Source: Arthrobacter sp. EpRS71
GTDB taxonomy: Bacteria; Actinomycetota; Actinomycetes; Actinomycetales; Micrococcaceae
Assembly: GCF_001512285.1 (NCBI RefSeq)
Contig: NZ_LNUV01000006.1
Span: 1,345,273-1,409,272, forward strand
Direction: 5' to 3'
DNA: 64,000 nt
A program made the position numbers and the translations under genes. Of this stretch, positions 1 through 64,000 are shown piece by piece; the first letter of the stretch is position 1, and each line of letters begins with the position of its first letter. The notes under the pieces are model-generated. The model did not search any database, was not told the origin of the DNA, and saw nothing but the letters and a program-made list of their open reading frames with translations.

Positions 1-1
1 C

Positions 2-1498
2 AAAGCCGGAGCCGGCAACTTTGAGCTACTAGGCCGTCCCGACGGCATTGAAACCCTGGGCGGCGCCGATTTCGACGCCGCCGTCCTGCGCCACGTGATG
101 GGACACCTTGGCGATGGCCCGGCCATGGACCCGAGCTCTCCCGAGACTCTCGCGGCGTTGTCACGGTTGAAGCGGGAATGCCGGGAGGCCAAGGAAGCGC
201 TGTCCCTGGACAGCGAAGCCAGCGTGGCCGTATCCCTGCCCGGCACCCAGCTGTCGGTGCGGCTGGTTCGTGCCGAATTCGAAGCCATGATTGAGGCCCC
301 TGTCAGGGACACCGTGGCCGCCCTGAAGCGTAGCCTGCGAAGCATCAACCTTGAAGCCCAAGACCTCAGCGCTGTACTGCTGATCGGCGGGTCATCCCGG
401 ATTCCACTCGTGGCAGAGCTGATCTCGGTGGAACTGGACCGTCCGATCGCCGTCGACGCCGACCCAAAATCGTCCATCTGCCTTGGCGCTGCCGTAGCTG
501 CCCTGCGCTCGCAAGGGGCGGACGCAGTGGATGCCGCGGCAGCTTCGGCCAGGGCCGCCTCAGCTGTGGCCTCCGGGCCTGCGGCAACGAGTGCGGCCGC
601 CGCGCTGGGCAGGCCGCACGTGCCCGGCCGGGCTCCCGTCTTCAGTCACCTCAAGGCGGCCTCTGCCAAAACGGGCCGGCATGCCCCGCGGCCCCGCGTG
701 CGGATGGCCGCAGCGGCCGCTGCAGCCGCAGCCGCGCTGACCATCGCCACAGCTACGGCGGCCCAGAGCCCCGACGGCTCCGGGCTGCTGGCCACCATGT
801 TCGGCAACCAGGCAGCAGACGTGATGCGCGACGGCGGTGCACAGGCTCCCGGCGCACAGGCCGCTGGGGCTCACGCTGGTGGCGTCGCCGGTTCGTCGCC
901 GGTTGCCGGAGGACCGGCCGCTGGACTCGAAGCGAGTGCCAAGGCCGGGGGCACGGGGGCGGGAACCAACGGACGGGCGCCCGCCAAGCAAGGCGCGAAC
1001 GCAGGTACAGGGGGCGCAGGTTCTGGCAGTGCGGGTTCGGGCTCCGGGACCACTGCGGGGACGGGAACGGGGGCAGCCGGCACCACCCCACCGGTTGCCC
1101 CGGAAACTCCCACTTCTCAGGTTTCTCAGGCTCCAGGCACCCAGACGCCGGGGACCCCAGCCGCACCTACAACCCCTGCACCCGATCCCACAGGAGGTGC
1201 CGCCAGCGGACCGACTCCTCCGCCAACCACCCCACCCACAACGCCACCGGTAACCGGGCCCACAACACCGCCGGTGGGCGAACCGACAACACCGCCCACC
1301 ACACCCGCAGACCCGGCAACTCCATCGCCTGAGCCAACCCAGCCCCAGCCCGAGCCGACGGTAGTCCAAGACCCTCCACCGGCGTCACCGGAACCAACAC
1401 TGCCGACGGAGACCACGCCGCCGGCCGCCCCTGAGCCAGCGCCCTTACCAGCGGAAACCGGGCCCATACCGGATCCAGCGCTGCTCTCGGCGGTCTAA
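2..1498 (+). CDS. Hsp70-family protein with membrane anchor and Pro-rich tail (5' end missing)
   Basis: The reading frame is open from the first bases of the window, so the start and most of the N-terminal ATPase lie upstream; 498 residues are visible. Two Hsp70/actin-fold signatures remain: a GGADFD segment near visible residue 20 and VLLIGGSSRIPLV near residue 125, which is the third Hsp70 signature. A canonical substrate-binding domain does not follow. Instead there is an Ala-rich linker, a probable membrane span (about 235-254) after Arg-rich residues, then a Gly/Ala- and finally Pro/Thr-rich tail of about 240 residues, probably outside the cell. It stops 3 nt before the LuxR-type gene, so they are probably co-transcribed. 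An Hsp70-type ATPase is clear. A role with the downstream dynamin-like genes is inference. Confidence 0.82.
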   Translation, partial: KAGAGNFELLGRPDGIETLGGADFDAAVLRHVMGHLGDGPAMDPSSPETLAALSRLKRECREAKEALSLDSEASVAVSLPGTQLSVRLVRAEFEAMIEAPVRDTVAALKRSLRSINLEAQDLSAVLLIGGSSRIPLVAELISVELDRPIAVDADPKSSICLGAAVAALRSQGADAVDAAAASARAASAVASGPAATSAAAALGRPHVPGRAPVFSHLKAASAKTGRHAPRPRVRMAAAAAAAAAALTIATATAAQSPDGSGLLATMFGNQAADVMRDGGAQAPGAQAAGAHAGGVAGSSPVAGGPAAGLEASAKAGGTGAGTNGRAPAKQGANAGTGGAGSGSAGSGSGTTAGTGTGAAGTTPPVAPETPTSQVSQAPGTQTPGTPAAPTTPAPDPTGGAASGPTPPPTTPPTTPPVTGPTTPPVGEPTTPPTTPADPATPSPEPTQPQPEPTVVQDPPPASPEPTLPTETTPPAAPEPAPLPAETGPIPDPALLSAV

Positions 1499-1501
1499 CC
1501 C

Positions 1502-3343
1502 ATGACGGGACAGGACCATAGGCCCGGGTATGACACCACAGGGGCGGACGACCAAGGCTTGTCCAAGAAAACCTCTGCTGCCCTAATCCGTTCCCAGCAA
1601 AAGGACCTTGTGGACGAAGCGATGGAGTTGGGCCAGCCGCTAGGGGAGCTGGCCCGGGATCTTGCGCGGCAAGGGTACAAGGACCCCCGTGTTGTGGATG
1701 AGCTCGAACAGTCCGCGGATGACGCTTTGGAAACTGACCCACGTCTGGCTGCTGAGCTGTATGCCGAGGCACTTTTGGCCGGGGGAGACGAGGTTCCCAA
1801 GGCCGCCAGACGCGCCCAGGCTCAAGCGGCAAGTGGTGACTTGAACGCAGCGGGAAGGACAGCGGATCGGCTCCTGGCCAAGCCCGGGGCGCCTGACCTT
1901 CGCCTGGGAGTGGATGTAGCCGCGGCTGTCTGGGCGCAGCGTGGAATGCTGTCCCGCAGCGCGGATACGTACAGCTGGCTTGGACCGGACAGGTTAGAGG
2001 GCTCGGCCCCTCTTGCTGTGGTGGCCATGATCGGCACGGGTGATTTCGCGGCCACCGAAGAGATTCTGGCAGCTGCTCCCACCAGCGGTTCGCCGACGCT
2101 CTTGGCGGTTGCCTTGTCCCTGACCCAAGACGGAGTCCTCCGGACGGTGGGACCCGCCCCGGACTTGGCGCTGCCTGAGCTCATCAGGGCCTCGGACATG
2201 CTCAACGCGGCAGGCAGCTCCATCCCGTTGCCGGAAACACCGGGTGCCCTGGCCGCTTTGTGCGCCCTCCACAGCGGGGAGCCGGAGGTGGCGGACGCCG
2301 TGCTCAAAGCAGCCCTGGCTGCAGGCCAAGGAGGCGATGCCTGCCGTCCCCGGTTGTTCCTGCTGAGGGCGTGGTCCTCCATGCAGCAGGACGAAGCCGA
2401 CGATGCCCGCCTGGCCATCAACGAGGCCCTCAAAGCAAACCACTGGCCTTTGGCACCCCGGGATGGGTTCATGCTGGCGGCCTTGGAAGTGGGGCTTGCC
2501 CGGCGGGGCAGTGACGTGCACGAGCTTGTGCTGGCTTGGGACAGGGCCCGTGAAGCGATGATGCACGTGTCCGTGGATCTTTACAGCCTTCTGCCCTGGG
2601 GAGAACTCATGATCACCGCGGCCCGGTTGCGGGAATCAAGAAGGGTTGGGCATTATCTGGACAGCGCCTGGGATCTGCTGGCTCGGTTGGGTAACCCCCT
2701 CATGTGGTCTGTGCCATTGCACTGGGCAGCGGTGCAGGCGGCCCTGCTGAGCGAAGACCCGGCCGGTCTCGCCCCGCACGCGGCAGCGCTGGTGCGCGCC
2801 TCTGAACACAGCCATCTGGCGTCCGTGCTCGCCACCGGCGGTAAGGCTTGGGTCTCCGTCCTGGCAGGCCGCTTTGAAGCGTCCGACGTCGAAACAGCGG
2901 CCCGCGGGTTGGCCGCCGTCGGGATGCCGTGGGAGGGTGCCCGCCTGGCGGGCCATGCAGCAGCGCACGCGGATGAGCGACGAGACATGGTGAAACTGCT
3001 GGCGTGCGCCAGGGATATTCATCCCCAAGGCGCAGCACCTTCCTCAGGGGCGTCCCAGCGGCAGGAGGACGCCAGAACTACCTCTACCGATCAACCTGTC
3101 ATGGAGGACGGCGGCGGTCCAGGGGCTTATGACTCTTCCGGGCTTAGCGCCCGGGAACGCGAAGTGGGGCGGCTCATCCTGGAGGGCAAGACCTACCGGG
3201 AGATTGGTGAAGCCATCTACATCTCACCCCGCACGGCGGAGCACCATGTGGCACGGATGAGGCGACGCCTGGGAGCAGAAAACCGCTCAGAACTCCTGGT
3301 CCGCTTGAGACTGGTGTTGGGGGAGGGGTACCCGCCTCCGTAG
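1502..3343 (+). CDS. LuxR-family HTH transcriptional regulator
   Basis: This 613-residue protein ends in a textbook LuxR/GerE helix-turn-helix (about residues 545-605), with LSAREREVGRLI, then YREIGEAIYISPRTAEHHV. The 540 residues before it are Ala/Leu-rich helices resembling TPR/MalT-like arrays. No Walker A is visible, so it is not a complete LAL-type ATPase regulator. The ATG lies 3 nt after the Hsp70 stop and no good Shine-Dalgarno is visible, so translation is probably coupled. The IniB-like and dynamin-like genes follow on the same strand, making them the likely targets. Direct repeats CCCCTAACG lie just after this gene and could be its sites, which is untested. Confidence 0.85.
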   Translation: MTGQDHRPGYDTTGADDQGLSKKTSAALIRSQQKDLVDEAMELGQPLGELARDLARQGYKDPRVVDELEQSADDALETDPRLAAELYAEALLAGGDEVPKAARRAQAQAASGDLNAAGRTADRLLAKPGAPDLRLGVDVAAAVWAQRGMLSRSADTYSWLGPDRLEGSAPLAVVAMIGTGDFAATEEILAAAPTSGSPTLLAVALSLTQDGVLRTVGPAPDLALPELIRASDMLNAAGSSIPLPETPGALAALCALHSGEPEVADAVLKAALAAGQGGDACRPRLFLLRAWSSMQQDEADDARLAINEALKANHWPLAPRDGFMLAALEVGLARRGSDVHELVLAWDRAREAMMHVSVDLYSLLPWGELMITAARLRESRRVGHYLDSAWDLLARLGNPLMWSVPLHWAAVQAALLSEDPAGLAPHAAALVRASEHSHLASVLATGGKAWVSVLAGRFEASDVETAARGLAAVGMPWEGARLAGHAAAHADERRDMVKLLACARDIHPQGAAPSSGASQRQEDARTTSTDQPVMEDGGGPGAYDSSGLSAREREVGRLILEGKTYREIGEAIYISPRTAEHHVARMRRRLGAENRSELLVRLRLVLGEGYPPP

Positions 3344-3517
3344 CGGCAACCCCCTCCACCCCCTAACGCGAAACCCCACTATCCCCTAACGGTGGAGGAC
3401 GCGGTAGGGGGACCACCCCCGATGCCCCGCCACCAGCCCCGGCAATACGTTGAATGCAAGCCCGGCAAAGGCGCCGGGCGTATCAAAATCCATCACAGAA
3501 TTTGAGGGAGCACTCCA
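3344..3517 (+). promoter_or_regulatory. Leader region of the iniB-like gene
   Basis: This 174-nt gap separates the regulator from the IniB-like gene. It holds a direct repeat CCCCTAACG at 3360-3368 and 3383-3391 (23-bp spacing). It also has a small hairpin, GCCCGGC/GCCGGGC, at 3460-3479 and a Shine-Dalgarno GAGGGAG at 3504-3510 before the ATG at 3518. No clear -35/-10 pair stands out. Confidence 0.45.
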
Positions 3518-4801
3518 ATGCCTACACTCGCACAACAGCTCGTGCAGTTCCTGATGAGCCTGTTCAACGATCCTGATGCCGCCGAAGAATTTGTGCGCGA
3601 TCCGGAAGCGGCCCTCGCTGCAGCCGGCCTCCGCGATGTGTCTTCGGCCGACGTCGACGCCGTTCGCCCGGTAGTCCTCGACTACGCACCCATCAACGCA
3701 CGCTCGTCCTTCGACCGCGAATACAACACCGGCGGCAACACCGCTTCCACCGGTGGAGGCGGCGCCTGGGGTGGACACGACGACGATGACCACCCGCACG
3801 GCGGTGGTGGCGGCGGACGCCCGGATCACGACGATGACGACCACGGCCACGATGGCGGTGGACACGGCGGGGGCTGGGGCGGCCACGACGACGATGATCA
3901 CGACGGCGGTGGACACGGTGGGGGCGACGACCACGACGGCGGTGGACACGGTGGCGGCGGTGACTGGGATGACCACGCACACGCCGTTCAGCAGCTTGTC
4001 CATGTGGTGAATAACTACTCGTACACCACCACTATCGACGACCGCGACACGATCACCGACCAGTCGGTCAACCAGAACATCTGGGCCGACGGAGATGTCA
4101 CGCAGCTCTTCAACCAGGACGCTGTGGTTGCCTCGGGCGACGGCGCTGTTGCTGCCGGCGACGACGTCAGCAATGCGGGCAATACGACCACCACCACTAC
4201 CACCACTAACAACCAAAACCATTCGGTGAACTACTCCGAATCGGGCGACGGCGACCTTGAAGTGGGCAACACGGACATTGAGGTCAGGGATTCGTTCAAC
4301 GACAATTCCGATCACTCCGTGACCAAGGATTCCTACAACACCGACGTTGACGTGGACGTTGATATTGAGGACTCCTTCAACACTGACAACTCCACGAATA
4401 CGGACAATTCGAACAACTCGGTCAATGTCTCGGATTCGTTCAATGACAACTCGGACAACTCTGATAACTCGGACAACTCCGATAACTCCGTCACGGACAA
4501 CTCCGTGAACGTGGCTGACTCGTTCAACGACAACTCCACCGATGTGGATGTTGACGTCGAGGACGTTCAACTCATCAACGACTCCGTGGTGGTCCAGGAC
4601 AACGAGTTGGACCTCGAGTACTCGCCGGACAACTCCACCAACATCGAAGTGGACGACGTCAACGTGGTCAACGATTCCATCGTGGTGACAGACAACGAGT
4701 TGGAGTACGACAATTCCACGAACCTCGAAGACGTGGAGGTGGAATACAACGACATCGACGACTCGATCGTGGTTGCCAAGAATGATGTGGACATCGATTA
4801 G
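3518..4801 (+). CDS. IniB N-terminal domain protein with low-complexity Asp/Asn/His repeats
   Basis: This 427-residue protein starts with an IniB-type N-terminal domain (residues 1-60): LAQQLVQFLMSLFNDPDAAE, then EAALAAAGL. Residues 75-155 are Gly/His/Asp-rich with repeated GGHDDDDH and DGGGHGGG blocks that could bind metal. The remainder is rich in Asp, Asn, Ser and Val, with tandem DNS units (around 4440-4500) and recurring DSFNDNS and SIVV.DNE motifs. There is no signal peptide and no catalytic motif. A strong Shine-Dalgarno (GAGGGAG) supports the ATG. In mycobacteria iniB begins the isoniazid-inducible iniBAC operon, and here it also precedes two dynamin-like genes. Very acidic, solenoid-like or disordered behaviour is inference. 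Confidence 0.8.
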   Translation: MPTLAQQLVQFLMSLFNDPDAAEEFVRDPEAALAAAGLRDVSSADVDAVRPVVLDYAPINARSSFDREYNTGGNTASTGGGGAWGGHDDDDHPHGGGGGGRPDHDDDDHGHDGGGHGGGWGGHDDDDHDGGGHGGGDDHDGGGHGGGGDWDDHAHAVQQLVHVVNNYSYTTTIDDRDTITDQSVNQNIWADGDVTQLFNQDAVVASGDGAVAAGDDVSNAGNTTTTTTTTNNQNHSVNYSESGDGDLEVGNTDIEVRDSFNDNSDHSVTKDSYNTDVDVDVDIEDSFNTDNSTNTDNSNNSVNVSDSFNDNSDNSDNSDNSDNSVTDNSVNVADSFNDNSTDVDVDVEDVQLINDSVVVQDNELDLEYSPDNSTNIEVDDVNVVNDSIVVTDNELEYDNSTNLEDVEVEYNDIDDSIVVAKNDVDID

Positions 4802-4859
4802 CACCAAAGAGATCCGAGCGTCATAAAGGAAAGACAGGACGTTCACGAACACCCCCAGC

Positions 4860-4895
4860 AGTGCCCGGCAGACGCCAGAACGTCTGCCGGGCACT
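4860..4895 (+). terminator. Strong hairpin between iniB-like and iniA-like genes
   Basis: A perfect stem, GTGCCCGGCAGACG pairing with its complement around the loop CCAGAA, plus one outer A-T pair. No run of T follows, so it may attenuate or process the transcript rather than fully stop it. Confidence 0.65.
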
Positions 4896-4947
4896 TCGTG
4901 GCCTCACGGGATCAGACGGCCGAGGCAAACGGAACAGAGGACAGACG

Positions 4948-6861
4948 GTGACGGAAACAGGACGCATGACCACCCTGGTGGAGCAGGGCATGGCGCTGGC
5001 AGGGGACCGGAGCGACCTCCGGCGCCGACTGGAGAATACCCTCAACCGCTTGAGTGATCCCAGCGTCCGCGTGATTGTGGTGGGCGAGTTCAAACAAGGT
5101 AAGAGCCAGCTCATCAACGCCTTGGTGAACGCACCCGTCTGCCCCGTTGATGATGACATTGCCACCTCCGTCCCTACGGTGGTACGGCAGGGGGATCCGG
5201 CGTCGGCCGTTGTCCTGGTACCCGGCCAACACAACGGCGCGGCGGGAACCGAAGGAGAGCCCGGCGGCGGGGAAAGCGGGCTGGAACGGCAACCGGTGCA
5301 CCTGGATCAACTCGCGGAGTTCGTCTCCGAAAAGGGCAACCCGGGCAATACGAAGAACATCGTGGCCGCCGAAGTCTCACTGCCGCGAAAACTGCTGGCC
5401 GGCGGACTGACCATCGTGGACTCCCCAGGCGTAGGTGGCTTGGGCTCAACACACACACTGACCACACTGACTGCATTGCCATCAGCTCACGCCATGGTTT
5501 TCGTTTCCGACGCCTCGCAGGAATACACCGAGCCGGAGATGCGGTTCCTGCGGCAAGCGATGCGCATCAGCCCCAACGTCCTGTGCGTATTGTCAAAGAC
5601 CGACCTTTATCCAAGTTGGCGCCAGATCGCCGATCTGGATCAGAGGCATTTGGCAGGCGTCGGCGCCGATATTCCGCTGTTTCCGGTGTCCTCCGAGTTG
5701 CGACTCCATGCGGCACGGCTTCAGGACGCTGAGCTGAATGCCGAATCAGGATTCCCGGCTCTGATAGGCCATCTGAGGAACACCATTGTGGGCGGGGCCG
5801 CCCGAATGCAACGCAAATCCGTCAGCAATGACCTTCAGTCCGTCACCGAGAACCTCCGGCTCGCCCTGAGTTCGGAACTTGAAGCCCTGGAAAATCCTGC
5901 AGGAACGCCCCAGATGATCGCCGGCCTGACTGCAGCGAAGGAGGACGCGGACTCGCTGCGCAAACGCTCCGCCCGTTGGCAGATAACGCTCAACGACGGC
6001 GTCGGTGACCTGATTGCGGACATGGAGTACGACCTGAGGGACAGGCTGCGCAGGATCCAGCGCGAGGCCGAAATTGCCATTGATCAGGGTGATCCGGGAC
6101 CCGCCTGGGAGCAGTTCACGCAATGGCTGGAACAGAGCACGGCAGCCGCAGTGTCGGACACCTTCGTGTGGACCAGCGAACGTTCGCTATGGTTGGCCGG
6201 CCAAGTAGCGGAGCACTTCTCAGAAGAGGTGGTGGCACTCCCCGCCTTGAAGGTGGCAGAGACCGGCGGCGTACTGGACCCCGTAGCCGATATTCAGGAG
6301 ATGCAAGACGGCAGGCTCGGGCCGCTGCAGAAGGTGCTGATCGGGATGCGTGGGTCCTACGGGGGTGTGCTCATGTTTGGACTCCTGACAGGTCTCTTTG
6401 GGATGGCCCTCATCAATCCGCTGTCCGTAGGGGCAGGCCTGATGCTGGGCAGGAAGGCCTACCGGGAAGACAAGGAAGCACGGCTCAAGCAACGGCAATC
6501 AGAAGCCAAGATCCTGGTCCGGAAGCACGTGGACGACGTTGTGTTCCAGGTGGGCAAACAGCTCAAGGACAGGCTGCGGCTGGTCCAGCGGGCCACACGG
6601 GACCACTTCACGGAGATCGCAGAGGAGCACCACCGTTCCCTCGCGGAATCCGTGGCGGCCGCACAGAAAGCGGCAGCCACGTACGCCGTGGAACGCGATA
6701 TGCGAATCAAGGAGATACGAAACCAGCTCAAAGCAGTGGACGCCTTGGCCAAGGCCGCGCAGCAACTGCACGAAGAACCATCCACGGGTGCGGAGGCCAC
6801 CCCTCCGCAGGCCAGCCCTCCGCAGGCCAGCACAGCATCCTCGGCGGTCCCGGCAGGATGA
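4948..6861 (+). CDS. Dynamin-family GTPase, IniA-like
   Basis: A 637-residue dynamin-like protein. GTPase motifs are GEFKQGKS (P-loop, near residue 50), a switch Thr in IATSVPT, DSPGVGG (G3) and SKTD (G4). The C-terminal half is helical with a hydrophobic membrane-insertion patch (GGVLMFGLLTGLFGMALI) and long coiled-coil-like stretches, as in bacterial dynamins such as M. tuberculosis IniA. I chose GTG 4948 because AGAGG precedes it. ATG 4966 is possible, and a further upstream in-frame ATG would start inside the hairpin. The stop overlaps the next gene in ATGA. Known relatives remodel or fuse membranes in a GTP-dependent way. The pairing with IniB and a second dynamin argues for membrane stress protection. 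Confidence 0.85.
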   Translation: MTETGRMTTLVEQGMALAGDRSDLRRRLENTLNRLSDPSVRVIVVGEFKQGKSQLINALVNAPVCPVDDDIATSVPTVVRQGDPASAVVLVPGQHNGAAGTEGEPGGGESGLERQPVHLDQLAEFVSEKGNPGNTKNIVAAEVSLPRKLLAGGLTIVDSPGVGGLGSTHTLTTLTALPSAHAMVFVSDASQEYTEPEMRFLRQAMRISPNVLCVLSKTDLYPSWRQIADLDQRHLAGVGADIPLFPVSSELRLHAARLQDAELNAESGFPALIGHLRNTIVGGAARMQRKSVSNDLQSVTENLRLALSSELEALENPAGTPQMIAGLTAAKEDADSLRKRSARWQITLNDGVGDLIADMEYDLRDRLRRIQREAEIAIDQGDPGPAWEQFTQWLEQSTAAAVSDTFVWTSERSLWLAGQVAEHFSEEVVALPALKVAETGGVLDPVADIQEMQDGRLGPLQKVLIGMRGSYGGVLMFGLLTGLFGMALINPLSVGAGLMLGRKAYREDKEARLKQRQSEAKILVRKHVDDVVFQVGKQLKDRLRLVQRATRDHFTEIAEEHHRSLAESVAAAQKAAATYAVERDMRIKEIRNQLKAVDALAKAAQQLHEEPSTGAEATPPQASPPQASTASSAVPAG

Positions 6862-8342
6862 TGGACTCGGGCATCGCCGGAGCCTCGGCCCTGCTCCGGC
6901 AAGCGAAGGAAATCTTCCACCAGGACCCAGCTGCGCTTGCGGTGGTGCATGAGCTGGAGGGCAGGCTGGAAGGGCCTTTACGGATAGCCGTGGCCGGAAT
7001 GGTCAAAGCCGGCAAATCCACGCTTCTCAATGCGATCATCGGCGAGGAAATCGCGCCCACTGATGCCGGGGAATGCACTCGGATTGTCACGTGGTACCGC
7101 TACGGTCACACCCCCAGGATCACGCTTCATCCCATCATCGGAGAGCCGAGGGCGCTCCCGGTCACCCGGGACGATGGCCGATTGGTCTTCAGCTTGGGCG
7201 AGGTCCGGGTCGAGGACGTGGAACGCCTGGTGGTGGACTGGCCTGCAGCGAGCCTGCGGGAGCTGACGCTGATCGATACCCCCGGAATCGCCTCGTTGTC
7301 ACAGGACGTGTCAGGACGGTCCATGGATTTCCTCCTCCCCGAAGACGCCCCCATGGCCGCCGATGCCGTCATCTACCTCATGCGGCATCTTCACGCCTCG
7401 GATGTCAGGTTCCTCGAATCCTTCAAGGACACTGCCGCGGGTCAATCCGGAACTGTGAATGCGTTGGCGGTCCTGTCACGCGCCGATGAGATCGGCGCAG
7501 GACGAATCGATTCCCTCATTTCGGCAGCAGTGATCGCGGACAGGTATAGCCGCGACCAGAATCTCAGGCCACTTGCCTTGGGTGTTGTCCCGGTTGCCGG
7601 CCTGCTGGCGCAAAGTTCGCGGACCATGCGGCAGACCGATTTCGAGGCCATGGGACTGTTGGCGCAGTTGGACAGGAATCAGCGGGAGAGGCTGATGCTG
7701 TCGGCTGACCTCTTTGCCCGTGCAGCAGGGCCCGCGGGGCTCAGCCAGGAAGCCAAGGCGTCGCTGGTGCAGAGATTTGGCCTGTTTGGCATCCGCCTGG
7801 GAGTTGCCTTGATCCGGGGTGGCATCAGCAACCCCACGGAACTCGCCCATGAGTTGGCACGGCGTAGTGGCCTCGGCCAGTTGCTCGACAACATTGCCTC
7901 CCTGTTCCAAACGCGGGCGGACGCACTCAAGGCTCGTGCCGCCGTCGTGGGTTTGGAAGCCTTGCTGCGCGGTTCACCGAAAGACGTTGCCATGCAGTTG
8001 GAAGCAAGCTTGGAGCGGCTTCAGGTTGGCGCGCACGAGTTCCGGGAATTGAAGCTCCTCACTTCGTTGCGCACAGGTGGCCTCATCCTGGCCCCGGAGT
8101 TGTCGGCTGAGGCTGAGCAGCTGGTGGGCGGCCGGGGGAACACCCTTCCGCTGAGGCTGGGCTTGGACCCGGGGGCAACCCCGGAGCAGATCAGTGACGC
8201 TGCACGGTTCCGCCTGAATCGGTGGCGGCTGATCGCGGAAAACCCCCTCACTGAGCCGGCAGCACTGGACGCGTGCCGGGTAGTCCTCCGAAGCTGTGAA
8301 GGGATGCTCGCGGCTCTTCCAGCGGCTCACTCCGTTGGTTAG
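6858..8342 (+). CDS. Dynamin-family GTPase, IniC-like
   Basis: A 494-residue partner of the preceding GTPase, starting in its ATGA overlap. GTPase motifs are GMVKAGKST (P-loop, near residue 45), DTPGIAS (G3) and SRADE (G4). The C-terminal part is helical and has no obvious hydrophobic paddle, unlike the upstream protein. The frame stays open upstream to 6123 inside the previous gene, but that extension is a shadow with unrelated composition. Paired bacterial dynamins often act as hetero-oligomers, and the overlap suggests fixed stoichiometry. The stop overlaps the stop of the next, convergent gene by 4 bp. Confidence 0.85.
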   Translation: MMDSGIAGASALLRQAKEIFHQDPAALAVVHELEGRLEGPLRIAVAGMVKAGKSTLLNAIIGEEIAPTDAGECTRIVTWYRYGHTPRITLHPIIGEPRALPVTRDDGRLVFSLGEVRVEDVERLVVDWPAASLRELTLIDTPGIASLSQDVSGRSMDFLLPEDAPMAADAVIYLMRHLHASDVRFLESFKDTAAGQSGTVNALAVLSRADEIGAGRIDSLISAAVIADRYSRDQNLRPLALGVVPVAGLLAQSSRTMRQTDFEAMGLLAQLDRNQRERLMLSADLFARAAGPAGLSQEAKASLVQRFGLFGIRLGVALIRGGISNPTELAHELARRSGLGQLLDNIASLFQTRADALKARAAVVGLEALLRGSPKDVAMQLEASLERLQVGAHEFRELKLLTSLRTGGLILAPELSAEAEQLVGGRGNTLPLRLGLDPGATPEQISDAARFRLNRWRLIAENPLTEPAALDACRVVLRSCEGMLAALPAAHSVG

Positions 8343-8941
8343 GTAACCCGTTCGCTCAGCAACCAGGTGGTGGTGGCCGGGAGGAACAGCAGAATCAGAC
8401 CAGCCGCAGCCAGGATGAACTGGACCGCCAGCAGCGCCGTTGTCAGGGTGCCATCCGCTCCGGGCGCCACCACGAAGTCGGCGGTGATGACGGTGACTAC
8501 CGCGTGCAGGAGAACCAGCGGGGCAAGTGCCCAGCGGGCCCAGAGCCGGCGTTTGAACAGGACCGCCAACAGGATCGCTTCCATGGCCACCACCAAGGCA
8601 AGCATGGTGAGGCTTCCCAGGAAGACGACGGCTGTGGCCCCCTCCACTGCGTTGGCGTCGCCGTCGGGAACCATCCCTCCGATCACGCCTTTCAGGCGTT
8701 CGACGTGGGAGTCCCGGCCGAGAAAGCCTGTTGCCACCACGGCGATCCCCGCCACGAAGCTGGCCACCCAGAGGGAACGTGAGACCCGGGCGGGTGCGGG
8801 CGGTTTGACCACCGCCGCTATGGGCGGCGGCGTGGAGAGCGAAATGCCAGGGCGTGGTGGTGGCGCGGAAGGTGATGCGGGCCCGCTGACTGATGGCGTG
8901 GAGGAAGGTGTCTGCCGTGATCCATCAGCTTGCTGGGCCAT
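8339..8941 (-). CDS. Hypothetical four-helix membrane protein
   Basis: A 200-residue protein. The first 60 residues are Pro/Ser-rich and probably cytoplasmic and disordered. Four hydrophobic segments follow (about 62-80, 104-125, 134-153, 165-192) with short loops. I recognise no family motif. It starts 5 nt after the stop of the PLDc_N gene and is likely co-transcribed with it. Its stop codon overlaps that of the IniC-like gene on the other strand, leaving no room for a terminator between them. Confidence 0.7.
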   Translation of the reverse strand: MAQQADGSRQTPSSTPSVSGPASPSAPPPRPGISLSTPPPIAAVVKPPAPARVSRSLWVASFVAGIAVVATGFLGRDSHVERLKGVIGGMVPDGDANAVEGATAVVFLGSLTMLALVVAMEAILLAVLFKRRLWARWALAPLVLLHAVVTVITADFVVAPGADGTLTTALLAVQFILAAAGLILLFLPATTTWLLSERVT

Positions 8942-8946
8942 GTTCC

Positions 8947-9357
8947 CTACTTCAGCTCGTCAGTATCATGGGGATCCGGCTCGGTGCGTTTGGCGTCGCC
9001 GCTGCCTTCGGCTGGCTTCTCGCCAGGATCGCGTTCCTTGGCTTCCAGGTCCGCCTTGAGCTTCTTCAGGCGATCGTCTTCAGCCTGCTTGCGGCGGCGG
9101 GTTTCCAGATTACGGAGAAACTCGGGGTCGTCGTCCGGGGCTGTGGGCTGGCGGCGAACGGGTTTGGCCGTGGGCTTGTTGTACGGACGGCCGAAAATGA
9201 ACCAGAGGACCGCTCCCAGCAACGGCAGGACGATCATGACGATGATCCACGCGGGTTTGGAAATCCCTCGTGTTTGGTGGCCGTCGGTGCGGATGACGTC
9301 CACCAGGGCATAGACGAAGATGACTAGAACAATGACGACGCCTACAACCCGGAGCAT
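8947..9357 (-). CDS. PLDc_N-domain small membrane protein
   Basis: This 136-residue protein has two N-terminal membrane spans (3-20 and 35-53) separated by VDVIRTDGHQTRGISKPAW and followed by FGRP, the usual pattern of the phospholipase D nuclease N-terminal domain that occurs alone in many actinobacteria. The remainder is a charged Lys/Glu-rich tail with no HKD catalytic motif, so it is not a phospholipase by itself. A TAGACT box lies 6 nt before the ATG and no Shine-Dalgarno is present, so the mRNA is probably leaderless. Confidence 0.75.
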   Translation of the reverse strand: MLRVVGVVIVLVIFVYALVDVIRTDGHQTRGISKPAWIIVMIVLPLLGAVLWFIFGRPYNKPTAKPVRRQPTAPDDDPEFLRNLETRRRKQAEDDRLKKLKADLEAKERDPGEKPAEGSGDAKRTEPDPHDTDELK

Positions 9358-9363
9358 GCACCA

Positions 9364-9369
9364 AGTCTA
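9364..9369 (-). promoter_or_regulatory. -10 box of leaderless PLDc_N gene
   Basis: TAGACT on the minus strand, 6 nt before the ATG at 9357. Confidence 0.5.
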
Positions 9370-9435
9370 GTCGCCGGAAGCCAATCACTGGACGCCCTCT
9401 TCCGGCTGTGATCAGAGTGCAACCATCCGGGCGGC

Positions 9436-9441
9436 TAAACT
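9436..9441 (+). promoter_or_regulatory. -10 box of leaderless DUF4229 gene
   Basis: TAAACT ends 3 nt before ATG 9445 and 6 nt before the in-frame GTG 9448. The spacing fits a leaderless start at the GTG. Confidence 0.4.
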
Positions 9442-9444
9442 TGG

Positions 9445-9756
9445 ATGGTGGCTTTCCTGAAGTATTCCCTCATCCGCCTGGCACTCTTCGTGCCGTTGTT
9501 CGTGCTGTTCGCCTTTTTGGGGGTTGGATGGATCCTGGCTGTGGTGTTCGCCGGCCTGATCGCGTTCGCCATCAGCTACCTTTTCTTCCAGAAACAGCGC
9601 GACGCCGCCACAGCGGCCATGCGTGAACGCTTCTCCGGGCGGGCCAAACCAATTCGCACCGCCGGCGAGGTTGAAGACGCCGCCGCTGAGGACGGCTTGG
9701 TAGAGAAAAACCCGGACATCGCAGTTAATAACGACAAACGCCCGGGCACTGTCTAA
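9445..9756 (+). CDS. DUF4229-type small membrane protein
   Basis: A 103-residue protein with two adjacent membrane spans (about 6-24 and 27-45), FLKYSLIRLALFVPLFVLF then WILAVVFAGLIAFAISYLFF. A basic, mostly polar C-terminal tail follows. This matches the DUF4229 family seen in actinobacteria near menaquinone genes; its function is unknown. The start may be GTG 9448, because the TAAACT box is placed for a leaderless transcript from there. A very strong bidirectional hairpin separates it from the convergent menA. Confidence 0.7.
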   Translation: MVAFLKYSLIRLALFVPLFVLFAFLGVGWILAVVFAGLIAFAISYLFFQKQRDAATAAMRERFSGRAKPIRTAGEVEDAAAEDGLVEKNPDIAVNNDKRPGTV

Positions 9757-9769
9757 GTTCTCCGGCACA

Positions 9770-9830
9770 AGTTTTTGTACAGCTAACGCCCCCAAGAAGC
9801 CTTCTTGGGGGCGTTAGCTGTACAAAAACT
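9770..9830. terminator. Bidirectional terminator between DUF4229 and menA genes
   Basis: A perfect inverted repeat with 30-nt arms (9770-9799 and 9801-9830) around a single central base. Each arm has GGGGGC/GCCCCC near the loop and T5 or A5 at its outer end, so each transcript gets a hairpin followed by T residues. Confidence 0.9.
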
Positions 9831-9841
9831 CGTATAGAGGT

Positions 9842-10723
9842 TTAGAAGCCGCGGCTCAGGATCAGGCCCAGCGAGAACAGCAGGCTGTAGCCGAGGTTGA
9901 TCAGGCCGGTCTGCTTGAGCACCGGAATGAGGCTCTTGCGCTTTTTGCCGTTCACCATGAGCCAGGCAGGCATGAGGCACGCGGGGATCAGCAGCAGGAC
10001 AATCAGCATCCAGGGTTTGGTGGGTGCCAGGACAATCACCAACAGGATGGCGACGGCGAGCATCAGCACGTAGCTTTCGCGGGCATGCCGGTCTCCAAGC
10101 CGCACTGCAAGGGTCCGCTTTCCGGCGGCTGTATCCGTGGGGATATCCCTGACGTTGTTGGCCATCAGCAACGCGCAGGCTATGAGCCCGGTGCCGATCG
10201 CACCAATTACCGAGGCGAGGCTGACCTGCCCTGCCTGCGTGTAGGTGGTTCCGAGCGTGGCCACGAGTCCGAAGAATACGAAGACAAAGACGTCGCCCAA
10301 GCCCAGGTAGCCGTAGGGGTTCTTTCCGCCGGTGTATCCCCAAGCTGCCAGGACGCAGCCGATGCCCACCAGGATCAGCCACCACGTCTGGGTGATGATC
10401 ACCAGGATCAGGCCGCAGATCATGGCCGCCCCGAACAGCGCGAAGGCCGCCCATTTCACCTGCTCCGGTTTCGCCGCGCCGGAGCCAACCAGGCGAAGGG
10501 GACCCACGCGGTCCTCGTCAGTGCCGCGGATGCCATCGGAATAGTCGTTGGCGTAGTTCACGCCGATTTGAAGCAGGAGAGCCACAAGAGCTGCCAGGAT
10601 GGCGTTCGGCAGCCGGAAAGCCTGGAGCTCGTACGCCGCTGCCGAACCGATGAGGACCGGCGCAATCGCCGCGGGCAGTGTGCGGAGCCGGGCTCCTTGA
10701 ATCCATTGTGCAGCTGTCGCCAC
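9842..10723 (-). CDS. menA: 1,4-dihydroxy-2-naphthoate polyprenyltransferase
   Basis: A 293-residue UbiA-family membrane enzyme that attaches the polyprenyl chain to 1,4-dihydroxy-2-naphthoate to make demethylmenaquinone. The first Asp-rich motif is NYANDYSDGIRGTDED (about 55-70) and the second is NNVRDIPTDTAAGKRTLAV. Eight or nine hydrophobic spans are visible. The start is GTG. It is the last gene of the menB-menE-menA run, 59 nt after menE, and ends at a strong bidirectional terminator. Confidence 0.93.
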   Translation of the reverse strand: MATAAQWIQGARLRTLPAAIAPVLIGSAAAYELQAFRLPNAILAALVALLLQIGVNYANDYSDGIRGTDEDRVGPLRLVGSGAAKPEQVKWAAFALFGAAMICGLILVIITQTWWLILVGIGCVLAAWGYTGGKNPYGYLGLGDVFVFVFFGLVATLGTTYTQAGQVSLASVIGAIGTGLIACALLMANNVRDIPTDTAAGKRTLAVRLGDRHARESYVLMLAVAILLVIVLAPTKPWMLIVLLLIPACLMPAWLMVNGKKRKSLIPVLKQTGLINLGYSLLFSLGLILSRGF

Positions 10724-10782
10724 GTGTAGTACCTCGTGTATTTCGCGGTTGATCTTGAGTCAGGCTCGGGAGGAGAACTTGT

Positions 10783-11922
10783 CTATTGTCCCTGATGCAG
10801 ATTGGAAAGCAGGTCAATCATGGCCATGCGGTCCGGTTTTCCATTCGGAAGCATCGGCAATTCCTTGTCCGCCAGCACTGTCTTGGGCGCCAGGACACCC
10901 AGTGCTTCCTCGCGGCGGGCGGTGAATCCCTTCACGCCCTCGGGCGAAGGATCAGTCACGGCAACATAGGCCGCCACGGCCTGGCCCCATTCGCGCGACG
11001 GTACGCCGGTCACGAAAGCCGCCGTGACGCCGTCGAGCTCTTCCAACCTGCTTTGGATGTACGCGGCGGAGGCTTTGACGCCGCCGGTGATGATGACGTC
11101 GTCAGCGCGGCCCAGCACGGTGAGCTTGCCGTCGTCGGACAGTTCCCCCAGATCGCCGGTGACGTACCAGCGGGTCCCGTCTTCTTCGAAGAATGCCGCC
11201 TTTGATGCCCGGGCAGCGTCCAAGTAGCCTGCCGCGACGGTGTCCCCTCCCAAGAGGATTCGGCCTTCCAGTTCACCCTCGCCAATGCGGACCTCGACGC
11301 CGTCCAGCGGCTCGCCGTCGTAGACGCACCCACCGCAGGTCTCGGCGGAGCCGTAGGTTGTCACAAGCTTCAGACCCTCGGCCCGGGCGTTGGCGAGCAG
11401 TTCGGCTGAAGCGGGAGCGCCGCCGAGGAGGATCGCGTTGAAGCGACGGAGGACCGCCAGGGTTTCCGGAGCGGGAGCGTCCAACAGCCTCTGGAGCTGG
11501 GTAGGTACCAGGGACGTGAAGCGGATCTTGTCCGTGAGTTCCTCGGCCGCTGCGGTGAAGGCCTCGGGTGTGAAGCCGTTCGACTGGTCCATCGCCCAAG
11601 GACGCGTACCCGCGTAGAGCGAGCGGACCAGCACCTGCACGCCGGCCACATACTGCAGGGGGAGTGCCAGCAGCCATTGGCCTTCGCCGCGCAGGGCCAT
11701 GGCAGTGGACACGGAGGAGGCAGCGAGGGCGTCAACGGTGAGGATGGTTGCCTTGGGTGTCCCTGTGGAGCCGGAGGTGCGGACCACTACGGCTGCTTCT
11801 TCGACGCCGGTCTCCACCGGAATCGCCTGCGGCTCGCCGTGTTCGTCAAGGACGATTTCGACGGCGGGGCCCTCACCGTGGAGAGCCGCCATCAGGGCTT
11901 TAAGTATGGGATCGATGTTCAC
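10783..11922 (-). CDS. menE: O-succinylbenzoate-CoA ligase
   Basis: A 379-residue ANL-superfamily adenylate-forming enzyme that activates o-succinylbenzoate with CoA. The P-loop-like motif is VVRTSGSTGTPKATILT (about 46-62), followed by TTYGSAETCGGCVYDG, the YVTGDLGEL hinge and GRADDVIITGGVK. The catalytic Lys is in LPNGKPDRMA near the end. It is short compared with general acyl-CoA ligases, as is typical of actinobacterial MenE. It starts 7 nt after menB stops, so it sits in one operon between menB and menA. Confidence 0.93.
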   Translation of the reverse strand: MNIDPILKALMAALHGEGPAVEIVLDEHGEPQAIPVETGVEEAAVVVRTSGSTGTPKATILTVDALAASSVSTAMALRGEGQWLLALPLQYVAGVQVLVRSLYAGTRPWAMDQSNGFTPEAFTAAAEELTDKIRFTSLVPTQLQRLLDAPAPETLAVLRRFNAILLGGAPASAELLANARAEGLKLVTTYGSAETCGGCVYDGEPLDGVEVRIGEGELEGRILLGGDTVAAGYLDAARASKAAFFEEDGTRWYVTGDLGELSDDGKLTVLGRADDVIITGGVKASAAYIQSRLEELDGVTAAFVTGVPSREWGQAVAAYVAVTDPSPEGVKGFTARREEALGVLAPKTVLADKELPMLPNGKPDRMAMIDLLSNLHQGQ

Positions 11923-11929
11923 AGTGGTC

Positions 11930-12880
11930 CTAGAAGTAGTACGGGAAGTTGGACCAGTCGGGGTCGCGCTTCTGGAGGAACGCTTCTTTGCCCTCCACGG
12001 CCTCGTCCGTCATGTACGCCAGGCGGGTGGCTTCGCCTGCGAACACCTGCTGCCCGGCGAGTCCGTCGTCGGCCAGGTTGAAAGCGAACTTGAGCATCCG
12101 GATGGCCTGCGGTGATTGGCGGGCGATGTCAGCGGCGTACTCCAAGGCCACGTCTTCAAGACGGGCGTGGTCCACGGCTTCGTTGACTGCGCCCATCCGG
12201 ACCATGTCCTCGGCAGAGTATTCGCGGGCCAGGAAGAAGATCTCCCGCGCGGCCTTCTGGCCGATTTGGCGGGCCAGCAGCGCTGAGCCGTATCCGGCGT
12301 CGAAACTTCCCACCGTCGCGTCTGTCTGCTTGAACTTGCCGTGCTCGCGCGAGGCGATGGTGAGGTCGCTGACCACGTGCAATGAGTGGCCACCACCTGC
12401 CGCCCAACCATTCACGACGGCGATGACCACCTTGGGCATGGTCCGCATGAGCCGCTGAACTTCAAGAATGTGGAGGCGGCCGGCCCGGGCGGGGTCGATG
12501 CTCTCCTGGGTTTCCCCCTCCGCATAGCGGTAGCCATCCCGACCGCGGATCCGCTGGTCTCCGCCGGAGCAGAACGAGTGGCCGCCGTCTTTCTCCGAGG
12601 GGCCGTTGCCCGTGAGCAGGACGGTGGCGACGTCCGGAGTCATGCGGGCGTGGTCCATGGCGCGGTAGAGCTCGTCCACGGTGCCCGGGCGGAAGGCGTT
12701 ACGCACCTCGGGGCGGTTGAAGGCGATGCGGACCGTGGGAAGGTCCTTGACGGTGCCGTCCGTTGAACGCTCAACCTGCCGGTGGTAGGTCATGTCCTTG
12801 AAGTCGTCGAAGCCGGAAACGGTGCGCCAGCGTGAGGGGTCAAAGACGTCGGAAACCTTGGCAGGGAGTTGGTTGTTCAC
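11930..12880 (-). CDS. menB: 1,4-dihydroxy-2-naphthoyl-CoA synthase
   Basis: This 316-residue crotonase-fold enzyme cyclises o-succinylbenzoyl-CoA. It has the MenB marks FCSGGDQRIRGRDGY (CoA-binding and catalytic loop), VNGWAAGGGHSLHVVSDLTIAS (oxyanion hole) and TDATVGSFDAGYGS. The N-terminal 45-residue extension and a C-terminus ending in DWSNFPYYF are typical of the family. GTG is the start, with TAGACT 6 nt upstream and no Shine-Dalgarno, so the operon mRNA is probably leaderless. Confidence 0.95.
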   Translation of the reverse strand: MNNQLPAKVSDVFDPSRWRTVSGFDDFKDMTYHRQVERSTDGTVKDLPTVRIAFNRPEVRNAFRPGTVDELYRAMDHARMTPDVATVLLTGNGPSEKDGGHSFCSGGDQRIRGRDGYRYAEGETQESIDPARAGRLHILEVQRLMRTMPKVVIAVVNGWAAGGGHSLHVVSDLTIASREHGKFKQTDATVGSFDAGYGSALLARQIGQKAAREIFFLAREYSAEDMVRMGAVNEAVDHARLEDVALEYAADIARQSPQAIRMLKFAFNLADDGLAGQQVFAGEATRLAYMTDEAVEGKEAFLQKRDPDWSNFPYYF

Positions 12881-12886
12881 ACTCCG

Positions 12887-12892
12887 AGTCTA
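12887..12892 (-). promoter_or_regulatory. -10 box of leaderless menB operon
   Basis: TAGACT on the minus strand, 6 nt before GTG 12880. No convincing -35. Confidence 0.5.
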
Positions 12893-12901
12893 GTAATGGC
12901 C

Positions 12902-13339
12902 TTAGCTGATGCAGAACTCGTTGCCCTCGGGGTCGGCCATGGTGTGCCATTCGTGGGGTCCCTGGTTGGCTGTCCAGAGGTGTTTGGCGCCTCGGGATTC
13001 CAATTCTTTGCGCACCACATCCTTGTCCCGGCCGTCCAGCCGGACGTCCCAGTGCACCCGGTTTTTGACGGACTTTTCGTTGGGATCGGTTTGGAACAGG
13101 ATCCGCCGGCCGGTCTTGGGGTCTTTGTCTTCGGCCGGGACAATTGCGCAGCCTTCTGCCCACACCAGTTTGCCGTTGTGGGTGATGGTCTGGTCCTCAG
13201 TGGCATAACCTTGCTCGATCATGGACCGGATGAACGCCTCGTCCTGGGGTTCCACCGTCCATTCGAGGGTTTCTGCCCACCAATCGGCAAGGTCGTGGGG
13301 CTTGTGGCAATCGACTACTACCTGGATGTTCAGTGTCAT
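12902..13339 (-). CDS. VOC-family (glyoxalase-like) protein
   Basis: A 145-residue single-domain vicinal-oxygen-chelate protein of the glyoxalase-like type. It begins IQVVVDCHKPHDLADWWAETL, has RVHWDVRL in the middle and ends with MADPEGNEFCIS, the usual C-terminal strand carrying a metal-ligand-type Glu. The substrate cannot be told. It has its own TAGCTT box 6 nt before the ATG and lies 21 nt upstream of menB, so read-through into the men operon is possible. Confidence 0.8.
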   Translation of the reverse strand: MTLNIQVVVDCHKPHDLADWWAETLEWTVEPQDEAFIRSMIEQGYATEDQTITHNGKLVWAEGCAIVPAEDKDPKTGRRILFQTDPNEKSVKNRVHWDVRLDGRDKDVVRKELESRGAKHLWTANQGPHEWHTMADPEGNEFCIS

Positions 13340-13345
13340 GCCCTC

Positions 13346-13351
13346 AAGCTA
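13346..13351 (-). promoter_or_regulatory. -10 box of leaderless VOC gene
   Basis: TAGCTT on the minus strand, 6 nt before ATG 13339. Confidence 0.45.
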
Positions 13352-13406
13352 TTCCCGACGGCGGGTGGCTGGGTAGGGCGTTGCGGTCAGCTTCCGTCCG
13401 GGTTTC

Positions 13407-13470
13407 CCAAGTAGGTAGCAGTTCAGGTCGTTCTGAGCGCTGGGAACGACCTGAACTGCTACCTAGTTGG
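13407..13470. repeat. Long extragenic palindrome, family 1, copy 1 (terminator)
   Basis: Arms of 27 nt (13407-13433 and 13444-13470) with one mismatch and a 10-nt loop. The core GTAGCAGTTCAGGTCGTTC is shared, with paired changes, with the palindrome at 51485-51554. It covers the stop codon of the CPBP gene and probably terminates it. Confidence 0.8.
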
Positions 13471-14191
13471 GGAGGAGTTCGGGCGGGACGGCGTAGATGA
13501 GGGCAACGGCCATGAGGTTCTTTGCGGCGTGGACAAAGTAGGAAAACATCAGGTTCTTTCCCGTCCACACGTAAACCGCCACCAGCACCACGGCCATCCC
13601 CAGGTACGGGGCCAGCGCAGGCAAAGCAAGTCCTTCACGGCCCACCACGTGGATTGACGCAAACACCACCACGGAGATCACGCAGCAGATCCAGATGTTC
13701 AGGTACCGCGACAACTTGCCGATCAGCAGATGCCGGAAAAGGTACTCCTCCACGAAGGGGCCCAGGATCACCAACAACGGAACCATCAACCACGCCGGCA
13801 CCTGTTGCAGCATGCCTTGGATGCCCAGCTGGTTCTCAGAGCTTTGGACGCCGCCGAAAGCCGCCACCAGCAGGGCCGTAAGAATCAGCATCACCACGAT
13901 GGCCAGCGGCACCATGCCGAGCGTGAACCAGGGCCGGGTCCCCAGGATTTTGAAATCGCGGCCGGCCACACGCCAGGCAGACGCCACGGCGAATATTCCG
14001 ACGCCGGCATAAAAGATCGCGTTGACGGCATAGGACGCTGTGGCCGGGTTCGCGAAAAGCTGCAGCATCAGTTGGTTGAGCGTCTCACCGGCCAGCAGGA
14101 AGTACGCGGTGAAGCCCACATAGACGGCAACGGCAATGCCATCCAAGGCAGTGAATCTGTACGAAGGTGCCTTGGTGGAAAGAGTGCCCAT
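13463..14191 (-). CDS. CPBP-family intramembrane glutamic endopeptidase
   Basis: A 242-residue polytopic membrane protein with all CPBP/ABI motifs: EEYLFR (about residue 148), FASIHV (His, about 175) and FVHAAKNL (HxxxN, near the C-terminus). Family members cleave within the membrane or act in prenyl-protein processing and bacteriocin immunity. No bacteriocin genes are nearby, so the substrate is unknown. TAGGCT lies 6 nt before the ATG, indicating a leaderless message. It is divergent from the metal ABC operon with only 51 nt between the starts. Confidence 0.87.
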   Translation of the reverse strand: MGTLSTKAPSYRFTALDGIAVAVYVGFTAYFLLAGETLNQLMLQLFANPATASYAVNAIFYAGVGIFAVASAWRVAGRDFKILGTRPWFTLGMVPLAIVVMLILTALLVAAFGGVQSSENQLGIQGMLQQVPAWLMVPLLVILGPFVEEYLFRHLLIGKLSRYLNIWICCVISVVVFASIHVVGREGLALPALAPYLGMAVVLVAVYVWTGKNLMFSYFVHAAKNLMAVALIYAVPPELLPN

Positions 14192-14197
14192 GTGACC

Positions 14198-14203
14198 AGC
14201 CTA
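14198..14203 (-). promoter_or_regulatory. -10 box of leaderless CPBP gene
   Basis: TAGGCT on the minus strand, 6 nt before ATG 14191. Confidence 0.5.
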
Positions 14204-14206
14204 TCT

Positions 14207-14235
14207 TTGCCGGGTGGCCCTTGCTTGGCTACACT
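14207..14235 (+). promoter_or_regulatory. Promoter of the metal ABC operon
   Basis: TTGCCG (14207-14212), 17-nt spacer, TACACT (14230-14235), ending 7 nt before the ATG at 14243. Leaderless. It overlaps the divergent CPBP promoter region. Confidence 0.55.
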
Positions 14236-14242
14236 TTTCGGT

Positions 14243-15187
14243 ATGCCTAACTTTCCGTTTCGGCGCGCCAAAGTTGTCCGCCGTTTCGCTGCTGTCCTGA
14301 CCGCCTTCGCACTTGTGCCGGGCGTCTCTGCCTGCGGTGGTGATTCCTCGGCCGGAGATGATGACAGGCCCGTGGTACTCACAACGTTTACCGTGCTGGC
14401 AGACGTCGCCAAGAACGTTGCCGGCGACAAACTGCGCGTGGAGTCCATCACCAAGGCCGGCGCCGAGATCCACGGCTACGAGCCAACGCCGGGCGACATC
14501 CGGAAAGCCGCCCAAGCCGACCTCATCCTGGACAACGGGCTTAATCTCGAAGCCTGGTTCGCCCAGTTCGTCGAAGACCTTGATGTACCTCACGCAGTAG
14601 TCAGCGATGGCGTGGACGTCATGCCCATCGCCGAGGACTCCTACCAAGGCAAGCCGAACCCCCACGCGTGGATGTCGCCCAAGAACGTCCAGATCTACGC
14701 CAATAACATGGCCAAAGCTTTCGCCACGCTGGACCCGTCCCACGCCGCCGAGTTCGAAGCCAACGCGAAGGCCTACAACGCCCAACTCCAAACCGTGCAG
14801 GATGAGATGGTGTCCAAGCTGTCTGTCTTGTCGGAGCAGCAGAGGGCGCTGGTCACCTGCGAAGGTGCGTTCTCCTACCTGGCCCGCGATGCCGGCCTCA
14901 AAGAGGTCTACATCTGGGCTGTGAACGCGGAGCAGCAGGCCACGCCACAGCAGATCACGCGGGCCATCGAGTTTGTCAAGGACAACCAGGTTCCGGCGGT
15001 GTTCTGCGAATCCACGGTGTCCGATGCCCCCATGCAGCAGGTGGTGGGTGCCACGGATGCCAAGTTCGGAGGGGTGCTCTACGTCGATTCCCTCTCTGAA
15101 GCGGACGGCCCCGTCCCCACCTACCTGGATCTCATGCGTCACGACGCCAAGGTCATCACCACGGCACTGACAGGAGGAACCTCATGA
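14243..15187 (+). CDS. Manganese-type metal ABC transporter substrate-binding lipoprotein
   Basis: A 314-residue cluster A-I (TroA/PsaA-like) lipoprotein. The signal peptide ends in the lipobox GVSAC (Cys about 32). Likely metal ligands are His in AEIHGYEP, His in NPHAWMSP, Glu in VTCEGAFSYL and Asp in YVDSLSEAD. Glu at the third position is the PsaA/MntC pattern for manganese, whereas zinc proteins have His there and a His-rich loop, which is absent. The frame is open far upstream to 13730, but the lipoprotein start and the TACACT box 7 nt away fix ATG 14243. Its stop overlaps the ATPase start (ATGA). Confidence 0.9.
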   Translation: MPNFPFRRAKVVRRFAAVLTAFALVPGVSACGGDSSAGDDDRPVVLTTFTVLADVAKNVAGDKLRVESITKAGAEIHGYEPTPGDIRKAAQADLILDNGLNLEAWFAQFVEDLDVPHAVVSDGVDVMPIAEDSYQGKPNPHAWMSPKNVQIYANNMAKAFATLDPSHAAEFEANAKAYNAQLQTVQDEMVSKLSVLSEQQRALVTCEGAFSYLARDAGLKEVYIWAVNAEQQATPQQITRAIEFVKDNQVPAVFCESTVSDAPMQQVVGATDAKFGGVLYVDSLSEADGPVPTYLDLMRHDAKVITTALTGGTS

Positions 15188-15918
15188 GCACACCTGCGAT
15201 CGCTGTTGAGGACGTCACGGTTCACTACGGTGACGTCCTGGCCTTGGACAAGGCGTCCCTCACCTTGAACCATTCGCGGATCTGCGGATTGGTGGGCATG
15301 AACGGTTCCGGCAAGTCCACCCTATTCAAAGTGATCATGGGCATGGTCAAACCGGATTCCGGCAGGGTGCTCATCAACGGTCAACCTCCGGTGAAGATGC
15401 GCAAGGACGCGGGGATCGGCTACGTTCCCCAAAGCGAGGACGTTGACTGGGCATTCCCCTTGTCCGTCCGGGATGTGGTGATGATGGGCCGTTACGGGCA
15501 CCTGGGATTCACGCGCCGTCCCCGCAAAGCGGACCGGGACGCCGTCGAGCATGCTTTGGAACGCGTGGAGCTGAGCGAGTACGCCGACCGGCAGATCGGT
15601 CAGTTATCCGGTGGGCAGAAAAAGCGGGCTTTCGTTGCCCGGGGCATTGCGCAAGGCGCCACCATGATGCTGCTGGACGAGCCGTTCGCGGGCGTGGACA
15701 AGCGGTCTGAGGCTACTATTACCAGGCTGCTCCGCGAGCTTGCGGACAACGGTGCCACCATCCTCATCTCCACCCATGACCTCCATGCCCTGCCCCAACT
15801 TTGCGATGAAGCAGTGCTGCTGATGCGCAAGGTGCTCATGCATGGAAGCCCGGACACCGTGCTCCAACCGGAGAACCTCGCCATGGCCTTCGGCCTCGAC
15901 GTCATGAACAGGGGCTAA
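15184..15918 (+). CDS. Metal ABC transporter ATP-binding protein
   Basis: A 244-residue ABC ATPase with Walker A GMNGSGKST (about 38-46), the signature LSGGQKKR, Walker B MMLLDEPFAGVD and the switch His in ISTHDLHAL. The insert GYVPQSEDVDWAFP is typical of Mn/Zn/Fe importers. It is translationally coupled to the binding protein by ATGA, and the permease begins 3 nt after its stop, giving a complete three-gene importer. Confidence 0.93.
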   Translation: MSTPAIAVEDVTVHYGDVLALDKASLTLNHSRICGLVGMNGSGKSTLFKVIMGMVKPDSGRVLINGQPPVKMRKDAGIGYVPQSEDVDWAFPLSVRDVVMMGRYGHLGFTRRPRKADRDAVEHALERVELSEYADRQIGQLSGGQKKRAFVARGIAQGATMMLLDEPFAGVDKRSEATITRLLRELADNGATILISTHDLHALPQLCDEAVLLMRKVLMHGSPDTVLQPENLAMAFGLDVMNRG

Positions 15919-15921
15919 GCC

Positions 15922-16794
15922 ATGGAATTCCTCCTGGAACCCCTCACCTACGACTTCATGGTCCGTGCCTTGGCAACCACTGCCATCGCCGCGGTGGTAT
16001 GCGCCGTCCTGAGCTGCTGGCTCGTCCTGATCGGCTGGTCCCTCATGGGCGACGCCGTCTCGCACGCGGTGCTTCCCGGCGTCGTCCTCGCCTACGTCGT
16101 GGGTGCGCCGTTTGCCCTGGGTGCGCTGGTTTTCGCCCTCATCGCTGTGACGTTGATCGGGGTGGTGCGGAATACCAGTCGGGTGAAGGAAGATGCTGCG
16201 ATCGGCATAGTGTTCACCTCGCTGTTCGCGCTGGGCCTGGTGCTGATCTCCGTGACCCCGAGCCAGACCGACCTGAATCACATCATCTTCGGAAACCTTC
16301 TGGGCGTCAGTGTTCCGGACCTGATCCAGGTGGTGGTCCTGGGTGTGGTGGCCTTTGCCATCCTGATCCTCAAGCGCCGTGACCTCACGCTGTATGCCTT
16401 TGACCCCACGCACGCCCACGCGATCGGACTCTCTCCGCGCAGGCTCGGCGCCCTGCTCCTGGGGCTGCTCGCGCTGACCTCCGTGGTTGCGCTGCAGACC
16501 GTGGGCGTGGTGCTGGTGGTGGCCATGCTGATCATTCCGGGCGCCACGGCCTACCTGCTGACCGACCGCTTTTCCCGGATGCTGGTGATTGCGCCCGTCA
16601 TTTCTGTGGTGTGCTCGGTGGCCGGCATTTATCTGAGTTACTACCTGGATACGGCGTCGGGGGCCATGGTGGTCCTCACCCAAGGCGTGGTATTCGGTTT
16701 CGTGTACTTGTTCAGCCCGCGGCAGGGACTGATCGGTACGCGACTGGCCAAAGCCCGCAGGAAGCGGGCCATCGCCACCGCTACCGCGCGCTGA
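15922..16794 (+). CDS. Metal ABC transporter permease
   Basis: A 290-residue ABC-3 family permease with about eight membrane spans. It has the family marks GWSLMGDAVSHAVLPGV near residue 36 and the coupling segment with DPTHAHAIGLSPRRLG. It is the last gene of the operon. Its 3' end overlaps the end of the convergent DUF4097 gene by 14 bp, so no separate terminator exists between them. Confidence 0.92.
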   Translation: MEFLLEPLTYDFMVRALATTAIAAVVCAVLSCWLVLIGWSLMGDAVSHAVLPGVVLAYVVGAPFALGALVFALIAVTLIGVVRNTSRVKEDAAIGIVFTSLFALGLVLISVTPSQTDLNHIIFGNLLGVSVPDLIQVVVLGVVAFAILILKRRDLTLYAFDPTHAHAIGLSPRRLGALLLGLLALTSVVALQTVGVVLVVAMLIIPGATAYLLTDRFSRMLVIAPVISVVCSVAGIYLSYYLDTASGAMVVLTQGVVFGFVYLFSPRQGLIGTRLAKARRKRAIATATAR

Positions 16795-17644
16795 CGGGGG
16801 AGCGTCCCACCGCGATATCGCCATATGAGTTGCGGGCGCGGATCTCCACTTTGTCCGTGGTGTCTCCCGGGCCGTTGGTGGTTTCGAGGCCGTTGCGGAC
16901 CCGTCCGTATTTGGTGCTGAGGTCAAGCCACGCAGCAGTGCCTTCGCGCACACCCACTGTCAGTGTGCCTGCGGCGGTTTGAGCGGTGAGGCTGCCGGCG
17001 GCCACGTCAGTCACGGTGATGTCGCCGCTGGATGTTTTGACGGTGGTGGAAAGGCCGGCCCGCTCCAGCGAAATGTCGCCATTGGCTGCGCTGACGCTCA
17101 GCTCCCCGGAAGCGTGGGCGATGTACGTGTTGCCATTGCCGTTCTTGACGGTGGCAACTCCGTCCAGGTGGTGGATGCGGATTTTCCCTGAGCCGGTCTT
17201 GATCCGGGACCGTCCCACAGCACGCTCCACCGTGATATCGCCCATGTCCGTGTGTGCTCTCAGCTCGCCGCAGTGATCGACGCGGATGTGGCCAAGGTCG
17301 GTTTTGAGGTCGGTTGCGCCGAATTCGCCTTCGCAGCGGAGGTCTCCCATGGCGGACTTCAGCTCCAGGCTGCTGCCGCTGGGAACCTCCACGGTGATCT
17401 CCACCGCGCCGCCGTCGCTGAACCAGCTGTGGCGGAATCCCGGGTGAAGCCTGACGTTCAAGCGGCCGTCAGTGTAGTCCACCGTGGTTTGCTCAGCCAT
17501 CCTGACGTCCAGGTTTCGCTTGGCCTTGCGGGGCTGGACCGCCACCTCGGTGGTGGGATGGTCGCGGGCTACTATCCAGATATCGCCGCGGACGGAGACG
17601 TCAATCACGACGGCGATTGGCTGGGGGGTCTGGAAGGTTGCCAT
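16781..17644 (-). CDS. DUF4097-type beta-strand repeat protein
   Basis: A 287-residue protein without signal peptide or membrane span. It is made of repeated short strands with the pattern GDI.V....G...I.T..G.I.V, for example DMGDITVERAVG, GNGNTYIAHASG, ANGDISLERAG and SSGDITVTDVAAG. This is the DUF4097/adhesin-like parallel beta-helix fold of unknown function. Its start shares one base with the stop of the upstream RHH gene (TAATG), so the two are coupled. In other bacteria such domains are often paired with regulators and thought to sense envelope state. Confidence 0.82.
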   Translation of the reverse strand: MATFQTPQPIAVVIDVSVRGDIWIVARDHPTTEVAVQPRKAKRNLDVRMAEQTTVDYTDGRLNVRLHPGFRHSWFSDGGAVEITVEVPSGSSLELKSAMGDLRCEGEFGATDLKTDLGHIRVDHCGELRAHTDMGDITVERAVGRSRIKTGSGKIRIHHLDGVATVKNGNGNTYIAHASGELSVSAANGDISLERAGLSTTVKTSSGDITVTDVAAGSLTAQTAAGTLTVGVREGTAAWLDLSTKYGRVRNGLETTNGPGDTTDKVEIRARNSYGDIAVGRSPVSAR

Positions 17645-18153
17645 TAGCGCGCCCAGCCGGTGAAGTTCTGCTCGCCGGGTTCGCGGCGTGGACTTTTCTG
17701 AGGCGAGTGGCTGCCGCGGAGGGCCTCTGCGACTGCCCGGACCAGCCAGGAGTTCACGGACAGTCCGTCCCTGCCGGCCGCCTCTTCGACTTGTTGTTTG
17801 AGCTGATCCGGAAGCCGGAGCGTGGTCCGCGAGGTGGTGGTGCCATCCACGTCTTCCGGCGCAATGGCGTCCTGGATTGATGGTTCGATCATTGCTTCGA
17901 AGTCCCCGCTGGGTGGATTGTTGACCACGAATTCGGGGTCTCGGCCGCGGAGCCTTACCTCCACGGAGCCGGGGGCGAGCTCCAAAGTAATCTCGCTCGC
18001 GGCGTCAGAGAGGGCTTCCAGGAGGGCCAGTCGAAGGGTGGATTCGACGGCGGCGGTGAGGCGTTCGCTGAGCGCCCGTGCCTCCGGGCCACCAGCTTCG
18101 GCGGCGGTTTCGAGCTGTTGTTGCACCGCAGTGATGTACTGGTTGAGCTGCAT
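17644..18153 (-). CDS. Ribbon-helix-helix (HicB/Arc-like) protein
   Basis: A 169-residue protein if ATG 18153 is used; the frame is open 10 residues further. The C-terminal part, TSRTTLRLPDQLKQQVEEAA then GLSVNSWLVRAVAEAL (about 113-150), is a typical ribbon-helix-helix DNA-binding domain as in HicB antitoxins. The N-terminal 100 residues contain helices and strands of unknown fold. No HicA toxin gene is adjacent; the coupled partner is a DUF4097 protein. It is probably a regulator of this two-gene unit rather than half of a toxin-antitoxin pair. Confidence 0.72.
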   Translation of the reverse strand: MQLNQYITAVQQQLETAAEAGGPEARALSERLTAAVESTLRLALLEALSDAASEITLELAPGSVEVRLRGRDPEFVVNNPPSGDFEAMIEPSIQDAIAPEDVDGTTTSRTTLRLPDQLKQQVEEAAGRDGLSVNSWLVRAVAEALRGSHSPQKSPRREPGEQNFTGWAR

Positions 18154-18264
18154 GACACCATTGTGACGCCATGGTGGTGTCATTACAAGAGTTTATTAAC
18201 TGGATTCGCGCCATCCGTGGTGTCGCGGCTTGACGCATCCGCTTTCCGCCGTCAGGCTGGACCC

Positions 18265-18300
18265 ATGAATCCTTGAGCGCAGCCCCTTCCCATCGGCTGC
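18265..18300 (+). promoter_or_regulatory. Possible attenuator leader of the ABC-F gene
   Basis: A four-codon reading frame ATG AAT CCT TGA (18265-18276) is followed by a GCAGCC/GGCTGC hairpin (18279-18300), 57 nt before the coding start. ABC-F resistance genes are often attenuated through short leader peptides. There is no direct support here beyond this layout. Confidence 0.25.
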
Positions 18301-18356
18301 ATCCCCAGTACCCACATGGCTTTCTGCCACCCACTGCGGACTTGCGAGGATTCCTC

Positions 18357-20039
18357 TTGACTGACCACCTGCACCTTTCCGGCGTTTCCCATGGCTATGG
18401 GGACCGCGAGCTCCTCAACGCCGTTGACCTGGCCATCCACCATGGCGAACACGTGGCCATCGTCGGCGAAAACGGCGCCGGCAAATCCACCATGCTGCGC
18501 CTGCTTGCCGGCGTGGAGACGCCCGACGACGGCACGGCCGGTTTATCCGGCAACCCCGGCTACCGCGTGGGTTACCTCGCGCAAACCCACGGGTTCTCCG
18601 AGTCCCTCACCGTAGGGGACGCCATTGATACCTCGCTGGCTTCGCTCCGTTCCTTGGAGGCACGGATCGCAGAGCTTGAGTCCGGTTTGGCTGACGCTGA
18701 TTCTGAGGACCTTGAACTCTACGGAAGCCTGCAAACGGAATACCAACTCCGTGAAGGCTACGCTGCCGAATCCCGGGTGGAAGCAGCGCTGGACAAGCTG
18801 GGGCTGGGAGGCTTGGACCGGCGTCGAACGCTTGGATCGTTATCCGGCGGCGAGCAGGAACGCGTGGCGCTGGCCTGCCTGTTGGCCGACCCGGCCGAAG
18901 CCTTGCTGCTGGATGAGCCCACCAATCATCTGGATGCGAACGGCACGGCCTGGCTTGAATCGAGGCTGGCGGCGCATCGCGGCACGGTTGTGGTGGTCTC
19001 GCACGATCGCGTGCTGCTCAGGAAAGTAGCCACCACCATCATCGAAGTGGACGCTGACCGGCGGGCCGTAAACCGGTATGGGAACGGCTATGAAGGCTAC
19101 CTCCGTGAAAAAGCGGCCGAGCGTGCCCGATGGATCCAGGAATACGATCAATGGCTCGACGCCATGGCTGCTGAGCGCCACCAGGCCGCCACCGTTGCAG
19201 ACGGCATGGGCTATGGCCGCAAACGCGACAACGACAAGATGGCGTTCGGATTCAAGACCGGAACCTGGCAAAGCGCCGCGGCCAGTAAGGTCCGTAACGC
19301 CCAGGAGCGGCTCCGCAGGCTCGAGGACAACCCGGTGGAACGGCCACCCGTGCCCCTGAAACTGTCAGCACCGTCCCGGGTGGCGGCTGTGGCAGAGGCG
19401 GCGGCTGTGGCGGAGGTGGCGTCCGCTCCAGCGCTTGAAGCAAACGGTGTGAGCGTTCCCGGGCGGCTCCAGCCCGCTGATGTACGCGTGGGTGCCGGAC
19501 AAAAAGTGCTCATCACCGGCCCTAACGGTGCCGGCAAATCGACCCTGCTGTCCATTCTTGCCGGGACGCTGGAGCCGACCACCGGGACGGTGACCGCCAA
19601 CGGCAAGGTGGGATATCTGCAGCAGGAACTCGAGGTGCCCGCCCGGCCTGGGCTGCGCTTGCTGCCCGCGTTTGCCGCCGGATTGGGCGGCAACATAGAT
19701 GCACACGCTGAGGGGCTTCTGCGGTTGGGGCTGTTCCGCCCGGCCGAGTTTCACGTTCCTGTGGGAGGCCTTTCAGCCGGGCAGCAGCGCCGGCTCGCCC
19801 TCGCACGGATCCTCCTGGGTGGATACGACACCATGATCGTGGACGAGCCAACCAACCATCTGGCGCCTGTGCTGGTGGAGCAGTTGGAAGCAGCGCTCGC
19901 CTCCTTCGAAGGCACCGTGGTGATCGTGAGTCACGACCGTGCCTTGGGGGAGTGGTTTGATCGCAGCGCTTCCGATCATGCGCGTACCGTCCCAGGGGCG
20001 TGGATGCGGTACCGGATGCAGGCCGGCGAAATGCTCTAG
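18357..20039 (+). CDS. ABC-F family ATPase (ribosome-associated type)
   Basis: A 560-residue soluble protein with two ABC domains and no membrane spans. The first domain has GENGAGKST, LSGGEQERVALA and LLLDEPTNHLD. The second has GPNGAGKST, LSAGQQRRLALA and MIVDEPTNHLA. The linker of about 80 residues between them carries the usual basic, helical ABC-F region. TTG 18357 is chosen because AGGA precedes it by 6 nt; an in-frame ATG at 18273 would add 28 residues unlike the family. ABC-F proteins act on ribosomes, some giving antibiotic protection. Which subfamily this is cannot be told. Confidence 0.87.
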   Translation: MTDHLHLSGVSHGYGDRELLNAVDLAIHHGEHVAIVGENGAGKSTMLRLLAGVETPDDGTAGLSGNPGYRVGYLAQTHGFSESLTVGDAIDTSLASLRSLEARIAELESGLADADSEDLELYGSLQTEYQLREGYAAESRVEAALDKLGLGGLDRRRTLGSLSGGEQERVALACLLADPAEALLLDEPTNHLDANGTAWLESRLAAHRGTVVVVSHDRVLLRKVATTIIEVDADRRAVNRYGNGYEGYLREKAAERARWIQEYDQWLDAMAAERHQAATVADGMGYGRKRDNDKMAFGFKTGTWQSAAASKVRNAQERLRRLEDNPVERPPVPLKLSAPSRVAAVAEAAAVAEVASAPALEANGVSVPGRLQPADVRVGAGQKVLITGPNGAGKSTLLSILAGTLEPTTGTVTANGKVGYLQQELEVPARPGLRLLPAFAAGLGGNIDAHAEGLLRLGLFRPAEFHVPVGGLSAGQQRRLALARILLGGYDTMIVDEPTNHLAPVLVEQLEAALASFEGTVVIVSHDRALGEWFDRSASDHARTVPGAWMRYRMQAGEML

Positions 20040-20176
20040 CCCCCGCTCCGGTTGAGCGCGGGTGAGCTCTTGGCAAAGTGATGGTTACGCCGTGGCCGAC
20101 AGGTGGAAACACAGCATTGAGCGTCCTGAAACAACGGCGGCGCACCATGGGAAGGGAACGGCCGAAAGGACTTTCC

Positions 20177-20524
20177 GTGATCATTCAGAACCTCTTCCTG
20201 CAGGGCATCTACCACTTTGAAGGCGCAGGGTTGGATAAACCCGTGCCCCTCCATGCCGAGCTTGCCCACTTTGTGCCCGACGGCATTATCAACCAAACCC
20301 TCTACTTCCGCGGAGGTAATTCAAGCACTGAACTGATCACCGTGGTGTTGATGCGGGACCGCATTCCCATGCGCTATTTCCCCATCGGAGCCAAGAGTGA
20401 TGTCCACATCCCGCTCAGGGTCGTGGAAGATACCGACGGCGGATCGGTGATCGAGCTCTTCATCGTGGCACCCACCGGAACCAGGGGGTACGTGGTGGTG
20501 GATCTGGGGATGGTGGAGCACTGA
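20177..20524 (+). CDS. Small conserved-looking protein of unknown function
   Basis: A 115-residue soluble protein, mostly short strands, with segments HFVPDGIINQTLYFRGG, RYFPIGAKSDVHIPLRV and IVAPTGTRGYVVVDLG. I do not recognise the family. GTG 20177 has GAAAGGA 6 nt upstream; in-frame starts at 20078 and 20147 lack this. It ends 13 nt before the FAD oxidoreductase and is probably co-transcribed with it, which suggests a redox or nitrogen-related accessory role. Confidence 0.65.
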   Translation: MIIQNLFLQGIYHFEGAGLDKPVPLHAELAHFVPDGIINQTLYFRGGNSSTELITVVLMRDRIPMRYFPIGAKSDVHIPLRVVEDTDGGSVIELFIVAPTGTRGYVVVDLGMVEH

Positions 20525-20537
20525 TGAGGGTGAACGG

Positions 20538-21482
20538 GTGAAGACAAGGCTGGTGGTGATTGGCAACGGAACGGCCGGCGTGCGTGCCGTGGAAGAGATC
20601 CTCGCCAGGGGTGGTGCGGAGCTGTTCCACATCACCGTGTTCGGCGACGAGCCCTACGGGAATTACAACCGGAGCAAGCTTGGGCGCGTCCTGTGTGGGG
20701 AGGAGAACGAGGCGGACATACTCCTCAACTCCTTGCCGTGGTACCAGGAGAACGCCATCACACTTCACTCGGGGGTCCGGGTGGAACGCCTCGACAAGTT
20801 CAGCAAGCACATCTTCGCCGCCGACGGACGAGTGGTCCAGTATGACCTCCTGATGATCGCGACCGGCAGCCGCCCGTTCCTGCCACCCATGGCCGGGCTC
20901 CACACGCCCAGCGGAACCATCCGCCACGGAGTCTTTACCTTCCGAACCCTGGACGATGCCCGCAGGATGATCACGTTCGCCCAGCAGGAGCACCACCGAC
21001 GGGCTGTGGTGATTGGCGGGGACCCGTTCGCGCTGGAAGCAGCCCGGGGTCTGCAGTCCTGCGGTCTGGAAGTGGAGGTTCTTTCCGGAAGCCGGGTCAC
21101 CGCGATCCTGGGGGCTGACAGCATCACGGGAGTGAGCGTACGCAACCAACCCGACATCGACTGCCAGATGGTGGTGATTTCCGCCGGGGTCCGACCGAAC
21201 GTTGACGTCGCCGTCGTCAGTGGCTTGGCGGTAGAGCGCGGAATCGTGGTGGACGACCACCTGAGAGTGATGGATGAGGAGGACATTTACGCCGTGGGTG
21301 AGTGCGCCCAGCACCGCGGCGAGGTGTACGGGATGGTGGCGCCCTTGTGGGATCAGGCTGCTGTGCTGGCCGACCACATCACAGGCTCGGATCGAGGATC
21401 CATGTACCTGGGGACCCGGATCCTTCCTCGAAGCAACGCGGGGTCACTTATGGCCCCTTCAGGCGGCAAACAGGGGCCATAA
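20538..21482 (+). CDS. NirB-like FAD-dependent oxidoreductase, shortened
   Basis: A 314-residue protein that follows the N-terminal FAD domain of NADH nitrite reductase large subunits: VVIGNGTAGVRAVEEIL, FGDEPYGNYNRSKLGRVL, MIATGSRPFLPP, and EEDIYAVGECAQHRGEVYG. The siroheme domain is absent. Compared with NirB from memory, the NAD-binding region after residue 160 seems to lack about 35 residues, and VVIGGDPFALEAARG has Asp where relatives have Gly. The last 16 codons lie inside the palindrome at 21434-21496. GTG 20538 has GAGGG 7 nt upstream. Activity is doubtful; it may be a decaying or specialised reductase. Confidence 0.72.
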   Translation: MKTRLVVIGNGTAGVRAVEEILARGGAELFHITVFGDEPYGNYNRSKLGRVLCGEENEADILLNSLPWYQENAITLHSGVRVERLDKFSKHIFAADGRVVQYDLLMIATGSRPFLPPMAGLHTPSGTIRHGVFTFRTLDDARRMITFAQQEHHRRAVVIGGDPFALEAARGLQSCGLEVEVLSGSRVTAILGADSITGVSVRNQPDIDCQMVVISAGVRPNVDVAVVSGLAVERGIVVDDHLRVMDEEDIYAVGECAQHRGEVYGMVAPLWDQAAVLADHITGSDRGSMYLGTRILPRSNAGSLMAPSGGKQGP

Positions 21483-21496
21483 GTGACCCCGCGTTG
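21434..21496. repeat. Extragenic palindrome running into a gene end (terminator)
   Basis: Perfect 25-nt arms (21434-21458 and 21472-21496) with a 13-nt loop, followed by TTTG. The left arm and loop encode the last residues of the FAD oxidoreductase. Confidence 0.8.
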
Positions 21497-21697
21497 TTTG
21501 GGCCTGTTGCCTGCGTCACGGGCATTGGGGTTAATCCCGTAAGATAGACGGGTTGCGCGAAGCTTCGGCGTTCTGCGTTCTTTGTCACACTTCGGGCCCT
21601 CCAAAGAGGAAAAGCTCGAATTATGTGTGCCAAAGCCGCCCGTGTTCCGGCACTGGCGTAACACCTACAGCAACACCCCAACCCACAAGGAACAGCT

Positions 21698-23161
21698 GTG
21701 CCGCAAAGTACTCCCACAGATCTCCAGAGCTCCAAGGCCTCATCTGCAGCCTCGGACTCCAACCTCAGCGCCGAGGGATATCAGAAGACCCTGAGCCGCC
21801 GCCACGTCACCATGATCGCCATGGGTGGCGCAATCGGCGTCGGCCTGTTCATGGGCGCTGGCGGCCGTCTGGCCTCCACCGGCCCGGCCCTGATTTTCTC
21901 CTACGCCATTGCCGGCGTCATCGCCTACCTGCTGATGCGCGCCCTCGGCGAACTCATCATGTACCGCCAGACCTCCGGCTCCTTTGTGAGCTACGCCGGC
22001 GAAATGTTCGGCAAGAAGGGCGCCTTCCTTTCCGGGTGGATGTACTTCATCAACTGGGCCATGACAGGCATTGCCGAGCTGATCGCGATCGGCCTGTACT
22101 TCCAGTTCTTCTTCCCCAACGTGCCCATTGAACTGTCCGCAATCGCAGCATTGGTGCTGCTGGTGGCCGTGAACCTGTTCAGCGTCAAGGCGTTCGGCGA
22201 ATTCGAGTTCTGGGCATCCTGCCTCAAGGTCGCGGCAATCGTCATCTTCCTGGCTGTTGGCACGTTCATGGTTGTCACCAACGCCAAGGTGGGCGACGGA
22301 AACGCGTCTGTGGCCAACCTCTTCCACGAAGACGGCGGCATGTTCCCCAAGGGCGGCCTGGTGATGATCCTGGTCCTCAACGCTGTGATCTTCGCTTACA
22401 ACGCCATCGAACTCGTCGGCATTACGGCTGGTGAGATGGAAAACCCGGAACGCGAAGTTCCCAAGGCGATCCGCGCCGTCGTGATCCGCATTGTGGTTTT
22501 CTACGTTGGTTCCGTGACCCTGCTGGCCATGCTGCTGCCGTCCGACCAGTACGTGGCCGGCACCTCGCCGTTCGTTACGGTCTTTGGCCAGATGGGCCTC
22601 GGCTGGATGGGCGACGTCATGAACATGATCGTCATCACCGCCGCGCTGTCCTCCTGCAACTCGGGCCTGTACTCGATCGGCCGCATCTTCCGCACCATGG
22701 CCAATAACGGCCACGCTCCGCAGTGGCTCACCAAGATGTCCACCCGCCACGTGCCGTATGCGGCCATTCTGGCAATCGGCGGCGTCTACCTGGTGGGTAT
22801 TCTCCTCAACATCTGGCTGGGCGGCTCGCACGCGTTCGACCTCGCTCTGAACACCGCGTCCATCGGCGTGATCTTCACGTGGGGTTCCATCTTCGCCAGC
22901 CAGATTGCGCTGCGGAAGAAGCGCGGCAAGGTCTCCAGCCTGCCGATGCCCGGTTCGCCGTGGACCAGCTGGGTGGGCCTCGTTGCCCTGCTGGCCATCA
23001 CCGTGCTGATTGGCTTCGATTCCATGACGGACAAGGAAACCGGCGAGGTCTTCCTGCTGGGCCTGTGGACCCTTGCCACCATCCCGTTCTTCGCCCTGGT
23101 GCTGTGGCTCGGATGGCAGAAGGTCAAGAACAATGAGCCCAAGAGCGAGCTGTTCAGCTAG
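21698..23161 (+). CDS. APC-family amino acid permease
   Basis: A 487-residue transporter with 12 hydrophobic spans and the APC/AAT marks MIAMGGAIGVGLFMGAG (first span), the conserved segment SGSFVSYAGEMFG and GWMYFINWAMTG. The last two resemble asparagine permease AnsP and related D-Ser/Ala/Gly carriers. The substrate cannot be fixed from sequence alone. GTG 21698 has AAGGAA 6 nt upstream. It stands alone, with a 200-nt leader that contains TAAGAT near 21539, and ends at a clean terminator. Confidence 0.88.
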   Translation: MPQSTPTDLQSSKASSAASDSNLSAEGYQKTLSRRHVTMIAMGGAIGVGLFMGAGGRLASTGPALIFSYAIAGVIAYLLMRALGELIMYRQTSGSFVSYAGEMFGKKGAFLSGWMYFINWAMTGIAELIAIGLYFQFFFPNVPIELSAIAALVLLVAVNLFSVKAFGEFEFWASCLKVAAIVIFLAVGTFMVVTNAKVGDGNASVANLFHEDGGMFPKGGLVMILVLNAVIFAYNAIELVGITAGEMENPEREVPKAIRAVVIRIVVFYVGSVTLLAMLLPSDQYVAGTSPFVTVFGQMGLGWMGDVMNMIVITAALSSCNSGLYSIGRIFRTMANNGHAPQWLTKMSTRHVPYAAILAIGGVYLVGILLNIWLGGSHAFDLALNTASIGVIFTWGSIFASQIALRKKRGKVSSLPMPGSPWTSWVGLVALLAITVLIGFDSMTDKETGEVFLLGLWTLATIPFFALVLWLGWQKVKNNEPKSELFS

Positions 23162-23180
23162 GTTCACTTCTTAACGCTCG

Positions 23181-23224
23181 ACGGCGGGTGCCTCCTTGTG
23201 GAGGCACCCGCCGTTTGCGTTTGT
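23181..23224 (+). terminator. Terminator of the amino acid permease gene
   Basis: A perfect 15-bp stem, ACGGCGGGTGCCTCC paired around the loop TTGT, followed by a T-rich stretch. Confidence 0.88.
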
Positions 23225-23231
23225 GGGCCCC

Positions 23232-23335
23232 GGCGTTGTGGGGCCCGGTCTGCGTGCTATTCGTGGCGCGAGGGGCGTAGAGCGGGCCTCACAAGGGGTG
23301 GTCCTTGGCGTTGTGGGGCCCGGTCTGCGTGCTAT
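23232..23335. repeat. Exact 29-bp direct repeat
   Basis: The same 29 bases, beginning GGCGTTGTGGGGCCCGG, occur at 23232-23260 and 23307-23335, 75 bp apart. The second copy overlaps the stop codon of the DUF1295 gene. Confidence 0.8.
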
Positions 23336-24201
23336 CCGAGCTTAGGGATGAGGACGGGAGTGTTCTTCTTGTAGGCCTCATAGTCCGCCTGGCCGCCCCA
23401 GTGCTTGTCTGCCTTCTTTTCCAGCAAGGGTATGCCGCTGACTTTGAGCAGCAGAAGGGCCACAAAGACGGGGGAGATCATGGCAACCCACTGCCAGCCC
23501 TGCAGGACGGGCGCGGCGATGATGGCCACTCCTACCCACAGCATGATCTCGCCGAAGTAGTTGGGGTGCCGGGACTTGGACCACAACCCGGTGGAGATGA
23601 ACTTTCCCTTGTTGGCAGGGTCCGCCTTGAATCGGCTTTTCTGCAGGTCCGCGACAACCTCGATGCCGAAGCCCACCACCCAGAGCACCAGGCCGACGAT
23701 TGCCAGCCAGTCCAGGCCCACTTTTTGGGAGCTGGTGATGGCAATCCAGGCTGCGGCTGCAGTGAATACCACCCACAGGCCCTGGACGGTCCAAACATTG
23801 AGGAAGCGGATCAAGGATGGCTTGATGTCGTCAAAGCGGTCATCCTTTCCTGACTTGCTGATCCGGCGGGACAGGAAAGTCCCCAGCCGCAGGGCCCAGA
23901 TGCTCACCAGGGCAGCCAGCAGGATCCCGCGCGCATCAATCCCCGGGGTCAGGAGTGCCAGGATCACGGTGATCACCACGTAGGTCAGGGATCCGGTGAG
24001 GTCGAAGAACTTTTCCGTCTGGGCCTTGAAGGACGGGATGAACACCAGCCATTGGATGATGAACGCAGCTGCCACGGCGATCGCGAAGATGGGGAAACCA
24101 CCTAAGGTGGCCCCGTTCTGGCTGCCTGCCCAGGCAAGCAATGCTCCCAGCACCACAACCACCGGGAGGGCGATCAACCTCTTTTTCTCTGAATCCTTCA
24201 T
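23332..24201 (-). CDS. DUF1295 / steroid 5-alpha-reductase-like membrane protein
   Basis: A 289-residue polytopic protein with about seven membrane spans. The C-terminal half has the DUF1295 marks FGIEVVADLQKSRFK, ISTGLWSKSRHPNYFGEI and LEKKADKHWGGQADYEAYKK, which bind NADPH or the methyl donor in related reductases and isoprenylcysteine methyltransferases. The exact reaction is unknown. It is transcribed away from a MarR gene 50 nt from its start; the AT-rich gap has a 14-bp palindrome, so MarR probably controls it. Confidence 0.82.
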   Translation of the reverse strand: MKDSEKKRLIALPVVVVLGALLAWAGSQNGATLGGFPIFAIAVAAAFIIQWLVFIPSFKAQTEKFFDLTGSLTYVVITVILALLTPGIDARGILLAALVSIWALRLGTFLSRRISKSGKDDRFDDIKPSLIRFLNVWTVQGLWVVFTAAAAWIAITSSQKVGLDWLAIVGLVLWVVGFGIEVVADLQKSRFKADPANKGKFISTGLWSKSRHPNYFGEIMLWVGVAIIAAPVLQGWQWVAMISPVFVALLLLKVSGIPLLEKKADKHWGGQADYEAYKKNTPVLIPKLG

Positions 24202-24224
24202 CTTTTACCTAGTCTGTTTGGTGT

Positions 24225-24238
24225 TCAAATTAATTTGA
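24225..24238. promoter_or_regulatory. Probable MarR operator
   Basis: TCAAATTAATTTGA is a perfect 14-bp palindrome in the 50-nt divergent region, the usual form of a MarR-dimer site. A TATATA box (24243-24248) lies beside it. Confidence 0.6.
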
Positions 24239-24251
24239 TTACTATATAAAC

Positions 24252-24731
24252 ATGCAAAACCCCGATAGCGCCAACAGCGGGCCTGTTCATCCGGTGGCAG
24301 AGACGCTCCATGCGCTGCTGGCCTTGGCCAACCAGACCGAACGCGAGGCTTCCCGGAGCCTCGGCCTCAACCTCACCGATTACCGGGCTCTCACTGTCCT
24401 GGCCGAGTCCGGACCCATCACGGTGGGAGCTCTGGCAGCCGAGATGGGCGCAACCGCCGCCACCACCACAGCGGTGGTGAGCCGCCTGGAGGCCCACGCT
24501 TTGGTCGAGCGCCTGCGCAGTACCGAGGACCGGCGCCACGTTCACGTGGCCGTGACCGACGACGCCTCAGGGAAACTCGCCTCCTTGGCTGGTCCCGTGC
24601 GCTCGGCTGCAAGCGCCCGCCTGGAAGGATTGGCCCCTGAGTACCAGCGGGTCATGGGTGACTTCCTCAACGACATGAAGCAGCTCATGGAACAGCACCT
24701 CCAGACCCTGGCAGGGGAGGAGTCACTGTGA
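24252..24731 (+). CDS. MarR-family transcriptional regulator
   Basis: A 159-residue winged-helix protein with typical MarR segments: LGLNLTDYRALTVLAESG (about 38-55), ITVGALAAEMGATAATTTAVV (recognition helix) and the wing RLRSTEDRRHVHVAVTD. It is divergent from the DUF1295 gene and overlaps the acyl-CoA synthetase gene in GTGA, so it probably controls both directions through the palindrome at 24225. There is no room for a leader beyond a few bases. Confidence 0.88.
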   Translation: MQNPDSANSGPVHPVAETLHALLALANQTEREASRSLGLNLTDYRALTVLAESGPITVGALAAEMGATAATTTAVVSRLEAHALVERLRSTEDRRHVHVAVTDDASGKLASLAGPVRSAASARLEGLAPEYQRVMGDFLNDMKQLMEQHLQTLAGEESL

Positions 24732-26596
24732 AGGAATTCAGCACGCCCCCTTTGGTGGACATTTCCGGCTACCGCAACGCCACTGACCTCTTGATGCGCA
24801 GGGTCGCCAGCAGCCCGGAGCACGCTGCGTTTGAGGTGCGTGAAGAAGGTGCTGACATCAGCGCCCCGTGGCGCCAGGTGACAACGGCAGAGTTCGCCCA
24901 TGAGGTGCAGGCGCTGGCAAAGGGATTCATTGCGGCCGGAATCGGGCCGGGCGAGTCGTTGGCCATCATGTCCCCTACGCGTTATGAGTGGGCACTTGCC
25001 GATATGGCGGCGTGGTTCGCCGGCGCCGTCGTGGTTCCTGTGTACGAGACGTCGGCGCTGCCGCAGGTGGCGGCCATCCTGGCGGACGCGGAGGTGCGCC
25101 TTGCCGTGGGTGGAAGCGCAGGGCATGCGGAGCTCCTGGAGAGTGGTTTCGCCGACGCTGGAATCGAAGCCTTGGGGGTGTGGACCTTTGATGCCCGTCC
25201 CAACGCGGATCTCAGCAACTTGGTGGAGCTGGGCGTCGGCATACCGGACAGCGTGGTGGAGGAGCGTCGCCTTCTTGCCGGTCTGGACTCGGTGGCCACC
25301 ATTGTTTATACCTCCGGCACCACTGCTGCGCCCAAGGGGGCGTTGATCACCCATGGCAACTTTGTGGGTCAGGTGATGAACGTGGCTGCGGCCTACACCG
25401 AGGTGGTCCGCGAGGGCGGAAACACCATCATTTTCCTGCCCATGGCTCACGTCCTGGCGCGTGGCCTGCAGTTGATCTGCCTGGCCAACGGGATGCGGAT
25501 CGCGCACCTTTCCGATCCCCGTGACGTGGTTCCCGCGCTGGGGGCGCTGAAGCCGACGTTCCTGGTGGTGGTTCCGCGGGTCCTGCAGAAGATCCAGGCA
25601 TCGGCTGCGGCGGCTGCAACCCAAAAGGGGCTGGGACGGGTCTGGGTCTCAGCCCAGCGGACGGCTGTGGAGTGGGGCCGTCACTCAGAAGCGTTCGACG
25701 CCGATCCTGCTGTCCGCGCCCCGCTCGGCTTGCGGCTGAGGCGCGCGGTATTTGACAGGCTTTTCTACTCCCGCCTCCGTGCGTTGGTGGGTGGGCAGCT
25801 GGGTTACCTGCTGTCCGGCGCGGCTGCTTTGGACGCTGAGTTGTCCCTGTTCTTCAGGGGGCTCGGCCTGCCCGTGGTGGAGGGTTACGGCCTGACGGAA
25901 ACAACCGCGCCCCTGACGGGCAACCTTCCCGGTGCCATCACCGCCGGAACAGTGGGCGTGCCCATGCCGGCTACCACCATCCGCATTTCGGAGACCGGCG
26001 AGGTCTTGGCCAAGGGGGTTGGTGTGTTTGCCGGCTACCGCCGCCAGGAGGACAACGCCGCAGCGTTCAGGGACGGGTTCTTTCGCACGGGGGACCTGGG
26101 CGTTCTGGATGGCAAGGGGCAACTCACCCTGCAGGGCCGGATCAAGGACATCATTGTCACCGCGGGCGGCAAAACCATCACTCCGTCCATTTGGGAGGGC
26201 TACGTGGAGGGCGATCCTTTGGTGGCCCACGCAGTGATGGTTGGCGAGGGTAAGCCGTATCTGGGTGGTTTGGTGCTTTTGGACCCGGAATCAGTGGCGG
26301 CCTGGGCTGAACGAGAGGGCATCACGGATTTGAAGGGCCTGACCATCCCCGGCGACGGCGGTGCTGTGCAAGTGGATGACGCCCGCCTGTTGACCGCGAT
26401 CGGCAAGGCTGTGAGCGCTGCAAACTCCAGGATTGCCAGGTCCGAACAGGTGCGCCGGTTCGTGCTGCTGCTGACGGACCTCAGCGAGGCCAACGGAATA
26501 GTGACTCCCACCATGAAACTCAAAAGAGGAGCTTTCACGGAGCGTGTGCATCACATTGTGGACAGCCTTTACACGGACGTGAGGGGTCAGCGATGA
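24728..26596 (+). CDS. Long-chain acyl-CoA synthetase-like AMP-binding enzyme
   Basis: A 622-residue ANL ligase. The P-loop is IVYTSGTTAAPKGALITH (about 195-212), with YGLTETTAPLTG, FFRTGDLGVLDGKGQLTLQGR and KDIIVTAGGKTITPS following. The length and the N-terminal linker resemble AMP-forming fatty acyl-CoA synthetases. Substrate chain length is unknown. GTG lies in a GTGA overlap with marR, and its own stop overlaps the DUF2177 gene (ATGA), giving a coupled marR-ligase-DUF2177 operon. Confidence 0.87.
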   Translation: MKEFSTPPLVDISGYRNATDLLMRRVASSPEHAAFEVREEGADISAPWRQVTTAEFAHEVQALAKGFIAAGIGPGESLAIMSPTRYEWALADMAAWFAGAVVVPVYETSALPQVAAILADAEVRLAVGGSAGHAELLESGFADAGIEALGVWTFDARPNADLSNLVELGVGIPDSVVEERRLLAGLDSVATIVYTSGTTAAPKGALITHGNFVGQVMNVAAAYTEVVREGGNTIIFLPMAHVLARGLQLICLANGMRIAHLSDPRDVVPALGALKPTFLVVVPRVLQKIQASAAAAATQKGLGRVWVSAQRTAVEWGRHSEAFDADPAVRAPLGLRLRRAVFDRLFYSRLRALVGGQLGYLLSGAAALDAELSLFFRGLGLPVVEGYGLTETTAPLTGNLPGAITAGTVGVPMPATTIRISETGEVLAKGVGVFAGYRRQEDNAAAFRDGFFRTGDLGVLDGKGQLTLQGRIKDIIVTAGGKTITPSIWEGYVEGDPLVAHAVMVGEGKPYLGGLVLLDPESVAAWAEREGITDLKGLTIPGDGGAVQVDDARLLTAIGKAVSAANSRIARSEQVRRFVLLLTDLSEANGIVTPTMKLKRGAFTERVHHIVDSLYTDVRGQR

Positions 26597-27015
26597 ACCG
26601 CAAAGTGGTGGATTGGCTGCGGGCCTACGCGGTGGCGGCCGTCATTTTCGCTGTGATTGATGTGGTCTGGATTGCCCTTGTGGTGCTGCGCCAGTATCAA
26701 AGCCAGCTGGGGGACCTTCTTGCCTCCTCGCCCCATCCGTTGGGTGGAATCCTCTTCTACCTGCTTTTTGTTGCCGGCATGGTCCACTTCGGGATCCGGC
26801 CGCTGGATAGGGAATCAACGGTGGGCAAACGGGTGCTGGCGGGCGCCCTTTACGGCTTCTTCACCTACTGCACCTGGGCGTTGACGGCGCTGGCGGTCCT
26901 GAAGGACTTTCCGCTGCAGGTGGCCGTCACGGACATCGCCTGGGGTGCCGGTGTGTGCAGCCTGGTGACATGGCTGACGGTGAAGGTTCTGGGCAAGCGG
27001 CTCCGAAGCCTTTAG
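26593..27015 (+). CDS. DUF2177-family membrane protein
   Basis: A 140-residue protein with four membrane spans (about 9-30, 48-66, 79-100, 108-130). It has the family features DVVWIALV, HPLGGILFYLLFVAGMVHFGI and GALYGFFTYCTWALTALAVLKDF. The function is unknown. It is coupled to the acyl-CoA synthetase by an ATGA overlap, hinting at a role in lipid or membrane handling. Confidence 0.8.
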   Translation: MNRKVVDWLRAYAVAAVIFAVIDVVWIALVVLRQYQSQLGDLLASSPHPLGGILFYLLFVAGMVHFGIRPLDRESTVGKRVLAGALYGFFTYCTWALTALAVLKDFPLQVAVTDIAWGAGVCSLVTWLTVKVLGKRLRSL

Positions 27016-27051
27016 CGCCGCTTGCGGGCCAGGACTGTCGGTGCCCGGGTT

Positions 27052-27057
27052 TAGGCT
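27052..27057 (+). promoter_or_regulatory. -10 box of leaderless pentapeptide gene
   Basis: TAGGCT, 6 nt before ATG 27064; no clear -35. Confidence 0.4.
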
Positions 27058-27063
27058 CGATGC

Positions 27064-27717
27064 ATGAGCTCAAAGGTAGTGGCACCAAAAATATCGCCCG
27101 TACGGTTGGAAGAATTGCGCGACGACGACGCCCCGGACTTCCAGCGTGGCGAAAGGTACGACGGCGTCAGGCTCACCCGTGTTTCTGCAGACGGAGAGGA
27201 ACTGAGTGGCGCCGATTTCATTGAGTGCGAGCTGAACGGGGTCTCCTTCAACGAAGCTCAGCTGCGGGGGGCAACGTTCCGCGAGTGCATCTTCTCCGAA
27301 CCATACGCCCCGGTCTTCATGGCTGCGCGGACTTCCTGGCAGGACGTGGAGATCACCAATCCACGGTGGGGATCGGCCGAACTCTATGAGGGAAACTGGC
27401 GATCTGTCCGAATCGATGGCGGCAAGCTGGACTATGTGAATCTCCGTGGCTCCAAGCTCATGGATCTTCAGATTTCCGATTGCATCATCAATGAGCTTGA
27501 TCTTGGCGGTTGCACGGGCACGCGGTTGGCTTTGAAGAACTGCACTATCGGCACGCTGGATGTTACGGGTGCCAAGCTGAAGGACGTGGATTTGCGGACC
27601 TCGGAGTTCCGCGGAATCAACGGATTGGCCGGGCTCGCCGGAGTGGTGATCGATGACTACCAGCTGAGCCTCATGGCACCGCTGCTGGCCGGGCATTTGG
27701 GAATTCGAGTGCTCTGA
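27064..27717 (+). CDS. Pentapeptide-repeat protein
   Basis: A 217-residue soluble protein. From about residue 40 it follows the A(D/N)LxX pentapeptide pattern of a right-handed quadrilateral beta-helix: LSGADFIECELNGVSFNEA, LRGATFRECIF, LDYVNLRGSKL, LDVTGAKLKDVDLRTSEF. It resembles general pentapeptide proteins rather than a clear Qnr/MfpA gyrase protector, since the array is interrupted around 85-125. The start has a TAGGCT box for leaderless expression. Confidence 0.83.
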   Translation: MSSKVVAPKISPVRLEELRDDDAPDFQRGERYDGVRLTRVSADGEELSGADFIECELNGVSFNEAQLRGATFRECIFSEPYAPVFMAARTSWQDVEITNPRWGSAELYEGNWRSVRIDGGKLDYVNLRGSKLMDLQISDCIINELDLGGCTGTRLALKNCTIGTLDVTGAKLKDVDLRTSEFRGINGLAGLAGVVIDDYQLSLMAPLLAGHLGIRVL

Positions 27718-27766
27718 TCCGGGCTGGGGCCGGTCTCTGCTGATCCGTAACCGAGGACTTCAACTG

Positions 27767-27820
27767 TTGACCGGCTCCCCGGGCCGTGTAATCTTTATAG
27801 AACGAACGGTCGGTATATTA
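27767..27820 (+). promoter_or_regulatory. Promoter and PaaR-type operator of the thiolase operon
   Basis: TTGACC (27767-27772), 16-nt spacer, TAATCT (27789-27794). The predicted start point falls inside a palindrome-like site (27799-27820) with core GAACGGTCGGT, close to the site before paaZ. Confidence 0.6.
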
Positions 27821-27859
27821 TTCCTGTCCGGTCCCTTTCACTTCGCGAAGGATGTTCTC

Positions 27860-29086
27860 ATGGTCGAGGCTTTTCTTGTTGGCGGCGCACGAACGCCTGT
27901 AGGTCGCTACGGTGGGGCATTGTCCTCCGTTCGCCCGGACGATCTAGCAGCGCTGGTGGTCCGGGAAGCGGTGGCGCGTGCCGGCGTCGATCCTGACTCG
28001 ATTGATGAGGTGATCCTCGGCAACGCCAACGGCGCGGGCGAGGAGAACCGGAATGTGGCCCGTATGGCCACCCTCCTTGCGGGACTTCCCCTCCACATCC
28101 CCGGGATCACGGTGAACCGACTGTGCGCCTCGGGCCTCAGCGCGATCATCATGGCCAGCCACATGATCAAGTCCGGGGCAGCAGACATCGTCGTGGCCGG
28201 TGGTGTGGAGTCCATGAGCCGTGCCCCTTGGGTGCAGGAGAAGCCCGCCACGGCGTTCGCCAAGCCAGGCCAGATCTTCGACACCTCCATCGGCTGGCGC
28301 TTTGCCAATCCGCTGTTCACCAAGGGTGAGCTCTCCCGCGACGGCAAGATGACCTACTCCATGCCGGAAACGGCCGAGGAAGTGGGCCGAGTGGACAACA
28401 TCTCCCGCGAAGATGCCGACGCTTTCGCCGTCCGCTCCCACGAGCTCGCGCTGGCCGCCATTGCCGGTGGTCGCTTCAAGGACGAGATCGTTCCCGTCAC
28501 CGTCAAGACGCGTAAGTCCGAAACCGTGGTGGACACGGATGAGGGCCCCCGCGAAGGCACCACCATGGACGTCCTGGCCAAGTTGCGGCCCGTAGTCCCC
28601 GGCGGATCGGTAGTCACGGCAGGCAACTCATCTACCCTCAACGACGGCGCCTCGGCCATCATCGTCGCGTCCGAAGCTGCCATCAAGAAGTTCGGCCTGA
28701 CGCCCCGTGCACGGATTATCGACGGCGCTTCGGCCGGTTGTGAGCCCGAAATCATGGGAATCGGCCCGGTCCCGGCCACCCAAAAGGTCCTGTTACGTGC
28801 CGGCCTCAGCGTAGATCAGCTGGGCGCCGTTGAACTCAACGAAGCCTTCGCCACCCAGTCACTTGCCACCATGCGGCGTCTCGGACTGAACCCGGACATC
28901 GTCAACAACGACGGCGGTGCCATCAGTTTGGGGCACCCGCTCGGTTCCAGCGGCTCCCGCATTGCCATCACGCTGCTGGGCCGCATGGAACGCGAACTCG
29001 CCTCCTCTTCCGGACCTAAGCTCGGATTGGCCACCATGTGCATCGGTGTTGGACAAGGCACCGCGATGCTGCTGGAGGGCGTGTAA
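27860..29086 (+). CDS. Acetyl-CoA acetyltransferase / 3-oxoadipyl-CoA thiolase-like
   Basis: A 408-residue thiolase. The nucleophile Cys is in VNRLCASGLSAI (about residue 92), with NEAFATQS, the GGAISLGHPLGSSG His motif and the second Cys in TMCIGVGQGTA. The start is ATG 27860 with AAGGA 7 nt upstream; the frame is open to 27767, where the TTG is really the -35 element. The following hydratase and dehydrogenase genes, plus the PaaR-type operator, suggest the last thiolytic steps of phenylacetate breakdown (PaaJ role). It could also serve general beta-oxidation. Confidence 0.88.
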   Translation: MVEAFLVGGARTPVGRYGGALSSVRPDDLAALVVREAVARAGVDPDSIDEVILGNANGAGEENRNVARMATLLAGLPLHIPGITVNRLCASGLSAIIMASHMIKSGAADIVVAGGVESMSRAPWVQEKPATAFAKPGQIFDTSIGWRFANPLFTKGELSRDGKMTYSMPETAEEVGRVDNISREDADAFAVRSHELALAAIAGGRFKDEIVPVTVKTRKSETVVDTDEGPREGTTMDVLAKLRPVVPGGSVVTAGNSSTLNDGASAIIVASEAAIKKFGLTPRARIIDGASAGCEPEIMGIGPVPATQKVLLRAGLSVDQLGAVELNEAFATQSLATMRRLGLNPDIVNNDGGAISLGHPLGSSGSRIAITLLGRMERELASSSGPKLGLATMCIGVGQGTAMLLEGV

Positions 29087-29907
29087 TGGCACTGAATCCT
29101 CAAGACTTCACCACGCTCCTGCTCGAGGAGCGCGAGGACCGGCTCACTGTTCTGCTGAACCGTCCCGAGGTCCGTAACGCGATCGACCAGACCATGGTGG
29201 ACGAGCTTCACAGGGTCTGCGCGGAGCTTGAGCGAAACCCTAAAGTGCTCATCATCGCCGGAACTGAGGGCGTTTTCGCCTCCGGTGCGGACATTGGACA
29301 GCTACGCGAACGCCGCCGGGACGACGCCTTGCAGGGGATCAACTCCACCATCTTTGTGCGCATCGCCAAGCTGCCCATGCCGGTCATTGCGGCCTTGGAT
29401 GGGTACTGCCTGGGCGGGGGAGCAGAGCTCGCCTACGCCGCCGACTTCCGTATCGGTACACCGAGCGTCCGGATCGGCAACCCGGAGTCCGGGCTGGGAA
29501 TCCTTGCCGCAGCCGGGGCAACGTGGCGGCTGAAGGAGCTTGTGGGGGAGCCGAAGGCCAAGGAAATCCTCCTGGCCGGCGCAGTGCTCCGTGCCGAGGA
29601 GGCCTTGCGCATCAGCCTCATCACGGAAATCCACGAAGCGCCCGAACTGATGGATGCGGCACACAAATTGGCGGAACGGATCGGACGTCAAGACCCGCTG
29701 GCGGTGCGCATTACCAAATCGGTGTTCCACGCTCCGGCCGAAGCCCACCCGCTGATCGATACCCTCGCGCAGGGAATCCTCTTCGAGTCCCAGGCCAAGT
29801 TTGATCGCATGCAGGCTTTCCTGGACAAGAAATCGGCCAAAGCCTCGCAAGACACAGCCACTGCAGCCGACGCTGCCGCACCCACGCAAGACAGGACCCG
29901 GAAATGA
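29086..29907 (+). CDS. Enoyl-CoA hydratase (phenylacetate type)
   Basis: A 273-residue crotonase-fold protein with FASGADIGQLRE and ALDGYCLGGGAELAYAADFRI (oxyanion hole), and NPESGLGILAAAGAT in the catalytic region, where relatives have a Glu pair. The C-terminal tail is Ala/Lys-rich. The ATG overlaps the thiolase stop by one base (TAATG). By position it fills the PaaF or PaaG role, hydrating or isomerising CoA intermediates after ring opening. The two cannot be separated by sequence alone. Confidence 0.85.
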   Translation: MALNPQDFTTLLLEEREDRLTVLLNRPEVRNAIDQTMVDELHRVCAELERNPKVLIIAGTEGVFASGADIGQLRERRRDDALQGINSTIFVRIAKLPMPVIAALDGYCLGGGAELAYAADFRIGTPSVRIGNPESGLGILAAAGATWRLKELVGEPKAKEILLAGAVLRAEEALRISLITEIHEAPELMDAAHKLAERIGRQDPLAVRITKSVFHAPAEAHPLIDTLAQGILFESQAKFDRMQAFLDKKSAKASQDTATAADAAAPTQDRTRK

Positions 29908-30779
29908 CAGAAGCTCCCGCCATCCCGCACGTTGTTGGAGTCCTTGGTGGTGGCCGGATGGGGGCCGGAATCGCACATGCGTTCCTCACCAAAGGTGCCA
30001 CTGTGATCGTGGTGGAACGCGATCACGAGGCAGCAGCCGGAGCTCAAGGCCGCGTGGCAGAGGCCGTGTCCAAGTCGGCCGAACGCGGCACCTTGAACGG
30101 GTCGCCTGAAGAAGCCATGGCCCGTTTCAGCTCCTCCACGGATTACGCATCCTTCATCCACTGTGGCCTGGTGGTGGAAGCCGTGCCGGAGGACTATCAA
30201 CTCAAAGTCACAGCGCTCAAAGCCGTGGAGGACAACCTCTCCGCGGAGGCGTTCCTTGCTTCCAATACCTCCTCGCTCTCCGTGACGGACCTCGCCAAGG
30301 AACTCCGCCGTCCGGCCAATTTCGTGGGCCTGCACTTCTTCAACCCGGTGCCCGCGTCCACCCTCATTGAAGTGGTGCTGGCCAAGGAAACGTCTCCCGA
30401 ACTGGCTGAAGCGGCGAAAAGCTGGACTGAGGCACTCGGCAAGACCGCCGTCGTCGTCAATGATGCTCCCGGCTTTGCCTCTTCAAGGCTCGGCGTGGCA
30501 ATTGCCCTTGAGGCGATGCGCATGGTGGAGGAAGGCGTGGCGTCGGCGGAGGACATTGATGCCGCGATGGTTCTGGGCTACAAGCACCCCACGGGTCCGC
30601 TGAAGACCACGGATATTGTGGGTTTGGACGTTCGCCTGGGTATTGCCGAATACCTTCACTCGACGCTCGGCGACCGTTTCGCTCCGCCGCAGATCCTGCG
30701 GGACAAAGTGGCGCGCGGTGAACTGGGACGCAAGTCAGGCAAGGGCTTCTTCGACTGGAATGACCAGCCGTTAGGCTAA
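29904..30779 (+). CDS. 3-hydroxyacyl-CoA dehydrogenase (PaaH-like)
   Basis: A 291-residue NAD-dependent enzyme. The Rossmann motif is VGVLGGGRMGAGIAHAFL, the catalytic His is in NFVGLHFFNPVPASTLIEVV, and NDAPGFASSRL starts the second domain. Single-domain length matches PaaH/Hbd rather than fused FadB. It starts in ATGA overlap with the hydratase. Thiolase, hydratase and dehydrogenase thus form one tightly coupled beta-oxidation unit. Confidence 0.9.
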   Translation: MTEAPAIPHVVGVLGGGRMGAGIAHAFLTKGATVIVVERDHEAAAGAQGRVAEAVSKSAERGTLNGSPEEAMARFSSSTDYASFIHCGLVVEAVPEDYQLKVTALKAVEDNLSAEAFLASNTSSLSVTDLAKELRRPANFVGLHFFNPVPASTLIEVVLAKETSPELAEAAKSWTEALGKTAVVVNDAPGFASSRLGVAIALEAMRMVEEGVASAEDIDAAMVLGYKHPTGPLKTTDIVGLDVRLGIAEYLHSTLGDRFAPPQILRDKVARGELGRKSGKGFFDWNDQPLG

Positions 30780-30783
30780 CCGG

Positions 30784-31380
30784 GTGACTTCTCTTGAACC
30801 CATCACCCTGACCGGCCAGTTCGTAACGCTGGAACCGTTGAGCCATGAACACCATGACGGCCTGGTGGACGCAGCCCGTGACGGCGATCTCTGGAAGCTT
30901 TGGTACACCTCCGTCCCGGCCCCGGAGGGCATGGCCGCTGAAATCGATCGCCGTCTGGGCCTGCAGGCGACGGGGTCCATGCTGCCTTTCGCCACGCGAT
31001 CCAACGCCACCGGCAAGCTCATCGGCATGACCACCTACATGAACATCGACGCCGAAACGCCTCGTTTGGAGATCGGCTCCACGTGGAACGCTGCGTCGGC
31101 GCACGGCACGGGGACCAACCCGGATTCGAAGCTGCTGCTCCTGCGCCATGCCTTTGAGACCTTGGGCTGCCCCGCCGTGGAGTTCCGCACGCACTGGCTG
31201 AACCAGCAGTCCCGTGAGGCGATCGCCCGGCTCGGCGCCAAACAGGACGGCGTCCTGCGAAGCCATTCCCGCAGCCTGGACGGTGCCCTCCGCGACACCG
31301 TGGTGTTCTCCATCCTTGAGCACGAATGGCCCGCGGTCAGGAACGGGCTGGAGTTCCGGTTGGCTAAATACGGCGCCTAA
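30784..31380 (+). CDS. GNAT-family N-acetyltransferase
   Basis: A 198-residue RimJ/RimL-like acetyltransferase with FVTLEPLSHEHHDGL, LEIGSTWNAASAHGTGTNPDSK (acetyl-CoA binding region) and EFRTHWLNQQSREAIARLGAKQDG. GTG is 4 nt after the PaaH-like stop, so it may be co-transcribed with the paa genes. The substrate is unknown. It is followed by a palindrome at 31387-31449. Confidence 0.82.
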   Translation: MTSLEPITLTGQFVTLEPLSHEHHDGLVDAARDGDLWKLWYTSVPAPEGMAAEIDRRLGLQATGSMLPFATRSNATGKLIGMTTYMNIDAETPRLEIGSTWNAASAHGTGTNPDSKLLLLRHAFETLGCPAVEFRTHWLNQQSREAIARLGAKQDGVLRSHSRSLDGALRDTVVFSILEHEWPAVRNGLEFRLAKYGA

Positions 31381-31386
31381 CTGCCG

Positions 31387-31449
31387 CGCCGAGGGGTGAG
31401 CTTTCGGCTTTATCCGAACGCCTAAACCTTAAGATCTAACTCCTCGGCG
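31387..31449. repeat. Extragenic palindrome, family 2, copy 1
   Basis: Outer arms CGCCGAGGGGTGAG and CTAACTCCTCGGCG, nearly complementary, surround an inner TTCGG/CCGAA hairpin. It is related to 32483-32549 on the other side of the SGNH hydrolase gene. Confidence 0.7.
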
Positions 31450-31593
31450 TGCCGTTAAGGTCTTTCCCCCGCGCACCGGCAGGCGTAATCTGGCCACACA
31501 TTGCCCCGGGTACGCGGCCGACTGGTGGGCGCGCCGCAACTTCCGCGTATACGGAACCGGAGCCCCATCCAGCGGTAAAAAAGGGGATTCACA

Positions 31594-32478
31594 ATGGCAA
31601 CTCATCAATTACGACGGCGGCACACCACTTTTGCGGGCGCGTTTGCCGTCCTGGCGCTCACCTTAGGATTTACGGCAAGTCCGGCGACTGCCGCCCCGCC
31701 GCCACCGGTGGACTACGTTGCGCTCGGAGATTCGTATACTGCCGGGACCGGGGCCGGCGGGTTGTATGCAGACGCAATTTGTTGGCAAAGCGAGGGCGGC
31801 TACGTGGATGTGGTTGCCGATACAGGCCGCGTGAACCTTTTGGCGAACGGGGCGTGCCATGGGGCGCTCTTGTTTACTCTCGACGAGGTTCCCATTCCAT
31901 CGGTTTCGGCCCAGATTAGCGGCCTGGGGAACGAGCTTGCTGCTGCGGAGCTCGTCAGTATTACGGCAGGCGCCAATGACATTGGGAGTGGGGATGCTCT
32001 GGTTGCTTGCCTCACGCAGACTCTCATCATCTGCCAGGGTGCCGTGAATAATGCCATGTCCCTCTTGCCGGGCCTGGAGTTGACGCTTGCGGAAATTTAC
32101 AGGGACATCGCCGAAGCCGCGCCAAATGCAACCATCGCGGTGATGGGCTACCCACTGCTCTTTGATCCCATCAACGGTGTGCCCATTGTTTCTGTGGAGC
32201 ACCAGATTGAGGTCAACCGGGCCGTCGCTGCTCTCAACACGACCATTGCAGCAGCGGTGAAGGCGAGTGAGGTCAATGCGGTGTTCGTTGACGTGACCAA
32301 GCGGTTCCGCGGGCATGCGGTCAACTCAGCTGAACCGTGGATTGTGCTGGTTCCGGCTCCCGTGCCCCCGTTCGATCGCCTGCCGGATGCTAACTTCCAC
32401 CCGAATCCGGCCGGCCATCAGGCCTACGCCGCAGCCCTACTCTCCACAATCAAGCCCGCCCAGTTGGCAAAGCGCTAA
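31594..32478 (+). CDS. Secreted SGNH/GDSL hydrolase
   Basis: A 294-residue exported esterase/lipase-like protein. The signal peptide (about 1-34) ends at ATAA. Block I is YVALGDSYTAGTG (Ser nucleophile), block III is ITAGANDIG, and block V is ANFHPNPAGHQAYA (catalytic Asp/His region). Cysteines are present for disulfides, as in secreted actinobacterial SGNH lipases. AAAGGGG lies 7 nt before the ATG. It is a single gene bracketed by the two family-2 palindromes. Confidence 0.87.
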   Translation: MATHQLRRRHTTFAGAFAVLALTLGFTASPATAAPPPPVDYVALGDSYTAGTGAGGLYADAICWQSEGGYVDVVADTGRVNLLANGACHGALLFTLDEVPIPSVSAQISGLGNELAAAELVSITAGANDIGSGDALVACLTQTLIICQGAVNNAMSLLPGLELTLAEIYRDIAEAAPNATIAVMGYPLLFDPINGVPIVSVEHQIEVNRAVAALNTTIAAAVKASEVNAVFVDVTKRFRGHAVNSAEPWIVLVPAPVPPFDRLPDANFHPNPAGHQAYAAALLSTIKPAQLAKR

Positions 32479-32482
32479 CCCA

Positions 32483-32549
32483 CTCGCCGAGGGGTGAGAT
32501 CTCGGGTGTAAGAACACCCGATAAGCCCGAGAGCTAACCCCTCGGCGAG
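32483..32549. repeat. Extragenic palindrome, family 2, copy 2
   Basis: Outer arms CTCGCCGAGGGGTGAG and CTAACCCCTCGGCGAG, plus an inner CGGGTGT/ACACCCG hairpin with loop AAGA. The outer arms match copy 1 at 31387-31449; the inner hairpin differs. It likely terminates the SGNH gene. Confidence 0.75.
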
Positions 32550-32594
32550 ATAGCCCACCCAAATCACGCGCGCATCACGCCGCCGCAACGCCCG

Positions 32595-33728
32595 TCACAA
32601 CGCCACGCTCTCCCCGGCCAAGGCAGTCCGCACGGAGGTCCAGGATTTCAGGACTTCCAACACCGCCGGATCACGCTCGGCCAGGATGGCCTGTTGGTAC
32701 GAGTCCTCCAGCAGTGAATCCACGGACACCCGGACGCCGGTGGAGGCGCTGAGGATGGCGGCCTCCACCATGGCCAGGCTCATGATGTTCTGGTGAACCC
32801 GTCCCATGGGCGTGCTTCCCGTGCGCACAGCGGCCACGAAGTCGCGCAAGGATCCGGCAATCTCCTGGCCCGGATCCTCCGGGTTCACGGCATCGCTGGG
32901 AGGAGGAACCGAGGAGACCGGCGCGTTGTCGCCATCCCAAAGGACAGTTCCGTGTTCACCACTGATCCGCCATGACGCATTCCATGAGGTCTCCTGCCCG
33001 GGACTGCACCAGCTGCCCGTGAACACAAAGCGCCCGCCACCGGTCATTTCGAAGATGGCCGTGGACCCCGCGTCTCCGCGGTACCAGCTCCAAGAGGGGT
33101 TGTATTCCTCGCAGAGCACGGAGACGGGATCGGCGTCAAGCAGGAAGCGGGCCATGTCGAACTGGTGGATGGCCATGTCCAGCAGGAGCGGATGATCCAT
33201 GGCGTCACGGAAGCCGCCGAAGTGCGGGGCCTTGAAGAACTCAGCGGACACAATGCCAACTGCACCCAAAGTTGACGATAGGTGTTTGGCGGAGAACAAG
33301 TGCTTGTTGTATCGCCGGGACTGGCTGACCATGAACAGCTGACCATGGAGCTCGGAGGCGGCCGCCAAGGAAAGCCCTTGGGCCACGGTGGAAGCGACTG
33401 GTTTCTCACCGAGGACCGGCAAGCCTGCGGCCAGCGCTTCGGTGGTGACCGGATGATGCGCGGCAGGAACGGTGACATTGATGACCGCCTGGGCTCCGAC
33501 GTCGGACGCCAACTGCGCGGTACCAACGCCGACCGGTAGATCTGGACGGCCCAGCGACGCAGCCGCGTCAGCGGCGGCGGCAAGGTCCAGGTCAACGATG
33601 CCCATGAGCTCAACCAGAGGTGACTCCTGGACCGTTCTGAGCCACGCGCGGCCCATGCCCCCGGCGCCTACAACAATGACGCGGAGGGGAGTGCCGTCGT
33701 CGGGAATGGTAGCGAAAGGCGTGCTCAC
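32595..33728 (-). CDS. Gfo/Idh/MocA-family oxidoreductase
   Basis: A 377-residue sugar or inositol dehydrogenase-like protein. The NAD(P)-binding fold is [16 protein letters not shown] (about 17-32), the conserved Glu-Lys-Pro is in [10 protein letters not shown], and the catalytic region has [17 protein letters not shown]. It overlaps the ThuA gene by 4 bp and is last in a five-gene run with a sugar ABC importer. Its substrate is probably the imported sugar, whose identity is unknown. Confidence 0.87.
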
Positions 33729-34498
33729 GCGTTGGCCCCCTGGTAGCTCTTGCCGTTGAAGAAATCGCCGGTCTCGTACCGCAGGAGCTCAGGTACGGCA
33801 CGCTCGGGACGGTCGGTGACGGCCCACTCCACGGCGTTGGCGATCACGCGCCGGACGTCCCGATGGTGGTAGACGGGGTAGTCCTGGTCGCCCGGGCTGA
33901 AGAAGAATATTTTGCCGTGGCCGCGGCGGAAGGTGCAGCCGGATCGGAAAACTTCGCCGCCGCTGAAGGAGCTGATGAACACCAATTCCTCAGGCGTGGG
34001 GATGTCGAAGAATTCGCCATACATTTCCTGCTGCGGAATCTCAATGGGGTGCGGGATGCCCTTGGCGATGGGGTGCGTCGGATCCACGGTCCATACGAGT
34101 TCGCGGTCCTGCTCCGAGCGCCAACGCAGGGTGCAGGAGGTGCCCATGAGCTTGGTGAAAATTTTGGACCAGTGCCCCGAGTGCAGCACAATCAGGCCCA
34201 TTCCAGCCAGGACGTGGCGGTGGACGCGCTCCACAATCTCGTCGTCGACATCAGCGTGGGACATGTGGCCCCACCAGGTCAGGACGTCGGTTGTGGCCAG
34301 GACTTCCTCGCTGAGGCCGTGTTCGGGTTCGTCCAGGGTTGCGGTCCGGACCTCGACGGCGGCACCCAGGTTCTCTTCGATGCCCGCCTTGATGGCGCCA
34401 TGCATGCCCTCCGGGTAGAGGCGGGCCACCAGTTCATCGCGCTTCTCGTGGCGGTTCTCAGACCACACGGTGACGCGGATGGGAGTGCTCTCAGTCAT
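33725..34498 (-). CDS. ThuA-domain protein (trehalose-utilisation family)
   Basis: A 257-residue glutamine-amidotransferase-fold protein. It has [12 protein letters not shown] near the start, [34 protein letters not shown] and EEMYGEFF-like text ([19 protein letters not shown]), and it ends with a ring of YRHE-like residues. ThuA is required for trehalose or related disaccharide use in rhizobia; its reaction there involves 3-keto sugars. It lies between the permease genes and the oxidoreductase gene, which supports a sugar oxidation role. Confidence 0.82.
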
Positions 34499-34530
34499 GG
34501 TTTTCTCCTTTGAAGGTGTGGAAACGCGGT

Positions 34531-35388
34531 CTACTTGACCGCACCGCCGGTGGTGCCGGCGGCAATGTATTTTTGGGCCGCGACCAAGAGGACGATTGCC
34601 GGGATGGACGCGAGCACCGCCGTCGCCATGACCGAACTCCAGTCGTTCACGTAGGCGCCGATGTACTGGAAGATGCCCAGAGTGACGGGCCGTACGGCTT
34701 CGGTGGTGGTGAGGGTGAGTGCGAAGAGGAAGTCACTCCAGGCGAACAAGAACGTGAAGAGTCCCGCGGTGATCAGGGAGTTCCTGCTGAGCGGAAGCAC
34801 AATGGACCAGAACGCCCGGACGTGTCCGGCCCCGTCCACCCGCGCGGCCTCGATCACCGCGGCCGGCATGCCGTTCATGAAGGCCCGGATGATGAGGATT
34901 GCGAACGGGATGCCATGGGCAGAGTCGGCCAGTATCAGGCCCGGGATGGAGTTCAGCAGCCCAAGATCGTTGTAGGCGGTGTAGAGGGCGTTGGCCACTA
35001 CGATTCCCGGGATCATCTGGCTGATGAGGATTGCGAACAGGACTACTCCAGCACCTCGGACCTTGAAGTAGGCCAGGGCATAGGCCGCCGGGGCCGCAAT
35101 GGCCAGGCTCAGTGCCACGCTGCCCAGCGAAATGATGAGGCTGGTTCCGAGGTTGCCTGCTTGTTCGTTGATGGCTGTGGCATATCCGGTGAAGTCGGGC
35201 TTCACCGGGAACCAGGAGGTTTCCAGTGTGGTGCCGTTGGGTTGCAGGGAAGCGTTGACCATCCAGTAGACCGGGAACAGCATGATGGCCAGGAAGAAGA
35301 CGGCCAGAGCGGTGTAAGCCCAGTTCTTGCGTCCCGTTGTTTTGGGGCCGATACGCCGGAGCGTGGGGGTTTTCAGAACAGTTGTCAT
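34531..35388 (-). CDS. Carbohydrate ABC transporter permease (MalG type)
   Basis: A 285-residue inner-membrane permease with six spans. It carries the EAA loop [20 protein letters not shown] about 75 residues before the end of the last spans. It is the second permease of the importer, encoded 7 nt after the first. The ATPase gene is not in this cluster, so a shared MsiK-type ATPase encoded elsewhere is likely, as in many actinobacteria. Confidence 0.9.
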
Positions 35389-35395
35389 GCTTTCC

Positions 35396-36388
35396 TCACT
35401 CGTCCACTGCGCGTCGGCTGGCCCGCAAGTAGAGGACCGCGAAGACCAGGGAAATGATCACCAGAACGTTGCCCAATGCTGCGCCTTCACCGAACTTGAA
35501 TTCGTGGAAGGAGAGGTTGTAGGACTGCGTGGCGATTGTTTGGGTGGAGTTGGCCGGCCCGCCATTGGTCAGGCCGAGAATGATGTCCAGCACTTTGAGC
35601 GTGTACACGACGCCGAGTACCAGGACCACGCTCACCACCGGCCGCAGCATGGGCCAGGTGATGTGCCGGAAGGACTTCCAGCCCGTGGCGCCGTCCAGCG
35701 ATCCGGCCTCATAGAGTTCGTCCGGAATTTCCTGCAGGCCGCCGTAGAGGATGGTGAGGTTGAACGGGATGCCGATCCAGATGTTCACACCCACCACGGC
35801 GATCAGGGCCAAGGATGTACTGGTCAGCCAAGGGACGCCGGTCTCGATGATGCCGAGGTCTCCCAGGAAGCGGTTCAGTGCACCGCTGTCCTTATCCAGG
35901 ATCCAGCGCCACACGGCACTGGAGACGATCAAGGGAAGGAGCCAAGGAAGCAGGAGAAGGGACCGCAGGATGCCGTTGAGCGGGAACTTGCGTTGGAAGA
36001 AGATGGCCAGCGCCAGCCCGATCACGAACTGGCCGATGATGGAGCCAAGGGTGAAGAGGACGGTGTTGACCAGGGACGTTGAGAACAACGACGACGACAA
36101 CACTGTGACGTAGTTGGTGAACCCTACCCAAGGAGCTTCTCCTGTGAAGAACGTTGAGGTGGTGTACTCCTGGAAGCTCATCACCACGTTCTTCACTACC
36201 GGGTAGCCGAAGAAGAGCGTCATGTAAACCACTGCGGGAACCAGGAAGAGCCACTGGAAGAGGCGCTCGCGGCGTTGCCGGCTGCGGCGGCGTTTGGGTG
36301 GAGGCTGCTCCGCCCCTGTGCCGTTCGCCCTGGCGGCCTTGCCTGCAGCGTGCCCCTCTGATTGAGGTATGTCAGTTGCTAACGTCAT
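35396..36388 (-). CDS. Carbohydrate ABC transporter permease (MalF type)
   Basis: A 330-residue permease. A basic N-terminal tail (RRRSRQRRERL) precedes six spans. The EAA loop is PDELYEAGSLDGATGWKSF. ATG 36388 is used because the longer frame from 36427 would run into the binding-protein gene. It partners the MalG-type permease for the sugar bound by the upstream lipoprotein. Confidence 0.88.
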   Translation of the reverse strand: MTLATDIPQSEGHAAGKAARANGTGAEQPPPKRRRSRQRRERLFQWLFLVPAVVYMTLFFGYPVVKNVVMSFQEYTTSTFFTGEAPWVGFTNYVTVLSSSLFSTSLVNTVLFTLGSIIGQFVIGLALAIFFQRKFPLNGILRSLLLLPWLLPLIVSSAVWRWILDKDSGALNRFLGDLGIIETGVPWLTSTSLALIAVVGVNIWIGIPFNLTILYGGLQEIPDELYEAGSLDGATGWKSFRHITWPMLRPVVSVVLVLGVVYTLKVLDIILGLTNGGPANSTQTIATQSYNLSFHEFKFGEGAALGNVLVIISLVFAVLYLRASRRAVDE

Positions 36389-36398
36389 CGCAGGCTGC

Positions 36399-37634
36399 CT
36401 ACTGACCCTGGGCTTGCTTGAGGGCATCAGCCGGTGACGCGTTGCCCGTCAGTGAAGTTTGGATTGCGGTGTAGATTTTGGTGGCCTGAGCCGGCCATTC
36501 CTCGCCGAGCTGGCCGGTGCGGGCTCGGGCAGTTTTGATCAGTTCCGTGAACGTGGCGAGCTTGGGGTTGTCGCTGGCGAATTTGTCCGAGAGCGTGGTC
36601 TTGGAGGGGATGGTGTTGCGGGCCGTGGCCATGGCCAGTTGGTTTTCGTCGCTGTTCAGGCAGGCAACCATTTCTGCTGCCTTGGCTTGACGGGCCTTGT
36701 TGCCGGTCTGGGGGACAGTCCATACTTCGCCGCCGAGCGGTGCAACGGAGGTCTGTCCGGCTTCCCTCACGGGGATTTTCACTACGCCGTATTGAAGCGT
36801 GGGCTGCTTGTCCAGGGCAGGGATCTGCCAGGGCCCGTTGACCATCATGGCTGCCTTGCCTGCCAGGAACTGGTCTTTGACGTCAGCCTGGGTCCAGTTG
36901 AGGGCGGATGAGGAAACCGAGCCGCTCTTCACCAGATCCGTCCAGAGCTGCAGCGCCTGCTCCGTCTCTTTGGTGTCGATCTTCTTCTCATCGCCGCCGT
37001 TGGACCACATGACGGGAAGGAACTGCCAAGTGCCCTCGTAGGTGGGGTTGGCATTGAAAGCGAGCCCGTACTGGTCACCGGCAGTGAGTTTCGCCGAAGC
37101 GGCCTTGAGTTCTTCCCATGTGGTGGGGGGAGTGACGCCGGCTGCGGCCAGAATGTCCTTGTTGTAGAACAGGGCGATGGTGTTCACGGTGGGCGCCAGC
37201 CCATAGACCTTGTCCTTGTAGGTGCCGGCGCTCAGCACACCCTCGGCGAAGTTCTCGGTGCTGACTTTGAAATCGGCGAGGGGAGCCAGGGCGCCCGTGG
37301 CGGCGATCTGCTGGAGGTCCGGGTTGTCCAGCATGAGGACGTCAGGGAGGGTCTTGGAGGAGGACTGCTGGAGAACTTTGGATATGAGCGATTTTCCGGG
37401 GACAGTCTCACGCTTGACGGTCACGCCCAGTTGGGTGCCGCATTTGCTCAGAGCATCGCCAATGAAGGATTTGTCCGGCTCGTTGTTGTAGTAGTCCATC
37501 ACGGAGAGCTCGGTGACAGCTTCGGAGGATGACGCGGCTGTGGAGGAACCGCAGCCGGAGAGGGCCAACGGCAGGCCAACCAGGGCGGCTACGGCCAAAG
37601 CGAGCGGACGGGATGTCTTTGGTGCTGACTTCAT
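36399..37634 (-). CDS. Sugar ABC transporter substrate-binding lipoprotein
   Basis: A 411-residue extracellular solute-binding protein, family 1. The signal peptide ends in the lipobox LALSGC (Cys about 28). Family marks are TLPDVLMLDNPDLQQIAATGALAPL, VTPPTTWEELKAAS and KAAMMVNGPWQIPAL. AAGGAA lies before the ATG. It is the first gene of the importer operon, with a double LacI-type operator 31-57 bp upstream of the start. Confidence 0.9.
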   Translation of the reverse strand: MKSAPKTSRPLALAVAALVGLPLALSGCGSSTAASSSEAVTELSVMDYYNNEPDKSFIGDALSKCGTQLGVTVKRETVPGKSLISKVLQQSSSKTLPDVLMLDNPDLQQIAATGALAPLADFKVSTENFAEGVLSAGTYKDKVYGLAPTVNTIALFYNKDILAAAGVTPPTTWEELKAASAKLTAGDQYGLAFNANPTYEGTWQFLPVMWSNGGDEKKIDTKETEQALQLWTDLVKSGSVSSSALNWTQADVKDQFLAGKAAMMVNGPWQIPALDKQPTLQYGVVKIPVREAGQTSVAPLGGEVWTVPQTGNKARQAKAAEMVACLNSDENQLAMATARNTIPSKTTLSDKFASDNPKLATFTELIKTARARTGQLGEEWPAQATKIYTAIQTSLTGNASPADALKQAQGQ

Positions 37635-37664
37635 TGTCTGTTCCTTTTTCTGGTGATCAATTTA

Positions 37665-37691
37665 TCGATGCGTATCGACGATGCGTATCGA
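37665..37691. promoter_or_regulatory. Double LacI-type operator before the sugar importer
   Basis: Two sites, TCGATGCGTATCGA (37665-37678) and ACGATGCGTATCGA (37678-37691), share one base, 13 bp centre to centre. The same arrangement recurs at 38822-38848. Confidence 0.75.
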
Positions 37692-37734
37692 TGAGTTCGG
37701 AAACGAAGGTCTGGCTGGGGGTTGCGGAGGTGGC

Positions 37735-38757
37735 TCAGTTACCGCTGGGTGGGCGGAGCGTGCTTGAACGGTGCGTGATCACCGTGGGTACCAGTTCCAA
37801 GGATTCGTGTGGTCCTTGGTTCTCGGCTTCGAGGAGGTCGCAGATGATCTTCACCGCGCGCCGGGAAACTTCCTTTGGGCGCAGATCGATGGTGGAGAGA
37901 GGTACGGGCTGTAGTTCGGCCAAGGTGGGTGAGGCGCTGCCAATAATGGAGACGTCCACCCCCGGGGTCAGGCCCTTTGCGGCCAGCGCGCGGCGGAGAA
38001 TGTCCTGGATGGTGCGGTCGGGGGCGATGAAGGCTGGTACGCCTTCCGTAGCGGCCAGTGCTTTGTCCACGGATTCCGAGATGATGGCAACATCTGCGCC
38101 TCCCGGGAAGTGATGCACAGCCACTCCCAGTGATTCGGCGGCCGCATCAGCTCCACGCATGAATCGGTGGACGTAATTGACGTGCCGATTCACCACGGCT
38201 GGTTGCCACTCGATGATGGAGATGACGTTGTGACCGGCTGCGGCCAGGTCGCGGACGCATTGGTCACCTGCCATGGCAAAGTCCGCATCAATGCAGACCA
38301 AGCCTGACGGATCCCGGGGTATGCCGATCAGCAGGACGGGGACGTTGAGGGTTCGTGCGACAGGGAGTCGTTCGTCCTCATCTTCCACCTGCATGAGGAT
38401 CAAACCGTCGCAGATCTGTTGACCGACAACTCGGCGGAGTCCGGCGGCACCCTCGTCCTCGGTGACTAGGAGGATGTCGTGATCGAACTGCCTTGCGGTC
38501 GATGCAATCACTGACACAAACTCCATGAGGGAGGCCATTTCCAGCTCGGGAATGAACGGTATGACCAACCCGATGACGCGTGTCCGTCGCCCGGCCAAGG
38601 CGCGGGCCCCGGCATTCGGCTGGTAGGTGAGTTCCTCGATGGCAGCCTCTACCTTTTTCCGCGTTTTCTCGGAAATCGGCCGCTTGCCACTGAGGACATA
38701 GGAGACCGTGCTTTGGGCCACTCCGGCGGCCTGGGCAACGTCTTTGCTGGTGGGCAT
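37735..38757 (-). CDS. LacI-family transcriptional regulator
   Basis: A 340-residue repressor. The HTH is SKDVAQAAGVAQSTVSYVLSG at residues 3-23, the hinge follows at TYQPNAGARALAGRRT, and the remainder is a periplasmic-binding-protein-like effector domain ending with the usual TTIDLRP-type core (STIDLRPKEVSRRAVKI). ATG 38757 fits the family and has a GGAGG upstream; an open frame to 38901 would add 48 unrelated residues. Tandem operators before this gene and before the importer indicate autoregulation and local control. Confidence 0.9.
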   Translation of the reverse strand: MPTSKDVAQAAGVAQSTVSYVLSGKRPISEKTRKKVEAAIEELTYQPNAGARALAGRRTRVIGLVIPFIPELEMASLMEFVSVIASTARQFDHDILLVTEDEGAAGLRRVVGQQICDGLILMQVEDEDERLPVARTLNVPVLLIGIPRDPSGLVCIDADFAMAGDQCVRDLAAAGHNVISIIEWQPAVVNRHVNYVHRFMRGADAAAESLGVAVHHFPGGADVAIISESVDKALAATEGVPAFIAPDRTIQDILRRALAAKGLTPGVDVSIIGSASPTLAELQPVPLSTIDLRPKEVSRRAVKIICDLLEAENQGPHESLELVPTVITHRSSTLRPPSGN

Positions 38758-38821
38758 GCCCCGACCTCCTAGTCCTCTGGTGAGCGGGTTTTGTAGCCTG
38801 CTCTTCGGATTCCGTGATTTG

Positions 38822-38848
38822 TCGATGCGTATCGTCGATGCGCATCGA
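38822..38848. promoter_or_regulatory. Double LacI-type operator before lacI
   Basis: TCGATGCGTATCGT (38822-38835) and the perfect palindrome TCGATGCGCATCGA (38835-38848) share one base. It lies between lacI and the divergent phosphatase gene. Confidence 0.75.
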
Positions 38849-38919
38849 GAATGAGTATGACATGGGTCACTCTCCCTCCGCAAGACCCCGCTTCCCACCA
38901 TTGTGCTTAGCTACTTCCT

Positions 38920-39642
38920 ATGGATGGGACTTCTTCCGCTCACCGACGTGTCCACTGGGACGGCGCCGTCAACGCCTGGCGTATCGCCGGGGATGTGTAC
39001 CGCATGGGGCGCCATGAATGGGTTACCGAAGCCGGCTGGCGGCAAATGTACGACGACGGCGTCCGCACCGTGATTGATCTCCGCGCCTCGCGCGAGCGGC
39101 GGCAACGTGACACCGACCCCCAGGTGCCCGGCGAGGTGAAGGCGGGCATCGACGTCGTCCATTGCCCAACGGAGGATCCTGACCATGAGGATTTCGGTGC
39201 GCTTTTTGGGCCGTACCTCAAAGACCCCGCCCAGTACGAGGATTACCTCGGCGTGTTCCCGGACAAGATCGCGGCAGTCTTCAGGGCCATAGCCGCGTCA
39301 CCGGGCAAGGTGGTGGTTCATTGCTCAGCGGGCAGGGATCGTAGTGGGGTCATCGCGGTGATGCTGCAGCGATTGGCTGGTGCCGGCGATGAGGAGATCG
39401 TGCAGGGATATGAGCTGGCGGCGCGGGGGATTAACGAGCGGCATCGTACGCATGGGGCGCCGCATGCCCACGATCCGTACCTGTCTGATGACGAGCTTGA
39501 GGCCATGCTGACCCGGCGGCGGGAGAGTCTGCGGGCCTTCCTTGCGAGGTTGGACGCGGCCGGGTTCCTGGCGGCCCACGGTGTCTCGGGTCGGGAGCTG
39601 GCTGCCGTGCGGGCCAAGCTCGGTGTGGTCGACGCTGACTGA
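38920..39642 (+). CDS. Tyrosine-protein phosphatase (DSP-like)
   Basis: A 240-residue Cys-based phosphatase. The P-loop VVVHCSAGRDRSGVIAVM (Cys about 130) and a DLRASRER turn near residue 55 are typical of bacterial Y_phosphatase3 enzymes such as PtpB-like proteins. The substrate is unknown; some of these act on phosphoinositides. It is divergent from lacI and may be affected by the double operator between them. Confidence 0.85.
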   Translation: MDGTSSAHRRVHWDGAVNAWRIAGDVYRMGRHEWVTEAGWRQMYDDGVRTVIDLRASRERRQRDTDPQVPGEVKAGIDVVHCPTEDPDHEDFGALFGPYLKDPAQYEDYLGVFPDKIAAVFRAIAASPGKVVVHCSAGRDRSGVIAVMLQRLAGAGDEEIVQGYELAARGINERHRTHGAPHAHDPYLSDDELEAMLTRRRESLRAFLARLDAAGFLAAHGVSGRELAAVRAKLGVVDAD

Positions 39643-39693
39643 AGCCTGAAAATCCTGCTGTACTCCACGGGGCATTCATGTACCCTGTATATA

Positions 39694-39715
39694 TTACCGA
39701 ACGGCCGGTCAGTAA
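39694..39715. promoter_or_regulatory. PaaR-type operator before paaZ
   Basis: A 22-bp imperfect palindrome, TTACCGAACGG followed by CCGGTCAGTAA, directly downstream of TATATA (39688-39693). A repressor here would block the promoter. Confidence 0.65.
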
Positions 39716-39776
39716 TGTTGGCTCCAGTCAGCAGCGACCGTGCCGATTTCACGTGCCTTGGAAGGACCCGTCGACG

Positions 39777-41876
39777 ATGACCACTACAGCAGTCGCCCCG
39801 GAAACCACAGCCGTTGCAACCGTCCCCAGCTACGTCCAGGATGCCTGGTGGACGCCGGCACCTGACGCCAAGAAGGTCCCGGTCCGTGATGCCAGCACCG
39901 GAGAGGTCCTGGCAAACGTCAGCACCGACGGACTGGACCTTGCCGCCGTCGTGGATTTCGGCCGCACCACCGGCCAAACGGAACTTGGGAAGCTGACGTT
40001 CCACCAGCGCGCCCTCAAGCTCAAAGAGCTGGCCATGTACCTCAACGGGCGTCGCAACGAACTGTACGAATCCTCGTTGCAGAGCGGTGCCACCAAGATC
40101 GACAACATGATCGACATTGACGGCGGCATCGGTGTGCTCTTCACCTTTGGTTCCAAGGGCCGCCGCGAACTGCCCAACTCACAGGTTGTGGTGGACGGTC
40201 CCATGGAGACGCTGTCCAAGGACGGATCGTTCGTCGCCGAGCACATCTACACCCGTATTCCCGGCGTCGCGGTCCAAATCAACGCGTTCAACTTCCCGGT
40301 CTGGGGCATGCTGGAGAAGTTCGCTCCCGCGTTCCTTGCCGGCGTCCCCACCATCGTGAAGCCGGCCACGCCCACGGGATACGTTGCGGCCGCAGCCGTG
40401 AAGGCAATCGTCGAGTCGGGCATTCTTCCCGCAGGAGCGCTGCAGCTGATTTCCGGTTCCGCCCGCACCATCCTGGATGAACTCGATTACCGCGACCTCG
40501 TGTCCTTCACCGGCTCGGCCTCCACTGCCAACTCCTTGAAGGGCCACAAGAACGTGGTCCAGGGCGGCGTCCGTTTCACGTCCGAAACCGACTCCCTCAA
40601 CGCCGCAATCCTCGGCCCCGACGCCGTCCCCGGCACACCCGAGTTCGACGCCTTCATCAAAGCGGTGGTCACCGAAATGACCGTCAAAGCCGGGCAGAAG
40701 TGCACCGCCATCCGCCGCATCATCGTCCCGCAGTCGCTGACCGCCGAGGTCGCCGCCGCCGTCGGCGCCCGCATCAACGAGCGCGTGGTCCTCGGAGACC
40801 CGCGCGCGGAGGGCGTCACCATGGGCGCGTTGGCGTCGCTTGAACAGCTCGCGGATGTCCGTGCCGCCGTTCAATCAATGCTCGACGCCGGTGGTGAGCT
40901 TGCGTACGGATCTCTCGATTCGCCGTCGGTCACCTCCGTTGGCGGCACCGTGGGCGTAGTGGAGGACGGCGCGTTTATGTCCCCGGTCCTCCTGAGCTGG
41001 GCAAACGCCGAAGCCGAAGAAGTTCACTCCTTGGAAGCGTTCGGGCCGGTTTCCTCAGTGATCGGGTACTCGGATCTTTCCGACGCCATCCGCTTGGCAG
41101 CCCGCGGCTCAGGCTCGTTGGTGGCCTCGGTCTGCACCAACGATCCCGCTGTTGCTCAGGAGCTGGTGCTCGGCATCGCGGCCCACCACGGACGCGTCCA
41201 CATGCTCAACCGTGAAGACGCCCGCTCATCCACGGGCCACGGATCCCCGGTCCCGCACCTGGTCCACGGCGGCCCCGGGCGTGCCGGCGGCGGTGAGGAA
41301 CTGGGCGGTATCCGCTCGGTGATGCACCACATGCAGCGAACAGCAATCCAGGGTTCGCCGAACATGCTCACCGCAGTTACCGGTCTTTGGCACACTGGCG
41401 CCGACAGGAACTTCACCGTGGAGACCGAAGGCGAGCACCCCTTCCGGAAGCACCTGTCCACGCTGCGGATCGGTGATGCTGTGCGTTCGGAACTCCGTGA
41501 GGTCACGCTTGAGGACATCACCGCTTTCGCGAACTCCACCGGAGACACGTTCTACGCCCACACCAACCAGGAAGCTGCCGAAGCCAACCCGTTCTTCCCC
41601 GGCATCGTGGCCCACGGCTACCTGCTGCTGAGCTGGGCTGCCGGACTCTTCGTTGAGCCCGCACCGGGCCCCGTCCTGGCCAACTACGGCTTGGAGAACC
41701 TGCGCTTCATCACACCTGTTGCGGCCGGAGACTCCATTCGGGTCACGCTGACAGCAAAGAAGATCACACCTCGTGAGACTGACGAATACGGCGAGGTGGC
41801 CTGGGACGCCGTCCTGACCAATCAGAACGACGACATCGTGGCCACCTACGACGTCCTGACCCTCGTGGAGAAGTAA
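39777..41876 (+). CDS. paaZ: Bifunctional PaaZ: aldehyde dehydrogenase / oxepin-CoA hydrolase
   Basis: A 699-residue fusion that opens the oxepin-CoA ring and oxidises the aldehyde in phenylacetate degradation. The N-terminal aldehyde dehydrogenase (about 1-530) has the catalytic Glu in RFTSETDSL and Cys in KAGQKCTAIRR. The C-terminal MaoC-like hydratase (about 555-690) has TGDTFYAHTNQEAAEANPFF and PGIVAHGYLLLSW with the catalytic Asp and His. Both active sites look intact. ATG 39777 follows GGAAGGA by 10 nt. The ring-activating monooxygenase genes paaABCDE are not in this window. Confidence 0.93.
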   Translation: MTTTAVAPETTAVATVPSYVQDAWWTPAPDAKKVPVRDASTGEVLANVSTDGLDLAAVVDFGRTTGQTELGKLTFHQRALKLKELAMYLNGRRNELYESSLQSGATKIDNMIDIDGGIGVLFTFGSKGRRELPNSQVVVDGPMETLSKDGSFVAEHIYTRIPGVAVQINAFNFPVWGMLEKFAPAFLAGVPTIVKPATPTGYVAAAAVKAIVESGILPAGALQLISGSARTILDELDYRDLVSFTGSASTANSLKGHKNVVQGGVRFTSETDSLNAAILGPDAVPGTPEFDAFIKAVVTEMTVKAGQKCTAIRRIIVPQSLTAEVAAAVGARINERVVLGDPRAEGVTMGALASLEQLADVRAAVQSMLDAGGELAYGSLDSPSVTSVGGTVGVVEDGAFMSPVLLSWANAEAEEVHSLEAFGPVSSVIGYSDLSDAIRLAARGSGSLVASVCTNDPAVAQELVLGIAAHHGRVHMLNREDARSSTGHGSPVPHLVHGGPGRAGGGEELGGIRSVMHHMQRTAIQGSPNMLTAVTGLWHTGADRNFTVETEGEHPFRKHLSTLRIGDAVRSELREVTLEDITAFANSTGDTFYAHTNQEAAEANPFFPGIVAHGYLLLSWAAGLFVEPAPGPVLANYGLENLRFITPVAAGDSIRVTLTAKKITPRETDEYGEVAWDAVLTNQNDDIVATYDVLTLVEK

Positions 41877-41880
41877 CCCC

Positions 41881-42156
41881 CTCTCACATCCCTCGGGGTT
41901 GGGTGGGTCCCTCTCTCACATCACTCGGGTTTGGGTGGGTCCCTCTCTCACATCCCTCGGGGTTGGGCCCGACTGCTTTCGCACACACGACAAAACGCCT
42001 TCCCACGGTATGTGGGGAGGCGTTTTGTTGTTTGACCGTCTTACGGAGCCGGGCACTCCCCAGCACTCCTGCGGGGGGTAGGGATGTGAGAGAGCGATGG
42101 CGTGAGGGGGTAGGGATGTGAGAGAGCGATCGGCTGAAGGCCGTGGGATGTGAGAG
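41881..42156. repeat. Six-unit array: three direct and three inverted repeats with 32-bp period
   Basis: The sequence CTCTCACATC begins at 41881, 41913 and 41945. Its complement GATGTGAGAG begins at 42083, 42115 and 42147. All steps are exactly 32 bp. The bases between are partly alike on the left and mostly different on the right. A terminator hairpin lies in the middle. The array fills the convergent gap between paaZ and paaR. Confidence 0.85.
41991..42032. terminator. Terminator between paaZ and paaR
   Basis: A 16-bp stem, CAAAACGCCT...AGGCGTTTTG, with one G-T pair and a 5-nt loop, ending in TTGTTT. A-rich on the other side, so it can work in both directions. Confidence 0.85.
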
Positions 42157-42158
42157 GG

Positions 42159-42761
42159 TCAGGCGGCGGTGTGGAGTCCGTCGAAGGCCATGGTGATGAC
42201 GTCGTCGGCGAGCTTCTCCGGGGACAGAGAGCCGCCCGGCTTGTACCACTCCACAATCGAGTTGATGGTGCCGAACAGCAGTCGGGTGACGGTGCGCGGA
42301 TCGATGTCCTGGCGCAGGGACCCGTCTTCCCGGGCAGCCGCTATCAGCTCGGCCACCTTGTGATCGAAGGCGCGGCGGCGTTCCAGGGCATTCCGCTCGA
42401 TTTCCGTGTTGCCACGAAGACGCAGGAGCAGGGTCACGAACGGCAGCCGATCCACCAGCACGGCAATGGTCTGCCTCAGCACGAACTCGAGCCGCGCATC
42501 GGCGGGCCCGGAGGTGGCGGAAGGCTCCTCGAGAATGGCTTCCAGACCGCCCAAGGCGTGGTCCAGGGCGAGCTTCAGCAGATCGCCCTTGGACGGCACG
42601 TGGTGGTAAATGGCTGACTTCGAGATCCCGAGATTCTCGGCCAGGATGCCCATGGACGTTGCATCGTATCCGTGACGGTTGAAGACGTCGACGGCGATGC
42701 GGAGCACCGACTGCTGGTCGTAACCGGGCCGTCCGCGCTTGGTGGTGGTCTCAGTAGGCAT
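42159..42761 (-). CDS. paaR: TetR-family repressor of phenylacetate genes
   Basis: A 200-residue TetR protein. The HTH is SVLRIAVDVFNRHGYDATS then MGILAENLGISKSAIYHHV (about 18-55). A C-terminal ligand domain follows (LFGTINSIVEWYKPGG). It lies directly after paaK on the same strand, and three PaaR-like operators occur in the window, one of them before the paaI-paaK-paaR operon, so it is probably autoregulated. In related actinobacteria PaaR is released by phenylacetyl-CoA. The gene symbol rests on context. Confidence 0.8.
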   Translation of the reverse strand: MPTETTTKRGRPGYDQQSVLRIAVDVFNRHGYDATSMGILAENLGISKSAIYHHVPSKGDLLKLALDHALGGLEAILEEPSATSGPADARLEFVLRQTIAVLVDRLPFVTLLLRLRGNTEIERNALERRRAFDHKVAELIAAAREDGSLRQDIDPRTVTRLLFGTINSIVEWYKPGGSLSPEKLADDVITMAFDGLHTAA

Positions 42762-42798
42762 GCTGGCATTTTCTCATGATCTCAGTGGTGGACGGCGC

Positions 42799-44148
42799 TC
42801 AGCCCTTGGGGCGCATGTCGTAGATCCGGCGAAGTTTGCCGTTGGACCGCTCGAGCGAGCCGGGCTCCACCACATCTACTACGCAAGATGACCCGACGTG
42901 AATCTTGATCTGCTCGCGCAGGGTGTGCGCCGCCGTCGTGCCTGCTTCGGTGGGGACGTTCTCACGGCGTTCGATCTTCACGGTCAGTGAATCCATGCGT
43001 TTGCCCTCGGGGCGGGTGATTTCGAGCTGGAAGTGCGGGCTCAGTTCGGGGATGCGGAGGGCGATCTCCTCGATCTGTGATGGGAAGAGGTTCACGCCGC
43101 GGAGGATGATCATGTCGTCGCTGCGCCCGGTGATGCGGCCCATGCGGCGGTGCGCGGGGCGTGCGGTGCCGGGGAGCAGGCGGGTGAGGTCCTTGGTGCG
43201 GTAGCGGATGATGGGCAGCGCTTCCTTCGTCAACGATGTGAAGACGAGCTCGCCGGGTTCGCCGTCCGCCAGGACCGTGGAGTGATCGAAGGGGTCGATG
43301 ATTTCCGGGCGGAAGTGGTCTTCCCAGATGTGGCAGCCGTCCTGCGTTTCAACGGCCTCGCCGGCGACGCCCGGACCCATGACTTCGGAGAGTCCGTAGA
43401 TGTCCGAGGCCTTGATATTCATGGTGGTTTCGAGCTCGTGGCGCATTTCTTCGGTCCACGGTTCGGCGCCCAGCACCGCGTACTTGAGCGATGTGGACCT
43501 GGGGTCGATGCCCATGTGGGCCATGGCGTCGGCGATGGTGAGCAGGTACGTGGGCGTGGCAAGGATGGCGTCCGGTTTGAAGTCCTGGATGAGCTGGATC
43601 TGGCGCTCGGTCTGGCCACCTGAGATGGGGATGACAGTGCACCCGAGAGCTTCAGCGCCTGCATGGGCACCCAGTCCGCCGGTAAACAGGCCGTAGCCGT
43701 AGGCGTTGTGGACCTTCATGCCGGGGCGGACGCCGGAGGCGCGGAAGGAACGCGCTACCAAGGTTGCCCAGTTGGCGAGGTCGTTCTTGGTGTACCCCAC
43801 CACGGTGGGACGGCCGGTGGTGCCGGAGCTCGCGTGAACGCGGGCCACCTGGTCCTGCGGGACGGCGAACATGCCGAACGGGTACTCGAGCCGGAGGTCT
43901 TCCTTGGTGGTGTACGGGAACTTGCCGAGGTCGCTGAGTTCCTTCAGGTCCGAGGGGTGCACGCCGGCTTCATCGAACTTCCGCTTGTACAGTGGCACGC
44001 GATCGTAGGCGTAGGCCACGGTGTGCTGGAGGCGCGTGAGCTGCAGGGCCTCCAGTTCGTCGCGGGAGATGGTCTCTTCACGGTCCAGCACGGGGGCGGT
44101 TGCCTCGGAGGAGGAAGCTGCGGGTGCGGCCACGGTGTTCTGCGTCAT
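42799..44148 (-). CDS. paaK: Phenylacetate-CoA ligase
   Basis: A 449-residue ANL enzyme that starts phenylacetate breakdown by forming phenylacetyl-CoA. The adenylation motifs are VHASSGTTGRPTVVGYT (about 110-126), YGLSEVMGPGVAGE and RYRTKDLTRLL; the C-terminal part has GRSDDMIILRGVNLFPSQIEE. ATG 44148 is used, as the longer frame to 44250 lies inside paaI. It begins 7 nt after the paaI stop. Confidence 0.93.
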   Translation of the reverse strand: MTQNTVAAPAASSSEATAPVLDREETISRDELEALQLTRLQHTVAYAYDRVPLYKRKFDEAGVHPSDLKELSDLGKFPYTTKEDLRLEYPFGMFAVPQDQVARVHASSGTTGRPTVVGYTKNDLANWATLVARSFRASGVRPGMKVHNAYGYGLFTGGLGAHAGAEALGCTVIPISGGQTERQIQLIQDFKPDAILATPTYLLTIADAMAHMGIDPRSTSLKYAVLGAEPWTEEMRHELETTMNIKASDIYGLSEVMGPGVAGEAVETQDGCHIWEDHFRPEIIDPFDHSTVLADGEPGELVFTSLTKEALPIIRYRTKDLTRLLPGTARPAHRRMGRITGRSDDMIILRGVNLFPSQIEEIALRIPELSPHFQLEITRPEGKRMDSLTVKIERRENVPTEAGTTAAHTLREQIKIHVGSSCVVDVVEPGSLERSNGKLRRIYDMRPKG

Positions 44149-44155
44149 GGGTTTC

Positions 44156-44617
44156 CTACTTCTTGGAGATGGTGCGGCTGCGGCCACGGAACTCAGCGAT
44201 GAGTTCACCTGGCGTCTCGGGGGAGGGGGCTGCGTCGTGGGGTGCCGCATAGATCTGGATGTCGTACAGGCCGCTTCGGCCGGTGCTCGCGCGGCGGTTT
44301 GCGACGGCGGTGATCACCTGGCCTTGGAACGCGGGCTTGATGAAGTTGATGTCGACGCCGGACGCCACCGTGATGTTGGCGGCTTGCTTGGGCGTGGGGT
44401 TGGCCGGGTTGCAGGCCAGGGCGAATGCAGTGTCGCCGAAGGCGAAGATCATTCCGCCGTGGGCCATGCCGAATCCGTTGAGCATTTCCTGGCGGAGATG
44501 CATGCGGATGGTGGCGTGGCCGTCGTCGAGCTTGAGGACCTCGATGCCCATCCATTCGGACGCGTAGTCGTTTGTCAGGATGTGGTGCTGTGCACCGGAG
44601 AGGGTTGTTTCAACCAT
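44156..44617 (-). CDS. paaI: PaaI hydroxyphenylacetyl-CoA thioesterase
   Basis: A 153-residue single hot-dog-fold thioesterase. The catalytic-region motif is LNGFGMAHGGMIFAFGDTAFALACN, followed by ASGVDINFIKPAFQGQ. PaaI relieves the cell of dead-end CoA esters in the phenylacetate pathway. GGAGG lies before the ATG. It is the first gene of paaI-paaK-paaR with a TTGACA promoter and an operator just upstream. Confidence 0.9.
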   Translation of the reverse strand: MVETTLSGAQHHILTNDYASEWMGIEVLKLDDGHATIRMHLRQEMLNGFGMAHGGMIFAFGDTAFALACNPANPTPKQAANITVASGVDINFIKPAFQGQVITAVANRRASTGRSGLYDIQIYAAPHDAAPSPETPGELIAEFRGRSRTISKK

Positions 44618-44639
44618 GCGTCATTGCCTCCAGCTTTAT

Positions 44640-44684
44640 TTACCGAATGTTCATTAGGTAATCCCAGATCGCGCCACGTGTCAA
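44640..44684 (-). promoter_or_regulatory. Promoter and PaaR-type operator of paaI-paaK-paaR
   Basis: On the minus strand TTGACA (44684-44679), 17-nt spacer, then TTACCT (44661-44656). The -10 lies inside the 22-bp palindrome 44640-44661, TTACCGAATGT then TCATTAGGTAA. Confidence 0.65.
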
Positions 44685-44712
44685 GACTGGGCCATGTGTG
44701 GCCCCCACCTAG

Positions 44713-44718
44713 TAGCCT
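44713..44718 (+). promoter_or_regulatory. -10 box of leaderless GNAT gene
   Basis: TAGCCT, 7 nt before ATG 44726. Confidence 0.4.
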
Positions 44719-44725
44719 CGGAGGC

Positions 44726-45304
44726 ATGCCCGATATTGAGCTTCCCATCATCACCGATCGACTCATCCTGCGGCGCTTCGAGGCCGGGGACCTTGAACGC
44801 TTCCATGGATACCAGTCCCTCCCCGAAACAGCCCGCTTCCTTTTGCGCAACGAGCTGACCAGGACCAAGTCCATGGAGGTCCTGGGCCGGTACGCGAACT
44901 TTGAGTTCAAGCAGGAGGGAGACTGGGTGTGCCTGGCCATTGAGCGCAAGGACCACCCCGGTCTCATGGGCGAGGTAGTGCTGAAATGGCTGGAGGGGAC
45001 CGGGCAGGCTGAGTTGGGCTGGATACTGCATCCGGAGGCGCGTGGTCACGGCTTTGCAACTGAAGCCGCTGAGGCTGTGATGAAACTTGCCTTCGAGAAA
45101 CTGGCCTTCCACCGCATCGACGCCAAACTGGACGCCCTCAACGTCGGGTCTGCAGGCATTTGCAAGCGCCTTGGCATGCGGCTCGAAGCAACCCTGGTGG
45201 ACAACTGGCACTACAAGGGTCAGTGGGCCACCGAGAACATCTACGCCATGTTGGACACGGAGTGGCGCACACGGCACCACCCCTGGACGCGGACCATCAA
45301 GTGA
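44726..45304 (+). CDS. RimJ/RimL-like GNAT acetyltransferase
   Basis: A 192-residue acetyltransferase: ITDRLILRRFEAGDLERF at the start, ELGWILHPEARGHGFATEAAEAVM (acetyl-CoA-binding motif A) and NVGSAGICKRLGMRLEATLVDN. The frame is open upstream to 44021, but this is the shadow of paaI. ATG 44726 has TAGCCT 7 nt upstream. The GAGG adjoining the ATG is too close to be a normal Shine-Dalgarno. Its end overlaps the stop of the convergent GGDEF-EAL gene by 8 bp. Confidence 0.85.
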   Translation: MPDIELPIITDRLILRRFEAGDLERFHGYQSLPETARFLLRNELTRTKSMEVLGRYANFEFKQEGDWVCLAIERKDHPGLMGEVVLKWLEGTGQAELGWILHPEARGHGFATEAAEAVMKLAFEKLAFHRIDAKLDALNVGSAGICKRLGMRLEATLVDNWHYKGQWATENIYAMLDTEWRTRHHPWTRTIK

Positions 45305-46856
45305 CGGGCCAGGTCTTGTGGTGCTTCAGTTGCTCTGTCAGCTGCGCTGCGGGCAGCGGCCGGCTGAAGTAATAGCCTTGGCCGCTGGTGCAACCGATGC
45401 TCAGCAGGTAGTCCGCTTGCTCTGCGCTTTCGATTCCCTCCCAAACTGCAGCCAATCCACAAGCGCGGATCAGCTGCAGGACAGCGGCCAGAAGGGCCGG
45501 CTGTGCGGGGTCGCTGCCCAAGGCGGAAAGCAACGTCCGGTCCACCTTGACCGTGTCCACGGGCAATTGGCGCAGGTAACTGATGGAGGAGTAGCCCGTA
45601 CCGAAGTCGTCAATTTCCAAGCCCACTCCAAGGCGCCTGAGACTGTTGAGCGTGTAGCGGTCCAGGTCATTGCCTTGGATGACAGCGCTCTCGGTCAGCT
45701 CCAGGACCAGGAGCGAAGGATCCAGATCGGCTGACGTCAACGCCTCGCGGACATCTTCAATGAACTCCAGCCGCTGCAGGTCGGCCGCGGAAACGTTAAT
45801 GCGCATGCTGAAGTTGTGACCCGCCGTCAGGGGGTCGCTGCGCCATTGTTTCAACTGCTCGACGGCGGTGCGGAGCACCCAGCCGCCCAGATCGGAGATC
45901 ATCCCCGTTTCCTCGGCGATGGGGATGAACTCGTCCGGCATGACGATCCCACGGGTGGGGTGGTTCCACCGGACCAGGGCTTCCACGCCTTCAATCCCGC
46001 GGGTATCCAGCCTGATGATGGGCTGGTAATAGAGCACCAATTGGGAACCGGCGATTGCCTCTTTGAGTTCCCCCACCAGCTGATTCCGCATTTGCCGTGC
46101 CAGCAGCATGTCAGGCTCAAACACCTTGAGCTTGCCGCGCCCGTCCGCCTTGGACTCGTACATGGCGATGTCCGCTTCCATCATGATCTCTTCCGCCCGT
46201 TGGCCGGGATCGGCCATGCGCAGGCCCATGCTGACCCCGCAGCGAAGGTGTTGGCCCCCAATGTCCATGACTTCCACCACGGAGGCCAGGATTCGGCTGC
46301 CGATGGCGCTGGCCTCCATGGGCGCTACTCCTGGAAGCAGGACAGCGAACTCGTCGCCGCCCATGCGGGCCACCATGTCCTGCTCACGCACCGCGCCGCT
46401 GATACGGGTGGCCACTGTTTCCAGGACTTTGTCACCAATGGTGTGTCCTAAGGAGTCATTGATGGCTTTGAAGCCGTCCATATCCAGGAGGAGGATCGCC
46501 GGCCGTCTATTCCCTTCCACACCGTTCGCTTGGGCTTCGCTCAGGGCGGTGGCGAAAGCTGATCGGTTACTCAGGCCTGTCAGGGAATCGGTCATTGCCA
46601 TGTGCTGCATGGCCAAATGAGCTTCATTGAGCTGTTGTGTACGGGCCTGTACCCTCTGCTCCAGCTCTTCGTAGACGATCTGTAGATCTTCGGCCAGGAG
46701 GTTGGTGCCCATAATCACGGCATCAATCTCATCGCGTGCCTCGGAGACCGGGATCCTCGTGTTCAAGTCGCCCGCAGCCAACCTGACAATCCCCTCAAGG
46801 AGCAGCCCCAGCCGGGGATCGTTCGAGGAAGACGATTCTGCGTCGGACATACTCAC
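45297..46856 (-). CDS. GGDEF-EAL c-di-GMP turnover protein
   Basis: A 519-residue cytoplasmic protein. A HAMP-like or helical segment (about 15-75) leads to GGDEF (about 85-250; RMGGDEFAVLL intact) and EAL (about 260-510; VEALVRWNHP, LELTES, DDFGTGYSS and VKVDR all intact). Both synthesis and breakdown of c-di-GMP are thus possible. No membrane span is visible. The GTG start is in a GTGA overlap with the upstream TPR gene; an ATG at 46850 is the alternative. The coupling implies that the TPR protein controls or senses for this enzyme. Confidence 0.88.
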   Translation of the reverse strand: MSMSDAESSSSNDPRLGLLLEGIVRLAAGDLNTRIPVSEARDEIDAVIMGTNLLAEDLQIVYEELEQRVQARTQQLNEAHLAMQHMAMTDSLTGLSNRSAFATALSEAQANGVEGNRRPAILLLDMDGFKAINDSLGHTIGDKVLETVATRISGAVREQDMVARMGGDEFAVLLPGVAPMEASAIGSRILASVVEVMDIGGQHLRCGVSMGLRMADPGQRAEEIMMEADIAMYESKADGRGKLKVFEPDMLLARQMRNQLVGELKEAIAGSQLVLYYQPIIRLDTRGIEGVEALVRWNHPTRGIVMPDEFIPIAEETGMISDLGGWVLRTAVEQLKQWRSDPLTAGHNFSMRINVSAADLQRLEFIEDVREALTSADLDPSLLVLELTESAVIQGNDLDRYTLNSLRRLGVGLEIDDFGTGYSSISYLRQLPVDTVKVDRTLLSALGSDPAQPALLAAVLQLIRACGLAAVWEGIESAEQADYLLSIGCTSGQGYYFSRPLPAAQLTEQLKHHKTWPVT

Positions 46857-47920
46857 TCCCCGCGTGGCCTGCCCCGGCGCCCGACGTTCTGCCGAAGATG
46901 TTCGCGAACCGCTGCGCTGCGTTCCGGCAACGCCGCCTGGTCGAAAAGTTTTGCGGCTTTTTCGAAGGCACTGAGGCTTTTATCAATTCGTTGGGATGAC
47001 AGCAATGTCCGCCCATAAAGGAAATGCGCCTCGGCGGACGTTTGGGTGGCCAGAATGGAGGAACGGGCGCACAGTGGTTCCAGGATCGCCAAGGCTTCCT
47101 GCATATCACCGGCGAGGTAATTCCAATGGGCGCGGACCAAGGACATTTCCAGGTGATCCCGTTCGGATCCGCCCACAATGTCCGTAGCGAGTTCTGCTCT
47201 CTCAATGCAGCGAAGTGTGGCCGCATCGCCGAGTTTCGCCTGCAGGCGCATTTCGGCTGAGGCGCGGTTGAAGCGTGCCCACAAATCAACGTCCTTTGAC
47301 GGGGAAAGCCGTTCTGCGGCCAGATCGTGATACCGGCTCCCATCCGCTACCCGGTCCGCGAGGAAGGCGACGTTGCCGATCACCCAATACCCCTTGCCCG
47401 CGGTATCTTCATCAACGTCATCGGTAATCAAGGTTTCCAGCACAAGACATTCCCGCCATGCATCGTTCAGCAGACGGCTTTCGGCCAGTGCTGCAATAAG
47501 GGCTCGCTGGGCCAGGACCTGGACGTAGAGGAGTTCAGGGTCCGTAGCGGCGAGTTTTGCCGCGTCGGCCGCCATGGTTGCGGCTTCGGCAAGGCGCCCG
47601 AGTCCTTGGAGCCCAATAGCCACCATTGTTCCTGCCTTGGCGCCGAGCTCGGGGGAGGACGCGGTAAGACGGTGATCATTCAGGGCGATGGCATGTGCCA
47701 GGTATTCTTCGATGCTCCCTTGATCACGGAGGCATTCCGCCTGCAGGTAGCGCATGTTCCACCAGGCGGTTTCATCGCCGGCGTCGCGGGCCAGCCGGGC
47801 CGCTTCGGCAGCCAAACTGAAGGCCTCGTCAAAGTCGCGCGCTTTCCATTTGGCGCGTGCACTGAGTCCGGCAACAAGGTGGGGGGCCAGGTGTGGACTT
47901 TGCATGTGCCCATTATCCAT
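46853..47920 (-). CDS. TPR-repeat protein upstream of a c-di-GMP enzyme
   Basis: A 355-residue all-helical protein with repeated TPR-like pairs: FDEAFSLAAEAARLARDAG, LGRLAEAATMAADAAKLA, YLAGDMQEALAILEPL and IDKSLSAFEKAAKLFDQAA. There is no HTH, signal peptide or catalytic motif. A Rap- or RRNPP-like regulatory role is possible by shape, but no DNA-binding or phosphatase residues are recognisable. It overlaps the GGDEF-EAL gene by GTGA and is divergent from the 56-residue peptide gene. The promoter overlaps an inverted repeat. Confidence 0.75.
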   Translation of the reverse strand: MDNGHMQSPHLAPHLVAGLSARAKWKARDFDEAFSLAAEAARLARDAGDETAWWNMRYLQAECLRDQGSIEEYLAHAIALNDHRLTASSPELGAKAGTMVAIGLQGLGRLAEAATMAADAAKLAATDPELLYVQVLAQRALIAALAESRLLNDAWRECLVLETLITDDVDEDTAGKGYWVIGNVAFLADRVADGSRYHDLAAERLSPSKDVDLWARFNRASAEMRLQAKLGDAATLRCIERAELATDIVGGSERDHLEMSLVRAHWNYLAGDMQEALAILEPLCARSSILATQTSAEAHFLYGRTLLSSQRIDKSLSAFEKAAKLFDQAALPERSAAVREHLRQNVGRRGRPRGE

Positions 47921-47940
47921 GTCATTGCGGAAGAAAAGCT

Positions 47941-47974
47941 CGTATAGTTTGCCCCGTGACTTTATTCAAGTCAC
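47941..47974. promoter_or_regulatory. Divergent promoter region with inverted repeat
   Basis: GTGACTTTATTCAAGTCAC (47956-47974) is a perfect 7-bp inverted repeat with 5-nt spacer. It overlaps the -35 of the TPR gene: on the minus strand TTGAAT (47969-47964), 17-nt spacer, TATACG (47946-47941). The promoter of the peptide gene is less clear. Confidence 0.55.
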
Positions 47975-48012
47975 AGTCATCAAATTCGCATCAGTACGAA
48001 AGGGCATAGCGG

Positions 48013-48183
48013 ATGAAAAAATTTGCGGCAACCCTGCTCATGGCGGCGGTTCTGGCAGTAACAGGATTCGCTGCTCCGGCCAATGCCGAGCCTACGCAGG
48101 ACAGCACGGCAATCGGCTGGTGGCCGAACAGCACCACCACGGGTAAGACGAACACCACCAGCATCGGTTGGTGGCCGAACTAA
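48013..48183 (+). CDS. Small secreted peptide precursor with two IGWWPN repeats
   Basis: A 56-residue open frame read directly from the sequence. It starts MKKFAATLLMAAVLAV, a signal peptide ending in PANA (cleavage after residue 25). The mature part is 31 residues and contains T-A-IGWWPN at 33-39 and T-S-IGWWPN as the last residues, joined by a Ser/Thr/Gly/Lys linker. AAAGGG lies 8 nt before the ATG and a perfect terminator follows, so the gene is a complete unit. No family is known to me. Phr-like or double-Trp pheromones are the nearest idea, given the divergent TPR gene; a small surface or antimicrobial peptide is the alternative. Confidence 0.8.
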   Translation: MKKFAATLLMAAVLAVTGFAAPANAEPTQDSTAIGWWPNSTTTGKTNTTSIGWWPN

Positions 48184-48222
48184 ATATTGGGGGAGCGCCT
48201 CTCGAGGCCATATGAGCTAAAT

Positions 48223-48262
48223 TGATGCCCCGGGCCCTAGCCCGGGGCATCAGTTTTGTTTC
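48223..48262 (+). terminator. Terminator of the small peptide gene
   Basis: A perfect 13-bp stem, TGATGCCCCGGGC paired around CCTA, followed by GTTTTGTTT. Confidence 0.92.
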
Positions 48263-48396
48263 GTTGGATGTCGTTCATTAGTGACGGCGGCCCAAATCTT
48301 TGGGGTCCTGCATTGACACCGCTGTCATAGCGGCAGGCCTCACTTGACTACCTGCCGGCCCGTTCTTGGCTACCCGCAGGCCCATAGCTGCGTGGA

Positions 48397-50040
48397 CTAC
48401 GGCCCGCCCACCGGTAACTCCACCGACACCGTGGTTCCGGACCCCAAGATGGAGTCGAAGACCATGCGGCCCATGTGGCGGCTGATGATGTCGTTGGCGA
48501 TTGCAAGGCCCAGCCCGCTGCCGGGCACGGCTGCTGAGGTGGCGTTGGAGGCGCGGTAGAACCGGGTCAGGATGTGCGGGAGATCGTGCTCCGGTATACC
48601 CAGGCCGTTGTCTGCGATCCGGACGAGAGCTGAAGGTCCGCCGTCGTCTGAGGCCGACAATGCGCTGGTGATGCCAACGCGGCCACCCTCGGGAGTGAAC
48701 TTGATGGCGTTGGCCACGATGTTCGTGAACACCTGTTCCAGCTTTGCTTCGTCCGCGGTAACCTCAATGTCCTCAGTGGCCTCGGTGAAGGACACGGAAA
48801 CGTGGCGGGACTCTGCCTGCGGCCGGAGCGTTGCCACCACCACTTGGAGGAGTTTGTCGATATCAACCGGTTTGAGGTCCAGGTTGCTGCCGTCCTGCAT
48901 GGAGACCGTGAGCATGTCCTCAATGAGCCTGCGCAGGCGGTCCGAGTTCCGGGCGATGACTTCCAACATTTTTCTGATGCCGTCGGGAACAGGTCCCCCG
49001 GAACCGTCCTGGATCATGTCCAGGTAAGCGGTAATGGAGGTCAACGGCGTCCGCAGCTCATGGTTTACGGTGGCCAGGAAGTCTGTCTTGGCCTTGTCTA
49101 GTTGTCTCAGTTGGTGCAGGACCCGCTGTTGGGCGCTGATGAGGTGGCCTTGGATGAGTCCGTGGGCTACGTTTCCGGCTACGTGCTGCATCAAGGCGAT
49201 CTCCGGACGGGTCCAGTCGTGCCGTTCCTGCACAGTGGACAGGAGGATGATTCCCATGGCGGAAGCGCCTTCGCCTACCGGGAGCAGCACGGTGGATACA
49301 GCATTGAGCTCGCAGGACCATTCCCTCAGTGCCTTGGCGATCTGTGAGTCCGGGTCTTCCCGGTGGTCTGCCACGGCGAGGACGTCAGCGTCGGCCCACA
49401 GCCTGTTGGCGGTCTCAGAAATGGTGTTCTCGCTTTCGCCTAACCTGGCGGGCAGCAGCGGAAGGCCGGGACGGTTCCATTGAGCACGGATGCTGGGGAC
49501 CCGTTCATCGCGGAACGTAGCGAACCACACATGGTCCACGCCCAAGGCAACGCCAAAGCCTTGGACCACGTGCTCTGCGATCAGTTGCGGATCATTGGTC
49601 CGACGGATTTTCGATGAGACGTTTCGGAGGCTTTCCCGCAGCGCTTCGATCTCGCTCCGGGAGCGCGCACGTTCACGTGCACGTCCGATCAGGGTTTGAA
49701 CCCGGTGGACGAGTTCTCCGGGACGGGCCGGGATGATGACGTAGTCCGCTACGCGCCAGGACTCCACTTCTTCCAGGTCCACGGACTCCTGCTCATCCAG
49801 CAGCAGCAGCACAGGAACTCCGGGGCTGCCCAGGCCGTGGGCGAGGGCGTTCTCGGCAACCACCACTGAGGGGTGTCGTTGCTCAATCTGGGAGGTCATG
49901 GAGGCGGTGTCCGTAGCAGGAAATACCTGGAAGCCCGCGGCTTCAAGAGCGGATGTAGTGGCCGCCAAACGGTCATGGTCTGAGTCCGCCACGACAGCCG
50001 AATGCGAGGCATGCTGCTCCCCGGCAACGGTCTGGTCCAC
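48397..50040 (-). CDS. Sensor histidine kinase with degenerate receiver and GAF-like domains
   Basis: A 547-residue soluble kinase. Residues 15-120 follow a receiver fold (VVADSDHDRLAATTSALEAAG), but the usual phospho-acceptor Asp position reads VVVAENALA, so it is probably not phosphorylated. Residues 145-300 look like a GAF domain. The kinase core is intact: H-box FLATVNHELRTPLTS, N-box IVANAIKF, G1 IADNGLGIP and G2 GSGLGLAIAN. No response regulator is adjacent. GTG is the start, with GGAAGG upstream. It is divergent from the STAS-like gene. Confidence 0.87.
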   Translation of the reverse strand: MDQTVAGEQHASHSAVVADSDHDRLAATTSALEAAGFQVFPATDTASMTSQIEQRHPSVVVAENALAHGLGSPGVPVLLLLDEQESVDLEEVESWRVADYVIIPARPGELVHRVQTLIGRARERARSRSEIEALRESLRNVSSKIRRTNDPQLIAEHVVQGFGVALGVDHVWFATFRDERVPSIRAQWNRPGLPLLPARLGESENTISETANRLWADADVLAVADHREDPDSQIAKALREWSCELNAVSTVLLPVGEGASAMGIILLSTVQERHDWTRPEIALMQHVAGNVAHGLIQGHLISAQQRVLHQLRQLDKAKTDFLATVNHELRTPLTSITAYLDMIQDGSGGPVPDGIRKMLEVIARNSDRLRRLIEDMLTVSMQDGSNLDLKPVDIDKLLQVVVATLRPQAESRHVSVSFTEATEDIEVTADEAKLEQVFTNIVANAIKFTPEGGRVGITSALSASDDGGPSALVRIADNGLGIPEHDLPHILTRFYRASNATSAAVPGSGLGLAIANDIISRHMGRMVFDSILGSGTTVSVELPVGGP

Positions 50041-50257
50041 TGAGCCCCTTCCGTTCCAATGTTCGTCCGCAGTGATTGAGGATTTGGCAACACCCTATCA
50101 GCGGCGTTGGGGCCAGCGGACGCCCATGTCGAAATGGGCTTTCTAAGTCGTGGGTCACACCTTTACATTGGCTCATGGATTCGACAGCCTTGAGGGAGTG
50201 AGCGCGGGGATCCATCCTGGTTTTTCCTGCAGCTGTCTTGATTGCGCGAGGAGAATT

Positions 50258-50641
50258 GTGGACCACCCAGCTACACCGCAAGACCACCAAGAGGTGACTT
50301 TCGAGTTGGAACTCGAGGAGCCCGGGATCCTGCGCCTGACGTGGCCGCGTGGTGCCCGGATACAAGAACCGGATGCGCAGAGGGCCATGGACAAAGTCAA
50401 CGAACTCTGCGGAACGGACCGGCACCCCATGATTGTTGATATGGCCACCACGGACGATGTCACCAGGGGAGCCCGGTCAGTCTTTGCCAAACCCTGTCAG
50501 GCTTCCCGGATCGCCCTTTGGGGCTCGTCCCCGGTGGATAGGGTCATTGCCAATTTCTTCCTGGGGATCATGAAGCCGCCATGCCCTACCAAGTTCTTTA
50601 CCTCCGAAACAGAAGCGCTGGAGTGGTTGGTGGAGGTGTAG
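50258..50641 (+). CDS. STAS/SpoIIAA-like small protein
   Basis: A 127-residue soluble protein. The C-terminal part, MIVDMATTDDVTRGARSVF then RIALWGSSPVDRVIANFF and KFFTSETEALEWL, has the alternating strand-helix pattern of STAS/SpoIIAA-like (DUF7793-type) proteins. GTG 50258 has GAGGAGA just upstream; a longer frame from 50150 has no ribosome-binding site. It is divergent from the sensor kinase. A role in partner switching or signalling is possible but unproven. Confidence 0.68.
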   Translation: MDHPATPQDHQEVTFELELEEPGILRLTWPRGARIQEPDAQRAMDKVNELCGTDRHPMIVDMATTDDVTRGARSVFAKPCQASRIALWGSSPVDRVIANFFLGIMKPPCPTKFFTSETEALEWLVEV

Positions 50642-50654
50642 CGCCCCATATATT
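50627..50654 (+). promoter_or_regulatory. Promoter of leaderless methyltransferase gene
   Basis: TTGGTG (50627-50632), 16-nt spacer, TATATT (50649-50654), 6 nt before ATG 50661. It overlaps the end of the STAS-like gene. Confidence 0.5.
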
Positions 50655-50660
50655 TGGAGG

Positions 50661-51464
50661 ATGTTCTCCGCGCTCAAAAAGTACCTGCTGATACCCCGGC
50701 TCATCAGGCTTTCCTCGGCCGCCCCCAAAGATCCCTTGACGGCCTGGGATCAGTACTGGGGCAACGTGCGTTCAACCGGTGCCTCCGGCGATGTCTTGTG
50801 GGATTCGGGAAGCGCTCATGAACTCAATGGCTACCTTCCCCGTCTGTCGCAACTGGACCCCACCATCCCCATAGTGGATGTTGGGTGCGGGAACGGCAGT
50901 TTCACCCGGCTCCTGGCCCAACATTTCCCGCTCGCCCTGGGGCTCGATTACTCCTCCCACGCAGTGGACCGCGCCCGGAAGGAGGCCTCGGGGATAGCGA
51001 CCGCGGCATTCGCAGTGTGCGACATGACGGCACCTGACGCTGCGCAGATGGTGGAAAGGGCTCTCGGGGCTGCGGGATGGACCGGGAATGCGAACGTGTT
51101 TATCCGCGGCGTCCTGCACGTTTTGGACCGCAGCGGCCAGGCCGCTTTGGCCGCGAACTTGCTGCCCGTCGTCGGGACCCGTGGTGGCGTTTTCCTGGCC
51201 GAGACCAACTTCCCGGGCACTCCCGTGGACTACGTCAGCCACCTCGGAGCCACACGGAAATCCATTCCGGCGCCGCTCGAGGGAGCAATCCGGGGACTGC
51301 CCATGCCCGGCCGGTTCGGTGCCGCGCAACGGGCCAAGGCTTTCCCGACGGCGGACTGGAATCTCGTGGAGGAGGGGTCAGCGAGCATTGAGACGCGCCC
51401 GTTGAGCAATCCGACGTCCCCGGATCTCATCCCGGGCTACTACGCACTGCTCCGTGCCCGATAA
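50661..51464 (+). CDS. Class I SAM-dependent methyltransferase
   Basis: A 267-residue methyltransferase with motif I IVDVGCGNGSFTRLL (about 70-84), GLDYSSHAVDRARKEA (motif II region) and VFIRGVLHVLDRSG (post-I). The substrate is unknown. The GGAGG next to ATG 50661 is too close to act as Shine-Dalgarno, while TATATT 6 nt upstream fits a leaderless mRNA. It ends before a 33-bp-stem palindrome. Confidence 0.85.
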   Translation: MFSALKKYLLIPRLIRLSSAAPKDPLTAWDQYWGNVRSTGASGDVLWDSGSAHELNGYLPRLSQLDPTIPIVDVGCGNGSFTRLLAQHFPLALGLDYSSHAVDRARKEASGIATAAFAVCDMTAPDAAQMVERALGAAGWTGNANVFIRGVLHVLDRSGQAALAANLLPVVGTRGGVFLAETNFPGTPVDYVSHLGATRKSIPAPLEGAIRGLPMPGRFGAAQRAKAFPTADWNLVEEGSASIETRPLSNPTSPDLIPGYYALLRAR

Positions 51465-51484
51465 CCCACCTGAGCCCGCCCGTT

Positions 51485-51554
51485 CACCCATCTAAGTAGC
51501 AGATCAGGCCGTTCTCAGCCCTGAGAACGGCCTGATCTGCTACTTAGATGGGTG
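51485..51554. repeat. Long extragenic palindrome, family 1, copy 2 (bidirectional terminator)
   Basis: Perfect 33-nt arms (51485-51517 and 51522-51554) with a 4-nt loop between convergent genes. The core GTAGCAGATCAGGCCGTTCT differs from copy 1 at 13407-13470 by changes that occur on both arms and keep pairing. Confidence 0.9.
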
Positions 51555-51561
51555 CGCTTGC

Positions 51562-53781
51562 CTACTTGAGGCCGGCGCCAGGGAGCAGTTCCGTGGCACC
51601 GAGGGAATCAGCGATGAACGCGTAATCCCAGGCCCGCTCGCGCCACTGCACGTACCGGCCGGATGCACCGCCATGGCCGCCATCCATTTCGATCTTCATG
51701 ACGATCGGCTCGGAACCTGTGGACGCGGAGCGCAGCGCCTGGACCCATTTGGCCGGCTCAACATAAAGCACTCTGGTGTCATTGAACGACGTCACTGCAG
51801 CGATCTTGGGGTAGGGCGCAGCTTTCACATTCTCGTACGGAGTGTACGACTTCATGTAGGCGTAGGCCTCCGGGTCGGTGATGGGGTTGCCCCACTCTTC
51901 CCATTCCAAGGCGGACAGCGGAAGTTCGGGATCCAGGATGGTGGTCAGAGCATCCACGAACGGCACCTCGGCCACCACGGCAGCGTACTTTTCCGGGGCC
52001 ATGTTTGCCACCGCGCCCATGAGCAGGCCACCAGCGGATCCACCCATGGCAGCTATCCGTGAAGGATCCACCCATCCGGACCCTGCCAGCCAATCCGTGG
52101 CTGCAATGAAGTCCGTGAAAGTGTTCTTCTTGGTGAACTTCTTGCCGTCCTCGTACCAAGTGCGTCCAAGTTCACCGCCGCCGCGGATGTGGGCGATCAC
52201 CATGACGATCCCGCGGTCCAGGAGGGACAAACGGGCCACGCCGAAGCCCGGATCCATGCTCATTTCGTAGGAACCGTAACCGTAAACCAGTCCGGCGCCA
52301 GTGCCGTCCTGCGGGACCGAAGCGTGACGCAGCACGGACAACGGCACCTTTGTGCCGTCGTCGGCCGTTGCCCATTCGCGGGTGGCGACGTAATCCGTTG
52401 CCGAGTAGCCGCCCAAAACCGGGCTTTCCTTGCGAAGCAGCAACTCGCCCCGGGGCTGGTCTGATGTTGGCAGGACGAAGTCGTAGACGCGTGAAGGCGT
52501 AAAGTACGAGGTGTAACCCACGCGGATCACCGGGGCTTCATAATCAGAGCCGGAGACGCCTGCAGTGTAGAGCTCCTCATCGAAGGCCGGCTCCACGGGC
52601 ACCCCTTGAGCGGCTGTGCCCAAACCTTTCAGCGGGAGTACCTGCACGCGCTCAATGGTGTCCTTGCGGACGGACAACACCAGATGCGTGGACGTTACGC
52701 CCGCGCCGTTGACGCGAACATCCCGGGAATGCTCGACGACGGTGCGCCAGTCCTGCTCGGCGAGCGGCTTGGTGAGCTCGGCCGGGTCCACCAGGCTCAC
52801 CATCGAGTTGATGGCGTCCTTGTTGTGGGTGAGGAGCAGCGTTTCCTTGCCCTCGAGGAGGAAGGGCTCGGCCTCGTAGAGGACGTGATGGTCGCGGGAA
52901 ATCACGGTGCTGAGTCCGGCGTCGTAGGCGTCGAACCGGAGCAGCCGCGTTTCACTGAACTCGGAGCAGCCGATGCTCAGCACAAGGTGGCGGCGGTCGG
53001 ACGAGAGGTCGAAGCCGAGCCACATGGCGACGTCGTCCTCCTGATAGATCACTTCATCCTCAGCCACAGGTGTGCCCAGAAGGTGGGATTTCACCTGATA
53101 GGGCCGCCATGAATCGTCCACCACCGTGTAGAAAAGCCTGCTGCCGTCAGGGGAGAAAGCCACTCCGTAGAAGATGTCCTCAATGACGTCCGGGAGCAGC
53201 TCCCCGGTTCGCAGATCCTTGATCCGCAACGTGAAGCGTTCGTCTCCGGAGTTGTCCACCGCGTAGGCGTAAAGGTTGCCGTCGACGGTCACGGCGGCAC
53301 CGCCGACGCTGAAGAACGGCTGGCCCTCTGCCTCGATATTGCCGTCCAGTAGTACCTCCTCGCCGGGAAGCGCGACGCCTGCGTCAACTGCCGGGGGAGT
53401 CCAGTCCGCCACCGGATCGCCGGTGTTGTTGGCCAGGACGCGGCACTGGATGCTGTACTCCTTGCCCTCCACCGAACGGCTGTAGTACCACCAGCCATCC
53501 TTGCGGCTGGGTACGGAGAGATCCGTTTCCTGGGTCCGGCCCTTGATCTCCTGGAACATGGCCTCGCGCAGTGGCTCCTGATGCGCCGTGATGGCCTCCT
53601 GGTAGGCATTCTCGGCCTTGAGATGCTCAACAACCTCGGAGGATTCCTTGTCCCTGAGCCACTCATAGTTGTCCACGAAGACATCGCCGTGGTGTTCGCG
53701 GCGGGAGGGGATCTGCTTGGCGACAGGAGGCTGGAGAGTAGGTTCCTTGGCAGCGGCAGGCGCGGAAGAAGTGTGGCTCAT
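51562..53781 (-). CDS. Oligopeptidase B (S9 family prolyl oligopeptidase)
   Basis: A 739-residue cytoplasmic serine peptidase that cuts short peptides after basic residues. An N-terminal beta-propeller (about 70-430) covers a C-terminal alpha/beta-hydrolase domain with AAMGGSAGGLLMGAV (Ser about 560), FNDTRVLYVEPAKWV (Asp) and MDGGHGGASGR (His). Acidic residues in VPFVDALTTILDPELPL are typical of oligopeptidase B rather than prolyl oligopeptidase. TAGAGT lies 6 nt before the ATG, indicating a leaderless message. Confidence 0.92.
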   Translation of the reverse strand: MSHTSSAPAAAKEPTLQPPVAKQIPSRREHHGDVFVDNYEWLRDKESSEVVEHLKAENAYQEAITAHQEPLREAMFQEIKGRTQETDLSVPSRKDGWWYYSRSVEGKEYSIQCRVLANNTGDPVADWTPPAVDAGVALPGEEVLLDGNIEAEGQPFFSVGGAAVTVDGNLYAYAVDNSGDERFTLRIKDLRTGELLPDVIEDIFYGVAFSPDGSRLFYTVVDDSWRPYQVKSHLLGTPVAEDEVIYQEDDVAMWLGFDLSSDRRHLVLSIGCSEFSETRLLRFDAYDAGLSTVISRDHHVLYEAEPFLLEGKETLLLTHNKDAINSMVSLVDPAELTKPLAEQDWRTVVEHSRDVRVNGAGVTSTHLVLSVRKDTIERVQVLPLKGLGTAAQGVPVEPAFDEELYTAGVSGSDYEAPVIRVGYTSYFTPSRVYDFVLPTSDQPRGELLLRKESPVLGGYSATDYVATREWATADDGTKVPLSVLRHASVPQDGTGAGLVYGYGSYEMSMDPGFGVARLSLLDRGIVMVIAHIRGGGELGRTWYEDGKKFTKKNTFTDFIAATDWLAGSGWVDPSRIAAMGGSAGGLLMGAVANMAPEKYAAVVAEVPFVDALTTILDPELPLSALEWEEWGNPITDPEAYAYMKSYTPYENVKAAPYPKIAAVTSFNDTRVLYVEPAKWVQALRSASTGSEPIVMKIEMDGGHGGASGRYVQWRERAWDYAFIADSLGATELLPGAGLK

Positions 53782-53787
53782 GTGGCC

Positions 53788-53793
53788 ACTCTA
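53788..53793 (-). promoter_or_regulatory. -10 box of leaderless oligopeptidase gene
   Basis: TAGAGT on the minus strand, 6 nt before ATG 53781. Confidence 0.45.
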
Positions 53794-53974
53794 TAGACGG
53801 GCTCTGACACAGAACCAGCAATTTCGCTCAGAGCGCCGGGACCGCAAGCAAGGTGTGAGCGTGGTCCATCATTTGGACACACCTCCCGGACCGGCGTCAT
53901 GACTTGCGTGGTGGTTCCACTCCATAGAGTGCGAGCACGATTTTCGCCCCCGTTCCCGGATATTGGAGATTCAG

Positions 53975-54781
53975 ATGGTTCCTCTTCACGCGCATAGTGT
54001 TCAGACCCTCAGGAGGGGTCGACTCAAGGTAAAACGACACCCCGTCTCTTTGCGTCGCTCCCCTGTAGACCTCGAAGTCATCATCCCTGCCTACAACGAG
54101 GCAGGGAGGATCTCCAGCACACTGACGCAAACGGTGGATTTCCTGGCCGTCCAGCCATGGTCTTCGCGCATTGTGGTGGTGGACAACGGCAGTGTGGATG
54201 ACACCGCTGCGGTTGTGCGCCGCATATCCCGGGAAGCCCGGGAAAGCGGAGATGCAGTGCCGATCTCGCTGGTGGGATGTTCCCGTCGCGGGAAAGGGGC
54301 GGCGGTCCGCCGCGGCCTCCTGAGCGGCACGTCCAGATACACGGGATTCTTCGACGCCGACCTAGCCACGCCGCTGGAAACGCTCACTGAAACCATGGCT
54401 CATCTCGCAGACGGGGCGGCGGCGGTCATCGCCTCCCGCCATGCGCCGGGTTCAACCTTTGTTGTGCCCCAGCATCTTGGGCGCAGGATGGGTGGTACGG
54501 CCTTCCGGGTTCTGACCAGGTCCAAGGTCAAGGGCATCCAAGACACCCAATGCGGCTTCAAGTTCTTTGAGCGGGACGCGCTCACCGCTGCCATGGTGCA
54601 GTGCCGCAGCACCGGGTTCGCGTTCGATGTGGAGCTGCTCCTTCGGCTTCAGGACAACGGCGCCAGCATTGTGGAACTGCCCGTGGCATGGACCGATGGC
54701 GCCGAGTCCACGTTCCGTCCCTTCCAGGACGGGGTGGCCAGTTTCGCCTCGGTCATTCAGCTTCAGAAGGCGGCGTCATGA
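53975..54781 (+). CDS. Family 2 glycosyltransferase (dolichyl-phosphate-glucose synthase-like)
   Basis: A 268-residue GT2 enzyme. Residues 34-45 are LEVIIPAYNEAG; IVVVDNGSVDDTAAVV and FFDADLATPLET hold the acidic metal-binding residues. The segment DTQCGFKFFERDAL is typical of polyprenyl-phosphate glucose synthases. The C-terminus lacks membrane spans. ATG 53975 has GGAG 7 nt upstream. It is coupled to the next glycosyltransferase (ATGA) and opens the polysaccharide cluster. Confidence 0.84.
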   Translation: MVPLHAHSVQTLRRGRLKVKRHPVSLRRSPVDLEVIIPAYNEAGRISSTLTQTVDFLAVQPWSSRIVVVDNGSVDDTAAVVRRISREARESGDAVPISLVGCSRRGKGAAVRRGLLSGTSRYTGFFDADLATPLETLTETMAHLADGAAAVIASRHAPGSTFVVPQHLGRRMGGTAFRVLTRSKVKGIQDTQCGFKFFERDALTAAMVQCRSTGFAFDVELLLRLQDNGASIVELPVAWTDGAESTFRPFQDGVASFASVIQLQKAAS

Positions 54782-56256
54782 CCGACGCCTTAACTGACCT
54801 GAATTCCCCCAGCAGGCTCGCTGGAAAACACGTACTGGTTCTCAACTGGCGCGACGTCAGGCACTCCCAAGCTGGCGGCGCTGAGCAGTACATGCATGAA
54901 ATTTCACGCAGATGGGTGAACAGCGGAGTCCGCGTCACATGGTTTACAGGCCGCGACGCCGGTCAGGCGGCCGAGGAGATTATTGACGGCATTCGCATAC
55001 TGCGCGGTGGCGGAGCACTCTCCATCTATGGCCATGCAGCGCTCCGGCTCCTACGCACCAACGGTCGCTTCGATGCTGTGGTGGATTGCCAAAACGGAAT
55101 CCCGTTCTTCTCGCCGTTGTTCCTGCGAGGGGATATCCCCATCGTCCAACTGGTCCACCACGTTCACCAAGATCAGTTCCGTACCCGGTTCTCCCCGCCC
55201 ATGGCCGCAGTGGGCCGCTTCCTCGAAAGCAGCGGTGCCAAGACCGTCTATGGGCACCGTGCCATGGTGGCGGTCTCGCCTTCCACACGTATGGAACTGC
55301 GGGAGCTGGGATTCTCGGCCCCCATCCATGTGGTGCCGAACGGCACCATCGACATTCCGCCGGATGTTGCCACCCGGGCCGCAGAGCCCACCATCGCCGT
55401 GGTGAGCCGCCTGGTGCCCCACAAACGATTGGACCTGCTGCTGGGACAGTTTGCTGTGGCGGCGCGGAAGTTACCGCATCTGCGCATGGACATCGTCGGT
55501 GACGGGCCTGAACGGGCACGGCTGCAGCAACTGGCAATGGACCTTGGCCTGGACCACGCCGTCACTTTCCACGGATATCAGCCCAACCAAGAACGCGATG
55601 CTCTGTTGAGCCGCGCCTGGATGACAGCTTCCACATCGGCTTCAGAAGGCTGGGGTTGCTCGGTGATTGAAGCAGCAGCCTGGGGAGTTCCATGTTTGGC
55701 TTTGCGGGTCCCGGGTATCAGGGATTCCGTGGTGGACGGCCGCACCGGATGGCTGGTGGACAACCCCACGGACTTGGGCAACGCCATGGTTGATGCCATC
55801 ACCGAGTTGGCTGCGCCGGAGGCCGCCATCATTGTCTCCGGCGAGTGCCGTGAATGGGCCCGCTGCTTTAACTGGGACCGCAGCACCAGGCTGCTCACCG
55901 GTGTGCTGTTGGAAGAAACCCTGATGCGCAGGGACGGGGGTGACCCCCGAGCCTGTCATTCGGATCTATCCACTGTGGTTCAGTTCGATTTATCTGCCCA
56001 GTTCGACGTGCCCGGTGACGTCGGATCCCGTGACGCCGCGTTCACGGCCGCTCTGAAGCCAACGGATGAATATGCAGTGGTAGATGACCGCGTGTCCATC
56101 ATCATGAAGGGCCGCGATGAGTTCGAGGCCTTTGCAGCGATGAAAATGATCGGAGTGTCTTCCCCGGAAGTTCACTCGGCAGGCCGCAGCACCTTACTTG
56201 CCGGGCCCGGAAGCGTCTTCGCGCCGGCGGATGCCTTCGATGGTCTGCAACGGTAG
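54778..56256 (+). CDS. Family 4 glycosyltransferase with C-terminal extension
   Basis: A 492-residue GT4 enzyme with a GT-B fold. The N-terminal domain has HSQAGGAEQYMHEISRRW, and the C-terminal domain has VSRLVPHKRLDLLL, MDIVGDGPERARL and STSASEGWGCSVIEAAAWG, with the donor-binding Glu. About 110 further residues (from 380) follow the catalytic domains and match no motif I know. The frame is open upstream to 54601 inside the GT2 gene, but the ATGA overlap at 54778 is the natural start. Confidence 0.85.
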   Translation: MTDALTDLNSPSRLAGKHVLVLNWRDVRHSQAGGAEQYMHEISRRWVNSGVRVTWFTGRDAGQAAEEIIDGIRILRGGGALSIYGHAALRLLRTNGRFDAVVDCQNGIPFFSPLFLRGDIPIVQLVHHVHQDQFRTRFSPPMAAVGRFLESSGAKTVYGHRAMVAVSPSTRMELRELGFSAPIHVVPNGTIDIPPDVATRAAEPTIAVVSRLVPHKRLDLLLGQFAVAARKLPHLRMDIVGDGPERARLQQLAMDLGLDHAVTFHGYQPNQERDALLSRAWMTASTSASEGWGCSVIEAAAWGVPCLALRVPGIRDSVVDGRTGWLVDNPTDLGNAMVDAITELAAPEAAIIVSGECREWARCFNWDRSTRLLTGVLLEETLMRRDGGDPRACHSDLSTVVQFDLSAQFDVPGDVGSRDAAFTAALKPTDEYAVVDDRVSIIMKGRDEFEAFAAMKMIGVSSPEVHSAGRSTLLAGPGSVFAPADAFDGLQR

Positions 56257-56263
56257 CTGATCG

Positions 56264-57793
56264 GTGGTTATATCCGAACAAGCAATGACCATACGAACAA
56301 GCCTGAGGCCCAGAGCCGATGGCAGGAAAGGGGCGCCGGATCAAGACGCAAAAATAGCCCAAAACAGCGGCTTCCTGGCTGTGTCGGCCGGGCTGGTGGG
56401 GGTGGTGAGCTATGTGTGCTCCCTGCTCATGGCCAACCTGCTGGGCACAGCGGATTACACACAATTTGCGGCCGCCGCCATGATCCTGGGCGTGGTGGGA
56501 ATCGTGGCCAACGCACTGGTCCCACTTCCTCTCTCACATATTGTGGCTGTCCACAGGAAAGGGTCCGAAGAGCGGCAGGACGGCATGGCCTTCTCGGTCT
56601 TCGTCTCCTGCCTGGCGGGGTTTGCGGCCGCCACGATCACCGGCAGCGTGACGCTGGCCATCGCGACGCCGGACCTGGCCGCAGCCGTAGCTCTCGCCGC
56701 CTTTGTCATTTTCGTTGTGAATGCGCCCGCTGGATGGCTCCAGGGTGAGCTGCGTTTCACCTGGTACGCCATGTCCACCATCGGCGAGGTTGTGCTCCGG
56801 TTGATCTTCAGCCTGCTGGTCATTGCGATGGCCTGGAATGCAGGCGGAGCCATCCTCGGTTTTGTGGTGGGGTGCCTGGCGCCGCTAGTGGTGCCGTGGC
56901 AGTTCTATCGGGATCTCCGCTGGCGTCCCCATGTTTTGCTGCAGAGGTGGCGTTGGGCCGAAACCACTGACATCGCGTCGGTTTTGTGTGTGGTGTCCGT
57001 GCTGGTGGGCCTTGACGTCATGGTGGTTGGCTTCCTGGATAGCGGCTCTGTGGACGCCGCGGGATTCCAGGCGCTCGCAACAATCGCCAAGGGTCCCGTC
57101 TATGTGGCAGCGGGTACGGCCTTGGTGGCTTTTCCGCTCCTGCGAACCCCGGGCGCGAAAGTTGGGGAGGTGCTGGGTGCTTCCTTTGCTTCTTTCGGGC
57201 AGCTGGTGGTGGTGGCCTTCGCTATTATCGCTACCGCCCCGCCCCTGATGTCCGGGCTCATAATTCCGCAGAAATACCACGGCTCCCTTGGCCTTCTGCC
57301 ATGGCTGGCGGCTTCCGGCCTGGGCTATGCAGTCCTGATGGTACTCACCACTGTCCTCCTTGCTGTACGCGCCTACCGCCGCTGCCAAATCGGGCTCGCC
57401 TGTGCGTGCCTCTTGGTGATTGGCGGGCTGTGGATCGGCTGGCAACTGAACGCCGTCACAGGAATGGCCGTGGGCTCGGCTGTTGGCGCTGTCACTGCCT
57501 GTGCAGTCCTGACCGTCCTGGCGCGCCCGGCCCTCGAGGCTGCCCGCCCCGGACGGGGCGCCGGCGCGTTCCTCGTCCTGGCAATCGTCCTGATGGTGGT
57601 CCTCGCAGTCGCCGCGCAGTTGCAGCCCCTGCTCTGGTTTGCTATTGCCGCCATCAGCGGCATCACCGTGCTTGCCCACCAGCGCGGAATGTTGCCGCAC
57701 AGGAACGACTTCAAAATGGTCCGACGGCGGCAGGTTGGCAGACGCAGTAAAGCTACAGGCCGCCGACAGCGAAGGGCAGCCCATCTACGTTGA
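56264..57793 (+). CDS. Polysaccharide flippase-like membrane protein (Wzx/MVF fold)
   Basis: A 509-residue protein with about 12-14 hydrophobic spans and a basic C-terminal tail. It has an exporter-type start, NSGFLAVSAGLVGVVSYVCS, and a substrate channel typical of oligosaccharide flippases of the MOP superfamily. It probably moves a lipid-linked repeat unit across the membrane. GTG 56264 is the first start; ATG 56285 is equally possible. It overlaps the open frame of the next glycosyltransferase. Confidence 0.8.
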   Translation: MVISEQAMTIRTSLRPRADGRKGAPDQDAKIAQNSGFLAVSAGLVGVVSYVCSLLMANLLGTADYTQFAAAAMILGVVGIVANALVPLPLSHIVAVHRKGSEERQDGMAFSVFVSCLAGFAAATITGSVTLAIATPDLAAAVALAAFVIFVVNAPAGWLQGELRFTWYAMSTIGEVVLRLIFSLLVIAMAWNAGGAILGFVVGCLAPLVVPWQFYRDLRWRPHVLLQRWRWAETTDIASVLCVVSVLVGLDVMVVGFLDSGSVDAAGFQALATIAKGPVYVAAGTALVAFPLLRTPGAKVGEVLGASFASFGQLVVVAFAIIATAPPLMSGLIIPQKYHGSLGLLPWLAASGLGYAVLMVLTTVLLAVRAYRRCQIGLACACLLVIGGLWIGWQLNAVTGMAVGSAVGAVTACAVLTVLARPALEAARPGRGAGAFLVLAIVLMVVLAVAAQLQPLLWFAIAAISGITVLAHQRGMLPHRNDFKMVRRRQVGRRSKATGRRQRRAAHLR

Positions 57794-57887
57794 CATGAGC
57801 TGTCCCGCTGATCTTGATGTGGCGGCCGCCGAGCCGCAGAGTGCCCTCCGGAGAGCACTCGTGGAAACCGTAAGAAGAAAGACAGTA

Positions 57888-59030
57888 ATGAGAGTTTTGC
57901 ATTTGGGTTTTGAAGATCCCCGCATGCCCGGGGCAGGCGGCGGATCTGTGAGGACGCACGAAATCAACCGCCGCTTGGCGGCAACAGGCTTTGACATCAC
58001 GGTGCTGACGACGCGTTACCCGGGGTGGCAGGAACGCGTGGAGGACGGCGTCCACTACGTTCCGATCGGTTGGGGGCAGGGCGGCAATCGTCTGACACGG
58101 TTGTTGGCCTACATTGCACGGCTGCCGTTCGAGGTACGTCGTCGCGGGTCGGCAGATTTGGTGGTGGAAGATTTTTTCGCCCCGTTTTCCACCATGGCCG
58201 CACCACTCTGGACCAATCGCCCCACTATTGGAGTGGTGCAATGGCTACATGCCCGGGACAAGGCACGGCAATACAAATTACCCCTCCATTGGTTGGAACG
58301 CTGGGGCGTCCGGAAACATCGCAGGCTCATTTCTGTTTCCCAAGGGATCAGCGATCGTTTGATGGAGCTGAACCCGGCTCTTCATGTGGACGTGATCGGG
58401 AACGGTGTGGATCCGGGCATATGGGAAACCGAACCCCATGCCGGAAAAGATGTTCTCTTTGTAGGGCGTCTGGAGTACGGGCACAAGGGCTTGGACCTGC
58501 TGTTGGGAGCATGGGCTGAATGTTGCAACCGGGTAGACGGCAATTTGTTGATCGCCGGTACGGGCCAGGACGAAGACAGGCTGCGCGCGACCATCCAGGG
58601 CGCGGGCCTTTCCGGGCGTGTCAAAATGCTCGGATGGCTTTCGGGGGAGCAGAAACATAAGGCTATCGCCGACGCCCGCCTTTTGGTGGTGCCCTCGCGG
58701 CATGAGACGTTCGGTTTGGTAGCCATTGACGCAATGGCAGCGGGCACTCCTGTCATCGCCTTTGATATTCCCTGCCTTCGGGAGATAGTCCCTGAGGGAA
58801 CAGGATGGCTCGTGGAGGCCTTCGACGTCCAGGCGCTGGCAGTCGAAATAGCCCTTCGTTACGCGCAAGAGGGTCTGGGCGATGTTGCTGAGCATGGACG
58901 GAAGTTCGCTGCCCTTTACAACTGGGATGTGCTCGCAGGCATGCAGGCAGAGGCTTACAACACGGCACTCGCAGAACTGGAGAACCCCAAGACCGGGCGG
59001 CAGAGGGCCGCCCTCCCTGAAAGGGCTTGA
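57888..59030 (+). CDS. Family 4 glycosyltransferase
   Basis: A 380-residue GT-B enzyme starting MRVLHLGFEDPRMPGAGGGS, then ISVSQGISDRL, VLFVGRLEYGHKGLDLLL, LLIAGTGQDEDRLR and VVPSRHETFGLVAIDAMAAG (donor-binding Glu). ATG 57888 matches how family members begin; GTG 57861, ATG 57795 and TTG 57735 are in frame upstream and would add up to 51 residues. Ribosome binding is weak at all of them. Confidence 0.82.
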   Translation: MRVLHLGFEDPRMPGAGGGSVRTHEINRRLAATGFDITVLTTRYPGWQERVEDGVHYVPIGWGQGGNRLTRLLAYIARLPFEVRRRGSADLVVEDFFAPFSTMAAPLWTNRPTIGVVQWLHARDKARQYKLPLHWLERWGVRKHRRLISVSQGISDRLMELNPALHVDVIGNGVDPGIWETEPHAGKDVLFVGRLEYGHKGLDLLLGAWAECCNRVDGNLLIAGTGQDEDRLRATIQGAGLSGRVKMLGWLSGEQKHKAIADARLLVVPSRHETFGLVAIDAMAAGTPVIAFDIPCLREIVPEGTGWLVEAFDVQALAVEIALRYAQEGLGDVAEHGRKFAALYNWDVLAGMQAEAYNTALAELENPKTGRQRAALPERA

Positions 59031-59031
59031 A

Positions 59032-59844
59032 ATGCAACCCCCATCAAGAGTTGAAAAGTCCATGGCGGGCGACGCGCCATGGTTGTTCCTGTCGCCCCAT
59101 CTCGACGATGCAGTTCTGTCCTGCGGTGCGCTTATTGAAGCACAGGCACAAGGCCGTGAAATCATCGTGGCCACGCTTTTTACTGAAGCGACGCCGGGTG
59201 CCTCTACACCGGCTGCTGCCACGCGTGCCGCCCGTTCATTCATGCGTCAATGCACCATTCCTGACGCGGGTGAGCTCTTCGCCGCCAGGCGCGCGGAGGA
59301 CCGTGCCGTGCTTCATGAGATGGGTGTTCAATCTATCCATTTGGGTGAAGTGGACGCGCTGTTCCGGCGCCGACGAAAGCCCGCGATGCTGGGCAGCAGC
59401 GCGTGGGACAGGCTTCTTCCGGAGCTCACGCACCGCTACCCCACCTATCGGTTGGACATCGCCATGGGGCGGATCTCCAGGGGTGACCAAGGGCTGATCC
59501 GTCAGCTCCGGAGTGCCGTTGCCCAACTGATGGCTCACACCAAAGCGGAACTCCTCTTTTGCCCGGCGGGAGTGGGCAAACATGTGGACCACCTCATCGC
59601 CCGGGAGGTAGGCAAGAGCCATCTTGGAAACCTGGTGATGTACTCGGACTTTCCCTACGACCTCGTGGTGGGGCCGGATGAACAGCACATGTCCAAGATC
59701 GGATTTGTTCCCTGGACGTGGAACTCCGGAATAGAGGGGAAAACCCGGCGCATCAGGCAGTACGCTTCCCAAGCTGATGCCCTGTTTCCCGGGGGTGAGA
59801 TTCCTCTGAAGCCGGAAACCTTCTTTATCCCCGGAAACCTATGA
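59032..59844 (+). CDS. PIG-L family deacetylase
   Basis: A 270-residue LmbE/PIG-L metal-dependent deacetylase. The zinc motif is LSPHLDDAVLSCGA (about 20-33), and a distal His is in GVGKHVDHLIAREVG. It may remove N-acetyl groups from a sugar of the polysaccharide or its lipid precursor. ATG 59032 has GAAAGGG 6 nt upstream, and the stop overlaps the GT39 gene (ATGA). Confidence 0.87.
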   Translation: MQPPSRVEKSMAGDAPWLFLSPHLDDAVLSCGALIEAQAQGREIIVATLFTEATPGASTPAAATRAARSFMRQCTIPDAGELFAARRAEDRAVLHEMGVQSIHLGEVDALFRRRRKPAMLGSSAWDRLLPELTHRYPTYRLDIAMGRISRGDQGLIRQLRSAVAQLMAHTKAELLFCPAGVGKHVDHLIAREVGKSHLGNLVMYSDFPYDLVVGPDEQHMSKIGFVPWTWNSGIEGKTRRIRQYASQADALFPGGEIPLKPETFFIPGNL

Positions 59845-61454
59845 ATCGGCACGCTTTGACGCTTGAAATAAGGGGCAGTATGAAATCGCTTGAGGCATCT
59901 GCATCGGAAGTTCGGGGGCGGAGGTCTGCACGCGCCCGGCGGAAGCCGCTGCGGAATCACGGGTGGGTTGTCCTTGGAGTCGGGCTGCTGGCTTTGGTGT
60001 TCCGGGTGTTCGGTGTTCAACGGGCCAACGACGTCTTTATTGACGAAGTAACTTATGCGGACATTGCACGGCAAATAGCGGACGGACAAATGCCGTCGAT
60101 TTTGGGCACTCCGTTTTTCCTTCATCCTCCTGGCTCGTATGCCCTGAATGGCTTGGTTATCCGCGTGCTGGGCCTTGGGGGACATTCCACGGATCTGGCG
60201 TTGCAGCTGCGCTGGGTTAATGGTGTCCTCGGGGCAGTTACGGTAGTTATTTGCTTCCTGTTGGTTCGTCGACTGGCTGGTCTTGGACCTGCGGTGTGGG
60301 CCGGAGTCATGTTGGCGAGCGATCCATTTGTCCTCCGCATGGATGGGCGCCTGATGATGGAAACGCCGGCCGGACTGGCTGTACTGTCCGGGTGGCTCCT
60401 GGTCCTGTTGGTGCTTGAACGCAACGGGCGCAGGTCACGCCTGTGGCTGGAGATTGGCGCAGGATTGGTCTTCGGCCTGGCTATTGTCATAAAGGATATG
60501 ACCGCCGTTTTCACCGTTGTCCCGCTGCTGACGGCCGTGGTCTGGCGGAGAACAATTCCCCCGAAAATGGCGCTGCGCATCCTTGTTTGCTCCTTGGTGC
60601 CATACCTCATCTATTTGGGCCTGATTGTTGCCAGCGGCCTGCTCCCGGAGTTTCTCGGTCAAAAATCGGTGGGCGTCCTACGGATGGTTGGCGCGGTGCA
60701 GATGACCGGCTTCAACTCAGTTCACAGCGTGAGCCTCACTGACCGGCTCATTGATTTGGCAGGCCGGTTTGGGACCAGCTACGTCCTCCTCGGGTTTTCC
60801 ATCGTGGCCGGAGCCATAGTCGCCATGTCTCCGGTGGTGAAACGGAGGGTCGTTGGTTTGTTCTCGGTGTTTACCGGATTAGTTGGTATCTATTCCGTCT
60901 TTTTCGGGGCGGCCGAGGAACAGTTTGGGTACTGCGTGGTTCTGGCCGCGCTGGCTTCAACGCCGGTAGCCGCTGTCATGCTGGTGAACTGGCGGCCGCG
61001 CCTTCGCGGGGCGGTGGTCACGGTGGCTGCAATCATGGCTATCCTCAGTCTGTTCCTAGGCAGTCAGGCAAGATCAGTGGTGGATGATGGCCTCGTCCGT
61101 GCACGGGATTTTATGGTGGCCGAACTGCCCTCTTCCTCGAAGGTGGGGTTGACCTCCGTCACCGGTGAGTTTGCGCTAATGCCCCATGAAGGGTGGGAAG
61201 TTCTCCCGTCGCTGCAGTCCCTCAGGGACGGGGGCGCCGAGTACGTCCTGACGCAGGGCAGGCCGTTGAGTGAGGGCTATGGCTTCGCTTCCCCTGAGTT
61301 CCTGGTCTGGCTGCAGGAAAATGCGCGGCCGGTCTTCACGTTCACTGGACCAACGTCAGGGGACACCGTTGTGTGGAAGCTGGACCGTGAAAAGTTGGAA
61401 GCCGCGGTTACTGGCGGGCTGATACTGCCCCCTGTGACGGGTGGCTACAAGTGA
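59841..61454 (+). CDS. GT39-type membrane glycosyltransferase
   Basis: A 537-residue polytopic protein with about 10-11 spans. The extracellular acidic motif VFIDEVTYADIARQIADG (about 59-76) and the following FLHPPGSYALNG resemble the PMT/ArnT family, which uses polyprenyl-phosphate sugars as donors. The GT2 enzyme at the start of the cluster could supply that donor. Start ATG 59841 overlaps the deacetylase; ATG 59880 is an alternative. The stop overlaps the lipoprotein gene. Confidence 0.8.
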   Translation: MNRHALTLEIRGSMKSLEASASEVRGRRSARARRKPLRNHGWVVLGVGLLALVFRVFGVQRANDVFIDEVTYADIARQIADGQMPSILGTPFFLHPPGSYALNGLVIRVLGLGGHSTDLALQLRWVNGVLGAVTVVICFLLVRRLAGLGPAVWAGVMLASDPFVLRMDGRLMMETPAGLAVLSGWLLVLLVLERNGRRSRLWLEIGAGLVFGLAIVIKDMTAVFTVVPLLTAVVWRRTIPPKMALRILVCSLVPYLIYLGLIVASGLLPEFLGQKSVGVLRMVGAVQMTGFNSVHSVSLTDRLIDLAGRFGTSYVLLGFSIVAGAIVAMSPVVKRRVVGLFSVFTGLVGIYSVFFGAAEEQFGYCVVLAALASTPVAAVMLVNWRPRLRGAVVTVAAIMAILSLFLGSQARSVVDDGLVRARDFMVAELPSSSKVGLTSVTGEFALMPHEGWEVLPSLQSLRDGGAEYVLTQGRPLSEGYGFASPEFLVWLQENARPVFTFTGPTSGDTVVWKLDREKLEAAVTGGLILPPVTGGYK

Positions 61455-62785
61455 GACGCACGGCGACGTCCATTGTGGTTTCCGTCGCGTTGGCGGCCAT
61501 TGCCTCTGGATGCAGCGCGCCGGCCGCACTCACCCCCGAAACCATGTCTTTCGGCGTTTTGGGGGGCTCATGTACGGCTGAAAGCCTGGCAGCACTGCAT
61601 GATGCCGGCGTCTCAGTGGTGGAACTACCCTTGGCTTGGGACAGGTACCAGCCCCAACCGGACCAGGTGGACCGGCGCTATGTTGCCGATGTCCGGGCAC
61701 AATTGAAACGGTGCCGAGAGGCCGGCATGCAGGTGGTTCTCTCCCTAGGCGTACACTACCCGCCCGATTGGGTGCGGGGTCTGCCCGGAGGTGCGCTGCG
61801 GGGAAGTAAGGGGGGCATCCCCGCCAACTCCGGAGCGGAACTGGTGTTCAGCGCCGACGTGCGAGATGCGGCACAAAAGTACTTGGCCCGGGTGGCATCG
61901 GATCTGGGGTACCAGGGCGTAGGAGCGATACGGATAGGGACCAACGCCGTGGGGGAGCTGGGGTATCCCGGACCCGAAGACGGTGGAAACGAGCGTGAGT
62001 TCTGGGCATTTGGCGACGCCCCTCAGTTAGGCATCGGTTTGGCAGAGGGAATGGCACCTTCTCCCATGCCGGGGTGGGTTCCAGGCTCTGCTTCTTGGGG
62101 CGGGCGGCCCGTGACGGACGTACAGGTCCAGCAATGGTGGGCTTGGTATGCGGGGTCTGTTGTGGACGCAACCATCTGGCAGATTCAAGAGCTACGAAAG
62201 CTCGGGTATTCGGGGCGTGTGCATGTTCCGGTAGCGGGCCGGGGCGTCCTTCCAACAGATAAAGCAAGGGCTATAAAGGGCCGCCTGGACGGTCGATCAA
62301 ACCCGGACGGCGCCCAGGAACGTGGTTTGGACTACTCCACCCAGTTCGCTCTGCTTGCAACATTGGCCGGCGTGGACGTGGACTTCACAGGGCTCGACGA
62401 CGTGTCAGCGGTGAGGGCAGCAGCTGCGGTACCGAGGCAGGACCATTGCCTCGCTGCTGACGAGGAGAGCGTGCTGCAGAGAGACGTCTCATTGTGGTCT
62501 TCTCACAGGTACATCAGCGCCTTGGCGCGGCGTGCCGGACTGGGATTGGTGGGTGAGAACCCCGGGCCGCCCGATTCACCTTTCACGGGCGGCTCACCGC
62601 TGTCAGATAGCCTGGCCGAACAGTTGCGGGCCGCTCCGAGATACGCCGCGGAGTGTGGAATGACCATGTTCATGTTCGGCTTTGAAGAGAATCTCTTTGA
62701 GGAGGAGAACCCCGTGGGCAAAGGCGTCACGCTTGAGGACTATAAAGAGGTGATCCAACAGCTGCAGCTTTCTGCTCAGCGGTGA
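61451..62785 (+). CDS. Lipoprotein resembling TIM-barrel glycoside hydrolases
   Basis: A 444-residue exported lipoprotein: signal peptide with lipobox IASGC (Cys about 21). The body has LHDAGVSVVELPLAWDRYQPQ, GMQVVLSLGVHYPPDW and IRIGTNAVGELGYPG, which recall GH42/GH5-like barrels with a possible acid/base in NAVGE, and MTMFMFGFEENLFEE near the C-terminus. I cannot assign a family. GTG overlaps the GT39 stop (GTGA). It could process the cluster's polysaccharide at the cell surface. Confidence 0.65.
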   Translation: MRRTATSIVVSVALAAIASGCSAPAALTPETMSFGVLGGSCTAESLAALHDAGVSVVELPLAWDRYQPQPDQVDRRYVADVRAQLKRCREAGMQVVLSLGVHYPPDWVRGLPGGALRGSKGGIPANSGAELVFSADVRDAAQKYLARVASDLGYQGVGAIRIGTNAVGELGYPGPEDGGNEREFWAFGDAPQLGIGLAEGMAPSPMPGWVPGSASWGGRPVTDVQVQQWWAWYAGSVVDATIWQIQELRKLGYSGRVHVPVAGRGVLPTDKARAIKGRLDGRSNPDGAQERGLDYSTQFALLATLAGVDVDFTGLDDVSAVRAAAAVPRQDHCLAADEESVLQRDVSLWSSHRYISALARRAGLGLVGENPGPPDSPFTGGSPLSDSLAEQLRAAPRYAAECGMTMFMFGFEENLFEEENPVGKGVTLEDYKEVIQQLQLSAQR

Positions 62786-62895
62786 GGTTCCTTAAGAAGA
62801 GGTTTTCGGTTCACGCCACGTCCGCCGAGGTCATCACACTTACTCAATGAACGCTTTTTCACATGCAAGCTGAAATACAGAGGAGACTGCCTACA

Positions 62896-64000
62896 GTGGC
62901 TACTTATAACAGGGCTTCTAAGTTCCTTTCGTCTTCCGCGGATGGAGCGAGTGGTGCATTCACTGCGTCGTCAGGTGAGGGACCTAACGGTGGTGTCAGG
63001 AAACTCCGGAGGGCTCGCAGGGCGACCGCAATAGGCACTGCCATGATTGTCATTGGTGCGCTCGCCCCAACCGCTGCTCCTGCGGCAATTGGACTGCCGG
63101 TTGAGGGTTCAGCAGCAACCCTGGCGGTCACGTCGTCTTCGTGTTCACTAAGCGGGGCTACGGGTAGTAGCTCAACCAGCATCTACAACGTCACCGCTAC
63201 ACCGAACGATGCGATCGACGACACTCAAAATATCCAAGGCAGGATTAACGCTGCCGGAGCCGCCGGTGGAGGAGTGGTAAAAATCCCTGCGGGTACTTTC
63301 CTTATCAATGGCAAATTGCTCATGATGAGCAACGTAAAGCTCGAAGGTGTTGGTCCTGCCACAGTTCTGAAAGCTGGTCCTTCATTCACAAGCAACACCG
63401 GGCCCGCCGGCGGATATCCCTTGGTGACTACCGGCGGCGCTGACAACACCACCCTCTCGAACTTCACTGCAGACCAGTCAGGTGACACTTTGAACGGCAA
63501 TGTGCCGGGGCGACTGAACGAGTATGTGATTGACGTCCGCGATTCGATCAATTCGCTGGTCCAGGGTGTCCACACGAGAAACCCGTTTACGTACTCAATA
63601 GCGTTTGTGGGCGGCACGAAATGGTGTGTTAAGGACAGCGATACCCAGTCCGCAACCAACGGCAAGTACGTGGAATTGGATGGCATCCACGCGATGAACA
63701 CGAGCGTCGGGGACATCGTGGGGAATGTGGTGGACCAGCGTATAGGCACTGACGGCGATGACGGTATCGCCGTTCACACGTATGGGGATGAAGATGTTCA
63801 CGACATCAGGATTGCCAATAACAATGTTCGCGGAGGGCGTCACGGCGCCGGTATTGACCTGGCTGGAGGATCCGGGACCGTCTACAACATTAATCTCACC
63901 GGCAACACCGTCTGGGGTTCGCCTCGGGGTTTACACGACGCGTATTACGACGGCACTAAGCAAATTCACCACATACAAATCGTGGGGAACATCTTTAGGG
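62896..64000 (+). CDS. Exported right-handed beta-helix protein (pectate-lyase-like), 3' end missing
   Basis: 368 residues are visible and the frame runs off the window. A long basic N-terminus (RKLRRARRATAIGTAM) and a hydrophobic stretch ending at AAPAA form the export signal. The body starts TPNDAIDDTQNIQGRINAAG, then GGVVKIPAGTFLING, the usual opening of pectate-lyase-3 or phage-tail-like beta-helices, followed by repeated N-x-I/V strands. GTG 62896 has AGGAGA 9 nt upstream; ATG 62863 is in frame. A polysaccharide lyase or epimerase role fits the cluster but no catalytic residues can be fixed. Confidence 0.75.
   Translation, partial: MATYNRASKFLSSSADGASGAFTASSGEGPNGGVRKLRRARRATAIGTAMIVIGALAPTAAPAAIGLPVEGSAATLAVTSSSCSLSGATGSSSTSIYNVTATPNDAIDDTQNIQGRINAAGAAGGGVVKIPAGTFLINGKLLMMSNVKLEGVGPATVLKAGPSFTSNTGPAGGYPLVTTGGADNTTLSNFTADQSGDTLNGNVPGRLNEYVIDVRDSINSLVQGVHTRNPFTYSIAFVGGTKWCVKDSDTQSATNGKYVELDGIHAMNTSVGDIVGNVVDQRIGTDGDDGIAVHTYGDEDVHDIRIANNNVRGGRHGAGIDLAGGSGTVYNINLTGNTVWGSPRGLHDAYYDGTKQIHHIQIVGNIFR

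Follow-up and report, generated by a model that had tools for sequence, protein, structure and literature searches.

Genes and features of the locus

The locus lies within a 64,000-nucleotide window, i.e., the whole stretch of Arthrobacter sp. EpRS71 DNA that was analyzed, and is built around three genes (Table 1). A short precursor ORF on the forward strand is divergent from an ORF encoding a 355-aa TPR protein, from which it is separated by 92 nt. The TGA stop codon of the TPR ORF (46855-46853) overlaps by two bases, in the sequence GTGA, the GTG start codon (46856-46854) of a gene encoding a GGDEF-EAL protein, which suggests that these two genes are translationally coupled. An earlier note on this DNA had listed a complete 56-codon gene for an exported peptide with two IGWWPN copies, its divergence from the TPR gene, the stop/start overlap, and a perfect inverted repeat between the divergent genes; all of these were found again, export being predicted. 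The precursor, TPR, GGDEF-EAL, and histidine kinase genes are co-located in 30/30 close orthologous loci. Together with the outer arms of the palindrome, also conserved in 30/30 loci (inner bases differ in L028, L032, and L033), and a pN/pS of 0 in the repeated motif, this synteny suggests that the arrangement is more than chance. Polysaccharide genes, which the earlier note had named as a further, less certain target of the system, are found nearby, at 54.6-61.5 kb of the window.

Table 1. Coordinates of the features described at the locus (window positions)
Feature	Position	Strand	Basis
GGDEF-EAL protein, putative output	45297..46856	-	Pfam, catalytic motifs, linkage to TPR genes
TPR solenoid protein, HTH-less, putative cytoplasmic pheromone receptor	46853..47920	-	AlphaFold2, PDB matches, XRE-TPR paralogy
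Promoter-like site of precursor gene, ATGTCA-18-TATAGT	47919..47948	+	Scan, conserved block, inference
Promoter-like site of TPR operon, TTGAAT-17-TATACG, -35 within palindrome	47941..47969	-	By eye
Palindrome GTGACTT-N5-AAGTCAC, putative operator	47956..47974	.	Kept among orthologous loci
Precursor ORF, putative secreted pheromone, 56 codons + stop	48013..48183	+	ORF, kept in 30/30 orthologous loci, pN/pS
Sec-type signal sequence, codons 1-25 (MKKFAATLLMAAVLAVTGFAAPANA), likely cleaved after ANA	48013..48087	+	Sequence, crude signal rule
IGWWPN copy 1, codons 34-39, putative pheromone core	48112..48129	+	pN/pS
IGWWPN copy 2, C-terminal, codons 51-56, putative pheromone core	48163..48180	+	pN/pS
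Terminator-like inverted repeat downstream of precursor gene	48219..48256	+	17-nt arms, T-rich tail
GAF-HisKA-HATPase histidine kinase	48397..50040	-	Pfam, conserved neighbor in one arrangement
DUF7793/SpoIIAA-like protein, conserved neighbor	50150..50641	+	Pfam DUF7793, 2.3e-19

As for the intergenic region, the relaxed form of the palindrome (GTGAC-N9-GTCAC) occurs at nine places in the genome versus five for a control pattern, the full core being present at this place only, and a genome-wide search of this relaxed form defines no regulon. On the precursor side, the promoter scan found one site (shuffled mean 0.5, SD 0.7); judging from the sequence, the palindrome would begin at about +1 of the precursor transcript. 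The TPR-operon site was not reported by the scan. Downstream of the precursor gene, the arms of the terminator-like stem are 94% complementary, and the stem is kept in the ortholog alignment.

The precursor begins with a signal sequence exhibiting a K-K n-region, a hydrophobic core, and the APANA segment, and orthologous precursors likewise satisfy, by script, the same crude Sec rule. When pN/pS was computed per segment, it was 0 for both motifs and 0.008 for the signal sequence, with values of 0.40 and 0.44 for the linkers, and the IGWWPN copies show zero amino-acid changes among 25 distinct gap-free sequences. By this codon-level measure, the window precursor is under strong selection. In NCBIfam, its sole match is WGxxGxxG (22.1 bits, under the cut-off of 35 for that model), and PADLOC gave no match at E<=0.01 for either the precursor or the TPR protein.

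Pairing of precursor and TPR genes across relatives

Among the 78 TPR loci with enough flank (L093 and L126, with <700 nt upstream, were left out), a divergent precursor with a Sec signal and an x-W-P core was found by script in 72, and in 76 when four recognized by eye are added. As a background, an x-W-P motif is present in 19 of the 841 Sec-like short ORFs found elsewhere in the same loci. Neither script nor eye revealed a facing peptide in two HTH-TPR loci from Sinomonas (L127 and L130). The loss of the peptide where the TPR gene is kept, which the earlier note had named as the observation that would speak against its reading, is therefore seen in hardly any of these loci. Paired genes are found even where TPR identity drops to about 40%, and two gene orders are represented, which counters the view that synteny is merely inherited by close relatives. 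Strains of Paenarthrobacter aurescens and Arthrobacter globiformis are among the carriers of the locus.

Both the peptide gene and a same-strand GGDEF-EAL gene are present in 20/20 further regions, at least nine of which are on contigs already counted. In another set, no peptide was found in 6 of 18 usable regions, while 8 of 20 peptide-carrying loci have no TPR gene within the fetched stretch; these 18 regions and 20 peptide loci were chosen by hand from match lists rather than at random. The 78-locus, hand-picked, and 20-region samples share contigs, and their counts must not be summed. Receptors with no peptide beside them and peptides with no receptor gene in the stretch fetched both occur.

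Beyond co-occurrence, the earlier note had suggested looking for covariation of the peptide motif and the TPR protein. The residue preceding W-P undergoes 11 changes on the TPR tree versus a mean of 31.3 in 200 shuffles (28-33), and the residue following it undergoes 23 changes versus 35-45, which is the behavior expected for co-descent; two positions before WP, the residue barely tracks the tree (12 changes versus 13-16). The tree was built without L093, L103, L126, and L136, and the same contig appears twice in two instances (L116/L185 and L132/L179). Relatives' precursors carry one to eight motif copies, with up to six TGWWPN in L089 and eight VG(D/N)WPH in L188, and some of them exceed the window precursor in length (121 aa in L089). 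The Trp-Trp pair is confined to part of the family, the broader shared core being x-W-P.

The TPR protein and its HTH-bearing paralog

When the window TPR protein was compared with family libraries, no TPR model was matched in Pfam at E<=1e-3 and nothing in NCBIfam at E<=0.01. Yet, the label given to it in the earlier note holds, since AlphaFold2 (mean pLDDT 93.5) models a fold that can be read as eight pairs of helices with a cap, and a paralog matches TPR_12 at 9.9e-10. In the PDB, the model matches NprR and RapI (both Z 20.6) and a Rap-CSF complex (4gyo, Z 19.7), which are outscored by TPRs of eukaryotes, those of LGN at Z 28 and others at Z 21-23, because solenoids match one another generically. 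A profile of the window clade (A2) detected no RRNPP chain at E<=0.1.

The most conserved helices are A5, B6, and A6, with Asn183 (A5) and Asn218 (A6) invariant across 59 sequences. In RapF, the backbone of the bound peptide is held by Asn227, a family asparagine located in the TPRs, according to an excerpt of PMC3601957; the two window asparagines are at most candidate equivalents of it. Receptor positions covarying with the residue before WP are not enriched in the groove-lining helices (mean nMI 0.237 for A, 0.265 for B, and 0.275 for loops). The top covarying column is that of M224, on helix A6, with Met present in 65/65 WWP pairs, which may be explained by relatedness.

The paralog combines an XRE helix-turn-helix (HTH_31, 6.9e-12) with the TPRs mentioned above. 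In 30/30 of the best-scoring loci fetched, a precursor of its own lies opposite it, carrying between one and six copies of the GNWPDPM type. The profile of this paralog matches PlcR at 2.6e-9 (profile 4-199 versus chain 5-198, i.e., the HTH and part of the TPRs) in a search in which designed repeat proteins score higher, and RNPP_C is matched at E 0.16 only. In its domains, this paralog is of RRNPP architecture, and the window TPR protein, by sequence kinship, belongs to an HTH-less branch. An AlphaFold2 model of one HTH-TPR protein (L118) shows a low-confidence HTH, probably because few alignment rows carry it, and a TPR part matching NprR (Z 21.3) and LGN (Z 27.0).

There are weak signs that this reaches beyond the relatives of Arthrobacter. 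In another Micrococcales family, an HTH-TPR gene (L211) has opposite it a precursor in which GGSWPT occurs three times. Within a more remote family of the phylum, three genomes (L227-L229) have HTH-TPR genes opposite very small Sec-like ORFs whose products terminate in YPWPK, FPWPK, or FPWGGT. No such facing ORF was seen in L213, L224, and L225, and that of L226 is on the same strand as the HTH-TPR gene. As for a mobile origin, we set aside phages, since the HTH-TPR protein found no match among phage records, and plasmids, since all 21 matching plasmid records (17 from Streptomyces) show <60% identity; two that were inspected (Dermacoccus L252 and Streptomyces L253) have no facing Trp-Pro peptide under the script filter.

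A putative pheromone pathway and its alternatives

We consider it likely that the locus is an RRNPP-type peptide-pheromone system in Actinomycetota, with an HTH-less receptor like Rap and c-di-GMP as its output. The precursor (56 aa) and the TPR protein (355 aa) fall within the 10-100 aa and 250-500 aa ranges used for RRNPP propeptides and receptors in an excerpt of PMC10075063, and the Sec-dependent signal (by crude rule), the TPR repeats (by the AlphaFold2 model and matches to TPR proteins), and the adjacency of the two genes (92 nt, divergent) conform to the same definition. From export through maturation, import, binding, and enzyme control to the direction of the effect, we infer the following. 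Sec would export the 56-aa precursor, from which signal peptidase would cut off about 25 residues, and extracellular proteolysis would release short peptides around IGWWPN. An oligopeptide permease would then bring the peptide back into the cell, for which the 13 SBP_bac_5 peptide-binding proteins encoded in the genome are candidates. Once inside, the peptide may sit in the concave groove of the TPR protein, at central helices A5/A6 with Asn183 and Asn218, and alter its action on the GGDEF-EAL partner, with which it is probably translationally coupled. The level of c-di-GMP would thereby shift with cell density or self-exposure, akin to Rap acting on partner proteins. The proposal of the earlier note that the TPR protein reads the peptide as a signal gains support from the pairing, the co-descent, and the RRNPP-type paralog.

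That note had also proposed that the TPR protein sets the c-di-GMP level, an effect made plausible by genetic linkage. The enzyme scores 7.8e-41 for GGDEF and 6.6e-71 for EAL in Pfam, has an N-terminal HAMP match (8.9e-5) below the HAMP cut-off, and displays the catalytic motifs RxxD-N5-GGDEF, EAL, DDFGTG, and EGIE. A GGDEF-EAL gene is found within 5 kb in 69/76 HTH-less TPR loci versus 0/4 HTH loci, in two orders (37 downstream, 32 upstream). It is unlikely, in our estimation, that the TPR protein reads a true signal while the GGDEF-EAL gene is merely a frequent neighbor, the target being a response regulator, the nearby kinase, or the DUF7793 protein. The kinase is indeed near the TPR gene in 35/76 HTH-less loci, DUF7793 genes are often near it as well (some species have an additional copy between the TPR and GGDEF-EAL genes), and 7/76 loci have no GGDEF-EAL gene within 5 kb, three of these (L103, L115, and L126) at or near contig ends. 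However, the kinase is near in 0/32 loci with the second gene order, in contrast to the GGDEF-EAL linkage, which spans both orders, and the GTGA overlap suggests translational coupling. In the operon at the locus, no response regulator gene was seen, the overlapping gene being the GGDEF-EAL one.

Adjacency could instead reflect shared regulation without binding. We give a low probability to the peptide acting extracellularly, as an envelope peptide, toxin, or matrix factor, with the TPR and GGDEF-EAL genes only co-regulated with it via the shared palindrome. The predicted secretion, the conserved divergent promoter region and palindrome, and the eight peptide copies whose fetched stretch holds no TPR gene would fit such a role. 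However, the fixed part of the precursor is a short motif that tracks the receptor tree, co-regulation offers no reason for the related repeat precursors that lie opposite HTH-TPR paralogs, and the genes flanking the window precursor, for the TPR protein and the kinase, have no family match suggesting modification or immunity. That the short ORF is untranslated and owes its conservation to a regulatory or antisense RNA is hardly credible despite the strongly conserved DNA of the 5' leader, since synonymous changes are present and amino-acid changes absent in the motifs, and linkers and repeat numbers vary across relatives while the frame stays intact; a chance ORF is set aside on the same codon-level selection.

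Returning to the pheromone reading, we lean toward a broader picture in which Actinomycetota own an old RRNPP-type branch with a shared Trp-Pro core. Within Arthrobacter and its relatives, direct gene control would fall to a widespread regulator of the HTH-TPR kind, whose precursors hold several GNWPDPM-type copies, and the HTH-less branch would have turned the same pheromone chemistry to density control of c-di-GMP. If so, a peptide language unnamed in family libraries is in use in a common soil genus; its receptor, ligand, and output have neighboring genes, and the many natural variants of ligand and receptor lend themselves to specificity swaps. An imported peptide would act on a c-di-GMP enzyme, opening a self-sensing link to surface or biofilm life to direct tests in harmless soil strains. 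The earlier note knew of no such system in Arthrobacter; among the matches listed in open PubMed Central (titles and abstract starts), we likewise found no paper on one in Arthrobacter or Actinomycetota, and the motif strings of both precursor types, used as text, brought up no related-looking paper among the matches listed.

According to an excerpt of PMC10075063, descriptions of peptide quorum sensing via TPR receptors in the cytoplasm come from Bacillota, and actinobacterial signals are typically small molecules. Of two RRNPP surveys, one (PMC10075063) covered Firmicutes together with viruses and the other (PMC9765709) Firmicutes, as stated in excerpts of both. The locus resembles the RRNPP/RRNPPA systems of Bacillota (Rap, Rgg, NprR, PlcR, PrgX, and AimR) in its small Sec precursor adjoining a TPR protein of 250-500 aa and in its paralog with XRE HTH and TPRs that matches PlcR, and some Phr precursors similarly carry tandem pheromone copies (excerpt of PMC11343458). 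It differs in phylum, in its divergent gene order, in its Trp-Pro core, and in an HTH-less branch tied to GGDEF-EAL. Rap-Phr from Bacillus is a parallel in design, in that the TPR receptor lacks an HTH and should work through a partner protein, and the secreted precursor holds repeated short pheromones. In contrast to Rap, the window model opens with an apparent TPR1 (helix A being the first confident helix, 13-26), without an N-terminal three-helix bundle, and the RapI structural alignment starts at RapI residue 47; the putative partner is a c-di-GMP enzyme rather than a response regulator, and the precursor gene is divergent. In ComR-ComS and Rgg-SHP, a Trp-Trp pair in a short peptide is read by an HTH-bearing TPR protein. 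A Trp-Trp short peptide is likewise encoded here beside a TPR protein, its putative reader, but the window receptor has no HTH, and the Trp-Trp pair marks only part of a family whose broader core is x-W-P.

Gene layout and pairing of peptide and putative receptor

The layout described in the earlier note is present as claimed: a complete gene for a double-IGWWPN peptide with an export signal diverges from the gene for a TPR protein, whose stop overlaps the start of a GGDEF-EAL gene, with an inverted repeat between the divergent genes (table). Given the sigma-70-like site, the palindrome would fall at the start point of the peptide gene, while a promoter-like site for the TPR operon, read by eye from the consensus (TTGAAT-17-TATACG), would have its -35 within it. 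The outer arms of the palindrome are kept in 30/30 orthologous loci, its inner bases varying in three, and the peptide, TPR, GGDEF-EAL and kinase genes occur together in 30/30.

Features of the window and of comparison loci (L numbers; L136 belongs to the window genome)
Feature	Position	Strand	Remark
GGDEF-EAL ORF	45297-46856	-	GTG start overlapped by TGA of TPR ORF
TPR protein ORF, 355 aa	46853-47920	-	divergent from peptide ORF, 92 nt apart
sigma-70-like site, peptide gene	47919-47948		consensus match
palindrome GTGACTT-N5-AAGTCAC	47956-47974		between peptide and TPR genes
peptide ORF, complete, 56 codons	48013-48183	+	Sec-type signal, two IGWWPN copies
terminator-like stem	48219-48256		downstream of peptide gene
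prolyl oligopeptidase (S9) gene	51565-53781	-	near the locus
polysaccharide genes (glycosyltransferase group 1, Polysacc_synt, PMT_2)	54601-61451	+
HTH-TPR paralog gene	L136 5349-6620	-	G000:C6:1230848-1232119
paralog's Sec-signal precursor	L136 6733-6972	+	divergent from paralog gene, two IGNWPDPM copies
precursor, other genus of family	L177 3852-4232	-	five VGNWPD copies
precursor, other genus of family	L182 6109-6540	+	seven VGNWP(D/A) copies
precursor, other genus of family	L188 6106-6408	+	eight VG(D/N)WPH copies, facing HTH-TPR gene
precursor, another Micrococcales family	L211 2689-2862	+	three GGSWPT copies
Sec-like ORF, distant family of phylum	L227 2715-2801	+	ends YPWPK
Sec-like ORF, distant family of phylum	L228 1305-1424	-	ends FPWPK
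Sec-like ORF, distant family of phylum	L229 1292-1381	-	ends FPWGGT

The peptide gene was sampled from 46 loci (some sampled twice), which gave 30 distinct nucleotide sequences, 25 of them of standard length. Across these 25, pN/pS is 0 in both IGWWPN copies, where change is synonymous only, and 0.008 in the signal, while the two linkers reach 0.40 and 0.44. Judged from sequence, this is as expected for a translated precursor whose important parts are its leader and two short cores.

A profile search with the TPR protein gave 80 named loci; almost all belong to Arthrobacter, Paenarthrobacter, Pseudarthrobacter or Sinomonas, and TPR identity falls from 94% to about 40% across them. The earlier note had named relatives that keep the TPR and GGDEF-EAL genes without an intact peptide gene as evidence against its proposal. 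For 72 of the 78 loci with at least 700 nt upstream, a fixed script instead found a divergent ORF encoding both a Sec signal and an x-W-P-[NDHGKY] core; the core occurs in 19/841 Sec-like short ORFs elsewhere within the same loci. Four more were paired by eye: L070 and L071, whose peptides have a C-terminal IGWWP, L100, with its precursor farther upstream, and L088, with its precursor immediately 3' of the TPR gene. Neither script nor inspection found an x-W-P peptide beside the TPR gene in L127 and L130.

In 20/20 further regions of the genus, at least nine of them on contigs of the first set, the peptide gene is accompanied by a same-strand GGDEF-EAL gene. What counts against strict pairing is that 8/20 fetched peptide loci have no recognisable TPR gene within the fetched stretch, although each of these genomes carries at least two TPR relatives. 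Such WWP copies, lacking a TPR gene in the fetched 10 kb (L034, L035, L037, L040, L046, L048, L051 and L052), are possibly orphan signals. ORFs that we take to be transposase-like lie close to the copy in L037. The loci L046, L048 and L052 hold a kinase resembling that of the window and, by eye, an ORF near the peptide that resembles the window's prolyl oligopeptidase gene.

The putative receptor and its enzyme neighbour

Pfam recognises no TPR model in the putative receptor. Its AlphaFold2 model (59 sequences; mean pLDDT 93.5) has predicted helices that would form eight helix pairs of the TPR type, closed by a capping helix. In structural comparison LGN of eukaryotes ranks first (Z up to 28.3), followed by further eukaryotic and by designed TPRs (Z about 21-23). 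RRNPP sensors, the quorum-sensing receptors of Bacillota, come next (NprR, Z 20.6, rmsd 5.6, 310 aligned; RapI, Z 20.6, rmsd 6.0, 320 aligned; then further Raps), a match that is consistent but not decisive, because TPR solenoids widely match each other. Conservation is highest in helices A5 (mean entropy 0.49), B6 (0.60) and A6 (0.67), the A helices being more conserved than the B helices as a class (1.28 vs 1.73), and Asn183 (A5) and Asn218 (A6) are invariant. As described for Raps (PMC3601957), the peptide occupies the concave face, to which the A helices contribute most, and its backbone is held by an Asn typical of that family.

Precursors carry 1-8 core copies, whose sequence varies by lineage (IGWWPN, TGWWPN, VNWWPN, MEWWPN, VEYWPN, YYWPD, KVGNWPD, KIGDWPN, IDDWPH, AVGIWPN and GIWPY among them). 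A TPR tree of 100 rows (98 labelled) puts the number of changes at 11 for the residue before WP, compared with 28-33 (mean 31.3) in 200 shuffles, at 23 for the residue after WP (35-45 shuffled) and at just 12 for that two before WP (13-16 shuffled). On this tree, the pattern shows co-descent of motif and receptor, not contact. The groove helices show no excess of receptor positions that covary with the motif. Residue 224 (helix A6; TPR ORF 46856-47920, minus strand) is Met wherever the peptide is of the WWP type (65/65 receptors) and is usually Leu or Val with peptides of the NWP and IWP types. Unless relatedness accounts for this, the position is a candidate determinant of specificity.

Pfam clearly recognises GGDEF and EAL in the neighbouring protein, which retains RxxD-N5-GGDEF, EAL, DDFGTG and EGIE motifs, with which both activities would be possible. 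Such a gene lies within 5 kb of the TPR gene, on the same strand, in 69/76 HTH-less loci (downstream in 37, upstream in 32) and in 0/4 HTH-TPR loci of that set. The HTH-less state therefore goes with a c-di-GMP-enzyme neighbour, a link that outlasts reordering. The window-type kinase is near the TPR gene in 35/76 HTH-less loci and in 0/32 with the upstream order, and is thus not a constant part.

An HTH-bearing paralog

The single other TPR-profile match in the window genome, 424 aa long, combines an XRE helix-turn-helix (HTH_31, 6.9e-12) with TPRs (TPR_12, 9.9e-10). With its divergent precursor, this regulator, widespread in the genus, has the appearance of a complete RRNPP-type transcriptional system and may be a more important discovery than the window locus. 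All 30 best-scoring HTH-TPR loci of a family search (24 of the window genus, 6 of genus g7) have a facing precursor with 1-6 copies of GNWPDPM or GNWPDPA. In other genera, with both receptor types picked, 12/18 usable regions have a facing core-bearing peptide and 6 do not. TPR-family members occur in 197/198 genomes of the genus (E<=1e-10), and proteins related to the HTH-TPR protein, whether or not they carry the HTH, in 144/295 genomes and 17/32 genera of the family, in 23/347 genomes of the order (E<=1e-25; 3 outside the family) and in 9/396 of the phylum.

Searching with a profile built from 16 HTH-TPR proteins finds PlcR at 2.6e-9 (positions 4-199 of the profile against 5-198 of the chain) and, over the HTH, ComR at 4.6e-5; designed TPR and PPR repeat proteins outscore these via repeated weak stretches. 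The L211 precursor faces a distant HTH-TPR gene (28% identity). The tiny ORFs in L227-L229, from three genomes, also face HTH-TPR genes and, at three loci only, may be chance.

Proposed mechanism and known systems

The earlier note proposed that the TPR protein reads the exported peptide and sets c-di-GMP. In the mechanism we consider most likely, whose steps after the export signal rest on RRNPP resemblance and gene linkage, the precursor would be exported, as its sequence suggests, and then cleaved; the short Trp-Pro peptides freed from it would be taken back into the cell and bind the TPR groove, and the bound protein would act differently on the GGDEF-EAL protein, raising or lowering c-di-GMP. 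Import is plausible because the genome encodes 13 SBP_bac_5 peptide-binding proteins.

An RRNPP detector looks for a small propeptide, a Sec signal, a receptor of 250-500 aa, TPRs and adjacency (PMC10075063). The pair qualifies on all five counts, the TPRs being those of the structure model. Among the matches listed, from open PubMed Central papers, we found no published description of such a system. Like a Rap, the window's putative receptor is HTH-less with a partner protein as its proposed target, but it is without the three-helix bundle and hence not classed as a Rap. As in Phr precursors, for which up to 8 pheromone copies are reported (PMC11343458), one precursor holds repeated copies. 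As far as the literature was searched, four things are new: the phylum, the Trp-Pro core of the peptides, the divergence of the two genes and the link to c-di-GMP.
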